Of a stretch of 64,000 nt of DNA, positions 1 through 64,000 are shown piece by piece. Below the pieces are notes generated by a model. The model saw only the letters and a list, made by a program, of their open reading frames with translations. It made no database searches and was not told where the DNA came from. Within the stretch, counting starts at the first letter, position 1. Every line of letters begins with the position of its first letter. This stretch comes from Azospirillum sp. TSH58 (GTDB lineage Bacteria; Pseudomonadota; Alphaproteobacteria; Azospirillales; Azospirillaceae), in NCBI RefSeq assembly GCF_003119115.1, contig NZ_CP022365.1, positions 1 through 64,000 of the forward strand. The letters run 5' to 3'. A program made the position numbers and the translations under genes.

Positions 1-2
1 TT

Positions 3-247
3 ACCAAGGATGTCCCGCCCTTTGCAATCGTTGGCGGCTGCCCGGCACGGTTGATCCGCTACCGTTTCGACGCCAGGACTATGGCGGACCTGCTCGAAAT
101 CAAATGGGGCGGTTCGCTTCCTGGGACCTGTTCGGGATTGCCTTTAATGACCCAAGAAGGGCCATTGACCAGATTTGGGAAAGAGTGGAGCAGCAAAAAA
201 TTTCGGAATGGGCGCCGGGTCACATCGGCGTGACCAATCTACGCTAA
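3..247 (+). pseudogene. C-terminal fragment of hexapeptide-type acyltransferase, frameshifted
   Basis: The gene enters from beyond the left edge. The first frame reads [21 protein letters not shown], the typical end of the left-handed beta-helix of CatB/Vat-type O-acetyltransferases (family knowledge: 'VPPYAIVGGNPAKVIRYRF'), which acetylate sugars in polysaccharide loci. The reading then breaks. From position 110 the minus-one frame continues the expected C-terminal helix ([20 protein letters not shown], then [10 protein letters not shown]) and stops at 245-247. The join falls in a GGGG run at 106-109, where one extra G would restore a single frame. Read without correction, the first frame ends at 231-233 with an unrelated tail. 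Either the gene is inactivated or one G was lost in sequencing. A terminator follows at 303. Confidence 0.7.
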
Positions 248-302
248 AACTCTGCTCCGAAAGGATCCAGCTTGGGCGGGGCTCACGGCATCGCCCGAAC
301 TG

Positions 303-335
303 AAGGCGCTTGATGGTCCTTATCAAGCGCCTTTT
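303..335 (+). terminator. Rho-independent terminator after acyltransferase
   Basis: A perfect 12-bp stem (303-314 AAGGCGCTTGAT with 322-333 ATCAAGCGCCTT) and a 7-nt loop are followed by Ts. It sits 55 bp after the repaired acyltransferase stop and serves the plus strand. It lies between convergent genes. Confidence 0.75.
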
Positions 336-448
336 CCATGCCCTTTCTACTTATATCTGGTGATTGGCATGGTCGTTTCCACCAGATCAGATTCTGCATT
401 GGCTCAGACCGCCACGCCTGGACAGCTTATGGGACAATGCTCCATCAG

Positions 449-479
449 AGGGCGTTCGATGACTTTCATCGAACGCCTT
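449..479. terminator. Second hairpin in the convergent intergenic gap
   Basis: GGCGTTCGATG (451-461) pairs perfectly with CATCGAACGCC (467-477) around a 5-nt loop, with short A/T flanks. It ends 6 bp before the stop of the minus-strand gene at 485, so it probably terminates that transcript. The T tract is weak in both directions. Confidence 0.5.
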
Positions 480-484
480 TGGCG

Positions 485-1373
485 TCAATCCGGGACGACG
501 GCGTCCGCCCCGTCCACGGCGGCAATCCAGGCGTTCTCGCCGACCTGCAAAAGATCAATATGGTGCATCTTTCCGTTCCAGGCCCCATACCGCCTTCCGG
601 AACCCCGGAGAAACGGGTCACGGATGGTTTCCTCTGCATAGTCCTGGATTGTCAGAACTGTCACGCGATGGCAGCGGATCATCTTACCATAGATCGTGAC
701 GCAGTCCTGCGAGAAGCGGTGAAGCGCCCCCTCATGGACAATGAGCCGCCCTGCGTTCCGAGCGGTGGCCGCCCCGGCGACGACCGGGTTGCCGGAATGA
801 GGCGTATAGGGGCCGCGCAAATTCTCGGAATGGAACAGGCAGAGCCCGTTTTTCCTGTGGTCATAGCTGAACAGCCACCACTGGCCCTCCCAGTACACGA
901 TGCTGGTATCAGCAAGAGGCTGGTTCGGAAGAAGAACCGTGTCCAATTCCCAATCATATGGAAAGTTCCGGGCGCGATAGAGCCTCACTTGATTGGCGTT
1001 CACCGTTTCCGGAATCATGTAGAACTCACCCTCATGTTCGAAGACATGGGGATAGGACATGTGCACGTCACAGGAGAGCACGACTTGATCGAACCGCCAG
1101 TCCAGGCCGTCGGCGCTGACGGCGTGGCCGATCGCCCCCTTCTGGTTGCCCATCTCGAAGAACATGTGGAACTGGTCGTTGGCCGCCACCAGGAAAGGAT
1201 CGGCGCAGAGCATGGCTCGACCCTTGACGTGGCCCAGGACCCCTTCTGGTATGTTCTCGTGACTGATGACCGGGTTCGAGAAATCCCGGCCGCCGCCTTC
1301 AGCGGCAGCTTGGATCGTAGAGTTCAAACGGTGACCGTCCGCAGTAGATGCCAAGCGACCAGCCACGCCGGAT
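485..1373 (-). pseudogene. GINT1-N-like (GH43-like beta-propeller) protein, frame-disrupted near its N-terminus
   Basis: The main frame (about 1306 to 485) contains NPVISHENIPEGV, ADPFLVAANDQFHMFFEMGN, KGAIGHAVSADGLDWRFDQV, SYPHVFEHEGEFYMIPET and AGRLIVHEGALHRFSQDC. This pattern matches the five-bladed, GH43-like N-terminal domain of bacterial relatives of glucosamine inositolphosphorylceramide transferase (GINT1_N), usually found in polysaccharide loci; the precise reaction is unknown. The expected opening segment, RRGWSLGIYCGRSPFELYDP, is encoded just upstream (about 1370-1311) in a different frame, so an indel lies near 1303-1310. There is no start codon of its own in that segment: it runs on without a stop from the preceding methyltransferase tail. 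It may be the C-terminal half of a methyltransferase fusion, or its true start has been lost. An ATG at 1564 gives a longer open frame, but its first ~85 residues are low-complexity noise. Confidence 0.65.
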
Positions 1374-1818
1374 CTTCTGGGCGTCGATGAAATAGCAGCG
1401 GGTTTGCCCTTGCGAGCGGATCTGCCCCTCGTTCCACAGGGGTGGATGGGCGAACCGCTTGATCTGGGGAAACTCCGACACCGACCTGTGCGGAGTCTGG
1501 TCAAAGACCCGGAAGCCGGCTTCCTCCAGCATCTGCCGCATCGTGCTGGGGATGAGGGCGACATCGAATAATGGCATTCAAAGGCCCGTGCAGGTTCGCG
1601 TTGTCTTCGGTAACCCGCAGCACGCCGCCGCGCTTGAGGACGCGGAAGCAGTCCTTGAAGAATTCATGATATTGCGAAATTGGCACGTACATCATCATAT
1701 GGGAAATCGTGATCCCATCGACCGAATCCGCTTCGAACGCGCGGAGGCCCATGTGGAACTCCCACAGCGTCGCCTGCAACCCGTCCTTCCTGTGAGGTCG
1801 GAAATCGAGATTGATCAT
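1374..1818 (-). pseudogene. Class I SAM-dependent methyltransferase, split across frames
   Basis: From an ATG at 1818 the protein reads MINLDFRPH, then SVDGITISHMMMYVP and VLKRGGVLRVTEDN, which are the post-motif-I acidic strand, motif II region and motif III of a class I methyltransferase of the kind in glycan loci. At about 1578 the reading must jump to another frame to continue with MPLFDVALIPSTMRQMLEEA and GFRVFDQTPH, the usual C-terminal part. Without the jump the protein ends at 1501. The glycine-rich SAM loop is absent from this frame. A possible version (LVYPGCERDLEK) is at the end of the preceding reading frame, which overlaps the ATG by 4 nt, so the real gene may begin further upstream. 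Function is uncertain in its present state. Confidence 0.6.
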
Positions 1819-2186
1819 GCCTTTTCCAGATCCCGCTCGCAGCCAGGATAAACCAGAACCGGTCCACCGAAGTCATATTCGGGATCAAGGTAGAGAAACT
1901 GCGCGCCCCCGATGAAATTCCAGCCATCGGTCAGAACGACGTCCGCCACCTGAGGAACGCGATCCTGCTTCAGTTCGTTGACGAGCGGTGGGCCAGCCTT
2001 CAATTCGGGAAGCCGGCAGGACAGGACGCTGACACCGGGCAGGATCGTCGGTTCGCAAACCACGTCCGCACGGGCCTCGGACGACCATCCCAGGAAGCGG
2101 GCATGGAGTTGCCTTGCATTCAGACGCTTCAAGTCCGCGGTCGGCACATGGATCGTCACGCTCACCCCGCCCGTCAGCGGACCCAT
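1815..2186 (-). CDS. Hypothetical protein, possibly the N-terminal part of the following methyltransferase
   Basis: This 123-residue product starts at the ATG at 2186, 13 bp inside the end of the upstream methyltransferase, and its TGA overlaps the next ATG (ATGA at 1815-1818). The C-terminus reads DPEYDFGGPVLVYPGCERDL. Followed by MINLDFRP in the next frame, this resembles the SAM loop plus acidic strand of a methyltransferase, which suggests a lost base at the junction. The rest (HVPTADLKRLNARQLHARFL) has no family that I recognise. An in-frame extension to 2489 exists but is arginine/glycine-rich shadow of the upstream gene. It could equally be a genuine small coupled gene. Confidence 0.45.
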   Translation of the reverse strand: MGPLTGGVSVTIHVPTADLKRLNARQLHARFLGWSSEARADVVCEPTILPGVSVLSCRLPELKAGPPLVNELKQDRVPQVADVVLTDGWNFIGGAQFLYLDPEYDFGGPVLVYPGCERDLEKA

Positions 2187-3115
2187 CGAGGGCTGATGCG
2201 CAGGATGCTGAAGGACGGGGTCGTCGGATGATGCCCCAGATCCGTGTATCGCCTCTGACTGTCCGGCAGAATGACGCCCCGACCGTCGAAGGGAAGCGCA
2301 TCCGACTGCTCCGCCCCCGCCCTTGCGGCCCGCTCCTGGTCGGCCCGGCTGGCCAGAAGATCGGAAACCATCCAGACGCCGATGGATTTGGAACTGTTCG
2401 GGTCGTTGGGGTTTGCCTGACGCTCCGGCAAGAGATGGAGTGGTTCCGGGAGATTGAACGGAGGCTTTGTCAAATTGATCGGACGCCACGCACCGCCGGG
2501 AGAATCCATGTTGGCGCCAAGGGCCGGATAGGTAGACAGCATGAGAAACCGGCCACCGCCCGCCGCCATCCGGTCGATGGTCCGTAGAATGTCGGCGTTC
2601 GAAAGGAAGCTCAGGGCGTCATGGGACAGCACCGCGTCGTAACCGCTGTAGTCCGCTTCCATCATGTTGCCGCGTTCGAAGCGATGGCCGGGCAGAAAGC
2701 AGGAGCTTCTTGCCAGCGACAGCGTCGCCTCGTCGATATCGATCCCGAGATAGGAGTCGATGCCGCCCGTAATGCCCACCACCCAGTTCGCGTTCCCGCA
2801 GCCTGCATCGCACAGGCTGCCCACCCGGTTCTCCTCGATGAAGCTGGACAGCAGATGGCGAATCCGCTGTGTGGCCTGCCATGTCGAACCGGGCCACAAC
2901 GCCTCCGGCGTCGCGGCGTCGCCCGTGGTCTGGTGCATCAGACAATAATTGAGAAGCCTGTTGTGCACGGACTTGAAGGACGGAGACAGGAACGGCCAGA
3001 GAGCCAGCCACTCTTCCGACGACGTCACATCCAGCCAGCGGCTGATGTATTCCGGAGTGATGCCCCACCCGGGCAGCCCCGGTTTCTCTTCCAGATTGGG
3101 ACGGTTGGGGCTCAT
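2174..3115 (-). CDS. Class I SAM-dependent methyltransferase
   Basis: A 313-residue methyltransferase. The SAM-binding motif I is LCDAGCGNANWV (about residues 101-112), followed by the acidic-strand segment SYLGIDIDEATLSLAR and motif II-like DYSGYDAVLSHDALSFL. The segment GGAWRPINLTKPPFNLPEPL is characteristic of a methyltransferase group found in polysaccharide biosynthesis loci, whose members usually end soon after a 'KSLGLWRI-DL' stretch. Here KSIGVWMVSDL is followed by about 65 extra residues, so the C-terminus may be altered. The ATG at 3115 overlaps the stop of the upstream gene by 4 nt (ATGA), indicating translational coupling. The likely role is O-methylation of a sugar; the substrate is unknown. 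Confidence 0.8.
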   Translation of the reverse strand: MSPNRPNLEEKPGLPGWGITPEYISRWLDVTSSEEWLALWPFLSPSFKSVHNRLLNYCLMHQTTGDAATPEALWPGSTWQATQRIRHLLSSFIEENRVGSLCDAGCGNANWVVGITGGIDSYLGIDIDEATLSLARSSCFLPGHRFERGNMMEADYSGYDAVLSHDALSFLSNADILRTIDRMAAGGGRFLMLSTYPALGANMDSPGGAWRPINLTKPPFNLPEPLHLLPERQANPNDPNSSKSIGVWMVSDLLASRADQERAARAGAEQSDALPFDGRGVILPDSQRRYTDLGHHPTTPSFSILRISPRWVR

Positions 3116-4263
3116 ATGGATGCCATGAACGGGGCGGAAGCTGGCCCCGGAGACGGCAGCGCCCCAACCTTGCGGCGCACGATCTCGTAAAGCACATTCT
3201 CATCGATGGTGCTGTCGAGCGGAATGTCCGAAATATCGGGCAAAGGATAGTAGGCGTCGAATCTTGAGAAATGAAGGCCCGTCATCAAGGTCGAGTTGGG
3301 ACGCACGATGTTGCTGTAGGGGAGCTTGGTCTGCTCCATCATCGAAAGATGTTTTTCCGGGATATTCGATTCAAGAATGAAGATATCGATGTCACCGATG
3401 TAGACATAATGGGCGTTGGAAATAGGAACCTCGACGAACCGAACGGTGTTCGGAATAATGTTCGCGAAATTTCCCTCTCGAATGACGAGGCGATCCGTGC
3501 CGAAGATATTGTGGAGAGTTTTGATCGCTTCGTCGTTGCGGACGATAAAATTCTGGAGGCCCTGCACACACACTTCGACCAGCGCATCGTCATGATGGTA
3601 CAGGATGCTGAACGCCCATGGGACGACGAAGTGATCGTAGGCACGGTTGACGGCGGAAAAGAACAGGGTGGTACGTTCGGTTCGCTTCAGGTCGCCGCGG
3701 GCTTCCCTTTGGGGCGATGGATTGGCCGGAGCCACGGCGGACCCGCTAGGCACCAGGCTGAACCCTTCGACAACCACGCCACGCCCGCGGCCGGGATAGT
3801 CAGTAGCCTCCCCCCCGTCCAGCAACATGATGCCGATGGAATAATGCGCTCCGGCGGTGAAGGCCGGAATCGTGAACTGGACGTGGAAAAGATCGGGTTC
3901 CAGCATCATGACCTCGAAAACATCCGCCGGAATCCGGGATGCGACGGAATTCGCGAAGGAGATCCAGGCATTCGACGACCATCCTCCGCAAACCAACCGA
4001 ATTCGAAGGCCATTGGCATCGCGGTTGCGCAGGAGCATCCGCACCGACACGGCCTCGCCATCCGATACCGCCGTCCGGGTCCAATGAACCCAATGCACTC
4101 CGTCGGTGTTCGTTTCGGTCAGGGCGAAGGACAACACGGCGGGATCCTTCCACCCGGGCCGCGCCAGGGGCGCATGGGGAGTGGCCTTGACGTTCACAGC
4201 GCTCCAGGCACCGAGATCGTGGACCGTTGCGGTGAAGAAGGACGTCATGTTGCTCACCATCAT
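3112..4263 (-). CDS. Two-domain glycan protein: beta-sandwich plus GT-A-like domain
   Basis: The product has up to 383 residues. The N-terminal ~170 residues (PAVLSFALTETNTDGVHWVH, then SVRMLLRNRDANGLRIRLVC) look like a jelly-roll carbohydrate-binding domain. The C-terminal ~200 residues (from TTLFFSAVNRAYDHFVVPWA) carry YVYIGDIDIFILE, a DxD-like motif, followed by NSTLMTGLHFSRFDAYYPLP, which resembles GT8-like nucleotide-sugar transferases. A glycosyltransferase role is inferred. AGGAG lies immediately before the ATG ATG GTG run, so the GTG at 4257 (spacing 6) or the ATG at 4260 may be the true start. It is first in the minus-strand series reading toward the left edge. Confidence 0.65.
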   Translation of the reverse strand: MMVSNMTSFFTATVHDLGAWSAVNVKATPHAPLARPGWKDPAVLSFALTETNTDGVHWVHWTRTAVSDGEAVSVRMLLRNRDANGLRIRLVCGGWSSNAWISFANSVASRIPADVFEVMMLEPDLFHVQFTIPAFTAGAHYSIGIMLLDGGEATDYPGRGRGVVVEGFSLVPSGSAVAPANPSPQREARGDLKRTERTTLFFSAVNRAYDHFVVPWAFSILYHHDDALVEVCVQGLQNFIVRNDEAIKTLHNIFGTDRLVIREGNFANIIPNTVRFVEVPISNAHYVYIGDIDIFILESNIPEKHLSMMEQTKLPYSNIVRPNSTLMTGLHFSRFDAYYPLPDISDIPLDSTIDENVLYEIVRRKVGALPSPGPASAPFMASI

Positions 4264-4589
4264 CTCCTGCCAATGCCTTTTGTATGCAGCCCTTTTACGG
4301 ACAGGGCCTTCCGGTTAACGGCGTGTGCTAGATTTTTTTAATACGTAGTGAATATGCATACATGACGCCTCACAGTACACAACTTTGGCAGGTATTTTTA
4401 TTACAACGACAAGAAATAAATTGAGCACATTTTAGTTAGAGGGCGAATGATATTAATGCAACCTTAGGATTTATAGCTTGTTTAGCCAATACCATTGCCT
4501 TAGAATTCATCCGAATAATTCATTAATTCTATTGATTAGTTTTGATCTGATTGATGATAACAGGAAATAATTTAATCATCTTTTCATTT
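4264..4589. promoter_or_regulatory. AT-rich intergenic region upstream of the 4263 minus-strand unit
   Basis: This 326-bp stretch is far more A/T-rich than its surroundings, with T7, TTAATA, TATAAT-like and TTGATTAG words. It lies upstream of the minus-strand gene starting at 4263 and after the stop at 4590. I see no open frame or strong hairpin. It probably holds the promoter of the 4263 operon, possibly under H-NS-like (MucR/Ros) control. That is inference from base composition. Confidence 0.45.
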
Positions 4590-5252
4590 TCAATTAATGA
4601 TAATATTGTGGTATTTTAATAAATATATTTTCTGTATCCGCATGTCTTCCGTTTCCACGGAATGGTGCTTAATCGGTCCCGCAGAACCGGCACGGACATT
4701 GTAGGCATTGGGAATGCAGTCCGCGATCGGGCTTGAGGATGGGGATGCCGGAGCGGTTGAGAAGACGAGGACGAAGTCGTTCCAATGGTCGGCGATGCGA
4801 GGGGCAATAAAGGACTCGATCAAATGGACCGGGTGTCCCATGCGCTGGGCCCAGACTTCGAGCGCGCCCCCGGCGTCCGGGAGAAGCGCCAGAAGTCCAG
4901 CGGGGTAGTGCCCGTTGCTGGGCGCGTTGATGTAGATGAATCCTCCGGGCTTCAGAACCCAGCACATCTCCAGAAAAGTCAGCCAGAACAGCCGGTCGTG
5001 CTCGAACGTCGCGGTGGACACCACGACATCGAAGGACGCGTCCGGAAACGGATAGGCCCAGGCGTCCTCCAGAACGGTGTCGACGCCTGGCCCCGCGGCC
5101 AGATCGATGCCAACCCACTCCGCGCCATCAGGCTTGTGCCGGCGCAGGCTGCCATTGACGTCGTACGCGCCGACGTCGAGGATGCGCCGGAACTCAGGCC
5201 GCCAATAGACCTCAAGGAACAAGCGGCCGATGGCATCGGCGGTGCCATGCAT
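4590..5252 (-). CDS. Class I SAM-dependent methyltransferase
   Basis: A 220-residue protein with motif I RILDVGAYDVNGSLR, acidic strand GAEWVGIDLAAGPGVD, motif II SFDVVVSTATFEHD and motif III VLKPGGFIYINAP, the Methyltransf_11/Ubie-like pattern. The ATG at 5252 follows AAGGG with a spacing of 7. The preceding gene in the same direction ends at 5306, so the two are probably co-transcribed. The last ~45 residues (from IADCIPNAYNVRAG) are encoded by noticeably more A/T-rich DNA than the domain. The likely role is methylation of a sugar or lipid intermediate; the substrate cannot be told. Confidence 0.8.
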   Translation of the reverse strand: MHGTADAIGRLFLEVYWRPEFRRILDVGAYDVNGSLRRHKPDGAEWVGIDLAAGPGVDTVLEDAWAYPFPDASFDVVVSTATFEHDRLFWLTFLEMCWVLKPGGFIYINAPSNGHYPAGLLALLPDAGGALEVWAQRMGHPVHLIESFIAPRIADHWNDFVLVFSTAPASPSSSPIADCIPNAYNVRAGSAGPIKHHSVETEDMRIQKIYLLKYHNIIIN

Positions 5253-5305
5253 CGTTCAACCCTTCGCGGCTGCCGTTCCCTGAGAGCCCTGCCGAACGGG
5301 AACGG

Positions 5306-7543
5306 TCAGTCCGTTGACCGCGCTGCGGCGACCGCCTTCTCGGCCATCTCCAGGAGACGGGACGTATCCTTGCGAAGCTGATCGGAATCGGGACGCCGGA
5401 AGTCTCCCTGGGCAAAGCGCCGGTTGCGGTAAGCCAGGACGAGCGGCTCGGTCTCCGCCGCGGGGGCCTGCAGCTCCGGCAGGGTCCGCTCGGTCGGCCT
5501 GATCGCCTCCACCATCCGGATGATCGCTTCTCCGGTGACGCCGCCCGGAATGGCGGCATGGAGGAGAGCGGGAAGCCAGGCATCCTGCGCAATGGTCGCC
5601 ATGCCGCGGGTTTCACGGATCGCGGCCATGCGCCGCTCCATACCGGCCCACTCGGTTTCGAAGGCCAAGTCCAGCGCGTCCCGCCAATCACCATAGGTGT
5701 TCGCGCAGAGAACGCCCGCGTCCAGATCCGAATCCCGGTAATAGGCCACGTCGCTGTAGACCCCGATGTGACCGAAGCCGGCGAACTCCACCATCTTGAT
5801 GTCGGACTTGCAGTTGATGAAGTCCATGACATCCGGGGATTCGATGGTCTGGATCGGCGACACGCCGATGAGCGTCGGCTGATGCTCCAGGAACCGGAGA
5901 TATTCGCTGAAGCTCATCCGCCCCATATGGCGGATCATCTCGTCGTCGTCCAGACTGCGGTCGGCGACGCCGAGCACATAGATCGGCAGACCGCGCTCCC
6001 GGGAAAAGTCCTGGATCGCGCTCACCACCGCCCGTTTCTGCGAGAACAGCGGCGGATTGTCGCTCGACACCCAGAGCAGCCCCTCGGGCTTGGACGGCCG
6101 CTTCATCGCGGCCCCCGGTGAAAAGCGGACGGCGTTCGGCACGACGAAGGTCTTCTCCAGCAGGCCGCCGCCGGCCCCCCGGTCCAGCCTCTGCGCAAGA
6201 CGCTGGTTGGTGGTCACCACGCTCCGCGCGAGCCGGAGGTTGTTGAGCAGTTCCAGCGGATTCGACAGCGGGCTCCGGTGATAGGTCTGCTTGGCCAGGA
6301 GATTGTCATCGATGTCGAAAAGACAGCCACCCAGATAATGGATCGCGCTCACGATCACGGGGCTGCAACGGCGCTGTATCCAGACGACGTCATAGCTCGC
6401 TTTCCTCGCCGCCGGCGTCAACTCGTCCAGCGAGTTAACCGCGCAGTAGGAATCGATCTTTCCGCTTTGGCGCAGCACCTCCAGCGGCTCGATTCCGCGG
6501 ATCGCACCCAATCCGCTGCGCTGCTCGAGCAAGGCCAGGACGCGCGGCTTGGCTCCGCGCAGGGCGGAGGGCATCGGCGCGCCGCGAGGCGAATCATGGT
6601 CCACAAGAAGCCGCTGCAAGGCCCCGACGGCGCGGGCGTTGAGCCTCCGGCAAACTCCAGCGGTCTGCCGGCGGATCGCTTCCAGGTCGGTCCCGCGCGC
6701 CAGTTCCAGAACCGTCTCCACCGCTTCCGTCACGCCGCTCCCCGGCATGACCGCGCCGAGCCCGCACAGGCGGACCAGATCACCCAGCGGCGACAGCCCG
6801 TTCAGAATGACCGGAACGCCATCGAGCAACGGCGAGCGAAGCGCCGATCCCAGTTCCGGCAGCATGGCTTCGACCGGAATCGCGATGTCGCAGGCCGACA
6901 GCAGGCGCGTCCGCTCCGCCATGCTCGTGTAGGACGCCACCTCCACCGGCAGCCCTTCGGACGGCGCGGGGGCGCCATCGGCAGCGTGGTGGATGACACG
7001 GAAAAGCACCGGCCCGCGGGAAGAATGCTTCGACAGCGCGTCGGAAAGGGCGGCGACGACCTGATCCGCCGGCGCAAGATCGGCCAGGATGGCGACCTGG
7101 ACGCCCTCGCCTCCCGTCTTCTCGCCGCGCCCGCCGCCGACGTTGGTCAGCATGCCGGCGTCCTTCAGCGGATCGTCGTTCAGCACGAGATCGAAGATTC
7201 CGCTCAAACCGGCAGCGTCGCCGAGCGTTTCGCCATCGGCGATTTTAAGGCCGGCAAATCGGGAGAAGCGCGGCGGAAGCGGCTGTCCGGGCGCGCACCA
7301 GACGGCGGCCGCGGCGTTCAGCCGGACGAGAACGGCATCGCTGTGGGCGGGATTCCAGCGTTCAGAAGCGACCCGCTCCGATGCCGGCGCCATGGGATCG
7401 CCGGCGGCGATGTCCACGGCGACGACCGGATCGAACCCCGCCTCCCTCAGAGCTCCCCACAGCGTCTCGATACGGACGCCAATACGGGTGAACGGTCCAC
7501 CATCCGACGGCGGAAACTGGGGAGCAAGAATGACGATGCGCAT
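5306..7543 (-). CDS. Two-module glycosyltransferase (GT4-like)
   Basis: A 745-residue cytoplasmic protein. The N-terminus MRIVILAPQFPPSDGGPFTR is typical of a GT-B N-terminal Rossmann domain. Residues 1-320 form one module ending in glycosyltransferase-like helices, and a second starts near residue 325 with KPRVLALLEQRSGLGAIRGI. The second contains CLFDIDDNLL, a SVVTTNQRLAQRL switch and KTFVVPNAVRF, the usual central pattern of GT4-like enzymes, then DIKMVEFAGFGHIGVYS, which occupies the position of the EPAACG donor-binding motif. The start follows GAGG with a spacing of 6. Its stop is 53 bp from the 5252 methyltransferase gene, and the upstream repeat-protein gene ends 12 bp before its start, so it belongs to the same operon. 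Acceptor and donor are unknown. Confidence 0.8.
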   Translation of the reverse strand: MRIVILAPQFPPSDGGPFTRIGVRIETLWGALREAGFDPVVAVDIAAGDPMAPASERVASERWNPAHSDAVLVRLNAAAAVWCAPGQPLPPRFSRFAGLKIADGETLGDAAGLSGIFDLVLNDDPLKDAGMLTNVGGGRGEKTGGEGVQVAILADLAPADQVVAALSDALSKHSSRGPVLFRVIHHAADGAPAPSEGLPVEVASYTSMAERTRLLSACDIAIPVEAMLPELGSALRSPLLDGVPVILNGLSPLGDLVRLCGLGAVMPGSGVTEAVETVLELARGTDLEAIRRQTAGVCRRLNARAVGALQRLLVDHDSPRGAPMPSALRGAKPRVLALLEQRSGLGAIRGIEPLEVLRQSGKIDSYCAVNSLDELTPAARKASYDVVWIQRRCSPVIVSAIHYLGGCLFDIDDNLLAKQTYHRSPLSNPLELLNNLRLARSVVTTNQRLAQRLDRGAGGGLLEKTFVVPNAVRFSPGAAMKRPSKPEGLLWVSSDNPPLFSQKRAVVSAIQDFSRERGLPIYVLGVADRSLDDDEMIRHMGRMSFSEYLRFLEHQPTLIGVSPIQTIESPDVMDFINCKSDIKMVEFAGFGHIGVYSDVAYYRDSDLDAGVLCANTYGDWRDALDLAFETEWAGMERRMAAIRETRGMATIAQDAWLPALLHAAIPGGVTGEAIIRMVEAIRPTERTLPELQAPAAETEPLVLAYRNRRFAQGDFRRPDSDQLRKDTSRLLEMAEKAVAAARSTD

Positions 7544-7555
7544 TCCAAACCTCGA

Positions 7556-9277
7556 TCAGCATTCAAACCGGCAGATCCGGGATGCGGTACCCCCAGCTCT
7601 CGGCTTCGCTACAGGTGCAACGGCAGGTTCCTGAAGATCCGGCGTTTCAGCGGCCGCCACGCAGCGTTCACCGATGGCCTCCGCCTCGAGCATCCAGGTC
7701 CTGGTCAGGCCCTGCATGGCTTCGAGATGCTGCACGAGACGCCGCCGCTCGGACGTCAGCGTGTTGATGCGGCGGATCATCTGATCCGTGCGCCCGACCA
7801 GGGCCTTCAGGAGGTGATCCTGCTCGAAGTAATCGCCCGTGTGCAGGCCGTACAGGATAAACCACTCGAACCCGCTGCGGAACGTCTGCTCCTTGATCGC
7901 CCGCGCAACCTGCGGCCGGGAAGCGACGAAACCGGCTTCATTGAATCCGGCGAGGGCGGCATAGCCCTGGCGGCCTCCTTCGCTCAGATAATGCGCGAAC
8001 GCCGAGCCGATCGTGCCGGCCTGGACGCGCCGCTCGACCTCCGGATACTTGTGCAGGTACCAGGTCGGGTCGAACAGGCGGCTGGGCGCCAGCCCCGCCC
8101 GCGCGCCCTGGTCAAGGAAGTGCAGGAAGGCCGAACCCGCGTGTTCCGTAAGGGACGGCGGCGCGGCCAGCTGCCCGGCATAATGGGCGGCGTCGAACCA
8201 AAGGGTCGGGCTGCGGTTCGCCGACAGGCCGCTGCGCAGGAAGTGATCCAGCCCGCAACCGTAATGCCCGACCGCGATCTGCTGGGGAACGTCGATGTAC
8301 CGGCGCTGATACCAGAACTCGTCGAACAGCATGTTGGGACGCAGGATGGAGGTGGCGGCATGCGCCCGGAAATGGGCGAAGGCTTCCTCCACCGTCGCGT
8401 CCTCCGGCAGAGCCGGCGTGGTCGAGCGGTAGTACGCGGCGTCGAAACACAGAAGGACGGGATCGCCGTCCGCCGCGGCCTCGTCGGACACGGGTTCCGA
8501 CATCCACAGCCCCTGCGCCTCAAGCGCGCGGCGGAAACGCAGGGCGTTCGCGCGGACCGCGTCAGCGTCCAGGTTGCGGGCCCTGCCGGTTCCAGCAACC
8601 GCGGGCACGTCCAACGGCATCATCGGACCGATCGTCACCGGCGAACCGTCGAGCATGAGTCCGGTGCCGCTGACCTCGACCGTGGCTTCCATCGCCTCGT
8701 CGGACAGCAGCCTGGCCGGAATGGGCAGGGCATAACCGTAATTGCCGTTTCCGATTCCGGCTGCGACCAGGTCGGGACGGTGGACATTTGCCACAGCCGA
8801 GGCAATGGCCTCGCCGTTGAGGATCAGATTGACCGTGACCGCCGCATCGGGCTTTCCCCAATTGCACACCCAACCGGTGACCTGGCCGTTCAGCACCTCG
8901 TCCACATGCCCGCTGTACGGCGAAAAGAGCACATTGCCGCCAGACAGTTCCTGGTCGTCGCGCCCCGCCGTCACCCGGATACGGTGGGGAAGTCCGTCCA
9001 GAAGGCTGTCCTTGATGTCGAACGAATAGCCGCACCGGCTCTCGCCGATCCCCTGATCCCCGAGATCGTTCCGCAGATGGTCCGCGGGGCCGGTGGCGAC
9101 CTTGCGGTCGTCCACCCACACCGAAACATCCACCGCACTGTCCGGCAGGTCCGGATCGAAAGCCCAACCGAACACCACAGTGCCGGAGAGACCGGTCAGA
9201 TCCCCCTTGATCGCGCGCCGATCGGGAACGCCCGCTTCGGAAAACGAGACTGTCTCTGCGATGTCGATCACCTGCAT
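7556..9277 (-). CDS. GWAF beta-sandwich and FD-WY repeat protein without a glycosyltransferase domain
   Basis: This 573-residue protein has two N-terminal beta-sandwich units, residues ~25-110 (SGTVVFGWAFDPDLPDSAVD, later GYSFDIKDSLLDGLPHRI) and ~115-210 (NGQVTGWVCNWGKPDAAVTV, GYALPIPARLL). Several ~40-residue repeats of the form LFD-x-WY-x-x-x-YPDV-...-HYL-x-x-G follow (LFDEFWYQRRYIDVP, LWFDAAHYAGQL, LFDPTWYLHKYPEVERRV). These modules are known as companions of glycosyltransferase domains, and both occur in the 1533-aa protein at 13899. No catalytic domain is visible, so a scaffold or glycan-binding role is inferred. I chose the ATG at 9277 (GGGG close upstream) over the GTG at 9286. A helical segment follows the repeats near residues 500-550. 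Confidence 0.7.
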   Translation of the reverse strand: MQVIDIAETVSFSEAGVPDRRAIKGDLTGLSGTVVFGWAFDPDLPDSAVDVSVWVDDRKVATGPADHLRNDLGDQGIGESRCGYSFDIKDSLLDGLPHRIRVTAGRDDQELSGGNVLFSPYSGHVDEVLNGQVTGWVCNWGKPDAAVTVNLILNGEAIASAVANVHRPDLVAAGIGNGNYGYALPIPARLLSDEAMEATVEVSGTGLMLDGSPVTIGPMMPLDVPAVAGTGRARNLDADAVRANALRFRRALEAQGLWMSEPVSDEAAADGDPVLLCFDAAYYRSTTPALPEDATVEEAFAHFRAHAATSILRPNMLFDEFWYQRRYIDVPQQIAVGHYGCGLDHFLRSGLSANRSPTLWFDAAHYAGQLAAPPSLTEHAGSAFLHFLDQGARAGLAPSRLFDPTWYLHKYPEVERRVQAGTIGSAFAHYLSEGGRQGYAALAGFNEAGFVASRPQVARAIKEQTFRSGFEWFILYGLHTGDYFEQDHLLKALVGRTDQMIRRINTLTSERRRLVQHLEAMQGLTRTWMLEAEAIGERCVAAAETPDLQEPAVAPVAKPRAGGTASRICRFEC

Positions 9278-9368
9278 GATCCCCACTCTATGCCGCGGTC
9301 AATGTCGAACCGGCCCCTCCGCTGCGGTGGCCGGAATGCTTCCAGACGCCTGTGATCCCAGGAAGCCA

Positions 9369-12300
9369 TCAGCGCTCCGAAACCGTCAAAGGCCGTGACG
9401 GCTCCGCGTCCACCCCGGTCCCGGCGGAACCGGCATCGAACAGCTCTTCCATCCGCGAAGGGAAGTTCCGCAGCCAGGCTTGTGGGGAATAGGCCGCGAT
9501 GCAGGCATCGGCGGCCGCGTTGGCGACCCTCTCCCGCAGCTCGCCGTCCCGGATAAGCGCGTCCAGGCATTCCAGCCACTCGCTCGCCGACCCGGCCAGG
9601 AAGCCCGTCACGCCATGCTCGATCGCATCGCGGAACGGCTCCGTCGGGCTGGCGACCGTCGGCACACCGGCGACGGCCGCTTCGATGAACTTGATGGCGC
9701 TCTTGCATTCGTTGAACGGATTGATCTCGAGCGGAGCGATGTTGATGTCGAACTTGGCCAGTTGGAACGGCAGCTCCCAATGTTCGACGAAGCGGTGCTG
9801 GTGAACGCGGCCCGCCACCTCGGGGGAGAATTCACCCGGATCGAGAAACCCGATCAGGTCCAGATGGACGTTCGGATGGACCCGCAGGAGTTCGTCCAGG
9901 ACGGGGCGGACGAGTTCGAAATCGGCGTTGTGGGTGGCGCTGCCGCTGGCATAGCCGATGCGCACGACGCCGCCGGTCGCAGCCCCCCGGCGTCCGGCCC
10001 GCGCCGCTTCCGACGCGGTCAGCAGCTGTTGCGACAGGCAGTTCGGCAACAGCCCGACACGCTCCACCCCCTCGTCGGCCAACATGCGCGCCAACGGCGC
10101 CGTGCTGCATGTCGCGCCGTTGCAGGCCCGCAGCAGGGCGGCGAAGCGCTTCGCCTCGTCCTCCGCGTTCCCCGGCTCGGCCTTTCCGGCGCGGACGAGC
10201 TGCTCGGCGTAGGCTTGGGAAAAGGTCACGTCGTCGAAGTCGGCCAGGCACACGATGTTCTTCGCGCGCGCTTCGCTGATCAGCGCGCCCAGCCGCCCGG
10301 AAAACGGCGTCCGGTGGAAAATGATGACGTTGTGGGTGCCGAGGGCGATTTCCTCGCGGCCGGATTTCAGGAAGGTTTCCAGGGGAAGCCGCCGGACGGG
10401 CATTCCCGCGCCACGCAGGGCAGCCTCGGGATGATCGACGCGCCAGGTTCGCGTTCCGCCCTCGGAGCCGTGAACGAGAAGGACTCCCTTGATCGCGTTC
10501 CGGATGATGCGTCCCGTCCGCCGCCAGGGCGTCCCGCGATCCGCATCGCCCGCCATGGCGGCCGGCGGTGCCGCGTTCCCATCGATCTCGCGAGCGATCA
10601 GTTCCTCCCACTCGCGCATGTAGTTGTTCACATGGAACAACTCCATCGCGGTGTCCCGCGCGCGCTTGCCGACCCGGCGACGCAGGCCCGGATCGCGGAC
10701 AAGCTGGTTCAGCACCTCCACGGCGTGGTCCGGCTCGTCGCACAGGAAGCCGTTGTAGCCATGGTCGATGAACCGGTCGGCATCGTGCGTGGACGTCGTC
10801 ACCACGGCCTGTCCCAGCATCATGGCCTCGCCACGCACGCGCGGCATGGGGCTGCGGGCCGTGGGATTGAAGAAGATGCCGAAATTGCGGACGAAATGGA
10901 CATAGTTCTGGTAATGCGCAAGCCCGAGATCGTTCTCGTTCTTGAAAGCCGCCGTCACGGGCGGCTTCTGCACGCTGTTCGCACGCTTGCCCCCGAGCAG
11001 GAAGGCCTTGCCGCGCAGACGCTCCGTGACTTTGTCGTAGAAAAGAACACCGCGGTAATCGGGACGATCTTCAAGATCCCCAACCGTGATGATCTTATCG
11101 CTCGGATCGATCGGAGGATAATGGATCGGGTCGAAGCCGTGCCAGATCACATGGGAGCGGTGGAATCCCCACTCCTTGGCCGCCTGAAGCGAATTGCACA
11201 CGACGAGGCAGTCCGACAGCGCGTCCACGATCTCACGGCGCAGCTTGTCGACGTCATAGGTTTCCGCTTCGAGCTTCGCGGCGATTCCCGGCCCGACGAT
11301 CTCATCCCTGCGCCCGAACAGGTTCAGATCCCGCTCCGACAGGGGGGTCCCATGACAGATCGCGATCTTCTTTCCGTTGAAGCGCTTCATGTATTCGAAC
11401 GCGGCGCCCCAATGGGTCGAGTGCTTCGGATACAGATAAGGCCGAAGAATGAACTCATCAAAATGCAGGATGGCAAAATCATAATCGTTGAAATTGCACT
11501 GCTTTTCGTTGACGTTCAGGAAGTTCGCATTATCCGGCAAAGGACGCGACTTGTAGTCCCAGGCCGAACCGAACCCCGGCAAGCCGGTCAGAAGCGTGAA
11601 GGAATAAGGCAGCTTCCAAAGATCGTACTGGTGACCGATGTGCCACCGCGTGGTCAGCACCTTCTTCTTGGGATGGCTGACGATGGTCCGCGGACGAACC
11701 ACCCGGTGCGACGTGGCGAAATGCTCGGCCAGCCCGTCACGCTCCTCCGCCGCGGAGATGTCGTAACGGTCCAGCCAGTCCATGATCTTCTGGTACGTCG
11801 AATGCGCCCAGTCCGGAGCCGCGAGCGAAAGCTCCGGATGCTTGCGCATCAGCTTCAGGAAATTCTTAGCCGAACGCGGAGCCTTCTCCTGGTCGGACAC
11901 TTCCGGTGGGTGGGTCTTGTGGACGGAAACGGCGGTGCGGCTGAAGCTGATCTTGGCCCCCAGCCGGTACAGCCGGTAGCCCATCTCGATGTCCTCCCAG
12001 CCGAAGCCGGAGTTGGCGTCAAGGCTGTAGGAAAAGGCTTCGTCGAACAGCGGCTCGCCAAGCTTGTCCAGGAATTCCGAGGTGATCGAGAAGTTTCGGG
12101 TCACCGTGTTGACGAAGGCGGTCGGCTCCACGTTGAACTGCAGCCGCATTTCCTTCAGCGCCTTGTCGGGCGCCGCCGCGAAGGCTCCGTGGAGCGCTTG
12201 GATGTCGCGGCCCTGGCCCTCGATCCCCATCGGACCGATGCAGACGTCCGCTCCGGCGTCGTCGTGCGCGGCGACATGCGAAGAGACAAAATTGGGACTG

Positions 12301-12602
12301 AGGCAGCAGTCCGCGTCGACCACGCACAGGATACGCCCGGAAGCCGCCAGCAGCCCCTTGTTGCGGCACCCGCAATTCCCCACGTTCCGGTCGTTGCGGA
12401 TCAGCCGGATGGTCAGATTCTCGTCGCCCAGCTTCTCGGACGCCAGCTTCACAATGTCCGGGGAACCATCCGTTGAGCAATCGTCAACAATGATGATCTC
12501 GATGGACCCCTTAAAATCCTGTCGCTTTATCGAAGAAAAATAATCCCACAAAGAAGCCGACTTGTTGAGTACGGCTGACACAATCGAAAAATCCGCGGCC
12601 AT
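9369..12602 (-). CDS. Triple-module glycosyltransferase (GT2-GT4-GT4)
   Basis: A 1077-residue protein. Residues 1-270 are a GT2 domain: FSIVSAVLNKSASLWDYFSS, IIIVDDCSTDGSPD and ILCVVDADCC (DxD), with GFGWEDIEMGYRLYRLGAKI near the acceptor end. Residues ~310-640 form a GT-B module: KIAICHGTP, HVIWHGFDP, and PRVRGEAMMLGQAVVTTSTH at the donor loop. Residues ~670-1050 form a second GT-B module: NIVCLADFDDVTFSQ, VGLLPNCLSQQ, VRIGYASGSATHNADFELVR and CKSAIKFIEAAVAGVPTVAS. Three activities in one chain suggest sequential sugar addition. The ATG at 12602 lies 3 nt past the upstream gene's stop; a GTG at 12608 overlapping that stop is the alternative. It is coupled to the small gene at 12850. Confidence 0.85.
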   Translation of the reverse strand: MAADFSIVSAVLNKSASLWDYFSSIKRQDFKGSIEIIIVDDCSTDGSPDIVKLASEKLGDENLTIRLIRNDRNVGNCGCRNKGLLAASGRILCVVDADCCLSPNFVSSHVAAHDDAGADVCIGPMGIEGQGRDIQALHGAFAAAPDKALKEMRLQFNVEPTAFVNTVTRNFSITSEFLDKLGEPLFDEAFSYSLDANSGFGWEDIEMGYRLYRLGAKISFSRTAVSVHKTHPPEVSDQEKAPRSAKNFLKLMRKHPELSLAAPDWAHSTYQKIMDWLDRYDISAAEERDGLAEHFATSHRVVRPRTIVSHPKKKVLTTRWHIGHQYDLWKLPYSFTLLTGLPGFGSAWDYKSRPLPDNANFLNVNEKQCNFNDYDFAILHFDEFILRPYLYPKHSTHWGAAFEYMKRFNGKKIAICHGTPLSERDLNLFGRRDEIVGPGIAAKLEAETYDVDKLRREIVDALSDCLVVCNSLQAAKEWGFHRSHVIWHGFDPIHYPPIDPSDKIITVGDLEDRPDYRGVLFYDKVTERLRGKAFLLGGKRANSVQKPPVTAAFKNENDLGLAHYQNYVHFVRNFGIFFNPTARSPMPRVRGEAMMLGQAVVTTSTHDADRFIDHGYNGFLCDEPDHAVEVLNQLVRDPGLRRRVGKRARDTAMELFHVNNYMREWEELIAREIDGNAAPPAAMAGDADRGTPWRRTGRIIRNAIKGVLLVHGSEGGTRTWRVDHPEAALRGAGMPVRRLPLETFLKSGREEIALGTHNVIIFHRTPFSGRLGALISEARAKNIVCLADFDDVTFSQAYAEQLVRAGKAEPGNAEDEAKRFAALLRACNGATCSTAPLARMLADEGVERVGLLPNCLSQQLLTASEAARAGRRGAATGGVVRIGYASGSATHNADFELVRPVLDELLRVHPNVHLDLIGFLDPGEFSPEVAGRVHQHRFVEHWELPFQLAKFDINIAPLEINPFNECKSAIKFIEAAVAGVPTVASPTEPFRDAIEHGVTGFLAGSASEWLECLDALIRDGELRERVANAAADACIAAYSPQAWLRNFPSRMEELFDAGSAGTGVDAEPSRPLTVSER

Positions 12603-12604
12603 CT

Positions 12605-12850
12605 TCACACCTGAGCAGAAAAACCGTTAACGCGAGCCTGCACTTCCTCAAATTCTTTCTTTATATTCGATATAGAAATGTTATCATTTTTATTTGCAGA
12701 ATATGCCTTCTGATACAGCACATTTCCGCTGTGATTTTTTACAATCACACTCCAAATTATATTTGGATCTTTCTTTTCAACTTTAAATTCGACGACGCCT
12801 ACCGCATCTATATTGATGTACACCTCGTTTGTTAATTTAATAAGTGCCAT
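12605..12850 (-). CDS. Small hypothetical protein coupled to the triple glycosyltransferase
   Basis: An 81-residue product, MALIKLTNEVYINIDAVGVV through VLYQKAYSANKND to VNGFSAQV. It looks like a small beta-rich domain with a C-terminal helix and resembles the general type of short PH-like or DUF-style proteins, but I recognise no family. The ATG at 12850 has AAGG eight bases upstream; an ATG at 12865 is less likely. Its stop lies immediately before the glycosyltransferase start. Its codons are A/T-rich (many AAA, AAT, ATT), unlike the GC-rich genes on either side, suggesting separate acquisition. It may modulate or bind the giant enzyme; this is inference. Confidence 0.6.
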   Translation of the reverse strand: MALIKLTNEVYINIDAVGVVEFKVEKKDPNIIWSVIVKNHSGNVLYQKAYSANKNDNISISNIKKEFEEVQARVNGFSAQV

Positions 12851-13898
12851 TTTACACCTTGCCAATGCCGTCCGCGCGCTCGCAACCTCCGGTACGGTTA
12901 CGTCGATCTTCTTGATATTTGATTAAGAATTCCCAACCGCGCCGATCGGCCTCAGACGCTCGGTCCCGGTGTGTCATGGCAGGGAAACGGCCCCAGGAAA
13001 AGAGGCGTGGGCAGCCCAGGGCAAACGCCCCATGTCTGTCGCCACCCAGCCATCCCTGAAGCAACGGTCAAATCACGCGGATGAGTTGCACGCTCGAGGA
13101 AGCGACAGCGAAAGGTCGTTACCATGAGACCCAGGAACTGAACATCAGCGTACGATTTTGAACAGCTTCCGCCTCGCCTCCGTAGTAAGGGCCATGCCCG
13201 GGACTGAAGGGCGGGCACAGCAACCCTCCACCTCCCATGCCCCGCACCACACGCCCGCACCTGGACATGACCTTGCGGTGACACCGCGTTTTCAAGCCAA
13301 ACGTGCCTGTTTACCCACTATATCAAACCGAGCTATCCCTTCATAACAGTATTGACACTGCCGATGGAATGGCGCACAAAAGGCTCGCCTTAATACACAC
13401 GCCCCGCAAAGGGGAGACGTGTGTTGTACCAGCACATCGCACACCATAAAGTTTATTTTTTAGACATCTTAATGAACTTATGAATACTAAAAAATGCATC
13501 TTTGCACTACAAGGTAGAAGAATTTTATTCATAAAAATAAAATAAAATAATGCGAAAATTTATCGTCTACAGTTTTTTGCGATTTCTTCTGTGTGCCTTA
13601 CGCGCTTGACTGAATTCCTGGAAAGAACGAGGCGTACTGCGCTGTGATCCGTATGAATACATACCGGGAATCCTTGAGCCTAAACGATGCAGGGCACACG
13701 GTTTCCATCATGCCCTTCCCGGTAGCCGAGGCCACGCCGAGCCCGCCGCCCTCCGGAACATGGCTATCCCCCAAACCCCGATTATAGGGCGCCCCCGTTT
13801 CCGGCCATCGCCCCCGGCACCGGCACCGGCGCTCACCGCGGCGCTCGGCGGGCGCCTTTGAAAAACGCCATATTTTCCAGCACAAGACGATACTGAAG
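12851..13898. other. One-kilobase divergent intergenic region
   Basis: This gap separates the minus-strand block (start 12850) from the plus-strand giant glycosyltransferase (start 13899). Short open frames on both strands lack codon bias, ribosome binding sites or recognisable motifs, so I call no gene. Its 13430-13600 part is strongly A/T-rich and could hold promoters. The 13680-13870 part is GC-rich. The contents are otherwise unexplained. Confidence 0.5.
13395..13424. other. Strong hairpin in the divergent intergenic region
   Basis: ACACACG (13395-13401) pairs with CGTGTGT (13418-13424) and CCCC (13402-13405) with GGGG (13411-13414). No T tract follows on either strand, so it is not a standard terminator. 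It could be a transcript structure or a protein site. Confidence 0.4.
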
Positions 13899-16800
13899 AT
13901 GATGCAGCGACCAAAGATCATCGGCAACCTCGACTCCGTCGATTTTAGCAATATTTATGGCTATTCTCTCTCTGGCTGGGCCTTCGACAGCGCGAATCCT
14001 GACCACAAGGTCGCCATCAGCGTCCTCACGGACGGGCAATGCATCGCGATGTCCACAGCGCGCTACTACCGGCGCGATCTCTTCAAGAGCGGCAGGGGCG
14101 GCGGCTTTCACGCATTTTCCATCCTGATCCCGATGGAGCATCTCCCCGATCACGCGCCGCGGGTCTTCCATGTCGTCGCCAACGGGGAATTGATCGGCAG
14201 CGCCTCCATCAGCCCGTCCGACCGCCCCACCCCGCTCCGCGCCCTGTTCGGCGGACAGAGCCCGGCGAGCCTGGCCGAAGCGGGTGTCGCCCCGCAGGAC
14301 CGGCCGGTCGATGCCGTTGGCGATGTCGCCATGCTGGCCGGCGGCGGGATATTCGACGCCCAGTGGTATTCGCAGATTTACCCCGACGCCGCCGAATGGT
14401 GCCGTGGAACCGGGGCGTCGCCCTATCTGCACTACCTGTTCATCGGCCGCGCCCAGGAACGCCTGCCCCATGTTCCCATAAACATGTCATGGTATGTGGA
14501 ACGGTACGGGACCATCATCCGCGGCATGCGCGGGGTTCGCGCCGCCACCCCGATCGATCACTATTATGTCGCCGGGAGCGTGTTCGGCTTCGACGCCGTT
14601 CCGGGATTCGACGAACAGACCTACCTGCGCATCAACGACGACGTCGCCGATCTGGTGGAAAACCGCCATCTGATCAGCGGCTACCGCCATTACATCATGT
14701 TCGGTGCCGCCGAAGGCCGCTCCACAGCGCCGTGGAGCGCGCTGCCGCCGCTCCACGCCCATGAACTGCCAAGCCGTCCCGAATTCGCCGCCATGATAAG
14801 CGGCGAACTCAATGGCGCCCCGGCTGCGCCCGGCCCGACCGGACGGAACTGGGCCATGATCAACGCCAGAAGCTTTTTCGCAGGCCCGGCGGCGGACAGC
14901 TTCACCGAGGAAATCTACCGCGCCCACCGCCCCGACGTGGCCATCGCCATCGCAGGACGGCAACTTCCCTCCGGCGCCGAGCACTGGCGCAACCACGGGC
15001 TGACCGAGGATCTGGCCGGAACCGCGCCCCGCATCCCGGGCTATTGCGAAAACCGTTATCTCTCAAACAACCCCGACGTATCGGAGGCGGTGTCGAACCG
15101 CGCGATCCCTTCGGGATATCACCACTTCCTCAGCCACGGCCATCGGGAAGCGCGCAAGGGCGGGATCGATCACGGCGAACCGGCCCCGCGCGCGATCGCG
15201 ACCAACGACATCCTGCAGCGGATCGCGGCCGGGGACGGCTGGCCGACGATCTCCATCGTCATGCCGGTTTATCAGACGCCGGAACGCTGGCTGCGGGGGG
15301 CGGTCGACTCCGTGCTCGCCCAGCTCTACCCATTCTGGGAGCTGTGCATCGCCGACGACGCCTCGCCCAGCCCGCATGTCCAGGAACTGCTGGCCGAATT
15401 CGCCGCGCGCGACCCCCGCATCCGCGTCGCGACCCTGCCGGCCAACGGCGGCATCTCCGCCGCGTCGAACGCCGCCCTGTCCCTCGCCACGGGCGACTGG
15501 ATCGCGCTGCTCGACCATGACGATCTGCTGACGCCGGACGCGCTCTATGAGATTGCCGCGGCCGTCGTCGAACACGACCCCGACGCCATCTATTCCGACG
15601 AAGACAAGATGAGCGTCGACGGCCGCTTCTACGACGCGACGCACAAGCCCGGCTGGTCGCCCGAGTTGCTGCGCAGCACGATGTACATCGGGCACCTGAC
15701 CTGCTACCGCGCCTCCGTCGTCCGCTCGGTCGGCGGCTTCCGCAGTGCCTATGACGGGACCCAGGACTACGATCTGGCGCTCCGCGTCGCGGCGGTGACC
15801 GACCGCTTCGTCCATGTGCCGAAAATCCTGTACCACTGGGTGGCCATCCCGGGTTCCACGGCCGAGGTCCTGTCGGCCAAGAGCTACGCGGTGGAACGGC
15901 AGAGGAAAGCCATCGAGGAGGCCCTGGCCTCGCAGGCGGCCACGCCCTTCGAGGTGCGTCCCCACTGGTCGACGGGCAACTGGCGCGTGGTTTACGCACC
16001 GCCTGAACAAGCCCCGTCCGTCAGCGTCGTGATTCCCACGGCGGGCCGGAAGGGCGAGATGTTCGGGATGACCGTCGATCTCGTGACGAACTGCGTGATG
16101 AGCCTCTTCGGCAGCGAATGCTACGGCAACTTCGAGGTCGTCGTCGTGCACAACGGCGAACTGGAGGATTCCACGCTGCGCTTCCTGCGCGCCTTCCCGA
16201 ACGTGCGCGAGTTCAACGCCCAGCGTCCGGTGTTCAACTTCTCCGAACGCGTGAACATCGGCGTGGAGCAGGCGCGCGGCGACTATGTCCTTCTGCTCAA
16301 CGACGACATCCAGGCCATATCCAAGCATTTCCTGCGCGACATGGTGGGGTTGGCCTCCCAGCCGGGGGTCGGCATCGTCGGCCCGCGCCTGCTGTTCGCC
16401 AACGGCACGATCCAGCACATCGGCATCATGCTGCTGAACGGCAGCCCGACCCACGCCATGATCGGCGAACACCGCCTGTCGCCGGGTCCGCAGGGGATCG
16501 CGCAACTGACGCACAACGCCGCGGCGACGACCGCCGCCTGCCTGCTGGTCTCGCGCAAGCTCTACCAGGAGGTGGGAGGCTTCGACACCGGCCTCTGGCT
16601 GAACTACAACGACGTCGATTTCTGCAACAAGGTGCGGGCGAAGGGGTTGCGGATCGTCGTCGATCCCGCCATCGAGCTGTACCACTTCGAGTCCCTGTCG
16701 AAGGAAGGAACCTTCAACTGGGAATTGCAGAACTTCATCCGGCGCTGGGGCATCGAACGGGACCCGAACGTCAACCCGAACTTCACTTCCGCCAATCCCT

Positions 16801-18500
16801 TCTACGAGATCGCCCGCACCCCCTCGGACCGGCCCGTGCGCGACGTGGAGGAGCAGATCATGACGCGCATCGCCGCGTCGCGGACCCGCCCCGCCGTCGA
16901 GGAGTCGATCCGCTTCTCCTTCTTCATGAGCACCTACAAACAGCCGATCCGGTTCCTGCGCGAGATCGAGAAGACCATCCTCAACCAGTTCTACCGGAAC
17001 TTCGAATGGGTGATCGTCAGCGACGGCGACCACCGGCCGGAGCTGCTGGACTGGCTGCGCGACGTGTCCGCCCATGACAACGTGAAGGTCATCGTCAGCC
17101 CGGAGAACCGCGGCATCATGGCCGGGTATGGAATGGCCTTCCGGGAAACGTCCGGCGATTACGTCCTGCCGGTCGATGCCGACGATTTCCTGACGCTCGA
17201 CGCCCTCCAGGTGATGGCGGAGCACATCCACGCCCACGGCTTCCCCGCCGTGCTCTACTCCGACGAGTTCAAGAGCAACCCGCAGTCCCGGCTGTTCTCG
17301 CCGTTCCACAAGCCGGACTTCGACTGGGTCCTGCATATGAACATCTGCTTCACCTGCCACCTCTGCGCCCTGCGGCGCGACGTGGCGGTGGAGACCGGCG
17401 CCTACACCGACCTGAAGGCGACCTGGAGCCACGACTGGGACACCTTCACCCGCGTCGAGCGGGCGGGCCACAAGATCGTCCATGTCCCGCATCTGCTCTA
17501 CGCGTGGCGGATCAACCCCGGGTCGACCGCATCCGTCGAAACCAGCATGAAGCCGGAGGCGCTGGACAGCCAGCGGCACGTCCTGGAACAGCATCTGGCC
17601 CTGACCGGACGCAGCCGGACGCTCGCCGTCGTCGAGAACACGCTGTTCCCCCATCCCGGAATCTGGCGGCTGGCGCCGGCGGACGGGCTGTCCGTCCCCG
17701 TGGCGATGGTGATCGACGCCGGAGCGGTCGACGAGACGGTGGTGGAGGCCATCCCCGCCATCCTGATGCAGCGCACCCCATCGTCCGGCCCGGTCCGGGT
17801 CCGGGTGGCCTCGTCCGAGGACGCGGAGCGGCTGAAGGCCCATCTCGACCGCCGGGGGGCCGGCTGGACCCTGGCGGGCCTGACCCTGCACGACGCCCCG
17901 CTCGCCTCCCTGCTCGCGGATGCCTGCGCCGACGCCGACTTCGTCGCCTTCGTGCAGGCCGGCTGCGTCCCGGCGAAGACCGGCACCCTGCGCGAACTCG
18001 CGGGGCTGCTGAACGGGGTGGAGGACGCCACGGCCGTCGGCGGGCGCGTCCTGGATCCGGATGGCCGCGTCGCCTGGGCCGGCGGCTTCTTCGGGTTCGG
18101 CGGCTTCCTGGCCACCGCGGATTACGGGCGCCGCGCGGACGACGGCGGTTATCACGGCATGGCCTTCTGCCAACGGTCCGTGGACGGCGTGTCGCCCGGC
18201 CACTGGCTGGCCCGCAGCAGCTTCATGAGCGGCCTCCTGCGGCGGATCCCGCGCGATGCCACCGCCGGGCAGATCGCAAGCGCCATCGCGCTGCGCGCCC
18301 ACGCAGACGGCAAACGGGTGCTCTACACGCCATTCAGCACCTGGACACTGGCGAAGCGCGCCTGCGTCCAGCCGCCTCCGCCCGGCGAGGCGCTGCTGGC
18401 CGCTCTTGACGTGGCGGTGCCGCGGGCAAGCCGCTGGTACAGCCCCCGCCTCTACCCACGGACGGAACGGAGCTACCTGCCCCGCGGCTACGACGCCTGA
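13899..18500 (+). CDS. Giant modular glycosyltransferase: GWAF domain, FD-WY repeats, GT2 x3 plus a degenerate fourth
   Basis: A 1533-residue protein. Residues ~20-115 are a beta-sandwich (YGYSLSGWAFDSANPDHKVA). Residues ~150-430 hold repeats such as IFDAQWYSQIYPDAAEW, PGFDEQTYLRINDDVADL and YLSNNPDVSEAV. The first GT2 begins near residue 447 (ISIVMPVYQTPERWLRGAVD; LLDHDDLLTPDAL at ~537). A second begins near 706 (SVSVVIPTAGRKGEM; LLLNDDIQA at ~798). A third begins near 1004 (FSFFMSTYKQPIRFLREIEK; LPVDADDFLTLDAL at ~1090). A fourth from ~1265 (VPVAMVIDAGAVDETVVEA) lacks an obvious DxD. This matches large GT2 arrays that polymerise or decorate surface glycans. The tandem ATGs at 13899/13902 are the likely start. 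The stop is 14 bp from the convergent gene end at 18515, with a GGCGCC-TTCA-GGCGCC hairpin (18508-18523) at the junction. Confidence 0.85.
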   Translation: MMQRPKIIGNLDSVDFSNIYGYSLSGWAFDSANPDHKVAISVLTDGQCIAMSTARYYRRDLFKSGRGGGFHAFSILIPMEHLPDHAPRVFHVVANGELIGSASISPSDRPTPLRALFGGQSPASLAEAGVAPQDRPVDAVGDVAMLAGGGIFDAQWYSQIYPDAAEWCRGTGASPYLHYLFIGRAQERLPHVPINMSWYVERYGTIIRGMRGVRAATPIDHYYVAGSVFGFDAVPGFDEQTYLRINDDVADLVENRHLISGYRHYIMFGAAEGRSTAPWSALPPLHAHELPSRPEFAAMISGELNGAPAAPGPTGRNWAMINARSFFAGPAADSFTEEIYRAHRPDVAIAIAGRQLPSGAEHWRNHGLTEDLAGTAPRIPGYCENRYLSNNPDVSEAVSNRAIPSGYHHFLSHGHREARKGGIDHGEPAPRAIATNDILQRIAAGDGWPTISIVMPVYQTPERWLRGAVDSVLAQLYPFWELCIADDASPSPHVQELLAEFAARDPRIRVATLPANGGISAASNAALSLATGDWIALLDHDDLLTPDALYEIAAAVVEHDPDAIYSDEDKMSVDGRFYDATHKPGWSPELLRSTMYIGHLTCYRASVVRSVGGFRSAYDGTQDYDLALRVAAVTDRFVHVPKILYHWVAIPGSTAEVLSAKSYAVERQRKAIEEALASQAATPFEVRPHWSTGNWRVVYAPPEQAPSVSVVIPTAGRKGEMFGMTVDLVTNCVMSLFGSECYGNFEVVVVHNGELEDSTLRFLRAFPNVREFNAQRPVFNFSERVNIGVEQARGDYVLLLNDDIQAISKHFLRDMVGLASQPGVGIVGPRLLFANGTIQHIGIMLLNGSPTHAMIGEHRLSPGPQGIAQLTHNAAATTAACLLVSRKLYQEVGGFDTGLWLNYNDVDFCNKVRAKGLRIVVDPAIELYHFESLSKEGTFNWELQNFIRRWGIERDPNVNPNFTSANPFYEIARTPSDRPVRDVEEQIMTRIAASRTRPAVEESIRFSFFMSTYKQPIRFLREIEKTILNQFYRNFEWVIVSDGDHRPELLDWLRDVSAHDNVKVIVSPENRGIMAGYGMAFRETSGDYVLPVDADDFLTLDALQVMAEHIHAHGFPAVLYSDEFKSNPQSRLFSPFHKPDFDWVLHMNICFTCHLCALRRDVAVETGAYTDLKATWSHDWDTFTRVERAGHKIVHVPHLLYAWRINPGSTASVETSMKPEALDSQRHVLEQHLALTGRSRTLAVVENTLFPHPGIWRLAPADGLSVPVAMVIDAGAVDETVVEAIPAILMQRTPSSGPVRVRVASSEDAERLKAHLDRRGAGWTLAGLTLHDAPLASLLADACADADFVAFVQAGCVPAKTGTLRELAGLLNGVEDATAVGGRVLDPDGRVAWAGGFFGFGGFLATADYGRRADDGGYHGMAFCQRSVDGVSPGHWLARSSFMSGLLRRIPRDATAGQIASAIALRAHADGKRVLYTPFSTWTLAKRACVQPPPPGEALLAALDVAVPRASRWYSPRLYPRTERSYLPRGYDA

Positions 18501-18514
18501 TACCGTCGGCGCCT

Positions 18515-21076
18515 TCAGGCGCCGCCGGTCCGGCCGCCGTACGGCGGGGGCGCCGTCCCCCCGCCCGTCACGGAGTGCGCCGTCATCCCGTGGCCGGTCA
18601 CGCGCAGCAGGGCGGACAACGCCGCCTCCGGGGTGATGGAAGAGACGATGAAGCCATTCGGCCAGTGGCGCAGCCGCTCGGCGGGCGCGCCGATGTCGAA
18701 GACGCCGACCGGGAGCCCCAGACCGACCACCTCGTCCAGAACGTAGCAGTGGGTTTCCGGCCAGATCGACGGCACGAAGACCGCGTGGCAGCCGCGGGCG
18801 GCGAGCAGACCGGCCAGCCGCTCCGGTTCGTAGCGGCCGTTGTCGTGCAGCTGCGGAGAGACGATCGGCTGGTCGCTGTCGCCGAACAGCTCGAACAGGA
18901 TGGGAAGCCGCTGCGTCTCCGCCAGCCGCACCATCGCCTTCAGGATTCCCGACCCCTTGGCGACGTTGATGCCGCCGACCACCGCCACGCGGGCGATCCG
19001 GTCCGGAGCGGGCGGCGGCAGGGGCGTCACGGTCACATGGTCGGCCAGATGCGGGATGATCCGCAGACGGTCGTCGCGCAGGGCGAAGGCCCGCCGGAGC
19101 ATGGCGAGCGCGCTCCGGGAAAAGGTGACGTGGCGGTCGGCGAGGTCGAACAGCGCCTGCCACGCCCGGCGGTGCTCCGCGATGTCGAAGCCCTCGACGG
19201 GAACGCCTTCCCCGTCGGCCCGGCGAAAATGCCGGTTGGCCGGCGCGCAGGTCCGGCAGCGCGCCGGCTCCGGCACACCGCAGAAACGATCCTCCGCGTC
19301 GATCAGGTTCAGCGAGGGGCAGATCGGGAAATAGTCGTGGTGCATCAGGCGCAGCGGCACCCCATGCTCCCGCCGCAGGGTCCGCAGGAAGGCCATCACC
19401 GCGTCTGATGCCGCGTAGCCGACCAGCGAGTTGACCACCACCTCCGCCGGCGGCAGGGCGGAGACGAGGGCGCCGAGATCGGACAGGTCGTTCGCGGGAA
19501 AGCGGAAGGTGGCCTCGCGGTGCAGAAGCTCGATATCGAGCGCATGTTCCGGCATCGCCAGAGCCGGTTCCGTGGAGGGCCGCACCAGCAGCACCGTCCG
19601 CCCCTGCGCGTGCAGGCGCGCGATCTCCTTCATGCGGAAGGCGGCGGCTCCGCCACGGCCGGCATGGTCGAAGAGAAGCACCGTCTGCGGACGGCCGGAC
19701 GCCGCGGCGCCCAGAATGCGGACCGCCGCCGCGGCGCGGATGGGACGCAGCGGGTCGGCGCGGATGAAGTCCTGCACCTCCGCGTCGAACTCCGGGTAGC
19801 GCTGCCGGATGATGTCGCCCGACGCCTGGATCTGGGCCTTTTTCTCCTCGCTGGAGAAACTGCCGCCGTGCCGGTGGTGGACGTAGAGGTTGGGCACCAC
19901 GGCGTTGGTGAAGCCGCGCCGCATGGCGCGCCGGCACCAGTCCACCTCCTCCCCATAGCCGCGCCCGAAGGCCTCCTGGTCGAAGACGCCGACCTCGCGC
20001 AGCGCCCGGCGGTTCAGCGCCATGCAGAAGCCGACGCCCGTCGGCACCTCCACCGGGGGCAGATCCCCCAAGGCCGCGAAGCCCGCGTCGATCTCCGCCG
20101 CCGTGGCGCCGAGGAAGGGCTCGTTGTCCGCCGGCATGGACGGGAAGCCGCAGATGGTGCCGGCGTTGGTGAAGGGGGTGGTGCTGGCGATGGACGGCGT
20201 CGCCTCGATCGGCCGGACCAGCCGCTCCAGCCAGCCCGGCGGCACCTCCACATCGGTGTTCAGCAGGACGACATGCCCGTCGGGGTTCAGCCGCTCCGCC
20301 ACCTCCAGCCCGGTGAGCACGGCCTTCAGATACCCCTCGTTGCGCGGCTTGGCGACGACCGTCACATGGTCGAGCGCGGTGCCGAGCGCCACCAGGAAGG
20401 CCGAGATGCTGCGGTCGGGATTGCCGTCGTCGACGAAGACGATGCGGTGCCGGGGATCGACCGTCTCGATCAGCGCGTGCACCAGCGGGGTCAGGAAATG
20501 CTTGCCGCCATAGACCGGCACGATGATCGTTACCGGGGCGATCGTTACCGGGGCGATCGTCACCGGGGCAACCGTAACGGGGGCGATCGTGACGGGAGCG
20601 GCGGTGGCGGGAAGACCGGCGCCCACCGCGTTCCGCGCCCGCGTCAGCGGCGCCGGCAGGGCGGCGGCGTAGCCCAGGCCGCGTTCGGTCAGGAAGCGGT
20701 ACTCGACCGCCGCCGGCGCGCGTTCACAGGCGACCTGCCAACTGCGCAGAGACAACCCCTCGCGCAGCATCAGGGGAATGATGCGCTCCTCCCCCCCGGC
20801 GGTCAGCCGCAGGACGACCGCCGAGGTGCTGAGCGGCACGGCGGCGATCACCACGAAACCCGAGCGGTCGGCCAGAGGGTTCCCGAGGGAAAGGCCGACG
20901 TCGTGCCGGTCGATGCCCCTCCGGACATGGAGAGCGGACGGACAATGTCCCTGATCGATCACCACGCCGAAGCCGCACAGGCCATGCGTCCGGTGAAAGG
21001 CCCAGCCCTCGATCCGAAGCTCGGAGCCGACCTCGATGCGTTCGATGTAGTAGTCGAATGGTTCGGACGTCGTCAT
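18515..21076 (-). CDS. GT2-GT4 fusion glycosyltransferase with N-terminal GWAF-like domain
   Basis: An 853-residue protein. Residues ~5-125 form a beta-sandwich (RIEVGSELRIEGWAFHRTHG). A linker (~160-185) consists of five near-identical APVTI pentapeptides. The GT2 domain at ~186-420 has TIIVPVYGGKHFLTPLVHAL, IVFVDDGNPDRS, VVLLNTDVEVP (DxD) and FGRGYGEEVDWCRRAMRRGF. A GT4 module at ~460-830 has LMHHDYFPICPSLNLID, VAVVGGINVAKGSGILKAMV and HCYVLDEVVGLGLPVGVFDI. Cysteines in DRFCGVPEPARCRTCAP may bind zinc. It is in the same direction as, and 30 bp downstream of, the GT61 gene, so probably co-transcribed with manC. It likely transfers two successive sugars. Confidence 0.85.
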   Translation of the reverse strand: MTTSEPFDYYIERIEVGSELRIEGWAFHRTHGLCGFGVVIDQGHCPSALHVRRGIDRHDVGLSLGNPLADRSGFVVIAAVPLSTSAVVLRLTAGGEERIIPLMLREGLSLRSWQVACERAPAAVEYRFLTERGLGYAAALPAPLTRARNAVGAGLPATAAPVTIAPVTVAPVTIAPVTIAPVTIIVPVYGGKHFLTPLVHALIETVDPRHRIVFVDDGNPDRSISAFLVALGTALDHVTVVAKPRNEGYLKAVLTGLEVAERLNPDGHVVLLNTDVEVPPGWLERLVRPIEATPSIASTTPFTNAGTICGFPSMPADNEPFLGATAAEIDAGFAALGDLPPVEVPTGVGFCMALNRRALREVGVFDQEAFGRGYGEEVDWCRRAMRRGFTNAVVPNLYVHHRHGGSFSSEEKKAQIQASGDIIRQRYPEFDAEVQDFIRADPLRPIRAAAAVRILGAAASGRPQTVLLFDHAGRGGAAAFRMKEIARLHAQGRTVLLVRPSTEPALAMPEHALDIELLHREATFRFPANDLSDLGALVSALPPAEVVVNSLVGYAASDAVMAFLRTLRREHGVPLRLMHHDYFPICPSLNLIDAEDRFCGVPEPARCRTCAPANRHFRRADGEGVPVEGFDIAEHRRAWQALFDLADRHVTFSRSALAMLRRAFALRDDRLRIIPHLADHVTVTPLPPPAPDRIARVAVVGGINVAKGSGILKAMVRLAETQRLPILFELFGDSDQPIVSPQLHDNGRYEPERLAGLLAARGCHAVFVPSIWPETHCYVLDEVVGLGLPVGVFDIGAPAERLRHWPNGFIVSSITPEAALSALLRVTGHGMTAHSVTGGGTAPPPYGGRTGGA
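20524..20604 (-). repeat. 15-bp tandem repeat encoding APVTI units
   Basis: About five copies of a 15-bp unit (core GTTACCGGGGCGATC on the plus strand) lie in the linker between the beta-sandwich and GT2 domain of the 18515-21076 gene. Unit length is a multiple of three, so copy changes alter linker length without a frameshift. The copies differ by one to a few bases. Confidence 0.8.
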
Positions 21077-21106
21077 CCCCGCATCCCCGTCGTTCCGCGC
21101 CCGGCG

Positions 21107-22189
21107 TCAGCCGCCGAAGATGATGTCCCGGTCGTCCGGGGAAAGGATCAGGTCGTTGTCCCAGGGCATGACGCCGCGGACCGGGCCGTCCTGCACGCAG
21201 CGGACCTCGGTGTAGTCGAGGCCGCGCAGGGTCGCGATGAACCAGAAGAAGGTGTCCGGCATGCCCGCGGGCGCCAGATTGACCACGCGCGCGCCGGGCG
21301 GGGCGAAGGCGATGTTGGTCATCGCCGCCCCCATCACCCCGACGATCCGCGACGCTCCCTTGAACAGGGCGACCTGCTCCGGCAGGGACAGCGTGCCCGG
21401 CTCGACCAGGCGGTAGCCGCAGGCCTCCGCATGGGCGGCGAGCGCGTCCTCGTCCACGACGCGGCGGAAACCGGTGGAGCGGCGGGTGACGAACAGCCGC
21501 TCCACGCCGGCGGGCGCCGTATCCCGGGCCAGGGCATCCACCCCCTCCAGGACCAGCGGCGACATGTAGCCCCCATGCTCGCTCAAGCCGTCCACCAGAA
21601 GCAGATCGGCGAAGTGGAGCGGCGTGTCGTCGGCGACGATGGTCCGGGCGAGATCGATCCCCAGCATGGACAGGGAGAAGGCCATGGCGTTGTTCAGATG
21701 CTCGGGCGCCTGGGCCACGAGGAACCGCGCGTCCAGCTCCGGCAGCCGGCTGTGGACGAGATGCGCCTTGGGCAGCATCTCCATCATCCAATGCCCGTAA
21801 TTGCCGACGCCGCGCTTCTTGCACAGCAGGACCGGCCCCTTGCCGTCGGTGCTCTCCCCCCGCTCCGGCCCGCCCGCCATGGCGGCCAGCACGGCGGCGT
21901 GCGCGTCCTCGATCTCCGCGCCGGAATGCTGGGTGATGGTCTCGCGGTAGAGACGGCCGTCCCGGTCGAAGACCAGCCCCTCCTTGGCCACCCAGACACC
22001 GGACAGGCGCGCCACGCGCACCGGCCGCTCCGGAAAACGTGGCGTTCTCCACGCCCATTCCATGACGTCGAGGACGGGCCGGGGGATCAGGTCCTTATGG
22101 AGAATCCGGGGATAGACGGCGTCGAAGCCCGGCGAGGCGAGGGTCAGGATAACGGAATCTTCGGACAGGCTGATCTGTGTCGGAGGCAT
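21107..22189 (-). CDS. GT61 (DUF563) family glycosyltransferase
   Basis: A 360-residue protein from the ATG at 22189. Diagnostic stretches are GVGNYGHWMMEMLPKAHLV, VERLFVTRRSTGFRRVVDED, LVEPGTLSLPEQVALFKGAS and IVGVMGAAMTNIAFAPPGAR, the conserved core of the DUF563/GT61 family, whose members transfer xylose, N-acetylglucosamine or related sugars. An in-frame ATG at 22321 would add 44 residues overlapping the end of manC, but those residues look like shadow coding; the conserved part starts soon after 22189. Because a UDP-xylose synthase is in the window, xylose transfer is plausible, but that is inference. Confidence 0.8.
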   Translation of the reverse strand: MPPTQISLSEDSVILTLASPGFDAVYPRILHKDLIPRPVLDVMEWAWRTPRFPERPVRVARLSGVWVAKEGLVFDRDGRLYRETITQHSGAEIEDAHAAVLAAMAGGPERGESTDGKGPVLLCKKRGVGNYGHWMMEMLPKAHLVHSRLPELDARFLVAQAPEHLNNAMAFSLSMLGIDLARTIVADDTPLHFADLLLVDGLSEHGGYMSPLVLEGVDALARDTAPAGVERLFVTRRSTGFRRVVDEDALAAHAEACGYRLVEPGTLSLPEQVALFKGASRIVGVMGAAMTNIAFAPPGARVVNLAPAGMPDTFFWFIATLRGLDYTEVRCVQDGPVRGVMPWDNDLILSPDDRDIIFGG

Positions 22190-22280
22190 CCGGGAGGCAT
22201 TCCGTTGCAGGCCACGCACCGCACCACCCGGCGGAAAGCCCCCGCGCGGCAACAGGGGGCTTCCCGACCGGGCGGGAACG

Positions 22281-23723
22281 CTAGGAGCGGCCGTAATGGT
22301 CGTCGAAACGGACGATGTCATCCTCGCCCAGATAGGAGCCGGACTGCACTTCGATCAGGTTCAGCGGCACCTTGCCGGGGTTCTCCAGCCGGTGCGGGGC
22401 GCCCAGCGGGATGTAGACGGACTCGTTCTCGCGCAGCAGGATCTGCTCGTCTCCGCGGGTGACCAGCGCGGTGCCGTTCACCACCACCCAATGCTCGGCA
22501 CGGTGATAATGCTTCTGCAGCGACAGGCGGGCGCCCGGCGCCACCGTCAGGCGCTTCACCTGGAAACGATCGCCGGCGTGCAGCGACTGGTAGAAGCCCC
22601 AGGGGCGGTGCACCCGGCGGTGCAGCAGCGGCTCGCTGCGACCCTGCGTCTTCAGGTGCTCGACCAGCGGCTTGATGTCCTGCGCCCGGTCCTTGGCAGC
22701 GACCAGGATGGCGTCTTCGGTGGCGACCACCACCGCGTTCTCCATGCCGAGCAGGGCGACGAGCGCGCCGTCCTCGCTGCGGACGTAGCAGTCCCGGCTG
22801 TCCCAGGCGACGGCGTCGCCGTGGCAGACGTTGCCGCCCTGGTCCTTCTCGCCGATCTCCCACAGCGCCGACCAGGCCCCGACGTCGGTCCAGCCGATGC
22901 TGCAAGGCACCACGGCGGCGGCCTCGGTACGCTCCATCACCGCGTAGTCGATGGAGATGTTGGGAGAGGCGGCGAAGGCCTCCTCGTCCAGGCGGAAGAA
23001 GTCGAGGTCGGAGCGGCCGCGGGCGAGCGCCGCCCGGCAGGCGTCCAGGACCGCCGGCGCCCAGCGCTCCAACTCGGCGAGATACTGGCGGACCGGCAGC
23101 AGGAACATGCCGCTGTTCCAGAAGAAGTTCTTCTCCGCCAGATAGCGCTCGGCCTGCTCGCGCGGAGGCTTCTCGACAAAGGCGGCGACGCGGAAGGCAC
23201 CGTCATGGCCGTCCACCGCATCGCCGCGCCGGATGTAGCCGTAGCCGGTTTCCGGCGCGGTCGGGACGATGCCGAAGGTGGTCAGAAGCCCGGAGGACGC
23301 GGCGGCGGACGCCGTGGCGATGGCCTGGAGGAAGGAGCCCTGGTCCTGGATCGCGTGATCGGCCGGAAGCAGCAGGATCTGCCCGTCGGGGTCCTGCTCC
23401 GCCACGATCAGGGCGGCGACCGCGGCGGCGGGGGCGGTGTTGCGCCCGACCGGCTCCAGGACGATCCGCGCCGCGCCGCGCCCGGCCTGGCGCATCTGCT
23501 CGGCGATGACGAAACGGTGCTCCTGGTTGCAGACGATCAGCGGGTCGGCGAAGCGCCCCGCATCGGAGACCCGGTTCGCGGTGTCCTGCAGCATCGAACG
23601 TTCCGAGCAGAGCGGCAGGAACTGCTTGGGATACTGCTCGCGCGACATAGGCCAGAGCCGGACCCCTGCACCGCCGGACAAGATCACGGGGTGTATCCGG
23701 CTGTTCTGGGAGGCGTTCGTCAT
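22281..23723 (-). CDS. manC: Mannose-1-phosphate guanylyltransferase / mannose-6-phosphate isomerase
   Basis: A 480-residue bifunctional enzyme of the ManC/AlgA/XanB/NoeJ type. It makes GDP-mannose from mannose-1-phosphate and GTP and, by its C-terminal domain, interconverts fructose-6-phosphate and mannose-6-phosphate. The nucleotidyltransferase signature is VILSGGAGVRLWPMSREQYP followed by KQFLPL (~residues 12-37), with VEKPPREQAERYLAEKNFFW downstream. The cupin isomerase domain starts near 345: HRPWGFYQSLHAGDRFQVKR, LSLQKHYHRAEHWVVVNGTA and YIPLGAPHRLENPGKVPLNL. Length is normal for the family. It is first in a minus-strand run with the GT61 and GT2-GT4 genes and is divergent from the GT2 gene at 23896, with a shared ~170-bp promoter region. 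GDP-mannose can also feed fucose or rhamnose synthesis. Confidence 0.95.
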   Translation of the reverse strand: MTNASQNSRIHPVILSGGAGVRLWPMSREQYPKQFLPLCSERSMLQDTANRVSDAGRFADPLIVCNQEHRFVIAEQMRQAGRGAARIVLEPVGRNTAPAAAVAALIVAEQDPDGQILLLPADHAIQDQGSFLQAIATASAAASSGLLTTFGIVPTAPETGYGYIRRGDAVDGHDGAFRVAAFVEKPPREQAERYLAEKNFFWNSGMFLLPVRQYLAELERWAPAVLDACRAALARGRSDLDFFRLDEEAFAASPNISIDYAVMERTEAAAVVPCSIGWTDVGAWSALWEIGEKDQGGNVCHGDAVAWDSRDCYVRSEDGALVALLGMENAVVVATEDAILVAAKDRAQDIKPLVEHLKTQGRSEPLLHRRVHRPWGFYQSLHAGDRFQVKRLTVAPGARLSLQKHYHRAEHWVVVNGTALVTRGDEQILLRENESVYIPLGAPHRLENPGKVPLNLIEVQSGSYLGEDDIVRFDDHYGRS

Positions 23724-23895
23724 GGCTGGCGAAACTGCACCTTTGGTTAAGAATTCAACTCCCTGTGTAGAGGTTTTGCCGCAGGCATGCTACAGCGAAA
23801 TCCGGCACCTTGCAGCCTTGCGGGTTCATAAGGCCGCCGCGTCGACGGGCCGGCGTTCCGGAGCCCGAATCCAGGGGGAAGCGACGATCACGGGC

Positions 23896-24912
23896 ATGCT
23901 TGAAGGGCGGTCTCCGGCGACCGGCGGCGAGGGTTTCGCGCCGGAACGGGACGCCACCCCCGCCTTCACCATCATCACCCCCTGCCTGAACCGCGCCGCC
24001 CTGGTGGCGGAAGCGGTGGAGAGCGTGCTGGCCCAGGGCGGGGCGACGGTCGAGCACATCGTGGTGGACGGCGGATCCACCGACGGGACGTTGGATGTGC
24101 TGGCGCGTTATCCGCACCTGCGCGTGCTCACCGGACCGGACCGGGGCGTCTACGACGCCATCAACCGCGGGCTGGCCATCGCGCGCGGCTCGGTCATCGG
24201 ACATCTCAACAGCGACGACCTCCTGCTTCCGGGGGCCCTGGCCGCCGTGGCCCGCGCCTTGGCCGCGGCGCCGGACGCCGACGCGGCCTGCGGCGGCGCC
24301 ACGGTCGTCGAAACCGGCGCCGCCATCGACGGGGCCGGACGGCCGCAGGAGGCCTGCGGCTACGACGATCCGGCAATGAAGGGGCTGCGCCCCTTCGACC
24401 TGTGCCGCGGCGTGCCGATGATCAACGCCCGCTTCTTCCGACGCGGCCTGTACGAGCGGGTCGGCGTCTACGACCCGTCCTATCGCTACGCCGGGGACCG
24501 GGAGTTCCTGATCCGCGCCTGGACCGCCGGCATGAAGACCGTTCCGGTGGCGGAGCGGGTCTATCTCTACCGCCAGCACGCCGGCTCGATGACCATCGTC
24601 GGCGGCATGCGTCACATGGTCCCATGGCTCGACGAACACCTGCGGCTCGCCCGCCGGGTGATGGACGATCCGGCCAGTTCGCCGGCCCTGCGCCGCGAGG
24701 CGCGGGACTGGCACGCCTTCGAACTGGGCCGGGCCGCCACCCGCGCCCTGGCCAAGGGCGGCGCCGGACAGGCCGCCCGGCTGGCCTTCGCCGGCATCGC
24801 CACGGACCCCGTCTGGCCGGCCCGCTTCGCGCTTCAGGCGAGCGGCTATTGCCTTCGCCACTATTGCCTTCGCCGCCACGAACGGGCAAAGGAACGCCCC
24901 GGTACACCCTGA
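23896..24912 (+). CDS. GT2 family glycosyltransferase
   Basis: A 338-residue enzyme with the GT2 fold. FTIITPCLNRAALVAEAVES begins near residue 22; then come VEHIVVDGGSTDGTLDVLAR, GVYDAINRGLAIARG and GHLNSDDLLLPGAL (DxD equivalent NSDD), the pattern of WcaA-like transferases that act on lipid-linked sugars. YAGDREFLIRAWTAGMKTVP follows. The ATG at 23896 was chosen because the domain begins about 20 residues later; the open frame runs back to 23722 and further, but that part overlaps the divergent manC gene. A glycosyltransferase gene (24948) follows 35 bp downstream, forming a three-gene plus-strand unit. Confidence 0.85.
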   Translation: MLEGRSPATGGEGFAPERDATPAFTIITPCLNRAALVAEAVESVLAQGGATVEHIVVDGGSTDGTLDVLARYPHLRVLTGPDRGVYDAINRGLAIARGSVIGHLNSDDLLLPGALAAVARALAAAPDADAACGGATVVETGAAIDGAGRPQEACGYDDPAMKGLRPFDLCRGVPMINARFFRRGLYERVGVYDPSYRYAGDREFLIRAWTAGMKTVPVAERVYLYRQHAGSMTIVGGMRHMVPWLDEHLRLARRVMDDPASSPALRREARDWHAFELGRAATRALAKGGAGQAARLAFAGIATDPVWPARFALQASGYCLRHYCLRRHERAKERPGTP

Positions 24913-24947
24913 CACCCTTTGCGTCTTTCCAGCCGAGTTTCTTGTCC

Positions 24948-27793
24948 ATGCCCTCATCCCAGTCTCCGTCCGCGCCCGGCTTCGCCGATTTTGTCGAACG
25001 GCTTGCGAGCACCGAGCCGGTCGCCCGAATTCTGGCGGTCGGTTCGGGGCCGGGGCGGGACGCCCTGCGGCGCGGGCTGGCAGGCAACCCGCTGCGCCCG
25101 TCCCTGACGGAGGCCGGGGGATCGGGGCCGACATCGCCCTTCCGCTTCCCAACGCCCACGAGATCGGCGAAACCTGGCTGCGCTTCCGCAGCGATGCCGA
25201 CCTGCCGCCGCTCGCCGGCCTGCTCGCCGAACTCGAAGAGGATCTGAAGCGCCATCCCGCCGCACCTCCCGAGGCCGGCGCACGGCGGACCCGCGGCGGC
25301 TTCGGCCTGCTGCTGGTCGAGGACGCCGGCTTCACCGGGCTGCGCGCGCTGGACCGGGCCGACGACACCGCCACCGTGGTGATCCGGGCGTCCTCCAGGA
25401 GCGGAAGCGGCTGGCTGATGCGCCGCCGCCTGCGCGACGAGCCCGGCTGGGAGACGATCGCGGAGGGCGAGGACTGGACGGCCTTCCGGCGGCGCCCCCT
25501 GGAGTCCGGGACCGACCTGCCGATCCATTTCTTCACCATCGTCCTGAACGGCGAGCCCTTCATCCGCTACCACGAGGCGGTCTTCGCCTCGCTGCCCCTG
25601 CGGTGGCACTGGCACATCGTGGAGGGCGTGGCCTCGCTGTCCCACGACACCGGCTGGAGCCTGGCGTCCGGCGGGCGGGTGCTGGACAGCGTGCACGACC
25701 GGGGCCGCAGCAACGACGGCACCTCCGCCTATCTGGACGAGCTGGCGGCCCGTCACCCGGACCGCATCACCATCCACCGCAAGCCGCTGGATTCCTTCTG
25801 GGACGGCAAGCGCGAGATGGTCAACGCCCCCCTGCCCCACATCCGCGAGGCCGGGCTGCTCTGGCAGGTGGACGCCGACGAGCTGTGGACGGCGGAGCAG
25901 ATCCGCACCGTCCACGCCATGTTCCAGGCCAACCCGAAGCGCACCGCCGCCTTCTACTGGTGCGACTATTTCGTCGGGCCGGAGCGGATCATCAGCACGC
26001 GCCACAACTACGCCCAGAACCCGCAGCAGGAATGGCTGCGCACCTGGCGCTTCGAGCCCGGCATGACCTGGGCCGCGCACGAGCCGCCGACCCTCGTCGG
26101 CGCCGACGGCAAGGACGGCGCCCAGATCGACCCCTTCACCCAGGACGAGATGGAGGAGGCCGGCGTCGTCTTCCAGCATTTCGCCTACGCGACCGAAGCG
26201 CAGGCCGCCTTCAAGGAAAGCTATTACGGCTACAAGGACGCCCGTGCCCACTGGCGCCGCCTGCAGGAGGAGGTGACGGGTTCCGCGCTGCTGCGCGACT
26301 ATCTTCCCTGGGTGAGCGACGAGACCCTGGCCGACACCGCCGCCGCGCGTGGCGTGGTGCCCATCGCCGTGCCGGATGAGGCGACGGGGAGCGGGGCCTG
26401 GCGCTTCCTCGATCCCGCAAAGGTCGCCGAACGGCGCAAGGCCCTGGCGCCGACGCGCCCGAAGATCCTTGTGGACGGGGTGTTCTACCAGCATCTCGGC
26501 TCCGGCATCGCGCGGGTCTGGACGGCCGTGCTCCAGGCCTGGGCGGCATCCGGCTTCGCCGAGCATGTCGTCCTGCTCGACCGCGCCGGCACCGCGCCGC
26601 GCATCCCCGGCGTGCACACCCGCACCATCCGCGCCCACGACAAGGCGTCCCCGGGCGCCGACAGCCTCCATCTGGAACGGGTCTGCCGGGAAGAAGGGGC
26701 GGATCTCTTCGTCTCCACCTACTACACCACGCCGACCGCCACGCCGTCGGTCTTCATGGGCTACGACATGATCCCGGAGGCGCTGGGCTTCCCGCTCGCC
26801 GACGAGACGTGGCGGGAGAAGCACCGGGCGATCCTGCACGCCTCGGCCCACATCATGATCTCGCGGAACTCCGCCCGCGACCTGGAGCGGCTGTTCCCCT
26901 CGATCCCGGCGGGCAGCACGGCGGTGGCCTATTGCGGCGCCGGAGACGCTTTCCGCACGGCGGACGCGGCGGAGGTGGACGGCTTCCGCAAGGCGCACGG
27001 GCTGACCGGCCCCTATGTGCTGATGGTGGGCGAGCGATCCGGCTATCAGGGCTACAAGAACGGCCTTCTGCTGTTCCGCGCGCTCGGGCTGGGCGACCCG
27101 GCGACCCGCGACCTGACGGTCGTGTGCGTGGGCGGCGGCAAGGAGGTGGAGCCGATGTTCCGCGCCCTGGCTCCCGACACCCGGACGCTGCGCCTGTCGC
27201 TGACCGACGAGGAGTTGCGGCTGGCCTACGCCGGGGCGGAGGCCCTCGCCTACCCGTCGCGCTACGAGGGCTTCGGCATGCCGGTGGTCGAGGCGATGGC
27301 CTGCGGCTGCCCGGTCATCACCTGCGCCAACTCCTCGCTGATCGAGGTGGCCGGCGACGCCGCGCTGTTCGTGGGCGAGGACGACGCCGCCGGCATGGTG
27401 GCGGCCCTCGCCGCCGCCCGTGCCCCGGAGCGGCGGGGCGACCTGGTTCGCCGCGGTCTGGAGCAGGCCGCCCGCTTCACCTTCGGCGCCATGGCCGAGA
27501 CCATGGCCGCCCATCTGCTGGACAGCGCGTCGAAGCTGAAGGACGGACGCCTCGCCCCGCCGCCGCCGGTGTGGCAGGAACTGCGGGCGACGCAGGCGGC
27601 GGGCGTGGCCGCCGGCGCCGGCGACGAGGACGACGAGTCACCCTGGGTCCTGCGCCGCCGCCTGCAGCGCAGCGAACAGCATCTGCACACGGTCCGGAAC
27701 GAGCTGAGCAGCATGCAGAACAGCCCGTTCTGGCGCCTGCGCACGATCACGCTGGGCATCCTGGTGCGGCTCGGCGTGAATTGGCGGCGCTGA
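24948..27793 (+). pseudogene. Large GT2-like plus GT4 glycosyltransferase interrupted by a 1-nt frameshift
   Basis: An ATG at 24948 opens MPSSQSPSAPGFADFVERLA and GRDALRRGLAGNPLRPSLTE. At a run of five Gs (25116-25120) the frame is lost. The coherent protein continues one frame back as ADIALPLPNAHEIGETWLRF and then through to 27793. One more G would give a single ~948-residue enzyme. Without it, the main body can only start inside, for example at a GTG at 25376 (805 residues). The body holds PIHFFTIVLNGEPFIRYHEA, LLWQVDADELWTAEQIR (DxD) and a GT4 domain (KILVDGVFYQHLGSGIARVW; YKNGLLLFRALGLGD; YPSRYEGFGMPVVEAMACGC). The C-terminus has a short coiled coil and an SPFWRLR motif common at glycosyltransferase ends. 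Conserved domains downstream look intact. Confidence 0.75.
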
Positions 27794-27801
27794 GCCGCGG
27801 C

Positions 27802-28917
27802 ATGCGCGTTCTCTTCGACGACCATATCTTCTCCATCCAGCGCCACGGCGGGGTGTCCCGCTGCTTTGCCGAGGTCGTCACGGAATTGCGCGCCCGTCCC
27901 GGCGTGCAGGTGGTCCTGCCCTTCCGTCAGGTCATCAACAGCCACCTGATGGATCAGCCGGACCTGGACGTCCGGGGCTTCCTGGGCGGCGGGCATTTTC
28001 CCGGCAAGCGCAGCCTGCTGCGCGCCCACAACCGCAGACTGGTCCGCCGGGCGCTCGGCCACGGCGCCTTCGACGTTTTCCACCAGACCTTCTACGACGC
28101 CGGCCTGATCGACCTCCTGCACGGACGGCCCATGGTGGTGACCGTCCACGACATGGCGCCGGAGCTGATGCCGGAGATCTTCCCGAAGCCGGAGGAGATC
28201 CACCCCGGCAAGCGGGCGCTCTGCGCCGCCGCCGCCGCCATCGTCGCGGTGTCGGCGCACACCAAGGCCGATCTGGTCCGGCTCTACGGAGTCGATCCGG
28301 CGCGGGTGGAGGTGGTGCATCACGGTCTGTCGCGGGACGCCGTGTGGGTGCCGGGCCGCCGGGCGGGGATCGCGCTGCCGGACCGCTTCCTGCTGATCGT
28401 GGGCCGGCGCGACGGCTACAAGAACTTCGCGGGAGTCGCACGGCGTCTGGCCGCCCTGCTGGCGCGCCGGCCCGACCTGCATCTGGTCTGCGTCGGCGGG
28501 GGGCATCTCCAGGACGAGGAGCGCCAGCCTTTCCTGGAAGCGGGCTGCGCCACCCGTCTGCACCAACGCACGCTGGCCGCCGCCGACCTCGCCTACGCCT
28601 ACGCGCACGCCGCCGCCTTCGTCTTCCCGTCGCTGTACGAAGGATTCGGGCTGCCGATCCTGGAAAGCTTCGCCAACGGCTGCCCGGCGGTGCTGAGCGA
28701 CCGGAGCTGCTTCCCCGAGATCGCCGCCGATGCCGCCGTCTATTTCGACCCCGCCACTCCGGAAAGCCTGACCGAGGTCCTGGAGCGGGTGCTCGACGAC
28801 GGCGCCCTGCGGCACCGGCTGATCGCCGACGGGCGCCGCCGCGTCCGCGACTTCACCTGGCCGGGGGCGACCGACCGTCTGCTGGCCCTCTACCGCCGCC
28901 TGCCCGCCCGCCACTGA
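27802..28917 (+). CDS. GT4 family glycosyltransferase
   Basis: A 371-residue GT-B enzyme. It opens MRVLFDDHIFSIQRHGGVSR (the WbaZ/mannosyltransferase-like start 'GG(V/I)SRY'), then VVTVHDMAPELMPEIFPKPE, AAAIVAVSAHTKADLVRLYG and VEVVHHGL. The donor site is FVFPSLYEGFGLPILESFAN, the E-x7-E motif of GT4. Length and order are typical. It starts 8 bp after the preceding glycosyltransferase stop. A TTG at 27781, overlapping that stop, is an alternative start because no clear ribosome binding site precedes the ATG. GT4 enzymes of this subgroup often use GDP-mannose, which ManC here could supply, but the donor is not proven. Confidence 0.9.
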   Translation: MRVLFDDHIFSIQRHGGVSRCFAEVVTELRARPGVQVVLPFRQVINSHLMDQPDLDVRGFLGGGHFPGKRSLLRAHNRRLVRRALGHGAFDVFHQTFYDAGLIDLLHGRPMVVTVHDMAPELMPEIFPKPEEIHPGKRALCAAAAAIVAVSAHTKADLVRLYGVDPARVEVVHHGLSRDAVWVPGRRAGIALPDRFLLIVGRRDGYKNFAGVARRLAALLARRPDLHLVCVGGGHLQDEERQPFLEAGCATRLHQRTLAAADLAYAYAHAAAFVFPSLYEGFGLPILESFANGCPAVLSDRSCFPEIAADAAVYFDPATPESLTEVLERVLDDGALRHRLIADGRRRVRDFTWPGATDRLLALYRRLPARH

Positions 28918-28944
28918 ACCCCGCCCACCGCCGAAGCGGGCAAG

Positions 28945-29043
28945 CGCCGGAAAGCCGGGACGGCGCAGCCGTCGGAAGGCCTGAACAGCGCAGCCGTCGG
29001 AAGGCCTGAACAGCGCAGCCGTCAGAAAGCCCGGACGGCGCAG
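28945..29043. repeat. 25-bp tandem repeat at a convergent gene junction
   Basis: Three full copies of a 25-bp unit (CGCAGCCGTCGGAAGGCCTG plus AACAG) start at 28964, 28989 and 29014, with a partial diverged copy before (28945-28963) and the first bases of another after. It lies between the plus-strand GT4 stop (28917) and the minus-strand GT2, and overlaps that gene's last codons (stop at 29022). Confidence 0.85.
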
Positions 29044-29891
29044 CGTGCCAGGAAGCGCGCGGTGCGCGTCGGGGACCAAGAAAAGGCGCGCCCGATGTGG
29101 CTGAGCGCCTTCACATGGGCGTCCTCGTGCACGGCGGCGACCGCCTGTTCAATGGCGAGGCTGGCGCGGAAACGCCGCAGCCCTTCCGGACCGGCGATGC
29201 GCAGCACGCGTTCGGTGTGCTGCCGGTCGAGACGGTCGATGGCGACGGCGACCGGTCCCGAGCGCGCGGGCCGTCCCACATGCACCACCGCCCCCAGCAC
29301 CGGCAGGCAGTCGAAGGTGAAACGTTCCATGCAGCGCAGGAGCCAGTCCCAATCCTCGAGTCGGGGCAGCGTTTCATCGAGCGGGCCGACGGCGGCGAAA
29401 CAATCGCGCCGCACCATGAGGGTGGAGCCGGGGGAGACGTAGCAACCGTCGAGGATCGTCTCGAACCAGGTTCCCTCGGGCTTTGGCCACCGCTTCATGC
29501 GCCGCCCGGTCTCCTCCCGGTGCAGGAGGAAGCCGGTGCACAGCGCCTGCGGTGCGTCCGGCCCGCCCTCCAGCACGCCGATCTGGGCGCGCAGCTTGCC
29601 CGGCAGCCATTCGTCGTCGGAGTCGAGGAAGGCGATGTAACGGCCGCGCGTCGCCTCAACCCCCGTGTTGCGCGCCGCCGCCGCCCCGCGGTTGATTTCG
29701 TGCCGGATCGAACGGATGCGCGCATCGCCGAAGGAATCGGGTATATCCGGGCTGCCGTCGGTGGAGCCGTCGTCCACGACGATCAATTCCCAGGACGCGA
29801 CGTCCTGCGTCAGCACGCTTTCGATGGCACGGCGCAGCGTGTGAGCCCGGTTGAAGACCGGTATGACGACGCTGACCAGAGGCTCTTCCAT
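29022..29891 (-). CDS. GT2 family glycosyltransferase
   Basis: A 289-residue enzyme. LVSVVIPVFNRAHTLRRAIE starts near residue 5, then WELIVVDDGSTDGSPDI, GAAAARNTGVEATRGRYIAF and LDSDDEWLPGKL (DxD). LPRLEDWDWLLRCMERF provides the ED-type acceptor motif. The ATG at 29891 has GAG about seven bases upstream and places the domain at the N-terminus as usual; extension to 29981 adds 30 residues without homology. Its C-terminus (RTARFLARCAVRAF) is encoded within the 25-bp tandem repeat region, so its end may vary between strains. Donor and acceptor are unknown. Confidence 0.85.
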   Translation of the reverse strand: MEEPLVSVVIPVFNRAHTLRRAIESVLTQDVASWELIVVDDGSTDGSPDIPDSFGDARIRSIRHEINRGAAAARNTGVEATRGRYIAFLDSDDEWLPGKLRAQIGVLEGGPDAPQALCTGFLLHREETGRRMKRWPKPEGTWFETILDGCYVSPGSTLMVRRDCFAAVGPLDETLPRLEDWDWLLRCMERFTFDCLPVLGAVVHVGRPARSGPVAVAIDRLDRQHTERVLRIAGPEGLRRFRASLAIEQAVAAVHEDAHVKALSHIGRAFSWSPTRTARFLARCAVRAF

Positions 29892-30035
29892 CGACGATCT
29901 CGTTCGCGGCACGGCAACCGTTACGGTCTGACCATAGGGCAGCACCCTCCATGACGGGAAGGGGCGACGCGCACTGTACACCCATTTCCGGAACGGTGTG
30001 TTCCCATCACCTCAAGGGCGATCCGGTGAGACGGC

Positions 30036-31082
30036 TCAGACGCTTCGGTTCTTCAAGGACAATTCGAGGTGGCGCAGGATCAGCTCGGTGTCGTAGTCGC
30101 TCGACTGCTTCACCACCCGTTCCCAATAGTTCAGCAGCGGAATGCGGGCCGGATTCTTCTGCAGCAGGTCACGCTTCAGGAACGGGAAATCCATCTGGGC
30201 GATCAGATAGTCCCAGAAGAAATGCGTCCCGTTCAGCGGCACGCCGGCGTTGATCGTCCGGAAAACCTGCTGGATGAAGGATTTGCGCACCGGGTCCATG
30301 CCGTCGCCGGCGATGTTGCGCTCCACCACCGCCTCGATCAGGGCGGTCGCCGCCTGACGGTAGGGGAAGGCCGCCCGGCAATGCAGGCCGGCGCGGCGTA
30401 GCGCGCGGGTCAGCCCGATCTCGTACTTGCGCACGATCCAGGTCTTGGACTGGACGTAGCGCAGCCGGTCCCAGAAGGCCGCGAAGGCGGGAGACGCGAG
30501 CGCCCCCTTGTGGAACAGCAGGAAATAGCTCTGCAGGTGGAAGGCGAACTCCCAACTGTCCGACGCGCCCCAGACGTCGGCGTCCTGCGGGTCCATCCGC
30601 TCCAGCAGCCCGGCCAGATGGTGCAGCGGGCCGTAGACGCTGTCGTTGGCGAGCAGCAGCGAATCGAGCGCGGACAGATCCGGAACGGCGGCGATGCCTT
30701 CCTTGTAGGCGCCGAAATCGTAGCCGACATTGTCACGCCGGAGGATGAGCGCGCAGATGTCCCGCAGCGGCTCGATCTGGGAATCGACCAAACGCGGCGC
30801 GTTGCTGGCGAAGACGATGGCGAAGCCCAGCGCGTGGAGCTGGCGCAGGTAATGCCACACGAAATCGTGGACAACGCCCTGCCGGTCGTAATGAACGAAC
30901 ACCACCACCCGGCGCGCCCCGGCGAGCGGCACCCGCCCGTCCCAACGTTCGCGCACATAGCTGTCCTTGCGGAAGGCGCTGAGCGCGTAGGAGGCGTATC
31001 CGGCGAGGATCTTGCTCTGCACGATCGCCCAGGCGATCACGAAACGCAGGCGGAAGGGAAGACGGATCAGGGTGCTCAGCAT
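30036..31082 (-). CDS. RgpF-like protein (rhamnan synthesis protein F family)
   Basis: A 348-residue protein of the RgpF family (PF05045), whose members act in rhamnose-rich polysaccharide assembly. Diagnostic parts are VVVFVHYDRQGVVHDFVWHY, IVFASNAPRLVDSQIEPL, ILRRDNVGYDFGAYKEGIAA and LLLANDSVYGPLHHLAGLLE, followed by DADVWGASDSWEFAFHLQSY. The N-terminus is hydrophobic/amphipathic (MLSTLIRLPFRLRFVIAWAI), suggesting membrane association. It is about 28 bp downstream of the methyltransferase gene at 31111 and so probably co-transcribed. No dTDP-rhamnose genes are in the window, so the rhamnose precursor, if used, would come from elsewhere. Confidence 0.85.
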   Translation of the reverse strand: MLSTLIRLPFRLRFVIAWAIVQSKILAGYASYALSAFRKDSYVRERWDGRVPLAGARRVVVFVHYDRQGVVHDFVWHYLRQLHALGFAIVFASNAPRLVDSQIEPLRDICALILRRDNVGYDFGAYKEGIAAVPDLSALDSLLLANDSVYGPLHHLAGLLERMDPQDADVWGASDSWEFAFHLQSYFLLFHKGALASPAFAAFWDRLRYVQSKTWIVRKYEIGLTRALRRAGLHCRAAFPYRQAATALIEAVVERNIAGDGMDPVRKSFIQQVFRTINAGVPLNGTHFFWDYLIAQMDFPFLKRDLLQKNPARIPLLNYWERVVKQSSDYDTELILRHLELSLKNRSV

Positions 31083-31110
31083 GGGGGCGTTTCCGTCCTC
31101 TGGCTCGCGT

Positions 31111-32940
31111 TCAGGTGGGCAGGCGCTGGGTGCGGACCAGAAGCTCCGTCCGCGCCCGCAGGTCGAGCGGCACGGACGGCAGGCCGGCCTCGGGCTTCAG
31201 CAGGCCGCGCAGGGCCTCGCCCGCCTCATCCTTCTTTCCGGCGTTGACCAGCGCCTGCCCCTGGTGGAACAGCGACGGCCACAGCAGGGCCTGGACGATC
31301 GGCGCGGTGGCGCGGTCGGGCAGTTCCAGGCAGGCTTGGTGGGCGCGCCCGAAGAAGGCCGCGGCGTTCCGCGGCGCCTTGCGGTGGTTCAGCGTCAGGA
31401 TGCCGAGCGCGAAGGCGGTGGAGGCCAGGACGGCGCCGCTCCCCGGCAGGGCGGCTTCCACCCCCGCGGCCAGCCGGTCCGCCGCCTTGTAGTGGCCGAG
31501 ATTGACCAGATCCACGAAGATCTTGCGCTGCGCGTCCTCCAGGATGCCGGCGGGAATGCGTTCGCCGAGCAGCGGGCTGGGTGTGTGGGCAAGCGCCTGC
31601 AGCTCTTCCACGGCCTGGTCGGGCTGGCTCCAGACGAGCAGGTGGCTGGCGTAGCAGCGGGCCCGCCACATCAGTTCCTCGCTTTCCTCGTCGTCGGCCC
31701 CGATGATGTGCAGGGTCGCGCGCATCTGTTCGCCGGCGAGCGCCGCCGCCTGGAACCACCGCCGGGCAAGGTCATGCTGCCCGTCGGCCAGCCACGCCAG
31801 AATGCCGCTGAAATACAGGATGCTGCCCAGGCAGAACGGATAAGCGCCGTGATGCTCCTCGATGCTCTTCGGCTTCGGAGCCGCCGACAGATCGGCGAGC
31901 AGACGGGCGGGGTCGGTGAGATCGAGCTTCCAGTGCTGCCGGCAGGCCGCGAACACGTCCGCCTGCGCGGCGCGCGCGGCTTCGAAGTTCCCGGCGTTGG
32001 TCATTTCCTTCAGAAGCCGGTACCGGTACCCCACGCCAAGGGGCGTGACCGGATCCGTCGTTCCGACGCGCGTCCGCAGATAATCATGGTAGGGGCGCCG
32101 GTCGAAGGGCCGGGTCAAATCGGCCCTCAGCTCCTCGCCGACCGACGCCGCCACCCTCAGGGTGTGCCCGCGGTCCACCACCATGACGCTCTTGAACCCG
32201 ACCCTGCGCAGAAGGGCTTCGATCCCCTTGGGGCTGTAGAGCGCGTAATGATAGCCCGGGCACAGCATCGACAACAGAGTGCCCGGCTGCGTTTCCGGTC
32301 GGATCCCGGTGGCGCTGGGCGTGGTGAGCAGCAGCGTGCCATCGGTCGTCAGCGCATCACGCAGGACGACGAGCAGCTTTTCCGGTTCGAAGACATGCTC
32401 GATCAGTTCGGCGCACAGAGCGAGATCGTAGGGTTCCGGCCCCGCATCCGCCGCCGAATGCAGATAGACGTGCTGGATGTCGACGCCGAGCGCTTCCCGT
32501 CCGAAGCGGGCGCTGTATCCCGGATCGAAGCCCCGGGCATCCCAGCCGAACGCCACGCGGGCGTAATCGAGCAGGAAGCCGAAGCCGCAGCCGATCTCGA
32601 TGTAGCGGCGCACCGCGGTGGGATCGATCGCCGCCAGAAGTTCGGCCATCACGTCGATGCCCGCATTCTGCTCCAGATAGACGTCCACCAGCGGGTCCAG
32701 CACAGCCTCGTAGGGCGGCTGCCCCATGGTCGGATGGAAGGCGGTTCCACAGGCCGGGCAGGACACCAGGGGCTGCTCCGGATGCGGAGGCCATGGGGAA
32801 CGGACGCGCAGACGGACCTGCTTGGCCGCGCCGTCACCGCAGGCCGGGCAGATGGCGTCCAGATGATTATCCCCGGCCTCCCAAACGATCGTCTGGGTCC
32901 AGTCGATGATTTCCGTACCGCCCATGTCGATCTTGTTCAT
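31111..32940 (-). CDS. Zinc-ribbon class I methyltransferase with a helical repeat tail
   Basis: A 609-residue protein. The N-terminus has two CxxC pairs (ICPACGDGAAK; SCPACGTAF, ~residues 30-65), a zinc-ribbon as in C-methyltransferase-like proteins. The Methyltransf_23 domain follows: YIEIGCGFGFLLDYARVAFG (motif I), DLALCAELIEHVFEPEKLLV and DGTLLLTTPSATG. From about residue 320 there are alternating helices with TPR-like spacing (AARAAQADVFAACRQHW; ALLWPSLFHQGQALVNAGKK). The start follows GGGGATGGA. It likely modifies a sugar nucleotide or lipid-linked sugar; the helical tail may mediate partner binding, which is inference. Confidence 0.8.
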   Translation of the reverse strand: MNKIDMGGTEIIDWTQTIVWEAGDNHLDAICPACGDGAAKQVRLRVRSPWPPHPEQPLVSCPACGTAFHPTMGQPPYEAVLDPLVDVYLEQNAGIDVMAELLAAIDPTAVRRYIEIGCGFGFLLDYARVAFGWDARGFDPGYSARFGREALGVDIQHVYLHSAADAGPEPYDLALCAELIEHVFEPEKLLVVLRDALTTDGTLLLTTPSATGIRPETQPGTLLSMLCPGYHYALYSPKGIEALLRRVGFKSVMVVDRGHTLRVAASVGEELRADLTRPFDRRPYHDYLRTRVGTTDPVTPLGVGYRYRLLKEMTNAGNFEAARAAQADVFAACRQHWKLDLTDPARLLADLSAAPKPKSIEEHHGAYPFCLGSILYFSGILAWLADGQHDLARRWFQAAALAGEQMRATLHIIGADDEESEELMWRARCYASHLLVWSQPDQAVEELQALAHTPSPLLGERIPAGILEDAQRKIFVDLVNLGHYKAADRLAAGVEAALPGSGAVLASTAFALGILTLNHRKAPRNAAAFFGRAHQACLELPDRATAPIVQALLWPSLFHQGQALVNAGKKDEAGEALRGLLKPEAGLPSVPLDLRARTELLVRTQRLPT

Positions 32941-33040
32941 TCCATCCCCAACATCGTCCTGTTCCGTCCTGTCGTCTTAACAAGACGGTCTTCCAACCAC
33001 AAGGAGTGCAGCACCGGACAGGCGCAGCACTGGCTTTTCC

Positions 33041-34138
33041 TTAGCCACGCTGCGGATAATGGCGAGCCAGATCTTCCGAAATCCTGCGATCGGTCGGCCA
33101 TGTCACCACGCCATCCGGCACATCCCGCACCTTGCGGGCCAAGACAAAAGAACCGCCAAAGGACGAAACGAGCGGCATGAGCGCATGCGCCGGAACACAA
33201 TGCTCCATGTATATTCGAACTCTCTGATTCATCCCGGCGGCGATGATCTCGAACCCCATGGCCGGACCGAACAGGATCTTGAGCCCCTCGTCGCTGAAGC
33301 GCCAGAAATCGTTCGGTTCCTCGTGCACGGGCCAGGACTGGTGGGTCGTGTGGAAGGTCAGGCCGCCGACCCGCAGCGCCCGGTTCACGCCATAGGCGAA
33401 GAGCCAGGGATGGGCGAGATGCTCCATCACCGACAGCGAGAAGACCGCCCCGGCCGCCGCCGTTCCGATCAGGTCGTGGATGTAGTGGGCGTCTCCGACC
33501 ACGTCGACGTTGGGAGCGGCGTGGATATCCATGCCGATGTAGCGCTCCGCCCCGGCGAAGGCGGCGCGCAGCGGGCTCATCTGCGAGCTGACCACACGGG
33601 CGCCGACCTCGGCGACGACCAGCCTGCGTTCGTTCACTTCGCGCTGGAAATCCTCGAACGCCCGCTCCGCGGCGCCGTGCTCCGGCTTGGGGTCCTGCCA
33701 GACGCTGCCGTCGGTCAGGCAGTAGGGCTTGCGGGCGGCCTCGGGGGAGCGGGGAAGCTCCACCGTTTCGACGAAGCGGTCGTCGGCGGTGATCACCTCG
33801 AACGTCACCGGCGTGCCCGCCCGCCAGGGGAGATAGAGCTTGAACCCGCTCTGCGCGCTGTTGGGAAACTCCGCGTAATGGGGCAGCACGTCCGGGCGGG
33901 GCGCGAAGCTGGCGATCTCGTAGGCATCCTCCCCCGCGGCGACGCGCAGGGCCAGGATTCGCCGCTCATAGGCGTGAATCCAGCCCTCCAGATAGAGGCC
34001 GTTGCGGTCGCACCAGAAGACCTCGATGGCGTAGACGAAGGGCTTGCGGGACGGCTGCGGCGAGGGCCGCCCGGTCCGCGTCAGGGCGGCGCGAAGGGTT
34101 CTGGCGGCAAGGCGGAGGGCGGAAGGGCGCTGTTCCAT
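33041..34138 (-). CDS. Class I SAM-dependent methyltransferase with N-terminal beta domain
   Basis: A 365-residue protein. Residues ~35-130 (VYAIEVFWCDRNGLYLEGWI; SGFKLYLPWRAGTPVTFEVI) resemble the beta-sandwich domain found beside glycosyltransferases in this window. The C-terminal methyltransferase part has VVAEVGARVV (motif I-like), RYIGMDIHAAPNVDVVGDAH, FSLSVMEHLAHPWLFAYGVN and LRVGGLTFHTTHQSWPVHEE. This variant resembles a methyltransferase group seen in polysaccharide clusters. It is separated by ~90 bp from the DUF2142 gene. The substrate is unknown; sugar O-methylation is inferred. Confidence 0.75.
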   Translation of the reverse strand: MEQRPSALRLAARTLRAALTRTGRPSPQPSRKPFVYAIEVFWCDRNGLYLEGWIHAYERRILALRVAAGEDAYEIASFAPRPDVLPHYAEFPNSAQSGFKLYLPWRAGTPVTFEVITADDRFVETVELPRSPEAARKPYCLTDGSVWQDPKPEHGAAERAFEDFQREVNERRLVVAEVGARVVSSQMSPLRAAFAGAERYIGMDIHAAPNVDVVGDAHYIHDLIGTAAAGAVFSLSVMEHLAHPWLFAYGVNRALRVGGLTFHTTHQSWPVHEEPNDFWRFSDEGLKILFGPAMGFEIIAAGMNQRVRIYMEHCVPAHALMPLVSSFGGSFVLARKVRDVPDGVVTWPTDRRISEDLARHYPQRG

Positions 34139-34231
34139 GCGACTGTCCTGGAAAGCTCCGCAGGCGGCACCGCCACCAGCGCGGGAAGGAGGAAACGGGC
34201 CGCAACAGATAGGCGCTGCACGCCGCCGCTG

Positions 34232-35689
34232 TCAATTCACGCCGCCCGCCGGACTCCACAGCCGCCCCCAGGCGGCCAGCACCTCCAGCAGAACCGCGCC
34301 GTTCAGCGCCATACAAACGGCGAACAGCCCGAGCCGCAGCCCGCGGCGCAGGCCCGCCGGGGGCCAGGGCCCCGCCGCCGCCGCAAGCGCCAGGACGACC
34401 AGAACCTGGGCCGGCAGGAAGTAGCGGCCCTGGAGGCCCAGAACCGTGCCCGCCCCGACCGGGGTGAAGCCGACCCAGAAGGCCGCCATGACGAGAAGCA
34501 CATAGGCCGGGGCCGGCAGCAGATAGCCCACCCCGATCACCGGATCGCGGCGGCGGGCGCCGTCGCACAGGGCCAGGACCGGCAGGACCCACAGGGCCGC
34601 CAGGATCAGCCGGTCGTCGGCGTAGCCGCTCCAGGGCGGCGGGTGACCGCCGTAGCGTCCGTAGCCGTCGCGCCACCACATGATCGCCCAGTCCCGCGTG
34701 GTGGTGGCGAAGATCCGCAGCGTCTCCAGCGGGTCGGCGCGCATGGCCGCGATCTGCGCCGCCGGGTCGGCCGCGGTTCCCCAATAGGGACCGGGGACGA
34801 AGGGATAGGCCATGTTCCAGGAGAGCGCGATGCCCAGCGCGAGCCCCAGGCACAGCGCGGTCAGCGCGATCCGCCCCCGCGTCCCGCCCGTCACCGCGCC
34901 CGGCAGGTAGAGCACCGCGGCGGCGAAGGGGGCCATGGTCAGCTTGAGGAAGCCGAGCGCCGCCGACAGGGCCAGCAGTCCCGCCACCTCCCAAGCCCCG
35001 AGCGGCGCGCCGCGGGCACGGAACCGCCAGACCAGGGCCAGGAACAGGGCGGAAATCGTCAGGTTCAGGGGGTCGGCGCTGAGCGAACAGGCGCTCTGCA
35101 GGGCGAAGGGCGACAGGGCGAGCGCCGCGAAGACCAGCCGCCCGCCGGGCAGCGCCCACAGGACCGCCAGCACCATCAGCCCGTAGGCCACGGCGTTGCC
35201 GATCCGCCCCGCGTGCATCTGGTCGAGCGGACCCAGCCCCCAGGCGCGCGCGGCGGCGGTGAAGGCCGCCTGCGGCAGATAGGCGAGCGGCGCGAAGCTG
35301 GCCGAGCTGGGAAAGGGAACCACCTCGTCCCGTGGCGGCAGGGTGGCGAGATGGTTGGACAGCGCGCGGGCCTGCGCCGCATCGACCGGGGCGTGCTTCT
35401 GGATCAGCTCGATGTAATGGAGCATGTGGAGGTAGCTGGCCCGGTCGATCGGCCCACCCCAGGAGTTGGGGCCGAGTTCCTTCGCCAGGAAGTGCCCTTG
35501 GGCGATCTGCAACACCCGCTGCCAGTGGAACGGCTCGTCCAGCCCGGCGTAGGGCGGGGTCTTCACCAGGAGCTGCGCGCAGAACACCACATAGAAGAGC
35601 GCCGCGGCGGCGTAGAGAAGTGCGGCGGCCAGCCGCGGACCGGACCGGGTCGGCTCATGCCGGGAGATCGTGCGCATGCGGCCGGGCAT
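34232..35689 (-). CDS. DUF2142 family polytopic membrane protein (GT-C-like)
   Basis: A ~485-residue integral membrane protein. After a short cytoplasmic start, the first membrane helix is RLAAALLYAAAALFYVVFCA. An extracytoplasmic segment with PPYAGLDEPFHWQRVLQIA follows; the DE pair resembles the acidic catalytic motif of GT-C transferases. About ten further hydrophobic helices come next (AYGLMVLAVLWALPGG; GRIALTALCLGLALGIALSW; LLPAPAYVLLVMAAFWVGF). The family, DUF2142, commonly sits in polysaccharide clusters and is thought to glycosylate lipid-linked intermediates in the periplasm. The start is ambiguous: AAGAGG directly abuts the ATG at 35689 and is 12 nt from the ATG at 35677. The frame extends to 36319 but only as an antisense shadow of the opposite gene. 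Confidence 0.8.
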   Translation of the reverse strand: MPGRMRTISRHEPTRSGPRLAAALLYAAAALFYVVFCAQLLVKTPPYAGLDEPFHWQRVLQIAQGHFLAKELGPNSWGGPIDRASYLHMLHYIELIQKHAPVDAAQARALSNHLATLPPRDEVVPFPSSASFAPLAYLPQAAFTAAARAWGLGPLDQMHAGRIGNAVAYGLMVLAVLWALPGGRLVFAALALSPFALQSACSLSADPLNLTISALFLALVWRFRARGAPLGAWEVAGLLALSAALGFLKLTMAPFAAAVLYLPGAVTGGTRGRIALTALCLGLALGIALSWNMAYPFVPGPYWGTAADPAAQIAAMRADPLETLRIFATTTRDWAIMWWRDGYGRYGGHPPPWSGYADDRLILAALWVLPVLALCDGARRRDPVIGVGYLLPAPAYVLLVMAAFWVGFTPVGAGTVLGLQGRYFLPAQVLVVLALAAAAGPWPPAGLRRGLRLGLFAVCMALNGAVLLEVLAAWGRLWSPAGGVN

Positions 35690-35801
35690 CCTCTCTTTTT
35701 TTCTTCCTTCACGCCGGACAGGCGTTGCCCAGGATGGGGAGGGCGCGGTAACAGACCACATTCCCCCGGCGGCTGGAACGCCGAATCGCCCCGCACCGAC
35801 C

Positions 35802-36776
35802 ATGATCCCGAGCGTCCGCATCATCACCGTGAACTGGAACGCCGGGGACCTGCTGCGCGCCTGCGCCGCCTCGGTGCCTTCGGCGCTGACCGGCGCCGCC
35901 CCACTGGAAGGCATGGCGCTGGAAGCCATGGTGGTGGTGGACAACGCCTCCGCCGACGGGTCGGCGGACGGGCTGGAGACCGGCGCCCTGGTTGCGGGCG
36001 GCGGGCCGCTGACCGTCCTGCGCAATCCGGAGAACCGCGGCTTCGCCGCCGCCTGCAACCAGGGCGCCGTCGGGTCCCGGGCCGACTGGCTGCTGTTCCT
36101 GAACCCGGACACCCGGCTGTCGGACCGGTCGCTCGCCCCGGCGCTCGCCTTCCTGGCGGAACCGGCGCAGGCGCGCACCGGAATCCTCGGCATCCGGCTG
36201 GTGGACGAGGCGGGGCGGACCCAGCGGTCCTGCGCGCGGGCGCCGACGCCGGGCCGCATCCTCGCCCAGGCGGTGGGGCTGGACCGGCTGGCGCCCAGCC
36301 TGTTCCCACCGCATTTCATGACGGAGTGGGACCATCTGGACAGCCGCCCCGTCGATCAGGTGATGGGCGCCTTCCTCCTGATCCGCCGCTCCCTGTTCGA
36401 GGAATTGGGCGGCTTCGACGAGCGCTTCTTCGTCTATTTCGACGATGTGGATCTGTGCCTGCGCGCCCGCCGCGCCGGCTGGGAGGTGGTGCATTTCGCC
36501 GGGGCTGAGGCCTACCACCGCGGCGGCGGCACCACCGACCGGGTGCGCGACCGGCGGCTGTTCTACGCCCTGCGCAGCCGGATGCAATTCGCCGCCAAGC
36601 ATTTTTCCGCCCCCGCCGCCGCCTTGGTGACGGCGGCGACCCTGACGGTGGAGCCGCTGGTGCGGCTGGCCCACGCGCTCGCCGCCCGTTCCCCGGCGGA
36701 CGCCCGCGCGGTGCTGCGCGGCAGCGCCCTTCTGTGGCGGTCCCTGCCCGGCCTCCTGGCGCGGCGGGCCGGATAG
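35802..36776 (+). CDS. GT2 glycosyltransferase (rhamnosyltransferase/WbbL-like)
   Basis: A 324-residue enzyme. [17 protein letters not shown]-type start ([20 protein letters not shown]), [37 protein letters not shown] and [12 protein letters not shown] (DxD) form the WbbL/rhamnosyltransferase pattern of GT2. [40 protein letters not shown] and YHRGGGTT complete the acceptor half. The ATG at 35802 begins the domain cleanly; upstream in-frame codons overlap the divergent DUF2142 gene. It is divergent from 35689, with ~110 bp between starts, and reads into cysD about 110 bp downstream. Confidence 0.85.
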
Positions 36777-36885
36777 GGCCGGCCGGCTTACACCGGCTGG
36801 ACCGTTCCGCTCCGCCGGTGGAGTCCAAACGGCCCTTTGGAAAATGCGTACACTCCGGAAGGCGACGCACCTGACCGGAGAACCG

Positions 36886-37791
36886 ATGCCGACCCTGCCC
36901 GACGACCTCAGGCTCCTCGAAGCGGAATCCATCGCCATCCTGCGCGAGACCGCCGCCAGCTTCGGCAATCCGGTGCTGCTCTATTCCATCGGCAAGGACA
37001 GCGGCGTGCTGTTGCATCTGGCGCGCAAGGCGTTCCATCCCTCGCCGGTTCCCTTCCCGCTGCTGCATGTGGACACCGGCTGGAAGTTCCGGGAGATGAT
37101 CGCCTTCCGGGACGAGACGGCGCAGCGGCTGGGGCTGAACCTGCTCGTTCACACGAACCAGGAGGGGGTGGCCCGGGGCATCGACCCGATCCGGTCCGGT
37201 TCCACCGTCCACACCCGCGTCATGAAAACCGAGGCGCTGCGCCAGGCGCTCGACCGGCACGGTTTCGACGCGGCCATCGGCGGCGCGCGGCGCGACGAGG
37301 AGAAAAGCCGCGCCAAGGAGCGCGTCTTCTCCATCCGCAACGCCGCCCACGCCTGGGACCCGCGGCACCAGCGGCCCGAGCTGTGGCGCCTGTGGAACAC
37401 CCGCATCCGGCCGGGGGAGACGGTCCGCGTCTTCCCGCTGTCGAACTGGACCGAAATGGACGTCTGGCGCTACGTGGCCGCGGAGACCATCCCCGTGGTG
37501 CCGCTCTATTTCGCGGCGAAGCGCCCGGTGGTCCGCCGCTCGGGCGCGCTCATCATGGTGGACGACGGGCGCCTGCCGCTGAACCCCGGCGAGGTCCCGG
37601 ACATGCGCCGGGTGCGCTTCCGGACGCTGGGCTGCTACCCGCTGAGCGGGGCCATCGACTCGGATGCCGCGACCGTGGAGGACATCATCGCGGAGATGCG
37701 GGCCTCACGGATCTCCGAACGGCAGGGCCGCCTGATCGACGGCGACGAGCCGGCCTCGATGGAGCGCAAGAAGCGGGAGGGATATTTCTGA
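36886..37791 (+). CDS. cysD: Sulfate adenylyltransferase subunit 2
   Basis: A 301-residue ATP-sulfurylase small subunit (CysD/NodP) that activates sulfate to APS with CysN. It belongs to the PP-loop ATP pyrophosphatase family: [20 protein letters not shown] (SGG-like loop SIGKDS, ~residues 30-35), then [75 protein letters not shown] and [15 protein letters not shown], with the usual C-terminal [10 protein letters not shown]. The ATG at 36886 has GGAGA five bases upstream; an ATG at 36844 is less likely. The stop overlaps the start of cysNC (TGATG). In a polysaccharide locus this pair probably supports sulfation rather than cysteine synthesis alone. Confidence 0.95.
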
Positions 37792-39665
37792 TGACGGACT
37801 CTCCGACAGCCGGCACCGGGCAGAGCCTGCTGCGCTTCCTGACCTGCGGGTCGGTGGATGACGGCAAGTCCACGCTGATCGGGCGGCTCCTGCACGATGC
37901 CGGACTGGTCCCCGACGACCAGATGGAGCAGGTCCGGCGCGACAGCCGCGGCCGGACGGACCGGGAGGGGGAGATCGACTTCTCCCTGCTGGTGGACGGG
38001 CTGGAAGCCGAGCGCGAGCAGGGCATCACCATCGACGTGGCTCACCGCTACTTCGCCACTCCGCGCCGCAGCTTCATCGTCGCCGACGCGCCGGGGCACG
38101 AGCAGTACACGCGCAACATGGCGACCGCCGCGTCGGGCGCGTCGCTCGCCGTGCTGCTGGTGGACGCGCGCAAGGGGCTGCTGACCCAGACGCGGCGGCA
38201 CGCCATCGTCGCCTCCCTGATGGGCATCCGCCAAGTCGTCCTGGCCATCAACAAGATGGATCTGGTGGAGGACGGCGAAGCCGTGTTCGCCGCTGCCCTG
38301 GAGGAGTTCACAACCTTCGCCGGTCCCCTGAAATTCCTGTCGGCGACGGCGATCCCGCTGTCGGCACGGCGCGGCGACAACGTCGTCCACCGCTCCGCGG
38401 CCATGCCCTGGTACCGGGGCCCCACCCTGCTGGAGCATCTGGAGAGCGCCGCGGTGGAGGATGGAGCGGCGGCGGAAGGTCCGCTGCGCTTTCTGGTGGA
38501 GTGGGTGAACCGTCCCGACCCTGATTTCCGCGGCCTGTCCGGAACGGTCCTGTCGGGACGGCTGGAGACGGGTGGCGCGGTGACGGTGTGGCCGTCGGGC
38601 CGGTCCGCCCGGATCGCCCGGATCGTGACCTTCGACGGCGACGTGGCACGGGCCTGGGCCGGCGATGCGGTGACCGTGACCCTGGAAGAGGCGGTGGACG
38701 CCGGGCGCGGCGACCTGCTGAGCGGGCCGGACGGCGCGCCGGAGGTGGCCGACCAGTTCGCCGCGCATCTTCTGTGGATGGCGGAGGAGCCGCTGATCCC
38801 CGGCCGCTCCTATCTGCTGCGCGCGGGCGCGCGGTGGATCCCGGCGACCGTCACCGCGCTGCGCCACACGCTCAACGTGGAAACGCTGGAGCATGGGGCG
38901 GCCACGGTGCTGGGGCTGAACGCCGTCGGGCTGTGCAACCTGTCCACGGCGGCGCCGTTCGCCTTCGATGCCTACGAGGCCAACCGGCACACCGGCTCCT
39001 TCATCCTGGTGGACCGCTTCTCCAACCGGACCGTGGGCGCCGGGATGATCCGGCACCCGCTGCGGCGCGCCGCCAACCTGCACCGGCAGGAACTGGCGGT
39101 GTCCACCGGGGAACGCGCGGCGCTCAAGCGGCAGCGCCCGGCGGTCCTGTGGTTCACCGGCCTGTCGGGGTCCGGCAAGTCCACCATCGCCAACCGGGTG
39201 GAGCGGCGCCTGCACGCGCTCGGCCACCACACGATGATGCTGGACGGCGACAACGTCCGGCTGGGGTTGAACCGCGACCTGGGCTTCACCGACGCCGACC
39301 GGGTGGAGAACATCCGGCGCGTCGGCGAGGTGGCGAAGCTGATGACGGAGGCCGGGCTGATCGTGCTCTGCGCCTTCATCGCCCCCTTCCGGGCGGAGCG
39401 GGAGGCGATGCGCACCCTTCTGCCGGACGGCGCCTTCCTGGAGGTCTTCGTGGACACCCCGCTGGAGGAATGCATGCGGCGCGATCCCAAGGGGCTGTAC
39501 GCCAAGGCACGGGCCGGAACCCTGCGCAACTTCACCGGGGTGGATTCGCCCTACGAGGCGCCGGATGCGCCCGAACTGCGGCTGGACACGGTGGCGGAGG
39601 ACGCGGACGCGCTTGCCGAACGCGTGGTGGAGCTTCTGCGCCGGCAAGGCATCGCCGGCGTCTGA
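37791..39665 (+). CDS. cysNC: Bifunctional sulfate adenylyltransferase subunit 1 / adenylylsulfate kinase
   Basis: A 624-residue CysN-CysC (NodQ-type) fusion. It makes APS with CysD and phosphorylates it to PAPS, the sulfate donor for sulfotransferases. The N-terminal GTPase has [20 protein letters not shown] (G1), [37 protein letters not shown] (G3) and [14 protein letters not shown] (G4). The kinase domain begins near residue 450 with [20 protein letters not shown] (P-loop), then [20 protein letters not shown] and [19 protein letters not shown]. It overlaps cysD by one base. No cysteine-pathway reductase gene is nearby, which fits PAPS supply for sulfation. Homologous nodPQ genes are known on an Azospirillum brasilense megaplasmid. 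Confidence 0.95.
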
Positions 39666-39814
39666 ACGGCCTCCGCCTTCGGAACGGCGGTCGCGGCATA
39701 ATCGCTTGCCAAAGCTGCGGACTTGCGGCCATGTGCAAGCGTGTTTTCCATCCGGGCGCCGGCGGTGACGTCCGGTGAACCGAACCGCCCAGAGAAACTC
39801 TCCAGAGACACTCC

Positions 39815-40774
<960 letters not shown>

Positions 40775-40829
40775 CGCAGACAATGACGCGGACGACGGCC
40801 CCCGCGAAGGGGGCCGGAAAAGGGGCCGG

Positions 40830-40866
40830 AAAAGGGGAGGATGCCATCGGGCATCCTCCCCTTTTT
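40830..40866 (+). terminator. Strong Rho-independent terminator after UDP-xylose synthase
   Basis: GGGGAGGATGC (40834-40844) pairs with GCATCCTCCCC (40851-40861) around a 6-nt loop. It is preceded by AAAA and followed by five Ts. It sits 56 bp after the uxs stop, insulating the replication region from the polysaccharide operon. Confidence 0.9.
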
Positions 40867-40911
40867 CTTGCCGCGGCCCCCATCACGCCGCCCCCCGCGG
40901 ACCGTTCCAGG

Positions 40912-41227
40912 TTTGGAGTCTTGTCGCGCCCCCTCTCCCGACTCACTCCGGTCCACCCACCCCTGCGGAGCATGAACGGCACTCCCGGGGCAAAAATCGC
41001 CGAGTCGCCGACCGAATCGTTTCCGAAAGCGATTCGGAAACGTAGAACTGGAGTTTTGTCGCGTCGACCCAAGCTTCCACAGGACGAATGAGTTATCCCC
41101 TGGAATGTTGTCGCGGAATTCCTGGACTCTTGTCGCGCGAATCGCGATTCTCTACTGGAGTCTTGTCGCTCAAACTAATAGGTGAATCTAGTAACCTTAC
41201 TAATAGTCTGCGCGACAAGATTCCAAA
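40912..41227. other. Origin region: six iterons upstream of repA
   Basis: Six copies of a 17-bp iteron with core TGGA-N-T-N-TTGTCGC occur here. Five are direct, at 40912-40928, 41047-41063, 41099-41115, 41121-41137 and 41154-41170. One is inverted, at 41211-41227. A perfect 10-bp inverted repeat with a 5-nt spacer (CGTTTCCGAA...TTCGGAAACG, 41018-41042) lies between iterons 1 and 2. TTATCCCCT (41093-41101) resembles a DnaA box. The 41171-41210 stretch is A/T-rich and could be the unwinding element or the repA promoter. Iteron arrays upstream of repA bind the initiator; here that is inference from layout. Confidence 0.85.
41018..41042. repeat. Perfect inverted repeat within the origin
   Basis: CGTTTCCGAA pairs with TTCGGAAACG across AGCGA. 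It has no T tract and does not contain the iteron core. It is a candidate binding site for a regulator or partition/initiator dimer. There is no direct evidence for either. Confidence 0.6.
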
Positions 41228-41301
41228 TTGCGGGTGTCAACCTGCCGTGTTATGGATCGGACCATAAGTGGACCCGGAACAAACGGCGAGAACAGCGCGC
41301 T

Positions 41302-42240
41302 ATGGGCCAGTTGCATCGCCTGATCAGCCAAGTGGGCCGAGAGCAGGCCAAAGCACTCCAGACCGACCCTGATCAGCGGTCGCTGGTCGACATCGCGGCT
41401 GCGGTACTGGAAGAGGAACGCCAAGACCTTGGCATTACCTATTCAGGCTTTGCCTTGACCGCGCTTCCGCATCGTCGCCTTCCCGACGACCAGCCCTGGG
41501 AACGGCGCGGGCATCGGATTCGTTTGCTGATCGAGCCGGGCCGACTGCCTGTTCGTGGCGGCGGCTTCAAACTCTATGGCGTTCCCTATGGCAGCCGGGC
41601 GCGCATGATCCTGCTTTATCTGCAGACCCGCGCCCTTCAGACGGACAGCCGGGAGGTCGAGCTGGGCCGCAGCATGCACGACTGGCTCGACCGCATGGGC
41701 CTGTCGGTCGGTGGCCAGACCTACCGCGACATCCGGGAACAGGCGTCACGGATCGCCGCCTGCAACCTGACCTTTGCCTGGGAAGACGCCAACAGCCTGG
41801 GCTTCGAGAAGGACTCGATCGTCAAGGGCGGCATCCACTTCTCGTCGGAGCACAATTCCCCGCAAGGCACTCTGTGGGAAGACCGTGTCCTGCTTTCAGA
41901 AGCGTTCTTCCGCGAACTGAAAGCCCACCCGGTTCCAATCTGGGAACCGGCGCTGCGCCACATCCAGAACAACAGCACCAGCATCGATATCTACATCTGG
42001 CTGGCTTACCGGCTGCACAGCCTGAGCAAGTCCACGACCATCACTTGGCCCGCGGTGTTCGAACAGTTCGGCGCCGGCTATTCCCGTCTGCGTGATTTCC
42101 GGAAACGCTTCATCGAAGCGCTTCAGCTCGCGCTTGCCGTCTATCCGGAAGCGCGGGTCGATGTGGAGGATCACGGGCTGCTCCTGCATCCCTCCCCTCC
42201 CCCGATTCCGGAACGGAAAATGACCCAGTTCATGCGCTGA
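41302..42240 (+). CDS. repA: Plasmid replication initiator, RepA_C family
   Basis: A 312-residue initiator of the RepA_C (PF04796) family common on alphaproteobacterial plasmids. Characteristic segments are FALTALPHRRLPDDQPWERR, LIEPGRLPVRGGGFKLYGVP, YGSRARMILLYLQTRALQTD, EVELGRSMHDWLDRMGLSVG and GGQTYRDIREQASRIAACNL. IDIYIWLAYRLHSLSKSTTI and FGAGYSRLRDFRKRFIEALQ follow in the C-terminal winged-helix part. I chose the ATG at 41302 (MGQLHRLISQVGREQAK). The frame opens at 41182, but that would place translation across the inverted iteron (41211-41227), which more likely lies in the promoter and allows autoregulation. Iterons also flank the 3' side. The gene has no parAB partner in this window. 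Confidence 0.92.
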   Translation: MGQLHRLISQVGREQAKALQTDPDQRSLVDIAAAVLEEERQDLGITYSGFALTALPHRRLPDDQPWERRGHRIRLLIEPGRLPVRGGGFKLYGVPYGSRARMILLYLQTRALQTDSREVELGRSMHDWLDRMGLSVGGQTYRDIREQASRIAACNLTFAWEDANSLGFEKDSIVKGGIHFSSEHNSPQGTLWEDRVLLSEAFFRELKAHPVPIWEPALRHIQNNSTSIDIYIWLAYRLHSLSKSTTITWPAVFEQFGAGYSRLRDFRKRFIEALQLALAVYPEARVDVEDHGLLLHPSPPPIPERKMTQFMR

Positions 42241-42268
42241 ACCGGGCTTGCGCGCGCGCTTAGGGACA

Positions 42269-42320
42269 CGCGACAAGACTCCAAACGCCACGGCGCAACG
42301 CCTCGCGACAACACTCCAAA
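42269..42320. other. Two inverted iterons downstream of repA
   Basis: CGCGACAAGACTCCAAA (42269-42285) and CGCGACAACACTCCAAA (42304-42320) are reverse complements of the upstream iterons. They sit between the repA stop and the gmhB-like start at 42346, so initiator binding could also influence that gene. Together with the six upstream copies they bracket repA. Confidence 0.85.
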
Positions 42321-42345
42321 CCACCCCATCCGATCAGGGGACTTC

Positions 42346-42885
42346 ATGCCTTGCAAGGCCCTGCTGCTGGACCGTGATGGGATCGTGAACGTCGACCACG
42401 GCTATGTCGGTGATATCGGCCGCTTCACCTTCATGGACGGCATCTTCCCCCTGGCACGGCACGCGGTGGACCGCGGGTTCCGGGTCGCCCTGATCACCAA
42501 CCAATCCGGCATCGCGCGCGGCTACTTCACCGAAGCCGAGTTCCTGGATCTGAGCGATTGGATGCGGGGAATGTTCCTGGCCCAGGGCGTGGAACTCGCC
42601 GGGGTTTTCCACTGCCCCTATCATCGCAGCGGCAAGGTCGAGCGTTACGCCCGCGACAGCTTCTGGCGCAAACCCAACCCCGGCATGATCCTGGAAGCAG
42701 CCAGGAGGCTGAACCTCGACCTGTCCCGGTCGGTGTTTCTGGGCGACCAGCCGACCGACATGGCCGCAGCGCAAGCCGCAGGCATCCCGCGGCGGATCAT
42801 GCTGACGAAAACCGGCGCGGCCCCGGAAAACATGGCGACACTGACCATCCGGCACCTTTCGGACCTGATTCCCCATCTCGTCTGA
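42346..42885 (+). CDS. gmhB: GmhB-like HAD-IIIA phosphatase
   Basis: A 179-residue HAD-superfamily phosphatase of the histidinol/heptose bisphosphate phosphatase (GmhB) group. Motif I is LLLDRDGIVNVDHGYVG (DxDG), then FRVALITNQSGIARGYFTEA (motif II, TNQ), a CPYHRSGK zinc-type loop with fewer cysteines than in Escherichia coli GmhB, FWRKPNPGMILEAARRLNLD (motif III KPNPGM) and VFLGDQPTDMAAAQAAGI (motif IV). GmhB removes the 7-phosphate from D-glycero-D-manno-heptose 1,7-bisphosphate for LPS core or glycan heptose. It is directly downstream of the repA iterons and probably has its own promoter there. No other heptose gene is nearby, so the substrate is uncertain. Confidence 0.85.
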   Translation: MPCKALLLDRDGIVNVDHGYVGDIGRFTFMDGIFPLARHAVDRGFRVALITNQSGIARGYFTEAEFLDLSDWMRGMFLAQGVELAGVFHCPYHRSGKVERYARDSFWRKPNPGMILEAARRLNLDLSRSVFLGDQPTDMAAAQAAGIPRRIMLTKTGAAPENMATLTIRHLSDLIPHLV

Positions 42886-42926
42886 GGGGGATGCCGCAAA
42901 GCCGGCACGCCGCCTGCCCAGGCGAA

Positions 42927-43133
42927 ATGGATCGGGCGTGTTCAAGCGCCCGGAAAATCGCCGTTTCATGGTTTTGCGGCGATCATCCGCTCCTTTCGCG
43001 AATGAACCGACGGCTCGTGGAGGCCGGTTGCGGCTTGATCCTGCCGCAGGGCGGAACAGCCGACGAAGGGATGCCGGACCTTGAACGCGCGCTCGACGCT
43101 GCCATGGATCTCGGTCTCCGGCGCTGCCCGTGA
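42927..43133 (+). CDS. Small hypothetical protein
   Basis: A possible 68-residue product, MDRACSSARKIAVSWFCGDH and GLILPQGGTADEGMPDLERA, ending DLGLRRCP. The ATG at 42927 has AGG four bases upstream. No family is recognised. It lies between the gmhB-like gene and the convergent kinase gene, which ends at 43219. The sequence is plausible but could be chance in GC-rich DNA. Confidence 0.35.
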   Translation: MDRACSSARKIAVSWFCGDHPLLSRMNRRLVEAGCGLILPQGGTADEGMPDLERALDAAMDLGLRRCP

Positions 43134-43218
43134 CCCGCGGCGGAGCAAGGCTTGGGCCGGGGCGGGCCGGCGGTTTTGTGGTCCGGGACGCCTCAGGACG
43201 CTTCACTGACCGGGCTGT

Positions 43219-44370
43219 TCAGCCCGGAAAGGTGACCGTCACGGCGACACCGGCATCGTGGCTGATGTCCAGTTCGCCGTCGAGCTGTTGCACGAGGGAG
43301 CGGACGATCCCATAGCCAAGAGCACCTGCGCGGTCGCCGGACATGCCCACTCCGTTGTCTTGCACACGCAGGACCACGTGGCCGGCGTCCGACCGCAGGG
43401 CCGTGACCGCAATGCGTCCCGTTCGAAACGACGGAAACGCGTGCTTCACGGCGTTGGTGACCAGTTCGTTCACCACCAGCCCCAGCGCGATGGCGTGGTC
43501 GGCCGGCACGTGAATGTCCTCGTCCGCCTGCGCCTCGATCCGGATGCCGGCGTTCGTGCCGGCCGCCGTCATCAGGGATGCGCAGAGATCCCGCAGGTAG
43601 GGAGCGAGCCCGATCCGGCTGGGGTCCCACGATTTGCTGAGCAGATCGTGCGCCTGCGCCATCGCCGCCAGCCGCTCCTGCGTTTCCAGGAAGAGCGCCC
43701 GGACCCGCGGGTCGGCTTGCTGGTAGGCCTGGGTGATCAGCAGCGACGACGCGATGGCCAAGCTGTTCTTGGCCCGGTGGTCCACCTCGCGCAGAAGCAC
43801 CCCGTTCTCCGCCAGAAGGCGGGACAGATGCGCGTTGGCCGCCGTCAACTCATGCGTCCGCTCGGCCACGCGCCGCTCCAGATCCCGGGTGAGGCGCCAC
43901 AGGTCGTCCTCGGCGGCGCGGCGGCGCGTGATGTCCAGGAAGGACCGGAAATGATGGACGACCCGGCCGCTGGCGTCAGCCCAACTGCCGACGAACAGCG
44001 CTGCCCACAAGGTGCCGCCGTCCTTGCGGTACTGCAGGATTTCCTGCGTTTCGTCGCGCTGCTCGGCAAGGGCCGCCTTGAACCGCTGGATCGTCGCGGG
44101 ATCGGTGTCCGGCCCGTCCAGGAAATGCGGCTCCTGCCCCAGCACTTCGTCCATGGTGTAGCCGGACATGGCCAGAAAGGCGCCGTTGGCGAAGATCACC
44201 GGATTGCCCGGCAGCGTTGCGTCGGCGACGATCATCGGCACACGGGTGACCGCAACCGCCTTGACGAAAACCCCTCCCTGCTGCTGCACCGCTCCCACCG
44301 TCCGTTCCGCATCGGAACGCTCCGGTGTGCCCGGGAGGTTTGAACGGAAGCCGTTCATGGTCGGCGGCAT
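43219..44370 (-). CDS. PAS (LOV-like)-HisKA_2 sensor histidine kinase
   Basis: A 383-residue soluble kinase. A PAS domain of LOV type at ~45-155 reads MIVADATLPGNPVIFANGAF, LAMSGYTMDEVLGQEPHFLD, GPDTDPATIQRFKAALAEQR and ILQYRKDGGTLWAALFVGSW. In photoactive LOV domains the motif is GRNCRFLQ; here it is GQEPHFLD, so the flavin-linking cysteine is absent. A coiled coil follows. The HisKA_2/HWE-type dimerisation part is LLREVDHRAKNSLAIASSLL (phospho-acceptor His), then NELVTNAVKHAFPSF (N box) and DNGVGMSG, ending in LGYGIVRSLVQQLDGELDIS. No cognate response regulator is adjacent. The start at 44370 is favoured because the frame above it encodes low-complexity residues. It probably senses a non-light signal. 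Confidence 0.85.
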   Translation of the reverse strand: MPPTMNGFRSNLPGTPERSDAERTVGAVQQQGGVFVKAVAVTRVPMIVADATLPGNPVIFANGAFLAMSGYTMDEVLGQEPHFLDGPDTDPATIQRFKAALAEQRDETQEILQYRKDGGTLWAALFVGSWADASGRVVHHFRSFLDITRRRAAEDDLWRLTRDLERRVAERTHELTAANAHLSRLLAENGVLLREVDHRAKNSLAIASSLLITQAYQQADPRVRALFLETQERLAAMAQAHDLLSKSWDPSRIGLAPYLRDLCASLMTAAGTNAGIRIEAQADEDIHVPADHAIALGLVVNELVTNAVKHAFPSFRTGRIAVTALRSDAGHVVLRVQDNGVGMSGDRAGALGYGIVRSLVQQLDGELDISHDAGVAVTVTFPG

Positions 44371-44563
44371 CGCACGGACGGCATCGGACGGCGAAATCCG
44401 GGCGCCGTCCGTCGCGCGGGTCTCCGAGACGCGCCCGTCCACCGTCCGTCCGCCCGGAGGCCCCCCGTCCGGAGGCCCCCCGTGGCGCGCCCAACGCCTT
44501 GACCACCGCGCCAGTGGTGAGCCGACGCCGGGCCGAAGGAAACGGACATGGGTTCGCTCCGCT

Positions 44564-44761
44564 CTAAGGGACGTCCGGGAATACAAACCGCTCACGCAGG
44601 CGGGACGCGATGCGCTCGTCGGTCACCGGCGGTCCATACCCGGCAAGCGCGGCGCGCATCATGTCGTTCACGCCGTCGCCGGGCCGTTGCGTCCAGAGCG
44701 CCACGTTGAAGGTGCAGCCGAACACCGTCTGGTAACGCCCCAGAAGTTCGTGGTCGATCAC
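44564..44761 (-). CDS. Small hypothetical protein, GTG start
   Basis: A 65-residue product, VIDHELLGRYQTVFGCTFNV through MMRAALAGYGPPVTDERIAS to RLRERFVFPDVP. The GTG at 44761 follows a near-perfect AGGAGG with a spacing of 6 and overlaps the stop of the upstream gene (GTGA), so the two are coupled. The in-frame extension to 44863 is shadow sequence. No family is recognised; it appears globular and acidic-neutral. Confidence 0.65.
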   Translation of the reverse strand: MIDHELLGRYQTVFGCTFNVALWTQRPGDGVNDMMRAALAGYGPPVTDERIASRLRERFVFPDVP

Positions 44762-45090
44762 GGAACTCCTCCTGGTTCGGGGGGCCTCGACGCGAGCGCC
44801 GCCGGGCGCGGCCGCTTGGGACGCGGTTCCGGCGCCACGATCCGCAACGGCTCCACCCAGCATGGGGGATAGACGTCAACCCCGAAGGCCCAGACGGTCC
44901 GCGCGATGCCGTCCACGGCGCGCAACCACACGCGGGCGTCGTGGCCGTCCTTGCCGGCTTGATGCGCGGCCTGCACGGCGGCGGTCAGAGCGCCGTTCCG
45001 CCCGCTCAGGAAGGGGCCGTACCGGTTCTTCTCCAGAAGAATGAACCAGCCGGTTCCGCGTTGCGCGACGAGATAGTGCGCGTGTCCCAT
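44758..45090 (-). CDS. DUF2188-like small protein
   Basis: A 110-residue product. MGHAHYLVAQRGTGWFILLE, NRYGPFLSGRNGALTAAVQA and AHQAGKDGHDARVWLRAVDG match the layout of DUF2188-type proteins, in which a beta hairpin with W/Y residues is followed by A-rich helix and GH-x-A-x-V. Function is unknown. The C-terminal ~25 residues are proline/arginine-rich. It is translationally coupled to the 65-aa gene downstream. The preceding 45091-45266 interval has no recognisable feature. Confidence 0.65.
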   Translation of the reverse strand: MGHAHYLVAQRGTGWFILLEKNRYGPFLSGRNGALTAAVQAAHQAGKDGHDARVWLRAVDGIARTVWAFGVDVYPPCWVEPLRIVAPEPRPKRPRPAALASRPPEPGGVP

Positions 45091-45266
45091 GCTTCAGCCC
45101 TCCCGCTTCGCCGGTGTGGCCGCGCGTCCGTCCGGACCGTGGATCCGCGTCGGCATGGTGCTGCCTTTTCCGGTGTGTGTCTCGGGAAGCCCGCCCGGCC
45201 GGTCTTGCCGTGCTCCTGCCGTGCCGGGGCCGTTGGGAGCCGTGTGCAAGGTGGGCCGGTTGGGGA

Positions 45267-45686
45267 TCACCGGAGCTGTTCCCAGCACTGGCGCTCGGTT
45301 TCCAGTTCGCTCTTCTCCGACCCTACGAAATCGACGCGCGAAATCAGCCCGACGACACGCCCGTCATGGATGACCGGCAGGTGCCGGTACCCGCCGTCCT
45401 CCATCATCTGCAGCCCTGTGAGCGCGAGGTCCGTGGCGGGGATCGTGTCCGGATGCCGGGTCATGACGTCGGCCACGGTGACGCGGTCCGGATCCCGCCG
45501 CTCGGCGACGACGCGGCGAACCACGTCCTGTTCCGTGAGGATGCCGTCCAACCGGCCGGCGGTCATGGCGAGCACCACGCACTGCCGCCGCTCCTTCATC
45601 GCCACCGCCGCAGCGTGGACCGTGGCCGAGGGGGGCAGGACCACCGCATCCGCGGCGGGCATCGCTTCGAAGATTCGGCGCGGCAT
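45267..45686 (-). CDS. CBS domain protein
   Basis: A 139-residue protein with two CBS motifs: VVLPPSATVHAAAVAMKERR, GRLDGILTEQDVVRRVVAER, then VADVMTRHPDTIPATDLALT, ALTGLQMMEDGGYRHLPVIH and GRVVGLISRVDFVGSE. Such stand-alone CBS pairs bind adenine nucleotides and act as energy or redox sensors. They often sit in stress loci with universal-stress or DUF2382 proteins, as here. The first CBS has the unusual VVLAMTAGRLDG. It has no close neighbour in the same direction; the AT-rich 45730-45835 interval upstream may carry its promoter. Confidence 0.85.
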   Translation of the reverse strand: MPRRIFEAMPAADAVVLPPSATVHAAAVAMKERRQCVVLAMTAGRLDGILTEQDVVRRVVAERRDPDRVTVADVMTRHPDTIPATDLALTGLQMMEDGGYRHLPVIHDGRVVGLISRVDFVGSEKSELETERQCWEQLR

Positions 45687-46001
45687 GGCGGGACTTCTCC
45701 ACGGCGTTTGATCGGCGGGTTCGGCGCCTTTCTAAAAGAATTCAAAATAACATGGGGCGCTTCATCCAAGTTTCCAGGAAAAATATGGCGGCTTTCTCCA
45801 AAATATAGTGGAAAAGACTTTATTGCATTGGGATGCGACCTCATGGGTTCATATGCCGGAATTGCCGCGGCGCGAAACTGATTTCAGCACCACTTCTTCC
45901 ATAGAGCCGATCGCAATCCCTTGATCGGCCCCGGTGGAGGCGCAACGGCGATGAGGACGTCGCCGAAGCATTCCCAATGCGGTCCGCCGAACATACGGAA
46001 C
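45687..46001. other. AT-rich intergenic stretch
   Basis: The 315-bp gap between the CBS gene start and the small gene at 46002 is A/T-rich at 45730-45835 and GC-rich afterwards. It is a candidate promoter region for the minus-strand CBS gene and possibly for the plus-strand small genes. I see no convincing sigma-70 or sigma-32-type consensus and no gene. Confidence 0.4.
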
Positions 46002-46151
46002 ATGACCATGATCCCTCAAACGCCCACATCCCCCGGCTCCACGACCCTTTGGAGCGCTGCAACGGAGTATTTTGTGCCGCCGCTGGTGATCCCGGTCGCC
46101 GTCGTGCTGGCGGTCGTGCTCTTCGTCTTGATTCATGGGCCCGTGGCCTGA
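46002..46151 (+). CDS. Small single-span membrane protein
   Basis: A 49-residue product, MTMIPQTPTSPGSTTLWSAA then FVPPLVIPVAVVLAVVLFVL, ending IHGPVA. A single hydrophobic segment fills the C-terminal half. The ATG at 46002 follows ACGGAAC. It precedes the 80-aa gene by 31 bp in the same direction, so the two may be co-transcribed. Function is unknown; it resembles tiny membrane proteins of stress loci. Confidence 0.5.
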   Translation: MTMIPQTPTSPGSTTLWSAATEYFVPPLVIPVAVVLAVVLFVLIHGPVA

Positions 46152-46182
46152 ACCGCCCGTGGCCTGAACCGGAGGAATCGCC

Positions 46183-46425
46183 ATGCTCAGGAATGTCGAG
46201 AGGGAAGCCTTCGAACGGTGCGTTGCCCACGTCACGCTCCGCCCGGACGATTTCAGGATGAAGGACCGCGTCGAGGCCCAGGTCGTCAGGGGCGGCACGG
46301 TCCAGTTCCACACCATCACGGTGACCTATGCGCCGACCCGAACCTGCCGGGTCTACCATTCGTCGCTCCCTTCCGCCTGGTGCGGACCGTTCAGAAAGGA
46401 TCTGGACGACGGGGTGTTCTACTGA
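46183..46425 (+). CDS. Hypothetical protein
   Basis: An 80-residue product, MLRNVEREAFERCVAHVTLR, then QVVRGGTVQFHTITVTYAPT and RTCRVYHSSLPSAWCGPFRK. The ATG at 46183 has a strong GGAGG with a spacing of 8. The sequence suggests a small beta-rich soluble protein with three cysteines (residues 13, 55 and 67). I recognise no family. Confidence 0.6.
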   Translation: MLRNVEREAFERCVAHVTLRPDDFRMKDRVEAQVVRGGTVQFHTITVTYAPTRTCRVYHSSLPSAWCGPFRKDLDDGVFY

Positions 46426-46464
46426 TCCGGCAAGCCGCGGGTGCAGGCCGTGAGGGGGCCCGTG

Positions 46465-46767
46465 TCACCGCCGGCGTTCGAGCGTGCCCTGGCGGCGTCC
46501 CTCGCCGTCTCGGATGACCAGCTCACCGTCGGAGAAGCCGCGCTCGACGCTGCCGATGTGGCGTCCGGCGTTGTCGCGCAGCACATGGCTTCCATCGATG
46601 TCCGCCTCGATACGCCCGATGGGCCGGTTTCCCCGGTCTCGGACGACGCCGGCGGCATCGACGTGATCGCCGGGGGCGAAGAGGTGCGTGGGGGTGCGCT
46701 CACCGGCCGCCGCGGCGGCGGTTCCAATGGCGAAGGAAAGAAAAAGGGCAATGACGGCGGGCTTCAT
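46465..46767 (-). CDS. Small exported protein with short beta repeats
   Basis: A 100-residue product. MKPAVIALFLSFAIGTAAAA is a clear Sec signal peptide, with cleavage likely after TAAAA. The mature part contains three imperfect repeats of about 22 residues: VVRDRGNRPIGRIEADIDG, VLRDNAGRHIGSVERGFSDG and VIRDGEGRRQGTLERR. This pattern is seen in five-bladed beta-flower-like periplasmic proteins; the function is unknown. The ATG at 46767 has GAGG six bases upstream. It is convergent with the 80-aa gene (stop 46425). Confidence 0.65.
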   Translation of the reverse strand: MKPAVIALFLSFAIGTAAAAAGERTPTHLFAPGDHVDAAGVVRDRGNRPIGRIEADIDGSHVLRDNAGRHIGSVERGFSDGELVIRDGEGRRQGTLERRR

Positions 46768-46881
46768 GGTGTCCTCAAGGGCAACGTTTGAGCCGCGGCC
46801 TTCCCTTATGTGGCGTTCCACCCTCCATCTTGCGAGGGTGCACAGGCGGATCCCGCGCATTTTACCAGCCGCCCGGCGCCT

Positions 46882-47061
46882 TCAGTTCCGGGCGGCGTGA
46901 AGATCGGTCACGTACCGCATCAGACACTCCGCCAGATACTCCGCCTCGGCGAAGGACAAACCACGCTGAACCGCCTCACAGGCCAGTTCGCCGTTCACCA
47001 CCGTGGTGTCGATGACCATCCAGCCGTCGAAATCAAAGCGAAGCCCATATTCTATCATCAT
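46882..47061 (-). CDS. Small hypothetical protein
   Basis: A 59-residue product, MMIEYGLRFDFDGWMVIDTT, VVNGELACEAVQRGLSF and AEAEYLAECLMRYVTD. It looks like a beta-strand followed by an amphipathic helix, similar to short antitoxin-like or DUF-type proteins, but it has no recognised family. Tandem ATGs at 47061 and 47058 are both possible starts; no strong ribosome binding site is seen. It is divergent from the antiporter gene at 47250. Confidence 0.5.
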   Translation of the reverse strand: MMIEYGLRFDFDGWMVIDTTVVNGELACEAVQRGLSFAEAEYLAECLMRYVTDLHAARN

Positions 47062-47249
47062 CCAATGGACATGGAGGCGGGCGGGCGCGGACGCGACGGC
47101 GCAGACGAACACCCGCCGTCCGTACGGCCATGCACCGCACCGACCGCTCGCCGAGCAACCACCTATCCGACGGAGCCGGGCGCCATCGCGGGATTCGTCC
47201 GCCCGGGGCCGGACCGGGGGCTGGACCCAGGACCGGACAAAGGATCGTC

Positions 47250-49085
47250 ATGCCGCACGAGACGACGTTCATCGCCACCATCGTCGTTGGCCTGGGGCTC
47301 GCCTTCCTGGGAGGCCTTCTCGCCAGCAAGCTCCGGCTGCCTCCCCTCGTCGGCTATCTGCTGGCCGGCGTCGCGGCCGGTCCCTTCACGCCCGGCTTCG
47401 TTGCCGACGAGGGGCTGGCGTCCCAACTCGCCGAGATCGGCGTCGTCCTCCTGATGTTCGGCGTCGGGCTCCATTTCTCGATCAAGGATCTGCTCGCCGT
47501 CCGCGCCATCGCGATTCCCGGCGCCCTCGGCCAGATCGTGATGGCGACGGCGCTCGGCATCGGCGTCGCGCACATCTGGGGCCGGCCGTTCGGCGCGGGG
47601 CTGGTGTTCGGGTTGGCGCTCTCGGTCGCCAGCACCGTGGTGCTGCTGCGCGCCCTTGAGGAGCGCAACATCCTCGATTCGGCGAACGGACGGATCGCCG
47701 TCGGCTGGCTCATCGTCGAGGATCTCGCCATGGTTCTGGCGCTGGTGCTGCTGCCGGCCCTGGCGGGCGTGCTCGGCGGCACGCCGCGCGGCGCGGCGGG
47801 CGAAGCCGGCGGCGGCGCCCTGGCCGTGACCCTGGCGCTGACGCTGGGCAAGGTCGCGCTGTTCCTGGCCCTGGTGCTGGTGGTCGGCACGCGGGCGATC
47901 CCGTGGCTTCTGATGCAGGTCGCCCGGACCGGCTCGCGCGAGCTGTTCACGCTCTCGGTTCTGGCCACCGCGCTCGGCATCGCCTTCGGCTCGTCCGAGC
48001 TGTTCGGCGTCTCCTTCGCCCTCGGAGCCTTCTTCGCCGGCGTCGTCCTGAGCGAAAGCGATTTCAGCCATCAGGCCGCGGCCGACGCGTTGCCGCTTCA
48101 GGACGCCTTCGCGGTGCTGTTCTTCGTCTCGGTCGGCATGCTGTTCGACCCGATGATCCTGGTCCATGAGCCGTTGGCCGTGCTCGCCGTCGTTCTGGTC
48201 ATCGTCCTCGGCAAAACGCTGGCGGCCTTCGGCATCGTGCTGGCGTTCGGCTATCCGGCCTCGACCGCGCTCACCGTGTCGGCCAGTCTGGCTCAGGTCG
48301 GCGAGTTCTCCTTCATCCTGGCCGGCCTCGGGGTGACGCTCGGGCTGCTGCCGCCGGAGGGGCGCGACCTGATCCTTGCGGGCGCGCTGCTCTCGATCAC
48401 GCTCAATCCGCTGGTGTTCGTCGGACTCGACCGGCTCTCCGGCTGGCTGCGCCGGCGGCCGGGCATGCTGGGCCGCCTCGAACGCCAGAGAAACGACAGC
48501 CTGTCGGTTCTGCCTCCGGCCCATGAGGGTCCGCAGGACCATGTGGTCATCGTCGGTTACGGCCGGGTCGGCAGCATCGTCGGCAAGGGCCTGAAAAGCC
48601 AGGACCTGCCGATCGTGGTCATCGACCAGAACCGCCGGCGGGTCGAGGCGTTGCGCAAACGCGGCGTGCCGGCGGTCTATGGGGACGCGACGACGCCGGG
48701 CGTTCTGGAGGCCGCCGGCACCCGGCGGGCGCGGCTGATCGTCGTCGCCACGCCCCAGGGCTATCAGACACGGCGCGTCCTCGATCTCGCGCGCCAGATC
48801 AACCCTTCCATCGACACGGCGGTGCGGACCCACAGCGAGGCGGAGGTCGCCCACCTGGAACGGCAAGGCGTGGGTCTGGCGATCATGGGGGAGCGCGAAC
48901 TCGCCTTCGGGCTGATGGACTACGCCCTGCGCAGTTTCGGCTCATCGGACGACAAGGTGCGGGCCGTGGTCCAGGGGGTTCGGGTCGCGGGCGAGGGCGG
49001 CGTCTACGAGCGGCGGCACGGCGAGCCCTGGCGCGGGGCGCCGGAGCTGCGCCAGCACCGGGACGAGTTCCCGCCATCCGATTGA
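47250..49085 (+). CDS. Monovalent cation:proton antiporter with RCK domain (KefB/YbaL type)
   Basis: A 611-residue CPA2-family membrane protein. Twelve to thirteen membrane helices occupy residues ~5-385, e.g. FIATIVVGLGLAFLGGLLAS, AEIGVVLLMFGVGLHFSIKD, GWLIVEDLAMVLALVLLPAL (a conserved acidic ED pair) and LFGVSFALGAFFAGVVLSES. SLAQVGEFSFILAGLGVTLG is the QxGEF signature. A cytoplasmic RCK/TrkA-N domain near 430 begins HVVIVGYGRVGSIVGKGLKS (NAD loop), with VYGDATTPGVLEAAG. Such proteins exchange K+ for protons and confer tolerance to electrophiles or osmotic stress. The ATG at 47250 follows AAAGGA. The location in a stress-gene region fits the role. Confidence 0.9.
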   Translation: MPHETTFIATIVVGLGLAFLGGLLASKLRLPPLVGYLLAGVAAGPFTPGFVADEGLASQLAEIGVVLLMFGVGLHFSIKDLLAVRAIAIPGALGQIVMATALGIGVAHIWGRPFGAGLVFGLALSVASTVVLLRALEERNILDSANGRIAVGWLIVEDLAMVLALVLLPALAGVLGGTPRGAAGEAGGGALAVTLALTLGKVALFLALVLVVGTRAIPWLLMQVARTGSRELFTLSVLATALGIAFGSSELFGVSFALGAFFAGVVLSESDFSHQAAADALPLQDAFAVLFFVSVGMLFDPMILVHEPLAVLAVVLVIVLGKTLAAFGIVLAFGYPASTALTVSASLAQVGEFSFILAGLGVTLGLLPPEGRDLILAGALLSITLNPLVFVGLDRLSGWLRRRPGMLGRLERQRNDSLSVLPPAHEGPQDHVVIVGYGRVGSIVGKGLKSQDLPIVVIDQNRRRVEALRKRGVPAVYGDATTPGVLEAAGTRRARLIVVATPQGYQTRRVLDLARQINPSIDTAVRTHSEAEVAHLERQGVGLAIMGERELAFGLMDYALRSFGSSDDKVRAVVQGVRVAGEGGVYERRHGEPWRGAPELRQHRDEFPPSD

Positions 49086-49292
49086 CGGGCATCGGGGCGG
49101 AGGAGAATGCAGGACCTTGAACATCCAGCCGCCAAAAAAACGAACGCTGGGTAAAAAATCCCGATAAAAAATCCCGCCTGCAAGACTTTCACAAAAATCC
49201 ATCATTCAATGGACCCCATCGGCACACCGCTGATTTTTTCCAATGTGTCGCCATATACAGGAGCAGAACATAAAATAGCGCGGGAGGTTGAT

Positions 49293-49703
49293 ATGCCGTT
49301 GCGTCCTGAATACACCCTGCACCAGTCCGATTTGAACGATTTCCTGTGCGCCCCGCTGTGGGACGAGGAGAACGGAAGCCGCCTCAGCGTTCTCTCCGCG
49401 CTCGCGCGGCTCGGCATCGACCCCTGGGCCGAGGCGGCCCGCCTGGCGGCGCTGCCGAGGGACGCCGCGGCATCGGCGCTTGCCGTCATCCTCCGCCGTC
49501 TTCCGGCGCAACAGCCCGAAGCCCCGGACGCCGTCGCGACGGCGGATCGCCTGGTGAAGCTCCTGCCGGAAGGGGGCTCCGCCACGGCCCCGAACGGCGA
49601 GGTCGTCGAGCGGAGCCGCCGCCCGGTCGGCATCAACCCCCTGTATTTGCTTCTGCTCACGGCGGCGCTCGTCGCCTGGGGGATGATGAGCCTCTGGTCC
49701 TGA
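49293..49703 (+). CDS. Hypothetical protein with C-terminal membrane anchor
   Basis: A 136-residue product, MPLRPEYTLHQSDLNDFLCA and PLWDEENGSRLSVLSALARL, then an alanine-rich helical part, ending in a C-terminal hydrophobic helix, PLYLLLLTAALVAWGMMSLW. The start has GGGAGG six bases upstream. The DLNDFL and LGIDPWAEAARLAALP parts appear in unannotated proteobacterial proteins; I recognise no family. The stop is 43 bp from the convergent phaC stop. A tail-anchored inner-membrane protein is inferred. Confidence 0.7.
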   Translation: MPLRPEYTLHQSDLNDFLCAPLWDEENGSRLSVLSALARLGIDPWAEAARLAALPRDAAASALAVILRRLPAQQPEAPDAVATADRLVKLLPEGGSATAPNGEVVERSRRPVGINPLYLLLLTAALVAWGMMSLWS

Positions 49704-49746
49704 CCACCCGTCCGCGCCCGCGGGGAAGCGATGCGGCGGGGCGGGC

Positions 49747-51801
49747 TTACCGTTCCAGGACATAGGTTCCGGGCGCGTCGGCGAGCGCCGGGTGCGTCGC
49801 GCTGCCCAGCGTCGGCGGCTTTCCCTTTCGGCCCGACCGTTCGGCCAGCCACGCCGTCCAGTCCGTCCACCAGCTGCCGCTGTGCGCGGTGGCCTTCCCG
49901 CGCCACGCCTGTGCGGTCGCGCCGGGCTCTCCGCCGGACTCTCTGGTGTCGTTGGTCCAATAGGTGCCCTTGCCGCCGGGCGGGTTGATGATCCCGGCGA
50001 TGTGCCCGCTGGACGCCAGCACGTAGCGCACCTTGCTTCCCTTGAGCAGTTGGGTGACGCGCCACGCGGCGTCCCAGGGCACGATGTGGTCCTTCTCCGC
50101 GCCGACCGCGTAGACGTCCTGCGGTATGCGCCCGAGGTCGATGGCCTCGCCCTTGAGCCTGACCTTGCCCGGAGCGATCAGGTTGTTCTCGACATAGGTG
50201 TTGCGCAGGTACCAGCTGTGCGCCGTCCGCGCCATGCGGGTGCCGTCGCTGTTCCAGTACAGAAGGTCGAAGGCCGGGGGCTTGTCGCCCATCAGGTAGT
50301 TGTTGACGACGTTCGACCAGATCAGGTCGTTGGACCGCAGGAGGTTGAACATGTTGCTCATCTCCCGGCTGTCGAGGTAGCCGCGCTCCATCATCTGCTG
50401 TTCGATGAAGTCCACCGTCGGTTCGCCCAGGAACACCGCGGTGTCGCCGACATGGGAGAAATCCTGGAGCGACACCATGAAGGTGGCGGCGTTGAACCGG
50501 GTGTCGCGCTTCGCCGCCAGCCAGGCCAGCGTGATGGCGAGCAGCGTGCCGCCGATGCAATAGCCCATCACGTTGATGGAGGCGGCGCCGGTGATCTCGC
50601 GCACCACGTCGGCGGCCTCCAGCGGGCCGAGGTCCATGTAGTCCTCGAACCCCACGCCGTCCATCGAGGCGTCCGGGTTCTTCCACGAGACCACGAACAC
50701 CGTGAAGCCCTGCTCGACCAGATGGCGCACCATCGAGTTTTTCGGCTGGAGGTCGAGGATGTAGTACTTGTTGATCCACGGCGGCAGGATGAGCAGCGGC
50801 ACCGCGTGCACCGCCTCCCCTGCCGGCCCCCCTGCCGGCCCCCCTGCCGGCTGGTACTGGATCAGCTCGATCAGCCGGTTGCGGTGGACCACCTTGCCGG
50901 GGGTCGTGGCGAGATTGCGGCCCGGCTCGAAGGCGGTGGCGTCCACCATGCTGAGGCGGCCCTCCCGCAGGTCCGAGAGCAGGTTGCGCGCGCCGTCGGC
51001 CAGGCTGACGCCACCGGTTTCCAGCACCCGGCGCAAGGCGGCCGGGTTGGAGAACAGCAGCAGCGTCGGGCTCATGGCGTCGACGAACTGGCGGAGGTGG
51101 AAGGTCAGCCGCCGCCGTTCGGCGTCGTCGAGGCCGTCGGCCTGCTCGCCCTGCTCCAGCAGCCAGTCGGAGGCCAGCAGGTACATCTCCTTGAGCGTCC
51201 GGTAGGCCGGGTTGGTGTGCCATTCCGGTGCGGCGAAGCGCTTGTCGCCGTGGGGCGCCGAACCCGATCCGGCGGTGTCCGCCCCTTTGCCGTCGGCCAG
51301 CCCCCACCAGCGGCGGCCCGCGTCGTTCCAGGCCTCCATCGCCGATGTCCAGACGCCCGCCTGGACGTCGGCGGCCTTGCGAAGGGTCCTGTCCGGATGG
51401 CGGAGCGACAGCATCCACACGGTTCGGAGCGCGCGGGCGATTTCCGCCCAGTCGACCGGCACGATGCTGCGGAAGGGGTTGGCGTTCCACAGGCCATCGA
51501 TGGACCGAAGCACCGGGTCCCCGGCCAATGCATCGCTGAAGCGCCGGGTTCCGGCGTCCAGCCGTGCGCCGGTGAGATCGTCGGGCGAAACCTGCCACCA
51601 GGGCCTGACGGCTCCGCTCCAATCGCGGACGGCGCCGACGTTGGCCTCCAGCCAGGATGTCCAGAGTCCCAGCGCCATGTCGGGTCTCAAGGGGAGCCGG
51701 TCGGGATCATGATCCGTACCGGATGCCCGCTTCGCGGCTTCGCCGTCTCCACGGGGTTGCTGTCGGCGGCGGCGATGTTCCGTTCCTCTGTCAGTGCCCA
51801 T
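49747..51801 (-). CDS. phaC: Class I poly(R)-hydroxyalkanoate synthase
   Basis: A 684-residue PHA polymerase. It polymerises (R)-3-hydroxyacyl-CoA on granule surfaces. The lipase-like box is NVMGYCIGGTLLAITLAWLA, with catalytic Cys at ~415. The Asp is in VGAEKDHIVPWDAAWR (~571) and the His in VLASSGHIAGIINPPGG (~600). PHA_synth_N runs over ~140-310 (NPFRSIVPVDWAEIARALRT; LLSDLREGRLSMVDATAFEP). WINKYYILDLQPKNSMVRHL is also typical. A GGPAGGPAGE insert (near 320) comes from a 12-bp tandem repeat at ~50819-50842. Length exceeds the usual ~590 because of a longer N-terminus; starts at 51801 (AAAGG, spacing 8) or 51678 are both possible. A phasin-like gene is ~3 kb away. Confidence 0.92.
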   Translation of the reverse strand: MGTDRGTEHRRRRQQPRGDGEAAKRASGTDHDPDRLPLRPDMALGLWTSWLEANVGAVRDWSGAVRPWWQVSPDDLTGARLDAGTRRFSDALAGDPVLRSIDGLWNANPFRSIVPVDWAEIARALRTVWMLSLRHPDRTLRKAADVQAGVWTSAMEAWNDAGRRWWGLADGKGADTAGSGSAPHGDKRFAAPEWHTNPAYRTLKEMYLLASDWLLEQGEQADGLDDAERRRLTFHLRQFVDAMSPTLLLFSNPAALRRVLETGGVSLADGARNLLSDLREGRLSMVDATAFEPGRNLATTPGKVVHRNRLIELIQYQPAGGPAGGPAGEAVHAVPLLILPPWINKYYILDLQPKNSMVRHLVEQGFTVFVVSWKNPDASMDGVGFEDYMDLGPLEAADVVREITGAASINVMGYCIGGTLLAITLAWLAAKRDTRFNAATFMVSLQDFSHVGDTAVFLGEPTVDFIEQQMMERGYLDSREMSNMFNLLRSNDLIWSNVVNNYLMGDKPPAFDLLYWNSDGTRMARTAHSWYLRNTYVENNLIAPGKVRLKGEAIDLGRIPQDVYAVGAEKDHIVPWDAAWRVTQLLKGSKVRYVLASSGHIAGIINPPGGKGTYWTNDTRESGGEPGATAQAWRGKATAHSGSWWTDWTAWLAERSGRKGKPPTLGSATHPALADAPGTYVLER
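50819..50850 (-). repeat. 12-bp tandem repeat inside phaC
   Basis: CCTGCCGGCCCC repeats twice, followed by a third partial copy. It encodes GGPA units just after LIELIQYQPA. Since the unit is a multiple of three it lengthens a loop without shifting frame. Confidence 0.75.
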
Positions 51802-51857
51802 GGGAAAAGCCTTTCATTCGTTTGGCCCAACGCCCGGTCCAACGCCCGGTGAACCCG

Positions 51858-52013
51858 TCATGGACTGGCGAGCATCCACGCCACCACGGCGGCGATGCCG
51901 ATCAGCACGCCGCCCAACCCGGCCTCGCTGAGGCGGCCGCGCCGGTACAGGGCGACGGAAACCGCGATGACCGAGGCGGCGGCGATGAACAGGCCCACCT
52001 GTGATTGGTTCAT
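51858..52013 (-). CDS. Small two-span membrane protein
   Basis: A 51-residue product reading MNQSQVGLFIAAASVIAVSV, ALYRRGRLSEAGLGGVLIGI and AAVVAWMLASP. There are two hydrophobic helices with a short charged turn (YRRGRLSE). The ATG at 52013 has GGGGAGAGG immediately upstream, a strong ribosome binding site. It lies between phaC (start 51801) and divergent exoD. I recognise no family; a tiny inner-membrane protein is the safest call. Confidence 0.6.
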   Translation of the reverse strand: MNQSQVGLFIAAASVIAVSVALYRRGRLSEAGLGGVLIGIAAVVAWMLASP

Positions 52014-52099
52014 GGCCTCTCCCCCACCCCGCACGTTTCACCCTTCCCAACCGCCTGCCCCCACTTTCCCGGTGGGGCGACCGTCCAAGAGGCATTCCC

Positions 52100-52693
52100 A
52101 TGATCACGCGTGCGCCCACATCGGTGGTGCTGAACGGGATTCTCGGCGAAGCGCCCGCGGACCATGTGACGCTGGACTGGCTCGCCGGCAGGCTCGGTCA
52201 TCGTTCCTTCGGCGTCATCCTGCTCCTCCTGGCGCTCCTCGGCGTGCTTCCGGGCGTATCGGCCATGGCCGGCGTGCTGCTCACCATCGTCGCGTTCCAG
52301 ATGATCCTGGATCGCCCCGGCCCCGCCTTCCCCCGCCGCATCGCCACCCGTCACGTCGAGACCCGCCGGCTGGCCGCGATCATCCGCCGGGCCGTTCCGG
52401 TGCTGCGCTATCTGGAGCGGTTCATCCGCCCGCGCTGGGCCACCCCGTTCACGGCAACCAAGCGGGCGGTCGGCGGTGTCGTCCTGCTGCTTGGCGCGAG
52501 CCTCCTCATCCCCGTCCCCTTGAGCAACCTTCCCCCGGCGCTGCTCATCGTCCTGATCGCCTTCGCCTATCTGGAGGAGGACGGCGCGCTGCTCTGCGTC
52601 GCGCTGGTCGGCGCCCTCCTTTTCTCCGTGATCGTCGTGGGAGCGGTCTGGCAGGCGATGAGCGCCGCCGGTTGGCTGCCGAGCGCGCTGTGA
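52100..52693 (+). CDS. exoD: ExoD-family exopolysaccharide synthesis membrane protein
   Basis: A 197-residue protein of the ExoD family (PF06055), originally linked to exopolysaccharide synthesis and alkali tolerance in rhizobia. VTLDWLAGRLGHRSFGVILL, LLALLGVLPGVSAMAGVLLT, IVAFQMILDRPGPAFPRRIA and FIRPRWATPFTATKRAVGGV are conserved. Hydrophobic segments near residues 35-70 and 120-190 make it polytopic. The ATG at 52100 has AAGAGG with a spacing of 7. It is divergent from the 51-aa gene (starts 86 bp apart). How it affects polysaccharide production is not known. Confidence 0.85.
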   Translation: MITRAPTSVVLNGILGEAPADHVTLDWLAGRLGHRSFGVILLLLALLGVLPGVSAMAGVLLTIVAFQMILDRPGPAFPRRIATRHVETRRLAAIIRRAVPVLRYLERFIRPRWATPFTATKRAVGGVVLLLGASLLIPVPLSNLPPALLIVLIAFAYLEEDGALLCVALVGALLFSVIVVGAVWQAMSAAGWLPSAL

Positions 52694-52725
52694 CCGGGCC
52701 GAAGGATCATGCCCGCGGCACCAGT

Positions 52726-53001
52726 CTATGGGGTGGTCTGTGGGATGGCCGCGTCGGCCTGCTCGGCCCGCTCCAGGTCCAGGGGATCGATCGTGGCGGC
52801 CTGGGCGAGGGTCGTGCCGCCGGCGAGCGCCGGCAGCAGGATCACCGTCGCGACACGCCGATAAACCGGAAAGGACAGGCCATCGACCAGTTCCTCATCG
52901 GTTTCGACCGTGTAGCTTCCCGCCGGCTGCACGCCGTCGATCCCCGACAACACGAAGGGGTGCGAGAACGTCACCGTTCTGCGGCTGGTGCGTGCGAGCA
53001 T
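52726..53001 (-). CDS. Small conserved hypothetical protein
   Basis: A 91-residue product. MLARTSRRTVTFSHPFVLSG, IDGVQPAGSYTVETDEELVD and GLSFPVYRRVATVILLPALA match a short protein common in rhizobia and relatives. It has a 'TFxHPFxLxGxDGxQPAGxYxVETDEE' beta-rich first half and a hydrophobic C-terminal segment. The ATG at 53001 has AGGAG eight bases upstream. It is convergent with exoD (stop 52693). Function is unknown. Confidence 0.65.
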   Translation of the reverse strand: MLARTSRRTVTFSHPFVLSGIDGVQPAGSYTVETDEELVDGLSFPVYRRVATVILLPALAGGTTLAQAATIDPLDLERAEQADAAIPQTTP

Positions 53002-53498
53002 TGGACGTCTCCTGGAACTTGATCGACATGGTGCGAAGGGGAAGGCGATGCGGGCGGGGCCCACCCTTCCGACATGGCCGCGTTCCATGATCCGCCCCCT
53101 GCCCCGTCCCATACCCCATCATCGCCCGGAATCGCGGCCGATTTCCGGTCATCACGCGTAATGTCATTAACCAGATCGTCAATCATCATGGCCTCCGATC
53201 CGCGGCTATGAAATTCAAGTCAAGTCACCGCATCCGTGTTTCTTATATAAGCACCGCCGCGGAGCTTCGGCAGAATGGCGCAAGGATATTCGGAACATTC
53301 CGCTTTGTTTCTGAAAACAGCCCCGGAAACGCGTCAAATTTATCGCAATCCGGTGAAGGGAACGGCGTCCGCAGCCGGGACCAACCGGCTTCCCCTCATT
53401 GGATCGAGCCGTCCCGAGGCGCCTGCCCCGTCGGGGAGCAGGCGTTCGCCGGCAACGGTGCGCGGCTTGGGGGACGGCTTGGGGTGGACGGCTTCAGG
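53002..53498. other. Intergenic region with candidate terminator hairpin
   Basis: About 500 bp without a convincing gene. A stable hairpin (CGCCTGCCCC at 53420-53429 with GGGGAGCAGGCG at 53433-53444, one bulge) lies about 55-80 bp beyond the stop of the minus-strand DUF2382 gene and may terminate that operon, although no T run follows. The part near 53190-53330 is less GC-rich and may hold the promoter of the 53001 gene. Confidence 0.45.
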
Positions 53499-54257
53499 TC
53501 AGCGCTTGGTGGCGGGGCGGTCGCCGGTGGGCTTGACCTTCACATCGGTGCGCCGCGCCGAAGCTTCCACGGTCTTGTCGTGCTCGGTCGCCTTCTTGGA
53601 CAGCACGACCTCCTCGACCACGCGCGCCTCCTTGGTCACCTCCGGCGTCTCGGAGGTGGCCGTCATCTTGACGGTCTTCTCCTCGAAGGCGGCGTCCGCC
53701 TCACGGGCCCCGAGAGCCCGGTCGGCCTTGTGGCGCTCGACATCCACCTTTTCCTCGCGCAGCCGGACGGTCTCCCGAACCGGCGTCTCGGTCACCTCCG
53801 TCGTGACCTGCACCCCGCCCTTGCTGACGCGGCGCTTGCCGATCTCCACCTGCTCCTCGACCACGGGAACGGTCTCCTCCTCGTCCGTGCCGCTGTCCGC
53901 CGTCTCCTTGTCCGCCTTTCCACTGTCCGCCTTCGCCGGCTTCTTCGGCTGATGCGAGGAGGCGTCGGGCAGGTCGATGGCGCCGTTCTCGTCAAGAATG
54001 GCTTCCGCGGCATCCGCGTCCTGATCGGCGATGTCGGCCGCCACCAGGGTGTGGCCCTGCTTGATCGCGGCGGCGTACCGCTGGGCGATGTCCTTGGTGA
54101 AGCCGTGGCCCAGCAACTCCTGCGTCGCCTTGTCGGCGTTGCCGGCTCCGTCGAAGGTGTCGATGTCCTTCTCCCGGCAACCGGCGGCGACGAGGGCCTG
54201 GAAGGCCTTCTTGGCGGCTTGCGGCTCCTTGTACAGTCCTACGACGATGGTGCTCAT
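53499..54257 (-). CDS. YsnF/AvaK-type stress protein with DUF2382 (copy A, long)
   Basis: A 252-residue protein. Residues 1-95 (MSTIVVGLYKEPQAAKKAFQ; GHGFTKDIAQRYAAAIKQGH; TLVAADIADQDADAAEAILD) form a GSP17M/heat-induced stress-like domain. A charged K/D/E linker follows. The DUF2382 domain is PVVEEQVEIGKRRVSKGGVQ, ETPVRETVRLREEKVDVER and VRVVEEVVLSKKATEHDKTV-like sequence. DUF2382 proteins are induced by desiccation, radiation or osmotic stress in several bacteria; the biochemical role is unknown. The domain is an amphipathic alternating-charge beta pattern. It is last in a minus-strand operon and paralogous to the protein at 56808. Confidence 0.85.
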   Translation of the reverse strand: MSTIVVGLYKEPQAAKKAFQALVAAGCREKDIDTFDGAGNADKATQELLGHGFTKDIAQRYAAAIKQGHTLVAADIADQDADAAEAILDENGAIDLPDASSHQPKKPAKADSGKADKETADSGTDEEETVPVVEEQVEIGKRRVSKGGVQVTTEVTETPVRETVRLREEKVDVERHKADRALGAREADAAFEEKTVKMTATSETPEVTKEARVVEEVVLSKKATEHDKTVEASARRTDVKVKPTGDRPATKR

Positions 54258-54294
54258 GATGGTCTCCGTTGAAGTCAGATGATGGCGAGGCCGG

Positions 54295-54693
54295 TCAGAC
54301 CTCGGTGTCGGGCGGGGGTTGCACCCGTTCGATGATGATGTCCTGGCGGCGGACCGTGACCGTGTCGTCGAACCGGCGGGTGGCGGTGTCGCGGGTGATG
54401 CGCACCTCCTCCACCAGCTTCAGCCGCAAGGTCACGGTCGCGACCTCCTCGACGACCGAGATGATGGTCGTGTCGCCCTCCTGGCGGTCGGCGATCGGGT
54501 GATCGACGAACCGGTCGCACGGCACCCGCTCGATCCGGATCGTCTGCACCGACAGGTCGGCTTCGACCGGCTGCTCATGCTCGTGGGTGACGGTGTGGGC
54601 CTGGAGCGTTTCCGTGACCCGCTCGCGCTTGCGGATGGTCACCTGCTCCTCGACCACCGGAAGCGTGTGCTGTTCGTTGATGGGCGCCTTCAC
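54295..54693 (-). CDS. DUF2382 protein (copy A, short)
   Basis: A 132-residue protein. It has two DUF2382-like stretches, PVVEEQVTIRKRERVTETLQ and ISVVEEVATVTLRLKLVEEV, joined by RIERVPCDRFVDHPIADRQE, ending in VTVRRQDIIIERVQPPPDT. I favour a GTG at 54693, because AGGAGG stands 7-8 bases upstream; the ATG at 54726 has no such site. It is 37 bp upstream of the long DUF2382 gene in the same operon. It is paralogous to the short protein at 57690 (the VDRVPP-RKDGD and RRQD parts match). Confidence 0.75.
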   Translation of the reverse strand: MKAPINEQHTLPVVEEQVTIRKRERVTETLQAHTVTHEHEQPVEADLSVQTIRIERVPCDRFVDHPIADRQEGDTTIISVVEEVATVTLRLKLVEEVRITRDTATRRFDDTVTVRRQDIIIERVQPPPDTEV

Positions 54694-54774
54694 GGGGGGT
54701 CCTCCTGCCGCTGCATGGGGTGGCATCGCCGTCCCCCGAACGATCGGCGGATGGTTGGACGGCTGCCGGGCGGG

Positions 54775-55404
54775 TCAGGCCGGGCGCCGGTCCCGCTTGC
54801 GATCCGCCTCATCCAGCGTATGGGGCGCCATCTGGGTCGCCATCTGGGTCGAGGACCGGGCAATGCGGCCGTTGGCGTCGAGGAAGGCCTGCAGCCCGCC
54901 AAGCAGGTAGCGGTTCCCGGCGAGCAGGACGTCGCTCGGGCTGCGCGCCCGGAGCATGTCGTTCATCATCTCGCTCTGGCGCTGGGCCGCTTGCTGCATG
55001 TACCGGACGATCTCGGAACACGCCGCCTCATAGCGCGAGGTCATGGTGTTGCCGAACTCCATGGCGGCCGTGAGGTTCTGTTCGGCGGGGCGGGCGATGT
55101 TCTGGACCGCGCGACCGGCCAGTTCGCCACCGGCGGCGAATTGCTGGGCCGCCCGCTCGGTCAGCCGTTCGGCGGAGCCGCCGGTTTGTGCCTTCCTTCC
55201 TTCGAAAGAGCGGCCTTCGAAAGACCGGCCTTCGAGAGAGCGGGCCGACTGGTCGTGGGGCTGCTTGGTCTCGGGCTTGCCGGACTTCGTCATCCCCTCG
55301 TCGCTGGCGCTGCGGATGCTGTGGGTTTTGGGGTTTTCCGTCTTCGCGGCTGCCTCGTCGCTGGCGCTGCGGATCGTGTGAACCGGGGACGTGCCGTCGG
55401 CCAT
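54775..55404 (-). CDS. Phasin-like protein
   Basis: A 209-residue protein. The C-terminal half (EQNLTAAMEFGNTMTSRYEA; ACSEIVRYMQQAAQRQSEMM; NDMLRARSPSDVLLAGNRYL) is the amphipathic helical pattern of phasin_2-type granule-associated proteins, where SPSD-x3-x-Q/L-x-x-Y/F is common. The N-terminal ~90 residues are low complexity with a repeated IRSASDE motif (twice) and an EGRSF repeat. The ATG at 55404 has GGAG six bases upstream; a 25-residue extension to 55479 is unlikely. A role on PHA granules is inferred from the fold and the nearby phaC. Confidence 0.65.
   Translation of the reverse strand: MADGTSPVHTIRSASDEAAAKTENPKTHSIRSASDEGMTKSGKPETKQPHDQSARSLEGRSFEGRSFEGRKAQTGGSAERLTERAAQQFAAGGELAGRAVQNIARPAEQNLTAAMEFGNTMTSRYEAACSEIVRYMQQAAQRQSEMMNDMLRARSPSDVLLAGNRYLLGGLQAFLDANGRIARSSTQMATQMAPHTLDEADRKRDRRPA
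55200..55244 (-). repeat. 15-bp tandem repeat in the phasin-like gene
   Basis: Three near-copies of a 15-bp unit (TTCGAAAGAGCGGCC) encode (S/F)EGRS repeats in the low-complexity N-terminal part of the 54775-55404 gene. The unit is a multiple of three, so it preserves frame. Confidence 0.8.
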
Positions 55405-55631
55405 GTTGAACTCCAATGACTGATCGATAATTGATTGAGGGCCAGGGAGCGGGTGGGCTCGACCTGTTGTGTCATGCATCTATATTATGACGCACTGCAC
55501 AATAACAAGTGTCATCAAATGAAATAATCAGATAACAGTCAAAGAAAATTGATATTGATAAAATATCTGTCAATGAAACTTCTAATAAATTCGGGGGCAC
55601 TCGACGCCTTTGATTTTTCTTTTTTCCACAA

Positions 55632-55669
55632 AAGTCCCGGATATAGCGAGAAGTCCCGGATACAGCGAG
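55632..55669. repeat. 19-bp tandem direct repeat
   Basis: AAGTCCCGGATATAGCGAG (55632-55650) is followed immediately by AAGTCCCGGATACAGCGAG (55651-55669), with one mismatch. It lies upstream of the minus-strand phasin-like operon and could be a regulator-binding pair, or a simple duplication. Confidence 0.75.
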
Positions 55670-55725
55670 AATAACTGAGGAACTTTTTGCTGCATCGAGC
55701 AGGAATGGGCCGGTCAAGAAAGGAG

Positions 55726-55757
55726 GGAGCCCGCCGCACGCCGCGATTTCGGGCTCC
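55726..55757 (-). terminator. Candidate terminator for the PhnA-like gene
   Basis: GGAGCCCG (55726-55733) pairs perfectly with CGGGCTCC (55750-55757). On the minus strand the stem is followed by CCTTTCTT. It lies 45-76 bp beyond the stop of the 55802-56728 gene. Confidence 0.5.
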
Positions 55758-55801
55758 ACGCCGTCGTCGACGGCGGTGGCCGGTCATCCTTGCCGGTCGG
55801 T

Positions 55802-56728
55802 TTATCGAACGACGCGCTGGGTCACCCGCAGCCGGCGCTGCACGGCCAGGGAACCGCCGACCGCCGCGGCGACGGCGCCGAGCAGCAGGACGGCGAAGCC
55901 GGCGAAGGAGGTCCGGGACGCCGCCGACGCGCTGGAGTCCGCCGTGTCCTTGGCGGTCTGCACGGCCTTGTCGCGGGTCTGCTGCAGCTTGGCCTGACCG
56001 TCCTCGAAACGCTGGGCGGCTTCGTCGTGGCTGATCTTCATCTGGACCGCCATGATGGTGATGATCCGCTCCTTGGCCGCCGCCTCGCCGCCGCCGCCCG
56101 CATAGGTCACCAGATCGGTCGCGATCGCCTTCTGGGCGTCCTGCGGGCTCATCGTGGCCGGATCGGGGTTCGCCGGCTGCAGATACGCTTCAGCCTGCTG
56201 CCGAACCATGTCGGGGGATACTCCCGCCGCCTGGGCAAGCGGCTTGGCCGCGTCGCCGAGCCCGCTGCCCGCCGCCGAGGTCACGCTGCCCAGGGCCGAG
56301 AAGCCGCCGCCGATGATCCCGCCGATGGCCGAGGTCAGCAGCCAGAACGTCACGAGGGTGGTGATCCCCCAGGTGACCAGGCCGTGCAGCATCCCGTCGA
56401 ACCGGATCTCGACACCGGCCAGCCAGGCCGCGACATACCCGCCCGCGGCAATGGCCAGGCAACTGCTGACGACCCACCAGATGCCCGCTCCGATGCCCAG
56501 GCTGCTGGCGCTCGGGGTGCTTCCCGCGTTGGTCTCGACCGTGCCCAGGCCGATGCCGGCGCCCAGCAGGCTGAGCACGAGCTGGATGGCGAGGGCCAGG
56601 ATCACGCCCCCGAAGATCGCCGCCCATGAGATGCGGCGGTGGATGTGCGAGTGCCCCTCCGTCGTGGTGGTGGTCTCGAGCACGCCCGATCCGCGGAGCG
56701 GCGGGGCGGCATAGGTGTCCGTTGACAT
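55802..56728 (-). CDS. PhnA-like membrane protein
   Basis: A 308-residue inner-membrane protein. The start MSTDTYAAPPLRGSGVLETT is followed by RRISWAAIFGGVILALAIQL (helix 1), then AGIWWVVSSCLAIAAGGYVA (helix 2), LHGLVTWGITTLVTFWLLTS (helix 3), an alanine/glycine-rich part, a ~100-residue soluble helical segment (AAKERIITIMAVQMKISHDE; DKAVQTAKDTADSS), and a C-terminal helix (FAGFAVLLLGAVAAAVGGSL). This is the layout of proteins annotated 'PhnA-like' in Rhizobiales; they have no proven role. The ATG at 56728 has GGAG eight bases upstream. It is in the stress operon between the DUF2382 pairs. Confidence 0.75.
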   Translation of the reverse strand: MSTDTYAAPPLRGSGVLETTTTTEGHSHIHRRISWAAIFGGVILALAIQLVLSLLGAGIGLGTVETNAGSTPSASSLGIGAGIWWVVSSCLAIAAGGYVAAWLAGVEIRFDGMLHGLVTWGITTLVTFWLLTSAIGGIIGGGFSALGSVTSAAGSGLGDAAKPLAQAAGVSPDMVRQQAEAYLQPANPDPATMSPQDAQKAIATDLVTYAGGGGEAAAKERIITIMAVQMKISHDEAAQRFEDGQAKLQQTRDKAVQTAKDTADSSASAASRTSFAGFAVLLLGAVAAAVGGSLAVQRRLRVTQRVVR

Positions 56729-56807
56729 TGCGGTCGCTCCGGAAAAGGGCGTTCGAGGTCCCTGACGGCGCCCCGAACGCAGGTTGGCAGGGTGAGCAGG
56801 ATTCGGA

Positions 56808-57635
56808 TCAGGTTTTGGCGACGGGCGGAGCGGTCGGAGTCGTCTCGATCTCGACATCCTCGCGGCGCACGGTGTCCCGCACCGTCTCGACGCGCTCCGT
56901 CGCGTCCTTGCGCAGCACCACCTCTTCGGTGACGCGGGCGGTCTTGCCGACGACGGCCTCCTCGTCCACCTCGGTCATCTCGACCGTCTTCTCGGTGAAG
57001 TCCACGTCTCCGACCGGATGGTCGCCGGTCACCGCGCGGCGCTCGACCGTCACCGTCTCGTCGCGCAGGCTGACCTGCTCCTCGACCGGCGTTTCGACCA
57101 CGAAGCGGCGGACGCGGGTCGTGCCGCGGTTCACCGCGCGCTTGCCGACCTGCAGCTGCTCCTCGGACAGTTGGATGCTGCCGCTCTCGGTTGCGCCCTC
57201 ATTGGCCGCGGCCATTCCGGCGGCGCCTTCCCGTGTGGGGGTCACCGGTGTGGCCGTGACCGGCGACGTTGCGGTGCTCGTCGTCGTTCCCGACAGCCCG
57301 TAGCCGGACGCCCGCTCGTCGATGTCGGCCGGGCCGTGCCTCTCCAGGATTTCGCTCACCATCGTGGCGTGCTGCGCCGGAGTCCGGACGGTCACGACGG
57401 TCGAACCGCTGTCCAGGCTGCGGTCATAGACGGCGTCGTCATGATCCGGGTCGCCGCCGAACAGGCTGGCCCAGAAGCCCGTCTCCTGGGCGGGGGCCGC
57501 CGCGGCGGTTCCCGGTGCCTTGCGGGCGTGCCGGCTGATCGCCTCCGCCGGAACGTTGGCCGCCGTGAGGTCACGCACGGCGGCATCGGCCTGGGCGTCC
57601 GTGTCGAAGATGGCGACGATGGTTTCGTCCGTCAT
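56808..57635 (-). CDS. YsnF/AvaK-type stress protein with DUF2382 (copy B, long)
   Basis: A 275-residue protein. The N-terminal ~100 residues (MTDETIVAIFDTDAQADAAV; FGGDPDHDDAVYDRSLDSGS; TVVTVRTPAQHATMVSEILE) are a small alpha/beta stress domain. A T/S/P-rich linker follows (TATSPVTATPVTPTREG), then DUF2382: IQLSEEQLQVGKRAVNRGTT, TPVEEQVSLRDETVTVERR and ARVTEEVVLRKDATERVETV. It pairs with the short gene at 57690 just as copy A pairs with 54295. AGGAGAG precedes the ATG at 57635. Function is unknown; stress induction is inferred from family knowledge. Confidence 0.85.
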   Translation of the reverse strand: MTDETIVAIFDTDAQADAAVRDLTAANVPAEAISRHARKAPGTAAAAPAQETGFWASLFGGDPDHDDAVYDRSLDSGSTVVTVRTPAQHATMVSEILERHGPADIDERASGYGLSGTTTSTATSPVTATPVTPTREGAAGMAAANEGATESGSIQLSEEQLQVGKRAVNRGTTRVRRFVVETPVEEQVSLRDETVTVERRAVTGDHPVGDVDFTEKTVEMTEVDEEAVVGKTARVTEEVVLRKDATERVETVRDTVRREDVEIETTPTAPPVAKT

Positions 57636-57689
57636 GTCTGTCTCTCCTGGAGGGGGTTTGATCGGGCTTGCTCTCTGAGCCGGCGCCCA

Positions 57690-58103
57690 TCAGCCGGTGT
57701 CGTCGCGCCGGTCCGGCGGAGTGCGGCTGATGTCGGCGTCCTGGCGGCGCAGCGTCACCGTTTCCCGGTGACGCTCGGTGACGCGGACCCGCCGCATGTG
57801 GATTTCCTCGCGGAGGACGAGCCGGCGTTCGATGACGACGACGGCCTCCTCCTCCACGACCGGAATGATCGTGAGGTCACCGTCCTTGCGGATGGGCGGC
57901 ACGCGATCGACCACCCGGCCGACGGCCACGCGCTCGATGGCGACCCGCTCATGGGTCAGCTCCTCGTCCACCAGCCGCTCGTTTTCGTGGGTGGTGACGG
58001 AGACCCGGACCGTATCGCCGGCGGTGTCGCGGCGTGTGACCACCGCGTCCTCGGCGTGCAGAGGCACCACCGGGTCGCGGGGCGGGGTTGGGGCGGACGA
58101 CAT
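57690..58103 (-). CDS. DUF2382 protein (copy B, short)
   Basis: A 137-residue protein. It reads VSVTTHENERLVDEELTHER, VAIERVAVGRVVDRVPPIRK, DGDLTIIPVVEEEAVVVIER and RLVLREEIHMRRVRVTERHR, the short-form DUF2382 pattern with alternating charges. AAGGC lies upstream of the ATG at 58103. It is 54 bp before the long copy B gene and leads this minus-strand run. It is similar to the short copy A protein at 54295. The 58104-58337 gap upstream holds no gene and is a likely promoter region. Confidence 0.75.
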   Translation of the reverse strand: MSSAPTPPRDPVVPLHAEDAVVTRRDTAGDTVRVSVTTHENERLVDEELTHERVAIERVAVGRVVDRVPPIRKDGDLTIIPVVEEEAVVVIERRLVLREEIHMRRVRVTERHRETVTLRRQDADISRTPPDRRDDTG

Positions 58104-58337
58104 GCAAAGGCCTTGTCAAACGATGATGAGGATGTCTCGCGGAGGCTGGCACCGCCCTGACGCCGGAGTCCGTTGACGCCGGGGTCCGTTCGCACCACGG
58201 CGAACCGGTCGACAGCCCCATGAGAAGGAACAGCCTCCGATCCGGGAAGTTGGCCGCTCCGGCGAATCCAATTCCGGTGAGCGGCTATGCACATCCGCAC
58301 CGATGCCGACCGCGGTGAAAACAGGTTGTTTCCCGTA

Positions 58338-59267
58338 CTACCGGTTCGCCTTCCCATTTGACGACCGATCCACCCCTTCGGGAGACAGTGCCTGGGCAAG
58401 ATTTCGAACGTGGCCGCCGATGTGGGTCAGGACGGTTCTGATCCGGGGCGTATGGCGGTTGTCGCGGTGCACGACGAGCCAGATCGCGACGCCTGGAGGC
58501 GGCGATGGCGGCGTCAGGCGCCTCAGGCCGTTTTCCCGATCGGCGCGGAACCGCGCCAGACAGGCCAGCCCACCGCCCTGCGCGGCGGCCAGCACCGCGG
58601 CCTCGTGGCTGTTGGTCAACATCGCGACACGGGCGCGGGGGGCCAGATCGGCCAGCCAGTTGGTCTGCGCCGCCTCCTGGATGTCGTCGGTCTGGGTGAT
58701 CAGGTGATGCCCCGGACAACCGGCCTGATAGTCCGGCTCACCCTGGCGATCCAGGTAGGCCGGCCCCGCGTAGAGGCCGAAGTCCAGGCTGCCGATCTTC
58801 CGGACGATCAGGTCGTGCAGTTCCGAGCGGGTCAGGCGGACGGAGATGTCCGCTTCGCGCATGGCGAGGCTGAGTTCGCGGGGGTTGGAGATCAGCTCGA
58901 CCATCATCTCGGGATGGTCCGCGTGCAGCGCCGCGACGCAGGGCGCCAGGATCTGGCTGGCGACGGTTTCGGCGCAGGTGACGCGGACCAGACCGGCCAG
59001 ACGGGTGTCGCGTCCCCCGACGTTGCGTTCCAGGGTGAGCGCCTCCGCTTCGAGCCGCTCCGCCTGGACACGGACCTCCTCGCCGGCCAGCGTCGGCAGA
59101 TACCCGTCCGGCGTGCGGTTCAGCAGCCGGACGCCGAGGCTCGCCTCCAGCGAGGCCAGCCGGCGGCCGACCGTCGATTGGGCGACCCGCAGGTCCCGTG
59201 CCGCCGCCGAAAGGCTGCCGGTGCGCGCCAGGGCCAGAAAGAACCTCAGGTCGTCCCAATCGAGCAT
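58338..59267 (-). CDS. LysR-family transcriptional regulator
   Basis: A 309-residue regulator. The N-terminal winged helix is LDWDDLRFFLALARTGSLSA, AARDLRVAQSTVGRRLASLE and ASLGVRLLNRTPDGYLPTLA. The periplasmic-binding-like effector domain contains GLVRVTCAETVASQILAPCV, LISNPRELSLAMREADISVR and LARFRADRENGLRRL. This subgroup (LysR of the 'LDWDDLRFFLAL' type) often controls adjacent genes. The ATG at 59267 is chosen because the motif begins at once; upstream residues to 59384 are low complexity. It is divergent from the OsmC-like gene (59518), which it may regulate across the 250-bp gap. Effector is unknown. Confidence 0.9.
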   Translation of the reverse strand: MLDWDDLRFFLALARTGSLSAAARDLRVAQSTVGRRLASLEASLGVRLLNRTPDGYLPTLAGEEVRVQAERLEAEALTLERNVGGRDTRLAGLVRVTCAETVASQILAPCVAALHADHPEMMVELISNPRELSLAMREADISVRLTRSELHDLIVRKIGSLDFGLYAGPAYLDRQGEPDYQAGCPGHHLITQTDDIQEAAQTNWLADLAPRARVAMLTNSHEAAVLAAAQGGGLACLARFRADRENGLRRLTPPSPPPGVAIWLVVHRDNRHTPRIRTVLTHIGGHVRNLAQALSPEGVDRSSNGKANR

Positions 59268-59517
59268 GGACCCACCGCCAGGCGTGTTCGCCGTCCCGTC
59301 CGCCGGTGCCGGACGCGCGCCGCGGCGAGGGGAACCGCTTGCGGTGATCGGCCCGGCCTTCTCCGGCCGGGGTGGCCACCGCACAACCGCATCAACCGCT
59401 CAGCGGGCCATCCGGCACCGGCGGGCCCCCGGCCGGGATAACGCGCTCCCTGTTCGCCGGTCTTCCGGCACCCGGCGCGACGGGAAGACCGGCGCGACGA
59501 GAAGAAAGGACGCTGCG

Positions 59518-60045
59518 ATGCCCAAGCCGCCCTCCCGGACCGACGGGGAAAAGAGACATCCGGACGCCGTTCGGACGCTGCGGTGCCGGACCGTCGCCGA
59601 GGATCGCTTCCAGCAACGGAACCACATCCGCGATCTTCCGGACGGCCCGCTGGTCGGGAGCGGCGGCACCCCGACCCCCTCGGAGGCGCTGTTGGCCGCC
59701 CTCGGCTCCTGTCTGTCCGCGGGCATCCACGCCGACGCCGTCGCGCGCCACATCCCGGTGCACCGGCTGGAACTGGTGGTCGAGGCGGAGATCGACAGCA
59801 CGGCCGGATGGACCCTTGGCAACGCCGAACCGGGGCCGATCGGCTTCGAGGCGATCCGCGTGACCGTCCACCTGGACGCCGATGCCCCGCGCGACGTGCT
59901 GGCCGCTCTGGTCAGGCACGCGACGCTGTGGTCGCCGGTCGCCAACACCCTGCACAACCCCGTGCATCTGGACATCGCCCTGGCCGACGGCGCCCTGGCC
60001 GACGGCGCCCTGGCCGACGACGCCCCCGACACGCGTCCGGCCTGA
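59518..60045 (+). CDS. OsmC-family protein lacking the second cysteine
   Basis: A 175-residue OsmC/Ohr-type protein. PSEALLAALGSCLSAGIHAD carries the first redox cysteine in the conserved GSC context. The later position that normally reads C-P-V-x-x-T is here LWSPVANTLHNPVHL, with Ser instead of Cys. Without the second cysteine a normal two-cysteine hydroperoxidase cycle is unlikely, so it may be a non-peroxidase OsmC relative. The start follows AAAGGA with a spacing of 7. The C-terminus has an ALADG repeat encoded by a 15-bp tandem unit. The divergent LysR gene may regulate it. Confidence 0.8.
   Translation: MPKPPSRTDGEKRHPDAVRTLRCRTVAEDRFQQRNHIRDLPDGPLVGSGGTPTPSEALLAALGSCLSAGIHADAVARHIPVHRLELVVEAEIDSTAGWTLGNAEPGPIGFEAIRVTVHLDADAPRDVLAALVRHATLWSPVANTLHNPVHLDIALADGALADGALADDAPDTRPA
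59986..60030 (+). repeat. 15-bp tandem repeat at the OsmC gene C-terminus
   Basis: Three copies of GCCCTGGCCGACGGC (last copy diverged) encode ALADG units just before the stop. The unit is a multiple of three. It alters only the C-terminal tail, after the domain core. Confidence 0.8.
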
Positions 60046-60074
60046 ACGTCTTCGGGCTTGAGCTTCCGGGGCCG

Positions 60075-63000
60075 TCAGGGGGTGGCGTCGCCGTCCGCTG
60101 CGTCGTCCGCCAACGCATTCCGCACGGCCGCCGCGAGATCCGGCGGGGCGATCGGCTTGTGCAGCAGGGAGAAGCCGCTGCGGCTGGCCTCCCGGATGCG
60201 TTCCGGCGAGGTGTCGCCGGTCAGGATGATCCCCGGCACGGCGAGTCCGAAAGCGTCCCTCAGATGCCTGATGGCATCCGCCCCGGTTTCCGCACCGGCG
60301 AGACGGTAGTCGGCGATGACCAGATCGGGCGGGCGCTGCCGGGTGAACAGCACCAATGCCGCCGCCCGGTCCACCGCGCCGAACACGTCGAACTCATACC
60401 GTTCGAGATACTGCCGGATGCTGTCGAGCACCACGGGGTCGTCGTCGATCACCAGCACACGCCGCCCGGCGCCGTCGAGCGGCGGTTCGGTGGCGGCCTC
60501 CTCCATCGCTTCGGCGTCGTCGGCGAGGGGAACGACGATTTCGAAGACCGATCCCCGGCCCGGATCCGATCGCACGCCGATCGGGTGGTGGAGCAGAAGG
60601 GCGAGGCGGTCCACGATCGACAGGCCGAGGCCAAGCCCCTGGCGGCGGTCGCGGCCGAGATTGCCGACCTGATGGAACTCCTCGAAGATCGCCTTGAGCT
60701 GCCCTTCGGGGATTCCCCGCCCGGTGTCCCAGACCTGGACGCGCACCGCGCCGCCGGCACGGCGGCATCCGATGAGGATGCGCCCGCGGTCCGTGTACTT
60801 CACGGCGTTGGCGAGGAGGTTCTGGAGGATGCGGCCCAGCAGCTTCGGGTCGCTGCGGACGGTGACGCCGGTGTCGACCGAACGCAGCGTCAGCCCCGCG
60901 GCGTCGGCGAGCGGCCCGAACTCCTCGACCAGGCGGCCGATCAGCGTGCGCAGCCGAAACGGCTTCGCCTGGACGTCGACCACGCCGGCGTCCAGACGCG
61001 ACACGTGCAGGATCTCCTCCAGCATCAGGTGAAGGGCGGTCAGGGTGTTGCCCAGGCTGGTCAGCAGCCGCGCCGAGGCCGGCGGGAGATCCTGGCCGGA
61101 CAGCAGGTGGTGGAACAGCACCGCGGCCTGCACGGGCTGGCGCAGGTCGTGGCTGGCGGCGGCCAGGAAACGGGTCTTGCCGGCGCTCGCCTGCTCCGCC
61201 ACCGCCTTGGCGGCGTCCAGCGCCTGCCGGGCGCGGTTGCGTCCGGTCACGTCTTCGATGCCCAGCAGGATGAGCGGGCGTTCCGAGCGGCTCAGCGGGC
61301 GGGCGTTGATCTCCAGCGCGCGCGGCCCCTCGGTGTCGTGTCCGGCGGTGATCTCCAGCGCCTCGATGGTGGAGCCGTCGGCGATCATCGCCTTCAGGCG
61401 TCTTTCCAGCGCGGCGTCCCGGAACAGCCCGTCGGCCAACGCGCCCATCGGATGCCCCAGCGTCGCCTCCGGCGTGGTGGCGAACATGCGGTAGTAAGCC
61501 TGGCTGGCGGCCGCCACCGTCAGGCCGGCGTCGAGCACCAGCAGGGCCTCGCGCACGGTGTCGACGATGGATTCGGCGAAGTCGCGGGCGGTCCGCACCG
61601 CATCCTGGATGGCCGCCCGCTCCATGGCGAGGCCCAGGATGGTGGCGACGGCCTGCACGAACTCCACGTCGTCGTCGTCGAACCGGTTCGGCTGACGGCT
61701 GTACAGCGCCAGGACGGCCGGCGCCGTCGTGCCGTCGCCGCCGAAGGCGACGCCGAAGGCGACGCCGACGCCGCTGGCGATTCCGGGGGCGGGTGGACCG
61801 CCGGACACCCGCCGGTCGGTGGCGAAATCGCCGACGACGAGAGGCTGGCCGGACCGGAGGATCTGGCCGAGGTGCGACGAGGGATCGCCCGGCATCTCCC
61901 CGCGGGGCGCGGTCCCGGACTGGTCCCAGCCGCAGCCCTCCAGCATCCTCAACGTCCCGCCACCCCCCGAGGTGACGAAGATGCCGACGCTGTCGGCGCC
62001 GAACGTTTCGGCGATCAGGCTGCAAGCCGCCTGCAGCAGGGCGCCCATGGCCTCGTCGCCCAACGCCTTGCGGCCCAGGTCGGCGACCAGCTTCTGCTGC
62101 CGGACCCGCCCGGCGAGGATGGCGGCGGTGCGCTTCAGCGCCGTGACGTCGCTGAAGGTGATGACCGTCCCCTCGATCCGGTTGTCCTGGGTGCGGTAGG
62201 GATGGACCCGGCGCAGCAGCGTGTTGCCGCTCTCGGTCCGCACCTCGCGTTCCAGGGGCGACAGGGTGTCGAGGACCTTGCGGACATCGTCCATCAGTTC
62301 CGGATCGTTGAAATGGCGCGACACGTCGGTGATCGGCCGCCCGATGTCCGTCGGGATGAGCGAGAACAGGCGCGTCGCCGGGGCCGTGAAGCGCTTGATC
62401 CGCAGATCGGGCGACAGGAACAGCGTGGCGATGTCGGTGCTGGTCAGCAGGTTGGTCAGGTCGTTGGTCGCCGATTCCAGCTCGTCGACCTTCTCGTGGA
62501 GCTGGCTGTTGAGCGTGCCGAGTTCCTCGTTCAGCGACTGCAGCTCCTCCTTCGAGGTCTCCATCTCCTCGTTGGAGGATTGCAGCTCCTCGTTGATCGA
62601 CAGGATCTCCTCGTTGGCCACGCGCAGGGCCTCGTTCGACGCCTCCAACTCCAGAATGGTGGCGCTCAGGTCCTCGCGGGTCACCCTCAGCTCGTGTTCG
62701 AGCTGCTCGACGACGGAGGCTTCGACGGACGCCTGCAGGTCGTCGGCGCCCCCGCCGCCGGCCGGGGATGTCGGCTCCATCACCGCGTCCCGGACGAAGG
62801 TGACCAGCAGCAGGTCCTCCCGCGCCTGCGGCGGGCGGACCGGGGCCACGGTGACGGTGAGCAGGGACAGCACGCCGCCCCGCGTCTGCCGGACCCTGCT
62901 GACGGTCACCCGCTGCCCCGACTCCAGGGCGCGCTTCACGGCGCCGCGCACCTTCAGGCGCAGGTCGCCGCGCATCATGGCCATCAGGTCCTGCGGCATC

Positions 63001-64000
63001 TCCCCGGTCGGCAGATCGAGGAAATCGCTGGTCGGGCCGTACAGGTAGAGGATGCGGTGCTGCTGGTCGATCAGCACGGCCGCGGGCGCATAGGCGAGCA
63101 GCAGCGCGTGCCGGGTGATCTCGGCCGGGCTGACCCGCGCCGTGACGGGCGGCACCGGGATCGTCCCCAACGACACGCCGGCGGGTCGCGGCAGGGCCGG
63201 GCTGTACCGGCGGCCGTTGCCGAGCTTGCGGTACAGGCGCCATTTCTTGGACAGCGGCGCGAACAGGTCGGTGCGGTGACCGATGGTCTCGGCCGATCCC
63301 AGGAACAGGCCGCCGCCGTCGTCCAGGCCGAAATGAAACAGGTCGAGGATCGACCGCTGGACCTTCGGGTCGATGTAGATCAGGACGTTGCGGCAACTGA
63401 TCAGGTCGAGATTGGAAAAGGGCGGGTCGCTGATCATGTTCTGAACGGCGAAGGTGACCGTTTCCCGCAGCGTCCGGTTGACCTTGTAACCGGCATCGAC
63501 GCGGGTGAAGAAGCGGGCCAGCCGTTCCGCCGAGACATCGACCGCGATGGTTTCCGGGTAGACGCCGGTTCGTGCGACGTCCAGCGCGTGCACGTCGATG
63601 TCGGTGCCGAACACCTTGACGTCGCAGGATCGGTTCGCCGCCACGCAGGCTTCCATCAGAAGCATGGCGATGGAGTAGACCTCCTCGCCGGTGGCGCAGC
63701 CGGGGACCCAGACCCGGATCGGCCGGTCGGAGCCGCGGCTTCGCACCAGCGGGCCGAAAATGACCTCGTTGAGGACGTCGAAGGCTTCCGGATCGCGGAA
63801 GAAGCGGGTCACGCTGATCAGGATGTCGCGCGACAGCTGCTCGACCTCGCCGGGATGGGTTCCCAGGAACTCGCGGTAGTGGCGCATGCTGTCGATCTGG
63901 TGGATGCCCATGCGCCGTTCGATGCGGCGCACCAGCGTGCGCGTCTTGTAGGCCCGGTAGTCGTGGCGGCTCCGCGCCCGCATCAGTTCGAGAATGTGGT
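60075..64000 (-). CDS. CheR-PAS-GAF-PAS-histidine kinase-REC hybrid sensor, 5' end outside window
   Basis: At least 1307 residues; the frame runs past the right edge (HILELMRARSRHDY is CheR N-terminal sequence), so a CheB domain may precede it. The CheR methyltransferase domain contains IRVWVPGCATGEEVYSIAML and ISCRNVLIYIDPKVQRSIL. A long coiled coil follows (LEASNEALRVANEEILSINE; LQSSNEEMETSKEELQSLNE), then PAS, a GAF domain, and another PAS. The kinase core is KTRFLAAASHDLRQPVQAAV (His), LLANAVKYTDRGR (N box) and DTGRGIPEGQ, with GLGLGLSIVDRLALLLH. A receiver domain ends the chain: VLVIDDDPVVLDSIRQYLER, LVIADYRLAG (Asp), ILTGDTSPERIRE and LLHKPIAPPDLA. Such CheB/CheR-like fusions link methylation-type and phosphorelay signalling. 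Its input signal is unknown. Confidence 0.9.
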   Translation of the reverse strand, partial: HILELMRARSRHDYRAYKTRTLVRRIERRMGIHQIDSMRHYREFLGTHPGEVEQLSRDILISVTRFFRDPEAFDVLNEVIFGPLVRSRGSDRPIRVWVPGCATGEEVYSIAMLLMEACVAANRSCDVKVFGTDIDVHALDVARTGVYPETIAVDVSAERLARFFTRVDAGYKVNRTLRETVTFAVQNMISDPPFSNLDLISCRNVLIYIDPKVQRSILDLFHFGLDDGGGLFLGSAETIGHRTDLFAPLSKKWRLYRKLGNGRRYSPALPRPAGVSLGTIPVPPVTARVSPAEITRHALLLAYAPAAVLIDQQHRILYLYGPTSDFLDLPTGEMPQDLMAMMRGDLRLKVRGAVKRALESGQRVTVSRVRQTRGGVLSLLTVTVAPVRPPQAREDLLLVTFVRDAVMEPTSPAGGGGADDLQASVEASVVEQLEHELRVTREDLSATILELEASNEALRVANEEILSINEELQSSNEEMETSKEELQSLNEELGTLNSQLHEKVDELESATNDLTNLLTSTDIATLFLSPDLRIKRFTAPATRLFSLIPTDIGRPITDVSRHFNDPELMDDVRKVLDTLSPLEREVRTESGNTLLRRVHPYRTQDNRIEGTVITFSDVTALKRTAAILAGRVRQQKLVADLGRKALGDEAMGALLQAACSLIAETFGADSVGIFVTSGGGGTLRMLEGCGWDQSGTAPRGEMPGDPSSHLGQILRSGQPLVVGDFATDRRVSGGPPAPGIASGVGVAFGVAFGGDGTTAPAVLALYSRQPNRFDDDDVEFVQAVATILGLAMERAAIQDAVRTARDFAESIVDTVREALLVLDAGLTVAAASQAYYRMFATTPEATLGHPMGALADGLFRDAALERRLKAMIADGSTIEALEITAGHDTEGPRALEINARPLSRSERPLILLGIEDVTGRNRARQALDAAKAVAEQASAGKTRFLAAASHDLRQPVQAAVLFHHLLSGQDLPPASARLLTSLGNTLTALHLMLEEILHVSRLDAGVVDVQAKPFRLRTLIGRLVEEFGPLADAAGLTLRSVDTGVTVRSDPKLLGRILQNLLANAVKYTDRGRILIGCRRAGGAVRVQVWDTGRGIPEGQLKAIFEEFHQVGNLGRDRRQGLGLGLSIVDRLALLLHHPIGVRSDPGRGSVFEIVVPLADDAEAMEEAATEPPLDGAGRRVLVIDDDPVVLDSIRQYLERYEFDVFGAVDRAAALVLFTRQRPPDLVIADYRLAGAETGADAIRHLRDAFGLAVPGIILTGDTSPERIREASRSGFSLLHKPIAPPDLAAAVRNALADDAADGDATP

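Follow-up and report, generated by a model that had tools for sequence, protein, structure and literature searches.

Genomic context of P0002

The window analysed here covers the opening 64 kb of contig C3 (200,555 bp) in the 7.24 Mb genome of Azospirillum, a plant-associated soil bacterium. Three genes on its minus strand follow one another in the order P0007 – P0002 – P0008, their frames separated by 91 and 12 bp, so that two enzymes flank a protein, P0002, carrying modules of two families, GWAF and FD-WY. These genes and the nearby enzymes P0004 and P0006 are listed in Table 1. Genes were called with a simple codon-usage finder that misplaced some starts (a P0008-type gene of genome G072 was cut to 285 aa compared with a frame of 760 aa, and the small gene of locus L061 was shortened), and the start of P0007 is uncertain, lying at GTG 12608 or, by the gene finder, near 12452.

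Table 1. Genes and modules around P0002 (positions in the window)
Feature	Position	Strand	Remarks
P0008, GT4-like enzyme	5306..7543	-	12 bp downstream of P0002; no FD-WY; matches a custom GT4 model; no Pfam match
P0002, catalysis-free module protein	7556..9277	-	573 aa from ATG 9277; 576 aa when read from GTG 9286
C-terminal long helix of P0002, predicted	7646..7816	-	~57 residues, low-confidence model
P0002 FD-WY repeats	7838..8449	-	by model, four above chance; fifth (4.9 bits) not
GWAF domain 2 of P0002	8639..8911	-	profile score
GWAF domain 1 of P0002	8939..9205	-	profile score; AlphaFold2 model, seven-stranded beta-sandwich
P0007, GT2-GT4-GT4 enzyme	9369..12608	-	upstream of P0002; no GWAF or FD-WY
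P0004, 1533-aa enzyme	13899..18500	+	GWAF, four FD-WY, four GT2; divergent from P0007 gene
P0004 GWAF domain	13923..14189	+	75.4 bits
P0004 FD-WY repeat region	14349..15155	+	four clear repeats, 27.7–51.5 bits
P0006, GT2-GT4 enzyme, 853 aa	18515..21076	-	claimed GWAF head without statistical support

The first 13,332 bases of C3 recur at its end (99.77% identity, 1 mismatch, 30 gap openings), and because its ends overlap the contig is probably an unclosed circle of ~187 kb. A second, identical copy of the P0002 gene at C3:194780–196507 falls within this 13.3-kb overlap, and a gene duplication was therefore rejected. In the first overlap copy (window 485–4263) a 1261-aa methyltransferase/GINT1_N gene is split into four frames, while in the second (C3:187214–200555) the P0007 gene is broken; the frame breaks in both copies are probably assembly errors. 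Among named plasmid records the nearest are from Azospirillum, the best being A. brasilense NZ_CP059454.1, which matched 47% of a 20-kb query at 83% identity.

These genes belong to a surface-polysaccharide cluster. Besides glycosyltransferases it encodes a mannose-1-phosphate guanylyltransferase. Upstream, past the point where the circle would join, it continues with an ABC-2 exporter, a type I secretion pair and a Sel1-repeat protein, together with sugar-nucleotide genes that were read by eye and from the annotated A. brasilense counterpart. The type I secretion pair and Sel1-repeat protein lie within the polysaccharide cluster (L007:6697–12061, corresponding to C3:166697–172061; also in L104 and L106), and the same trio directly precedes FD-WY-bearing polysaccharide genes on Bradyrhizobium plasmids. 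At L007:5836–6687 a GWAF domain is fused to a GNAT acetyltransferase, an arrangement conserved in several congeners.

Modules and predicted structure of P0002

Both module families were scored in P0002 with models from which this genome's own copies had been left out (66 of 72 alignment rows were kept for GWAF). The two GWAF domains, at residues 28–116 and 126–216 of the 576-aa form, reached 74.1 and 79.6 bits compared with 4.4 bits for the best of 1000 shuffles of P0002, with a model that is not wholly independent because it was first gathered with seeds from the window. FD-WY repeats at residues 281–309, 321–360, 364–402, 405–441 and 448–483 scored 11.4, 32.0, 15.9, 43.0 and 4.9 bits; as the best shuffle reached 6.2 bits, the fifth taken alone is not above chance. 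The initial annotation had described P0002 as almost entirely GWAF and FD-WY units. Both are present, but about a third of the protein consists of the N-terminus, a linker and the C-terminal helix, and the last repeat is at chance level.

No catalytic family in Pfam, NCBIfam or PHROGs reached threshold in P0002, no glycosyltransferase domain was recognised, and Pfam and NCBIfam gave no match to a terminating-enzyme domain. RTX nonapeptide repeats (HemolysinCabind) had no Pfam match in P0002, nor was any other exported domain found, while a HemolysinCabind match is present in the L054 protein, with which P0002 shares FD-WY repeats. By eye there is no signal-like N-terminus, and no membrane anchor is predicted. 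The frame is intact, and its codon usage is that usual in the window (score 144). The proposal of a protein without catalysis, composed of modules that the enzymes next to it also have, thus stands: both modules score in P0002 as well as in P0004, and the two proteins match directly by BLASTP (E 2e-14).

An AlphaFold2 model of GWAF domain 1, built from only four aligned sequences, has a pLDDT of 90.4 and a pTM of 0.82 and shows a confidently modelled seven-stranded sandwich, probably of the FnIII/Ig-like type. The closest solved structures, among the best 50 listed, were mostly FnIII, Ig and PKD domains (E ≥1.1e-3, TM-score ≤0.49); from a library of viral structures a phage protein with no assigned function (BFVD A0A8S5S4V5, 327 aa) aligned with an E of 1e-6, a TM-score of 0.75 and 22% identity. 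In this respect the modelled GWAF domain resembles the FnIII/Ig-like accessory domains of GH84C and chitinase A1, which are likewise seven-stranded beta-sandwiches in carbohydrate-related multi-domain proteins. The best PDB match stood at E 1.1e-3 and TM-score 0.45, and no relation at the level of sequence was seen.

The model of the whole of P0002 is poor (mean pLDDT 47, pTM 0.26). At this low confidence the FD-WY part is helical and a C-terminal helix spans residues 488–544, where a crude heptad score also peaks, albeit weakly. A search of the PDB by sequence returned nothing below E 0.03 and no solved relative of the FD-WY part. The earlier description of the modules as beta-sandwiches therefore holds for GWAF, whereas the FD-WY repeats are predicted, at low confidence, to be alpha-helical. 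Nothing points to a hidden catalytic site, since the GWAF domain was modelled as a small beta-sandwich, although the rest of the protein is covered by the low-confidence model only.

Distribution of the modules and other catalysis-free GWAF proteins

Across the fetched loci, 91 of 732 called proteins carry GWAF or FD-WY, and among the glycosyltransferase proteins of loci chosen because they contain these modules GWAF is present in 43 of 114 and FD-WY in 21 of 114; these frequencies are not genome-wide, because most loci were fetched for matching P0002. Forty of the 45 genomes of the genus (own included) hold something that matches P0002 at E 0.001 or better. GWAF accompanies GT2, GT4, GNAT and methyltransferase domains, in the fetched proteins mostly cytosolic-type enzymes (GT2, GT4, GNAT). 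FD-WY accompanies glycosyltransferase domains but also RTX (L054), CAP (L088) and M10 peptidase (L100) domains, which shows that its range extends beyond glycosyltransferases; L093 is listed with these three loci. Neither consensus had a credible match in Pfam or NCBIfam, and no paper was found in the open-access literature for the GWAF motif with glycosyltransferase or for FD-WY repeat strings.

Some FD-WY proteins are unusual in their own right. A 1718-aa protein at L050:3875–9031 (G021) contains 34 repeats and a GT4 domain, and very large repetitive proteins in L051 and L052 (open frames of ~4940–4980 aa) carry four repeats towards the C-terminus of the part that was fetched. Two proteins that by eye are ParA-like ATPases (L044:1501–2649 and 10780–12006) carry two repeats each; the one tested fell below the Pfam cut-off.

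Distinct fetched proteins with both modules number 14 (16 rows, with two pairs merged as the same protein); a glycosyltransferase domain is found in 13, P0002 being the sole exception. Small catalysis-free GWAF proteins were seen in five loci (L061, L062, L069, L043 and L044), after two of seven rows had been dropped (L041, cut by the locus end, and L090, by eye a broken piece of a GT92-type gene). The gene for the L062 protein (131 aa) has GT2-bearing genes on both sides, one ending 8 bp before it and the other starting 5 bp after it, and the gene for its counterpart in L061 (138 aa) overlaps both neighbours. This pair has a dN/dS of 0.105 at a dS of 0.85, with values of 0.174 and 0.133 for the flanking genes; the catalysis-free GWAF protein is under purifying selection. 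The L069 protein (260 aa, Chthonobacter rhizosphaerae) lies between GT4 and GT2 genes and, like the 258-aa GWAF protein of L043, has a predicted C-terminal membrane segment, while that of L044 (214 aa) consists of two GWAF domains and nothing else. Catalysis-free module proteins between glycosyltransferase genes thus recur (L061/L062, L069), and the presence of catalysis-free GWAF proteins beside glycosyltransferases is not an accident. The L043 and L069 proteins share with P0002 the absence of catalysis, a coil-like region (in P0002 predicted at low confidence) and a place in polysaccharide clusters, but they have one GWAF domain, no FD-WY and a predicted membrane anchor, whereas P0002 has two GWAF domains, FD-WY and no anchor.

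No orthologue of P0002 was found among the matches listed for 81 other genomes of the order. These, listed best first, included no full-length match, and among the matches listed outside its own genome, in 44 congeners and in all 81, coverage did not exceed 259 of 576 residues. In 72,556 plasmid records there were 29 partial matches, none covering 80% of the protein. An insensitive search of genome contigs with exact-peptide patterns gave 31 pattern matches but only two distant relatives (L069 and L070). A tree built from 30 GWAF pairs did not put P0002 into any supported group; the nearest by path are fusion proteins of G035 and G020, and the highest identity to the P0002 pair is 35%, in the two-GWAF protein L044_18527.

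These data bear on whether P0002 is what is left of a GWAF-FDWY-glycosyltransferase, decaying after the loss of its catalytic part. Such an origin would account for the glycosyltransferase domains in all 13 other distinct two-module proteins, and for the failure to find either a full-length match in the 81 genomes (among the matches listed) or a place covering 80% of P0002 in the plasmid records. Nevertheless, the intact frame with its typical codon usage, the 12 bp to the next gene, the C-terminal helix (in the low-confidence model) in place of a truncated enzyme, and the existence of other catalysis-free GWAF proteins, one pair of them under purifying selection, all make a remnant unlikely.

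P0004 and P0006 as candidate partners

The 1533-aa enzyme P0004 does carry the same modules followed by GT2 domains, as the initial annotation had proposed: one GWAF domain, four clear FD-WY repeats and four GT2 domains. It belongs with the GWAF-FDWY-GT2 giants of Azospirillum plasmids (relatives include one on NZ_CP059454.1), which have the two families in the same order as P0002; the P0004 type, however, has four GT2 domains (by model in most orthologues), and P0002 none. By contrast, the GWAF-like head attributed to the GT2-GT4 protein P0006 scored 1.4 bits, within the shuffle range. It was rejected after eight orthologous heads were compared with 12 GWAF domains (18 columns, probability 9, E 0.0036); all that the heads and the domains clearly have in common is the word GWAF.

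P0004 orthologues (E up to 1e-150) occur in 8 of the 81 other genomes of the order. The best E to P0002 in these eight ranged from 2e-13 to 3e-6 (among the matches listed in the genus search), and, as no full-length match to P0002 is listed for the P0004 genomes, the protein is not a constant partner of P0004. P0002 as the specific partner of P0004 was rejected, since P0004 is found in eight other genomes without P0002 (among the matches listed). The idea of a scaffold organising the 1533-aa enzyme was accordingly not borne out, with the enzyme in 8 of 81 other genomes and full-length P0002 in none of the 81 (among the matches listed), and co-occurrence of the two, chosen beforehand as the check on this idea, fails in eight of eight genomes (again among the matches listed).

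A role for P0002 as scaffold or chain-length ruler for P0004, with a function like that of WbdD, has some attraction: the two neighbouring genes encode modules in common (E 2e-14), P0002 has a predicted C-terminal helix of ~57 residues, and an ABC-type exporter is encoded in the same cluster. Besides the eight of eight genomes with P0004 and without P0002 (among the matches listed), however, P0004 brings its own modules, P0002 has no terminator domain, and up to E 0.001 the 260-aa export ATPase of the cluster matches nothing but ABC/AAA domains, with no carbohydrate-binding domain. This role is distinctly unlikely. A glycan ruler in particular is unsupported: the terminator domain is missing, a single short helix is predicted, and no carbohydrate-binding domain was recognised in the export ATPase.

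In Klebsiella O4 and O7, parts of the polymerase are spread over interacting single- and multi-module proteins, and a coiled-coil protein acts as a membrane-associated scaffold with a chain terminator (available text of PMC11231755). To the extent described there, P0002 resembles WbdD/WbbB and the Klebsiella O4/O7 ORF proteins in principle, in that assembly parts reside on separate proteins. WbdD/WbbB-type proteins, in the same text, combine a terminating enzyme with an extended coiled coil, whereas P0002 has no enzyme and one short predicted helix, and modules such as GWAF and FD-WY are not mentioned for these systems in that text (PMC11231755). Lacking a terminator domain, and encoded with an export ATPase without a carbohydrate-binding domain, P0002 is not a member of the WbdD/WbbB type.

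Relatives of the flanking enzymes P0007 and P0008

Relatives of the N-terminal half of P0007 were found in three genomes (G020, G035 and G072), and in two of the three (G020, G035) they are fused to three GWAF domains. These fusion proteins of ~2170–2190 aa begin with the P0007-type part (30–31% identity, E ~1e-84), followed by the three GWAF and two GT2 domains; their GWAF domains match the P0002 pair at 32% identity (E 4e-24 and 1e-23). In both genomes the next gene is of the P0008 type and encodes an FD-WY repeat. The G072 genome, from another genus, has a P0007-type gene (34.6%, E 4e-126) without GWAF, followed directly by a P0008-type gene. In the class as a whole the N-terminal part of P0007 was found only in its own genome among 385, a weak negative with at most two candidates scored per genome.

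A search identified P0008-type genes in five genomes, and gene context added that of G072. In all six proteins (G020, G035, G072, G008, G028 and G037) the shared region is followed by an FD-WY repeat and a tail. P0008 itself matches the profile of these proteins over residues 2–669 (probability 99.8, E 1.2e-29), and scoring with the FD-WY model detected no repeat in it. One BLAST alignment to a relative extends to residue 742, so a decayed repeat in the tail of P0008 is possible.

Relatives of the C-terminal GT4 of P0007 occur in five genomes. In G006 and G042 they are fused behind a GWAF-FDWY head, beside a P0004 orthologue. The P0004 orthologue on the plasmid of A. brasilense has a divergent neighbour whose product is a GWAF-FDWY-GT2 protein, in which a second GWAF-like stretch and a GT4 part were read by eye. 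Against a partnership of P0002 with P0007 and P0008 stand the G072 gene without GWAF and the remaining three of the five C-terminal GT4 relatives, which are without a module. Independent events are also few, because the six P0008-type proteins fall into roughly two lineages and one GWAF fusion is a near-copy of the other, and some fusions are to be expected where GWAF and FD-WY are common in such clusters.

Discussion

The modules that are found inside the enzymes of relatives are found here in a protein encoded between the enzymes, and P0002 is thus probably a detachable helper of its neighbours; by sequence, it looks like modules supplied in trans. We put at about 0.5 the probability that P0002 is a non-catalytic accessory subunit of polysaccharide assembly, acting with P0007 and P0008, which are better-supported partners than P0004. 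P0002 would correspond to the head modules that related glycosyltransferases carry in cis, present here as a separate protein, and it may bind one or both of P0007 and P0008, the growing glycan, or enzyme and glycan alike, thereby holding enzymes and acceptor together. The sequence data show the modules, the order of the genes, the fusions among relatives, a P0002 with no catalytic domain recognised, and further catalysis-free GWAF proteins next to glycosyltransferases; the physical interaction, action in trans, contact with glycan and cytosolic location are what we infer for P0002.

That P0002 might instead be an exported surface protein attaching to polysaccharide is suggested by the occurrence of FD-WY repeats alongside RTX, CAP or M10 peptidase domains and by the type I secretion pair in the same cluster. 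We consider this highly unlikely, as P0002 has no RTX or other exported domain and no signal-like N-terminus by eye, and GWAF in the fetched proteins mostly accompanies cytosolic-type GT2, GT4 and GNAT enzymes. A hidden enzymatic activity in the FD-WY part, for which there is room in that this part is modelled at low confidence only and no solved relative was found in the PDB, is barely credible, because runs of up to 34 copies and unrelated carriers fit a repeat module rather than an active site.

A broader and more tentative reading extends the accessory role of P0002 to the two families themselves. GWAF and FD-WY are possibly undescribed, exchangeable docking modules for envelope-polysaccharide enzymes that work alike in cis and in trans, with FD-WY also tying secreted proteins to the finished polysaccharide. 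If this is true, a cluster could rearrange its enzyme complex through the fusion or release of modules: in cis they would be fused to GT2, GT4, GNAT or methyltransferase domains, and in trans they would act as free adaptors, of which P0002 would be an example.

Two module families without Pfam or NCBIfam models are present within a modular polysaccharide machinery. Giant glycosyltransferases abound in the polysaccharide clusters of Azospirillum plasmids, and neither Pfam nor NCBIfam has a model for their non-catalytic halves; the free-standing P0002 offers a direct way to ask what role those halves play while leaving the enzymes untouched. The two module models, for their part, provide a means to annotate many proteins that are now named just glycosyltransferase.
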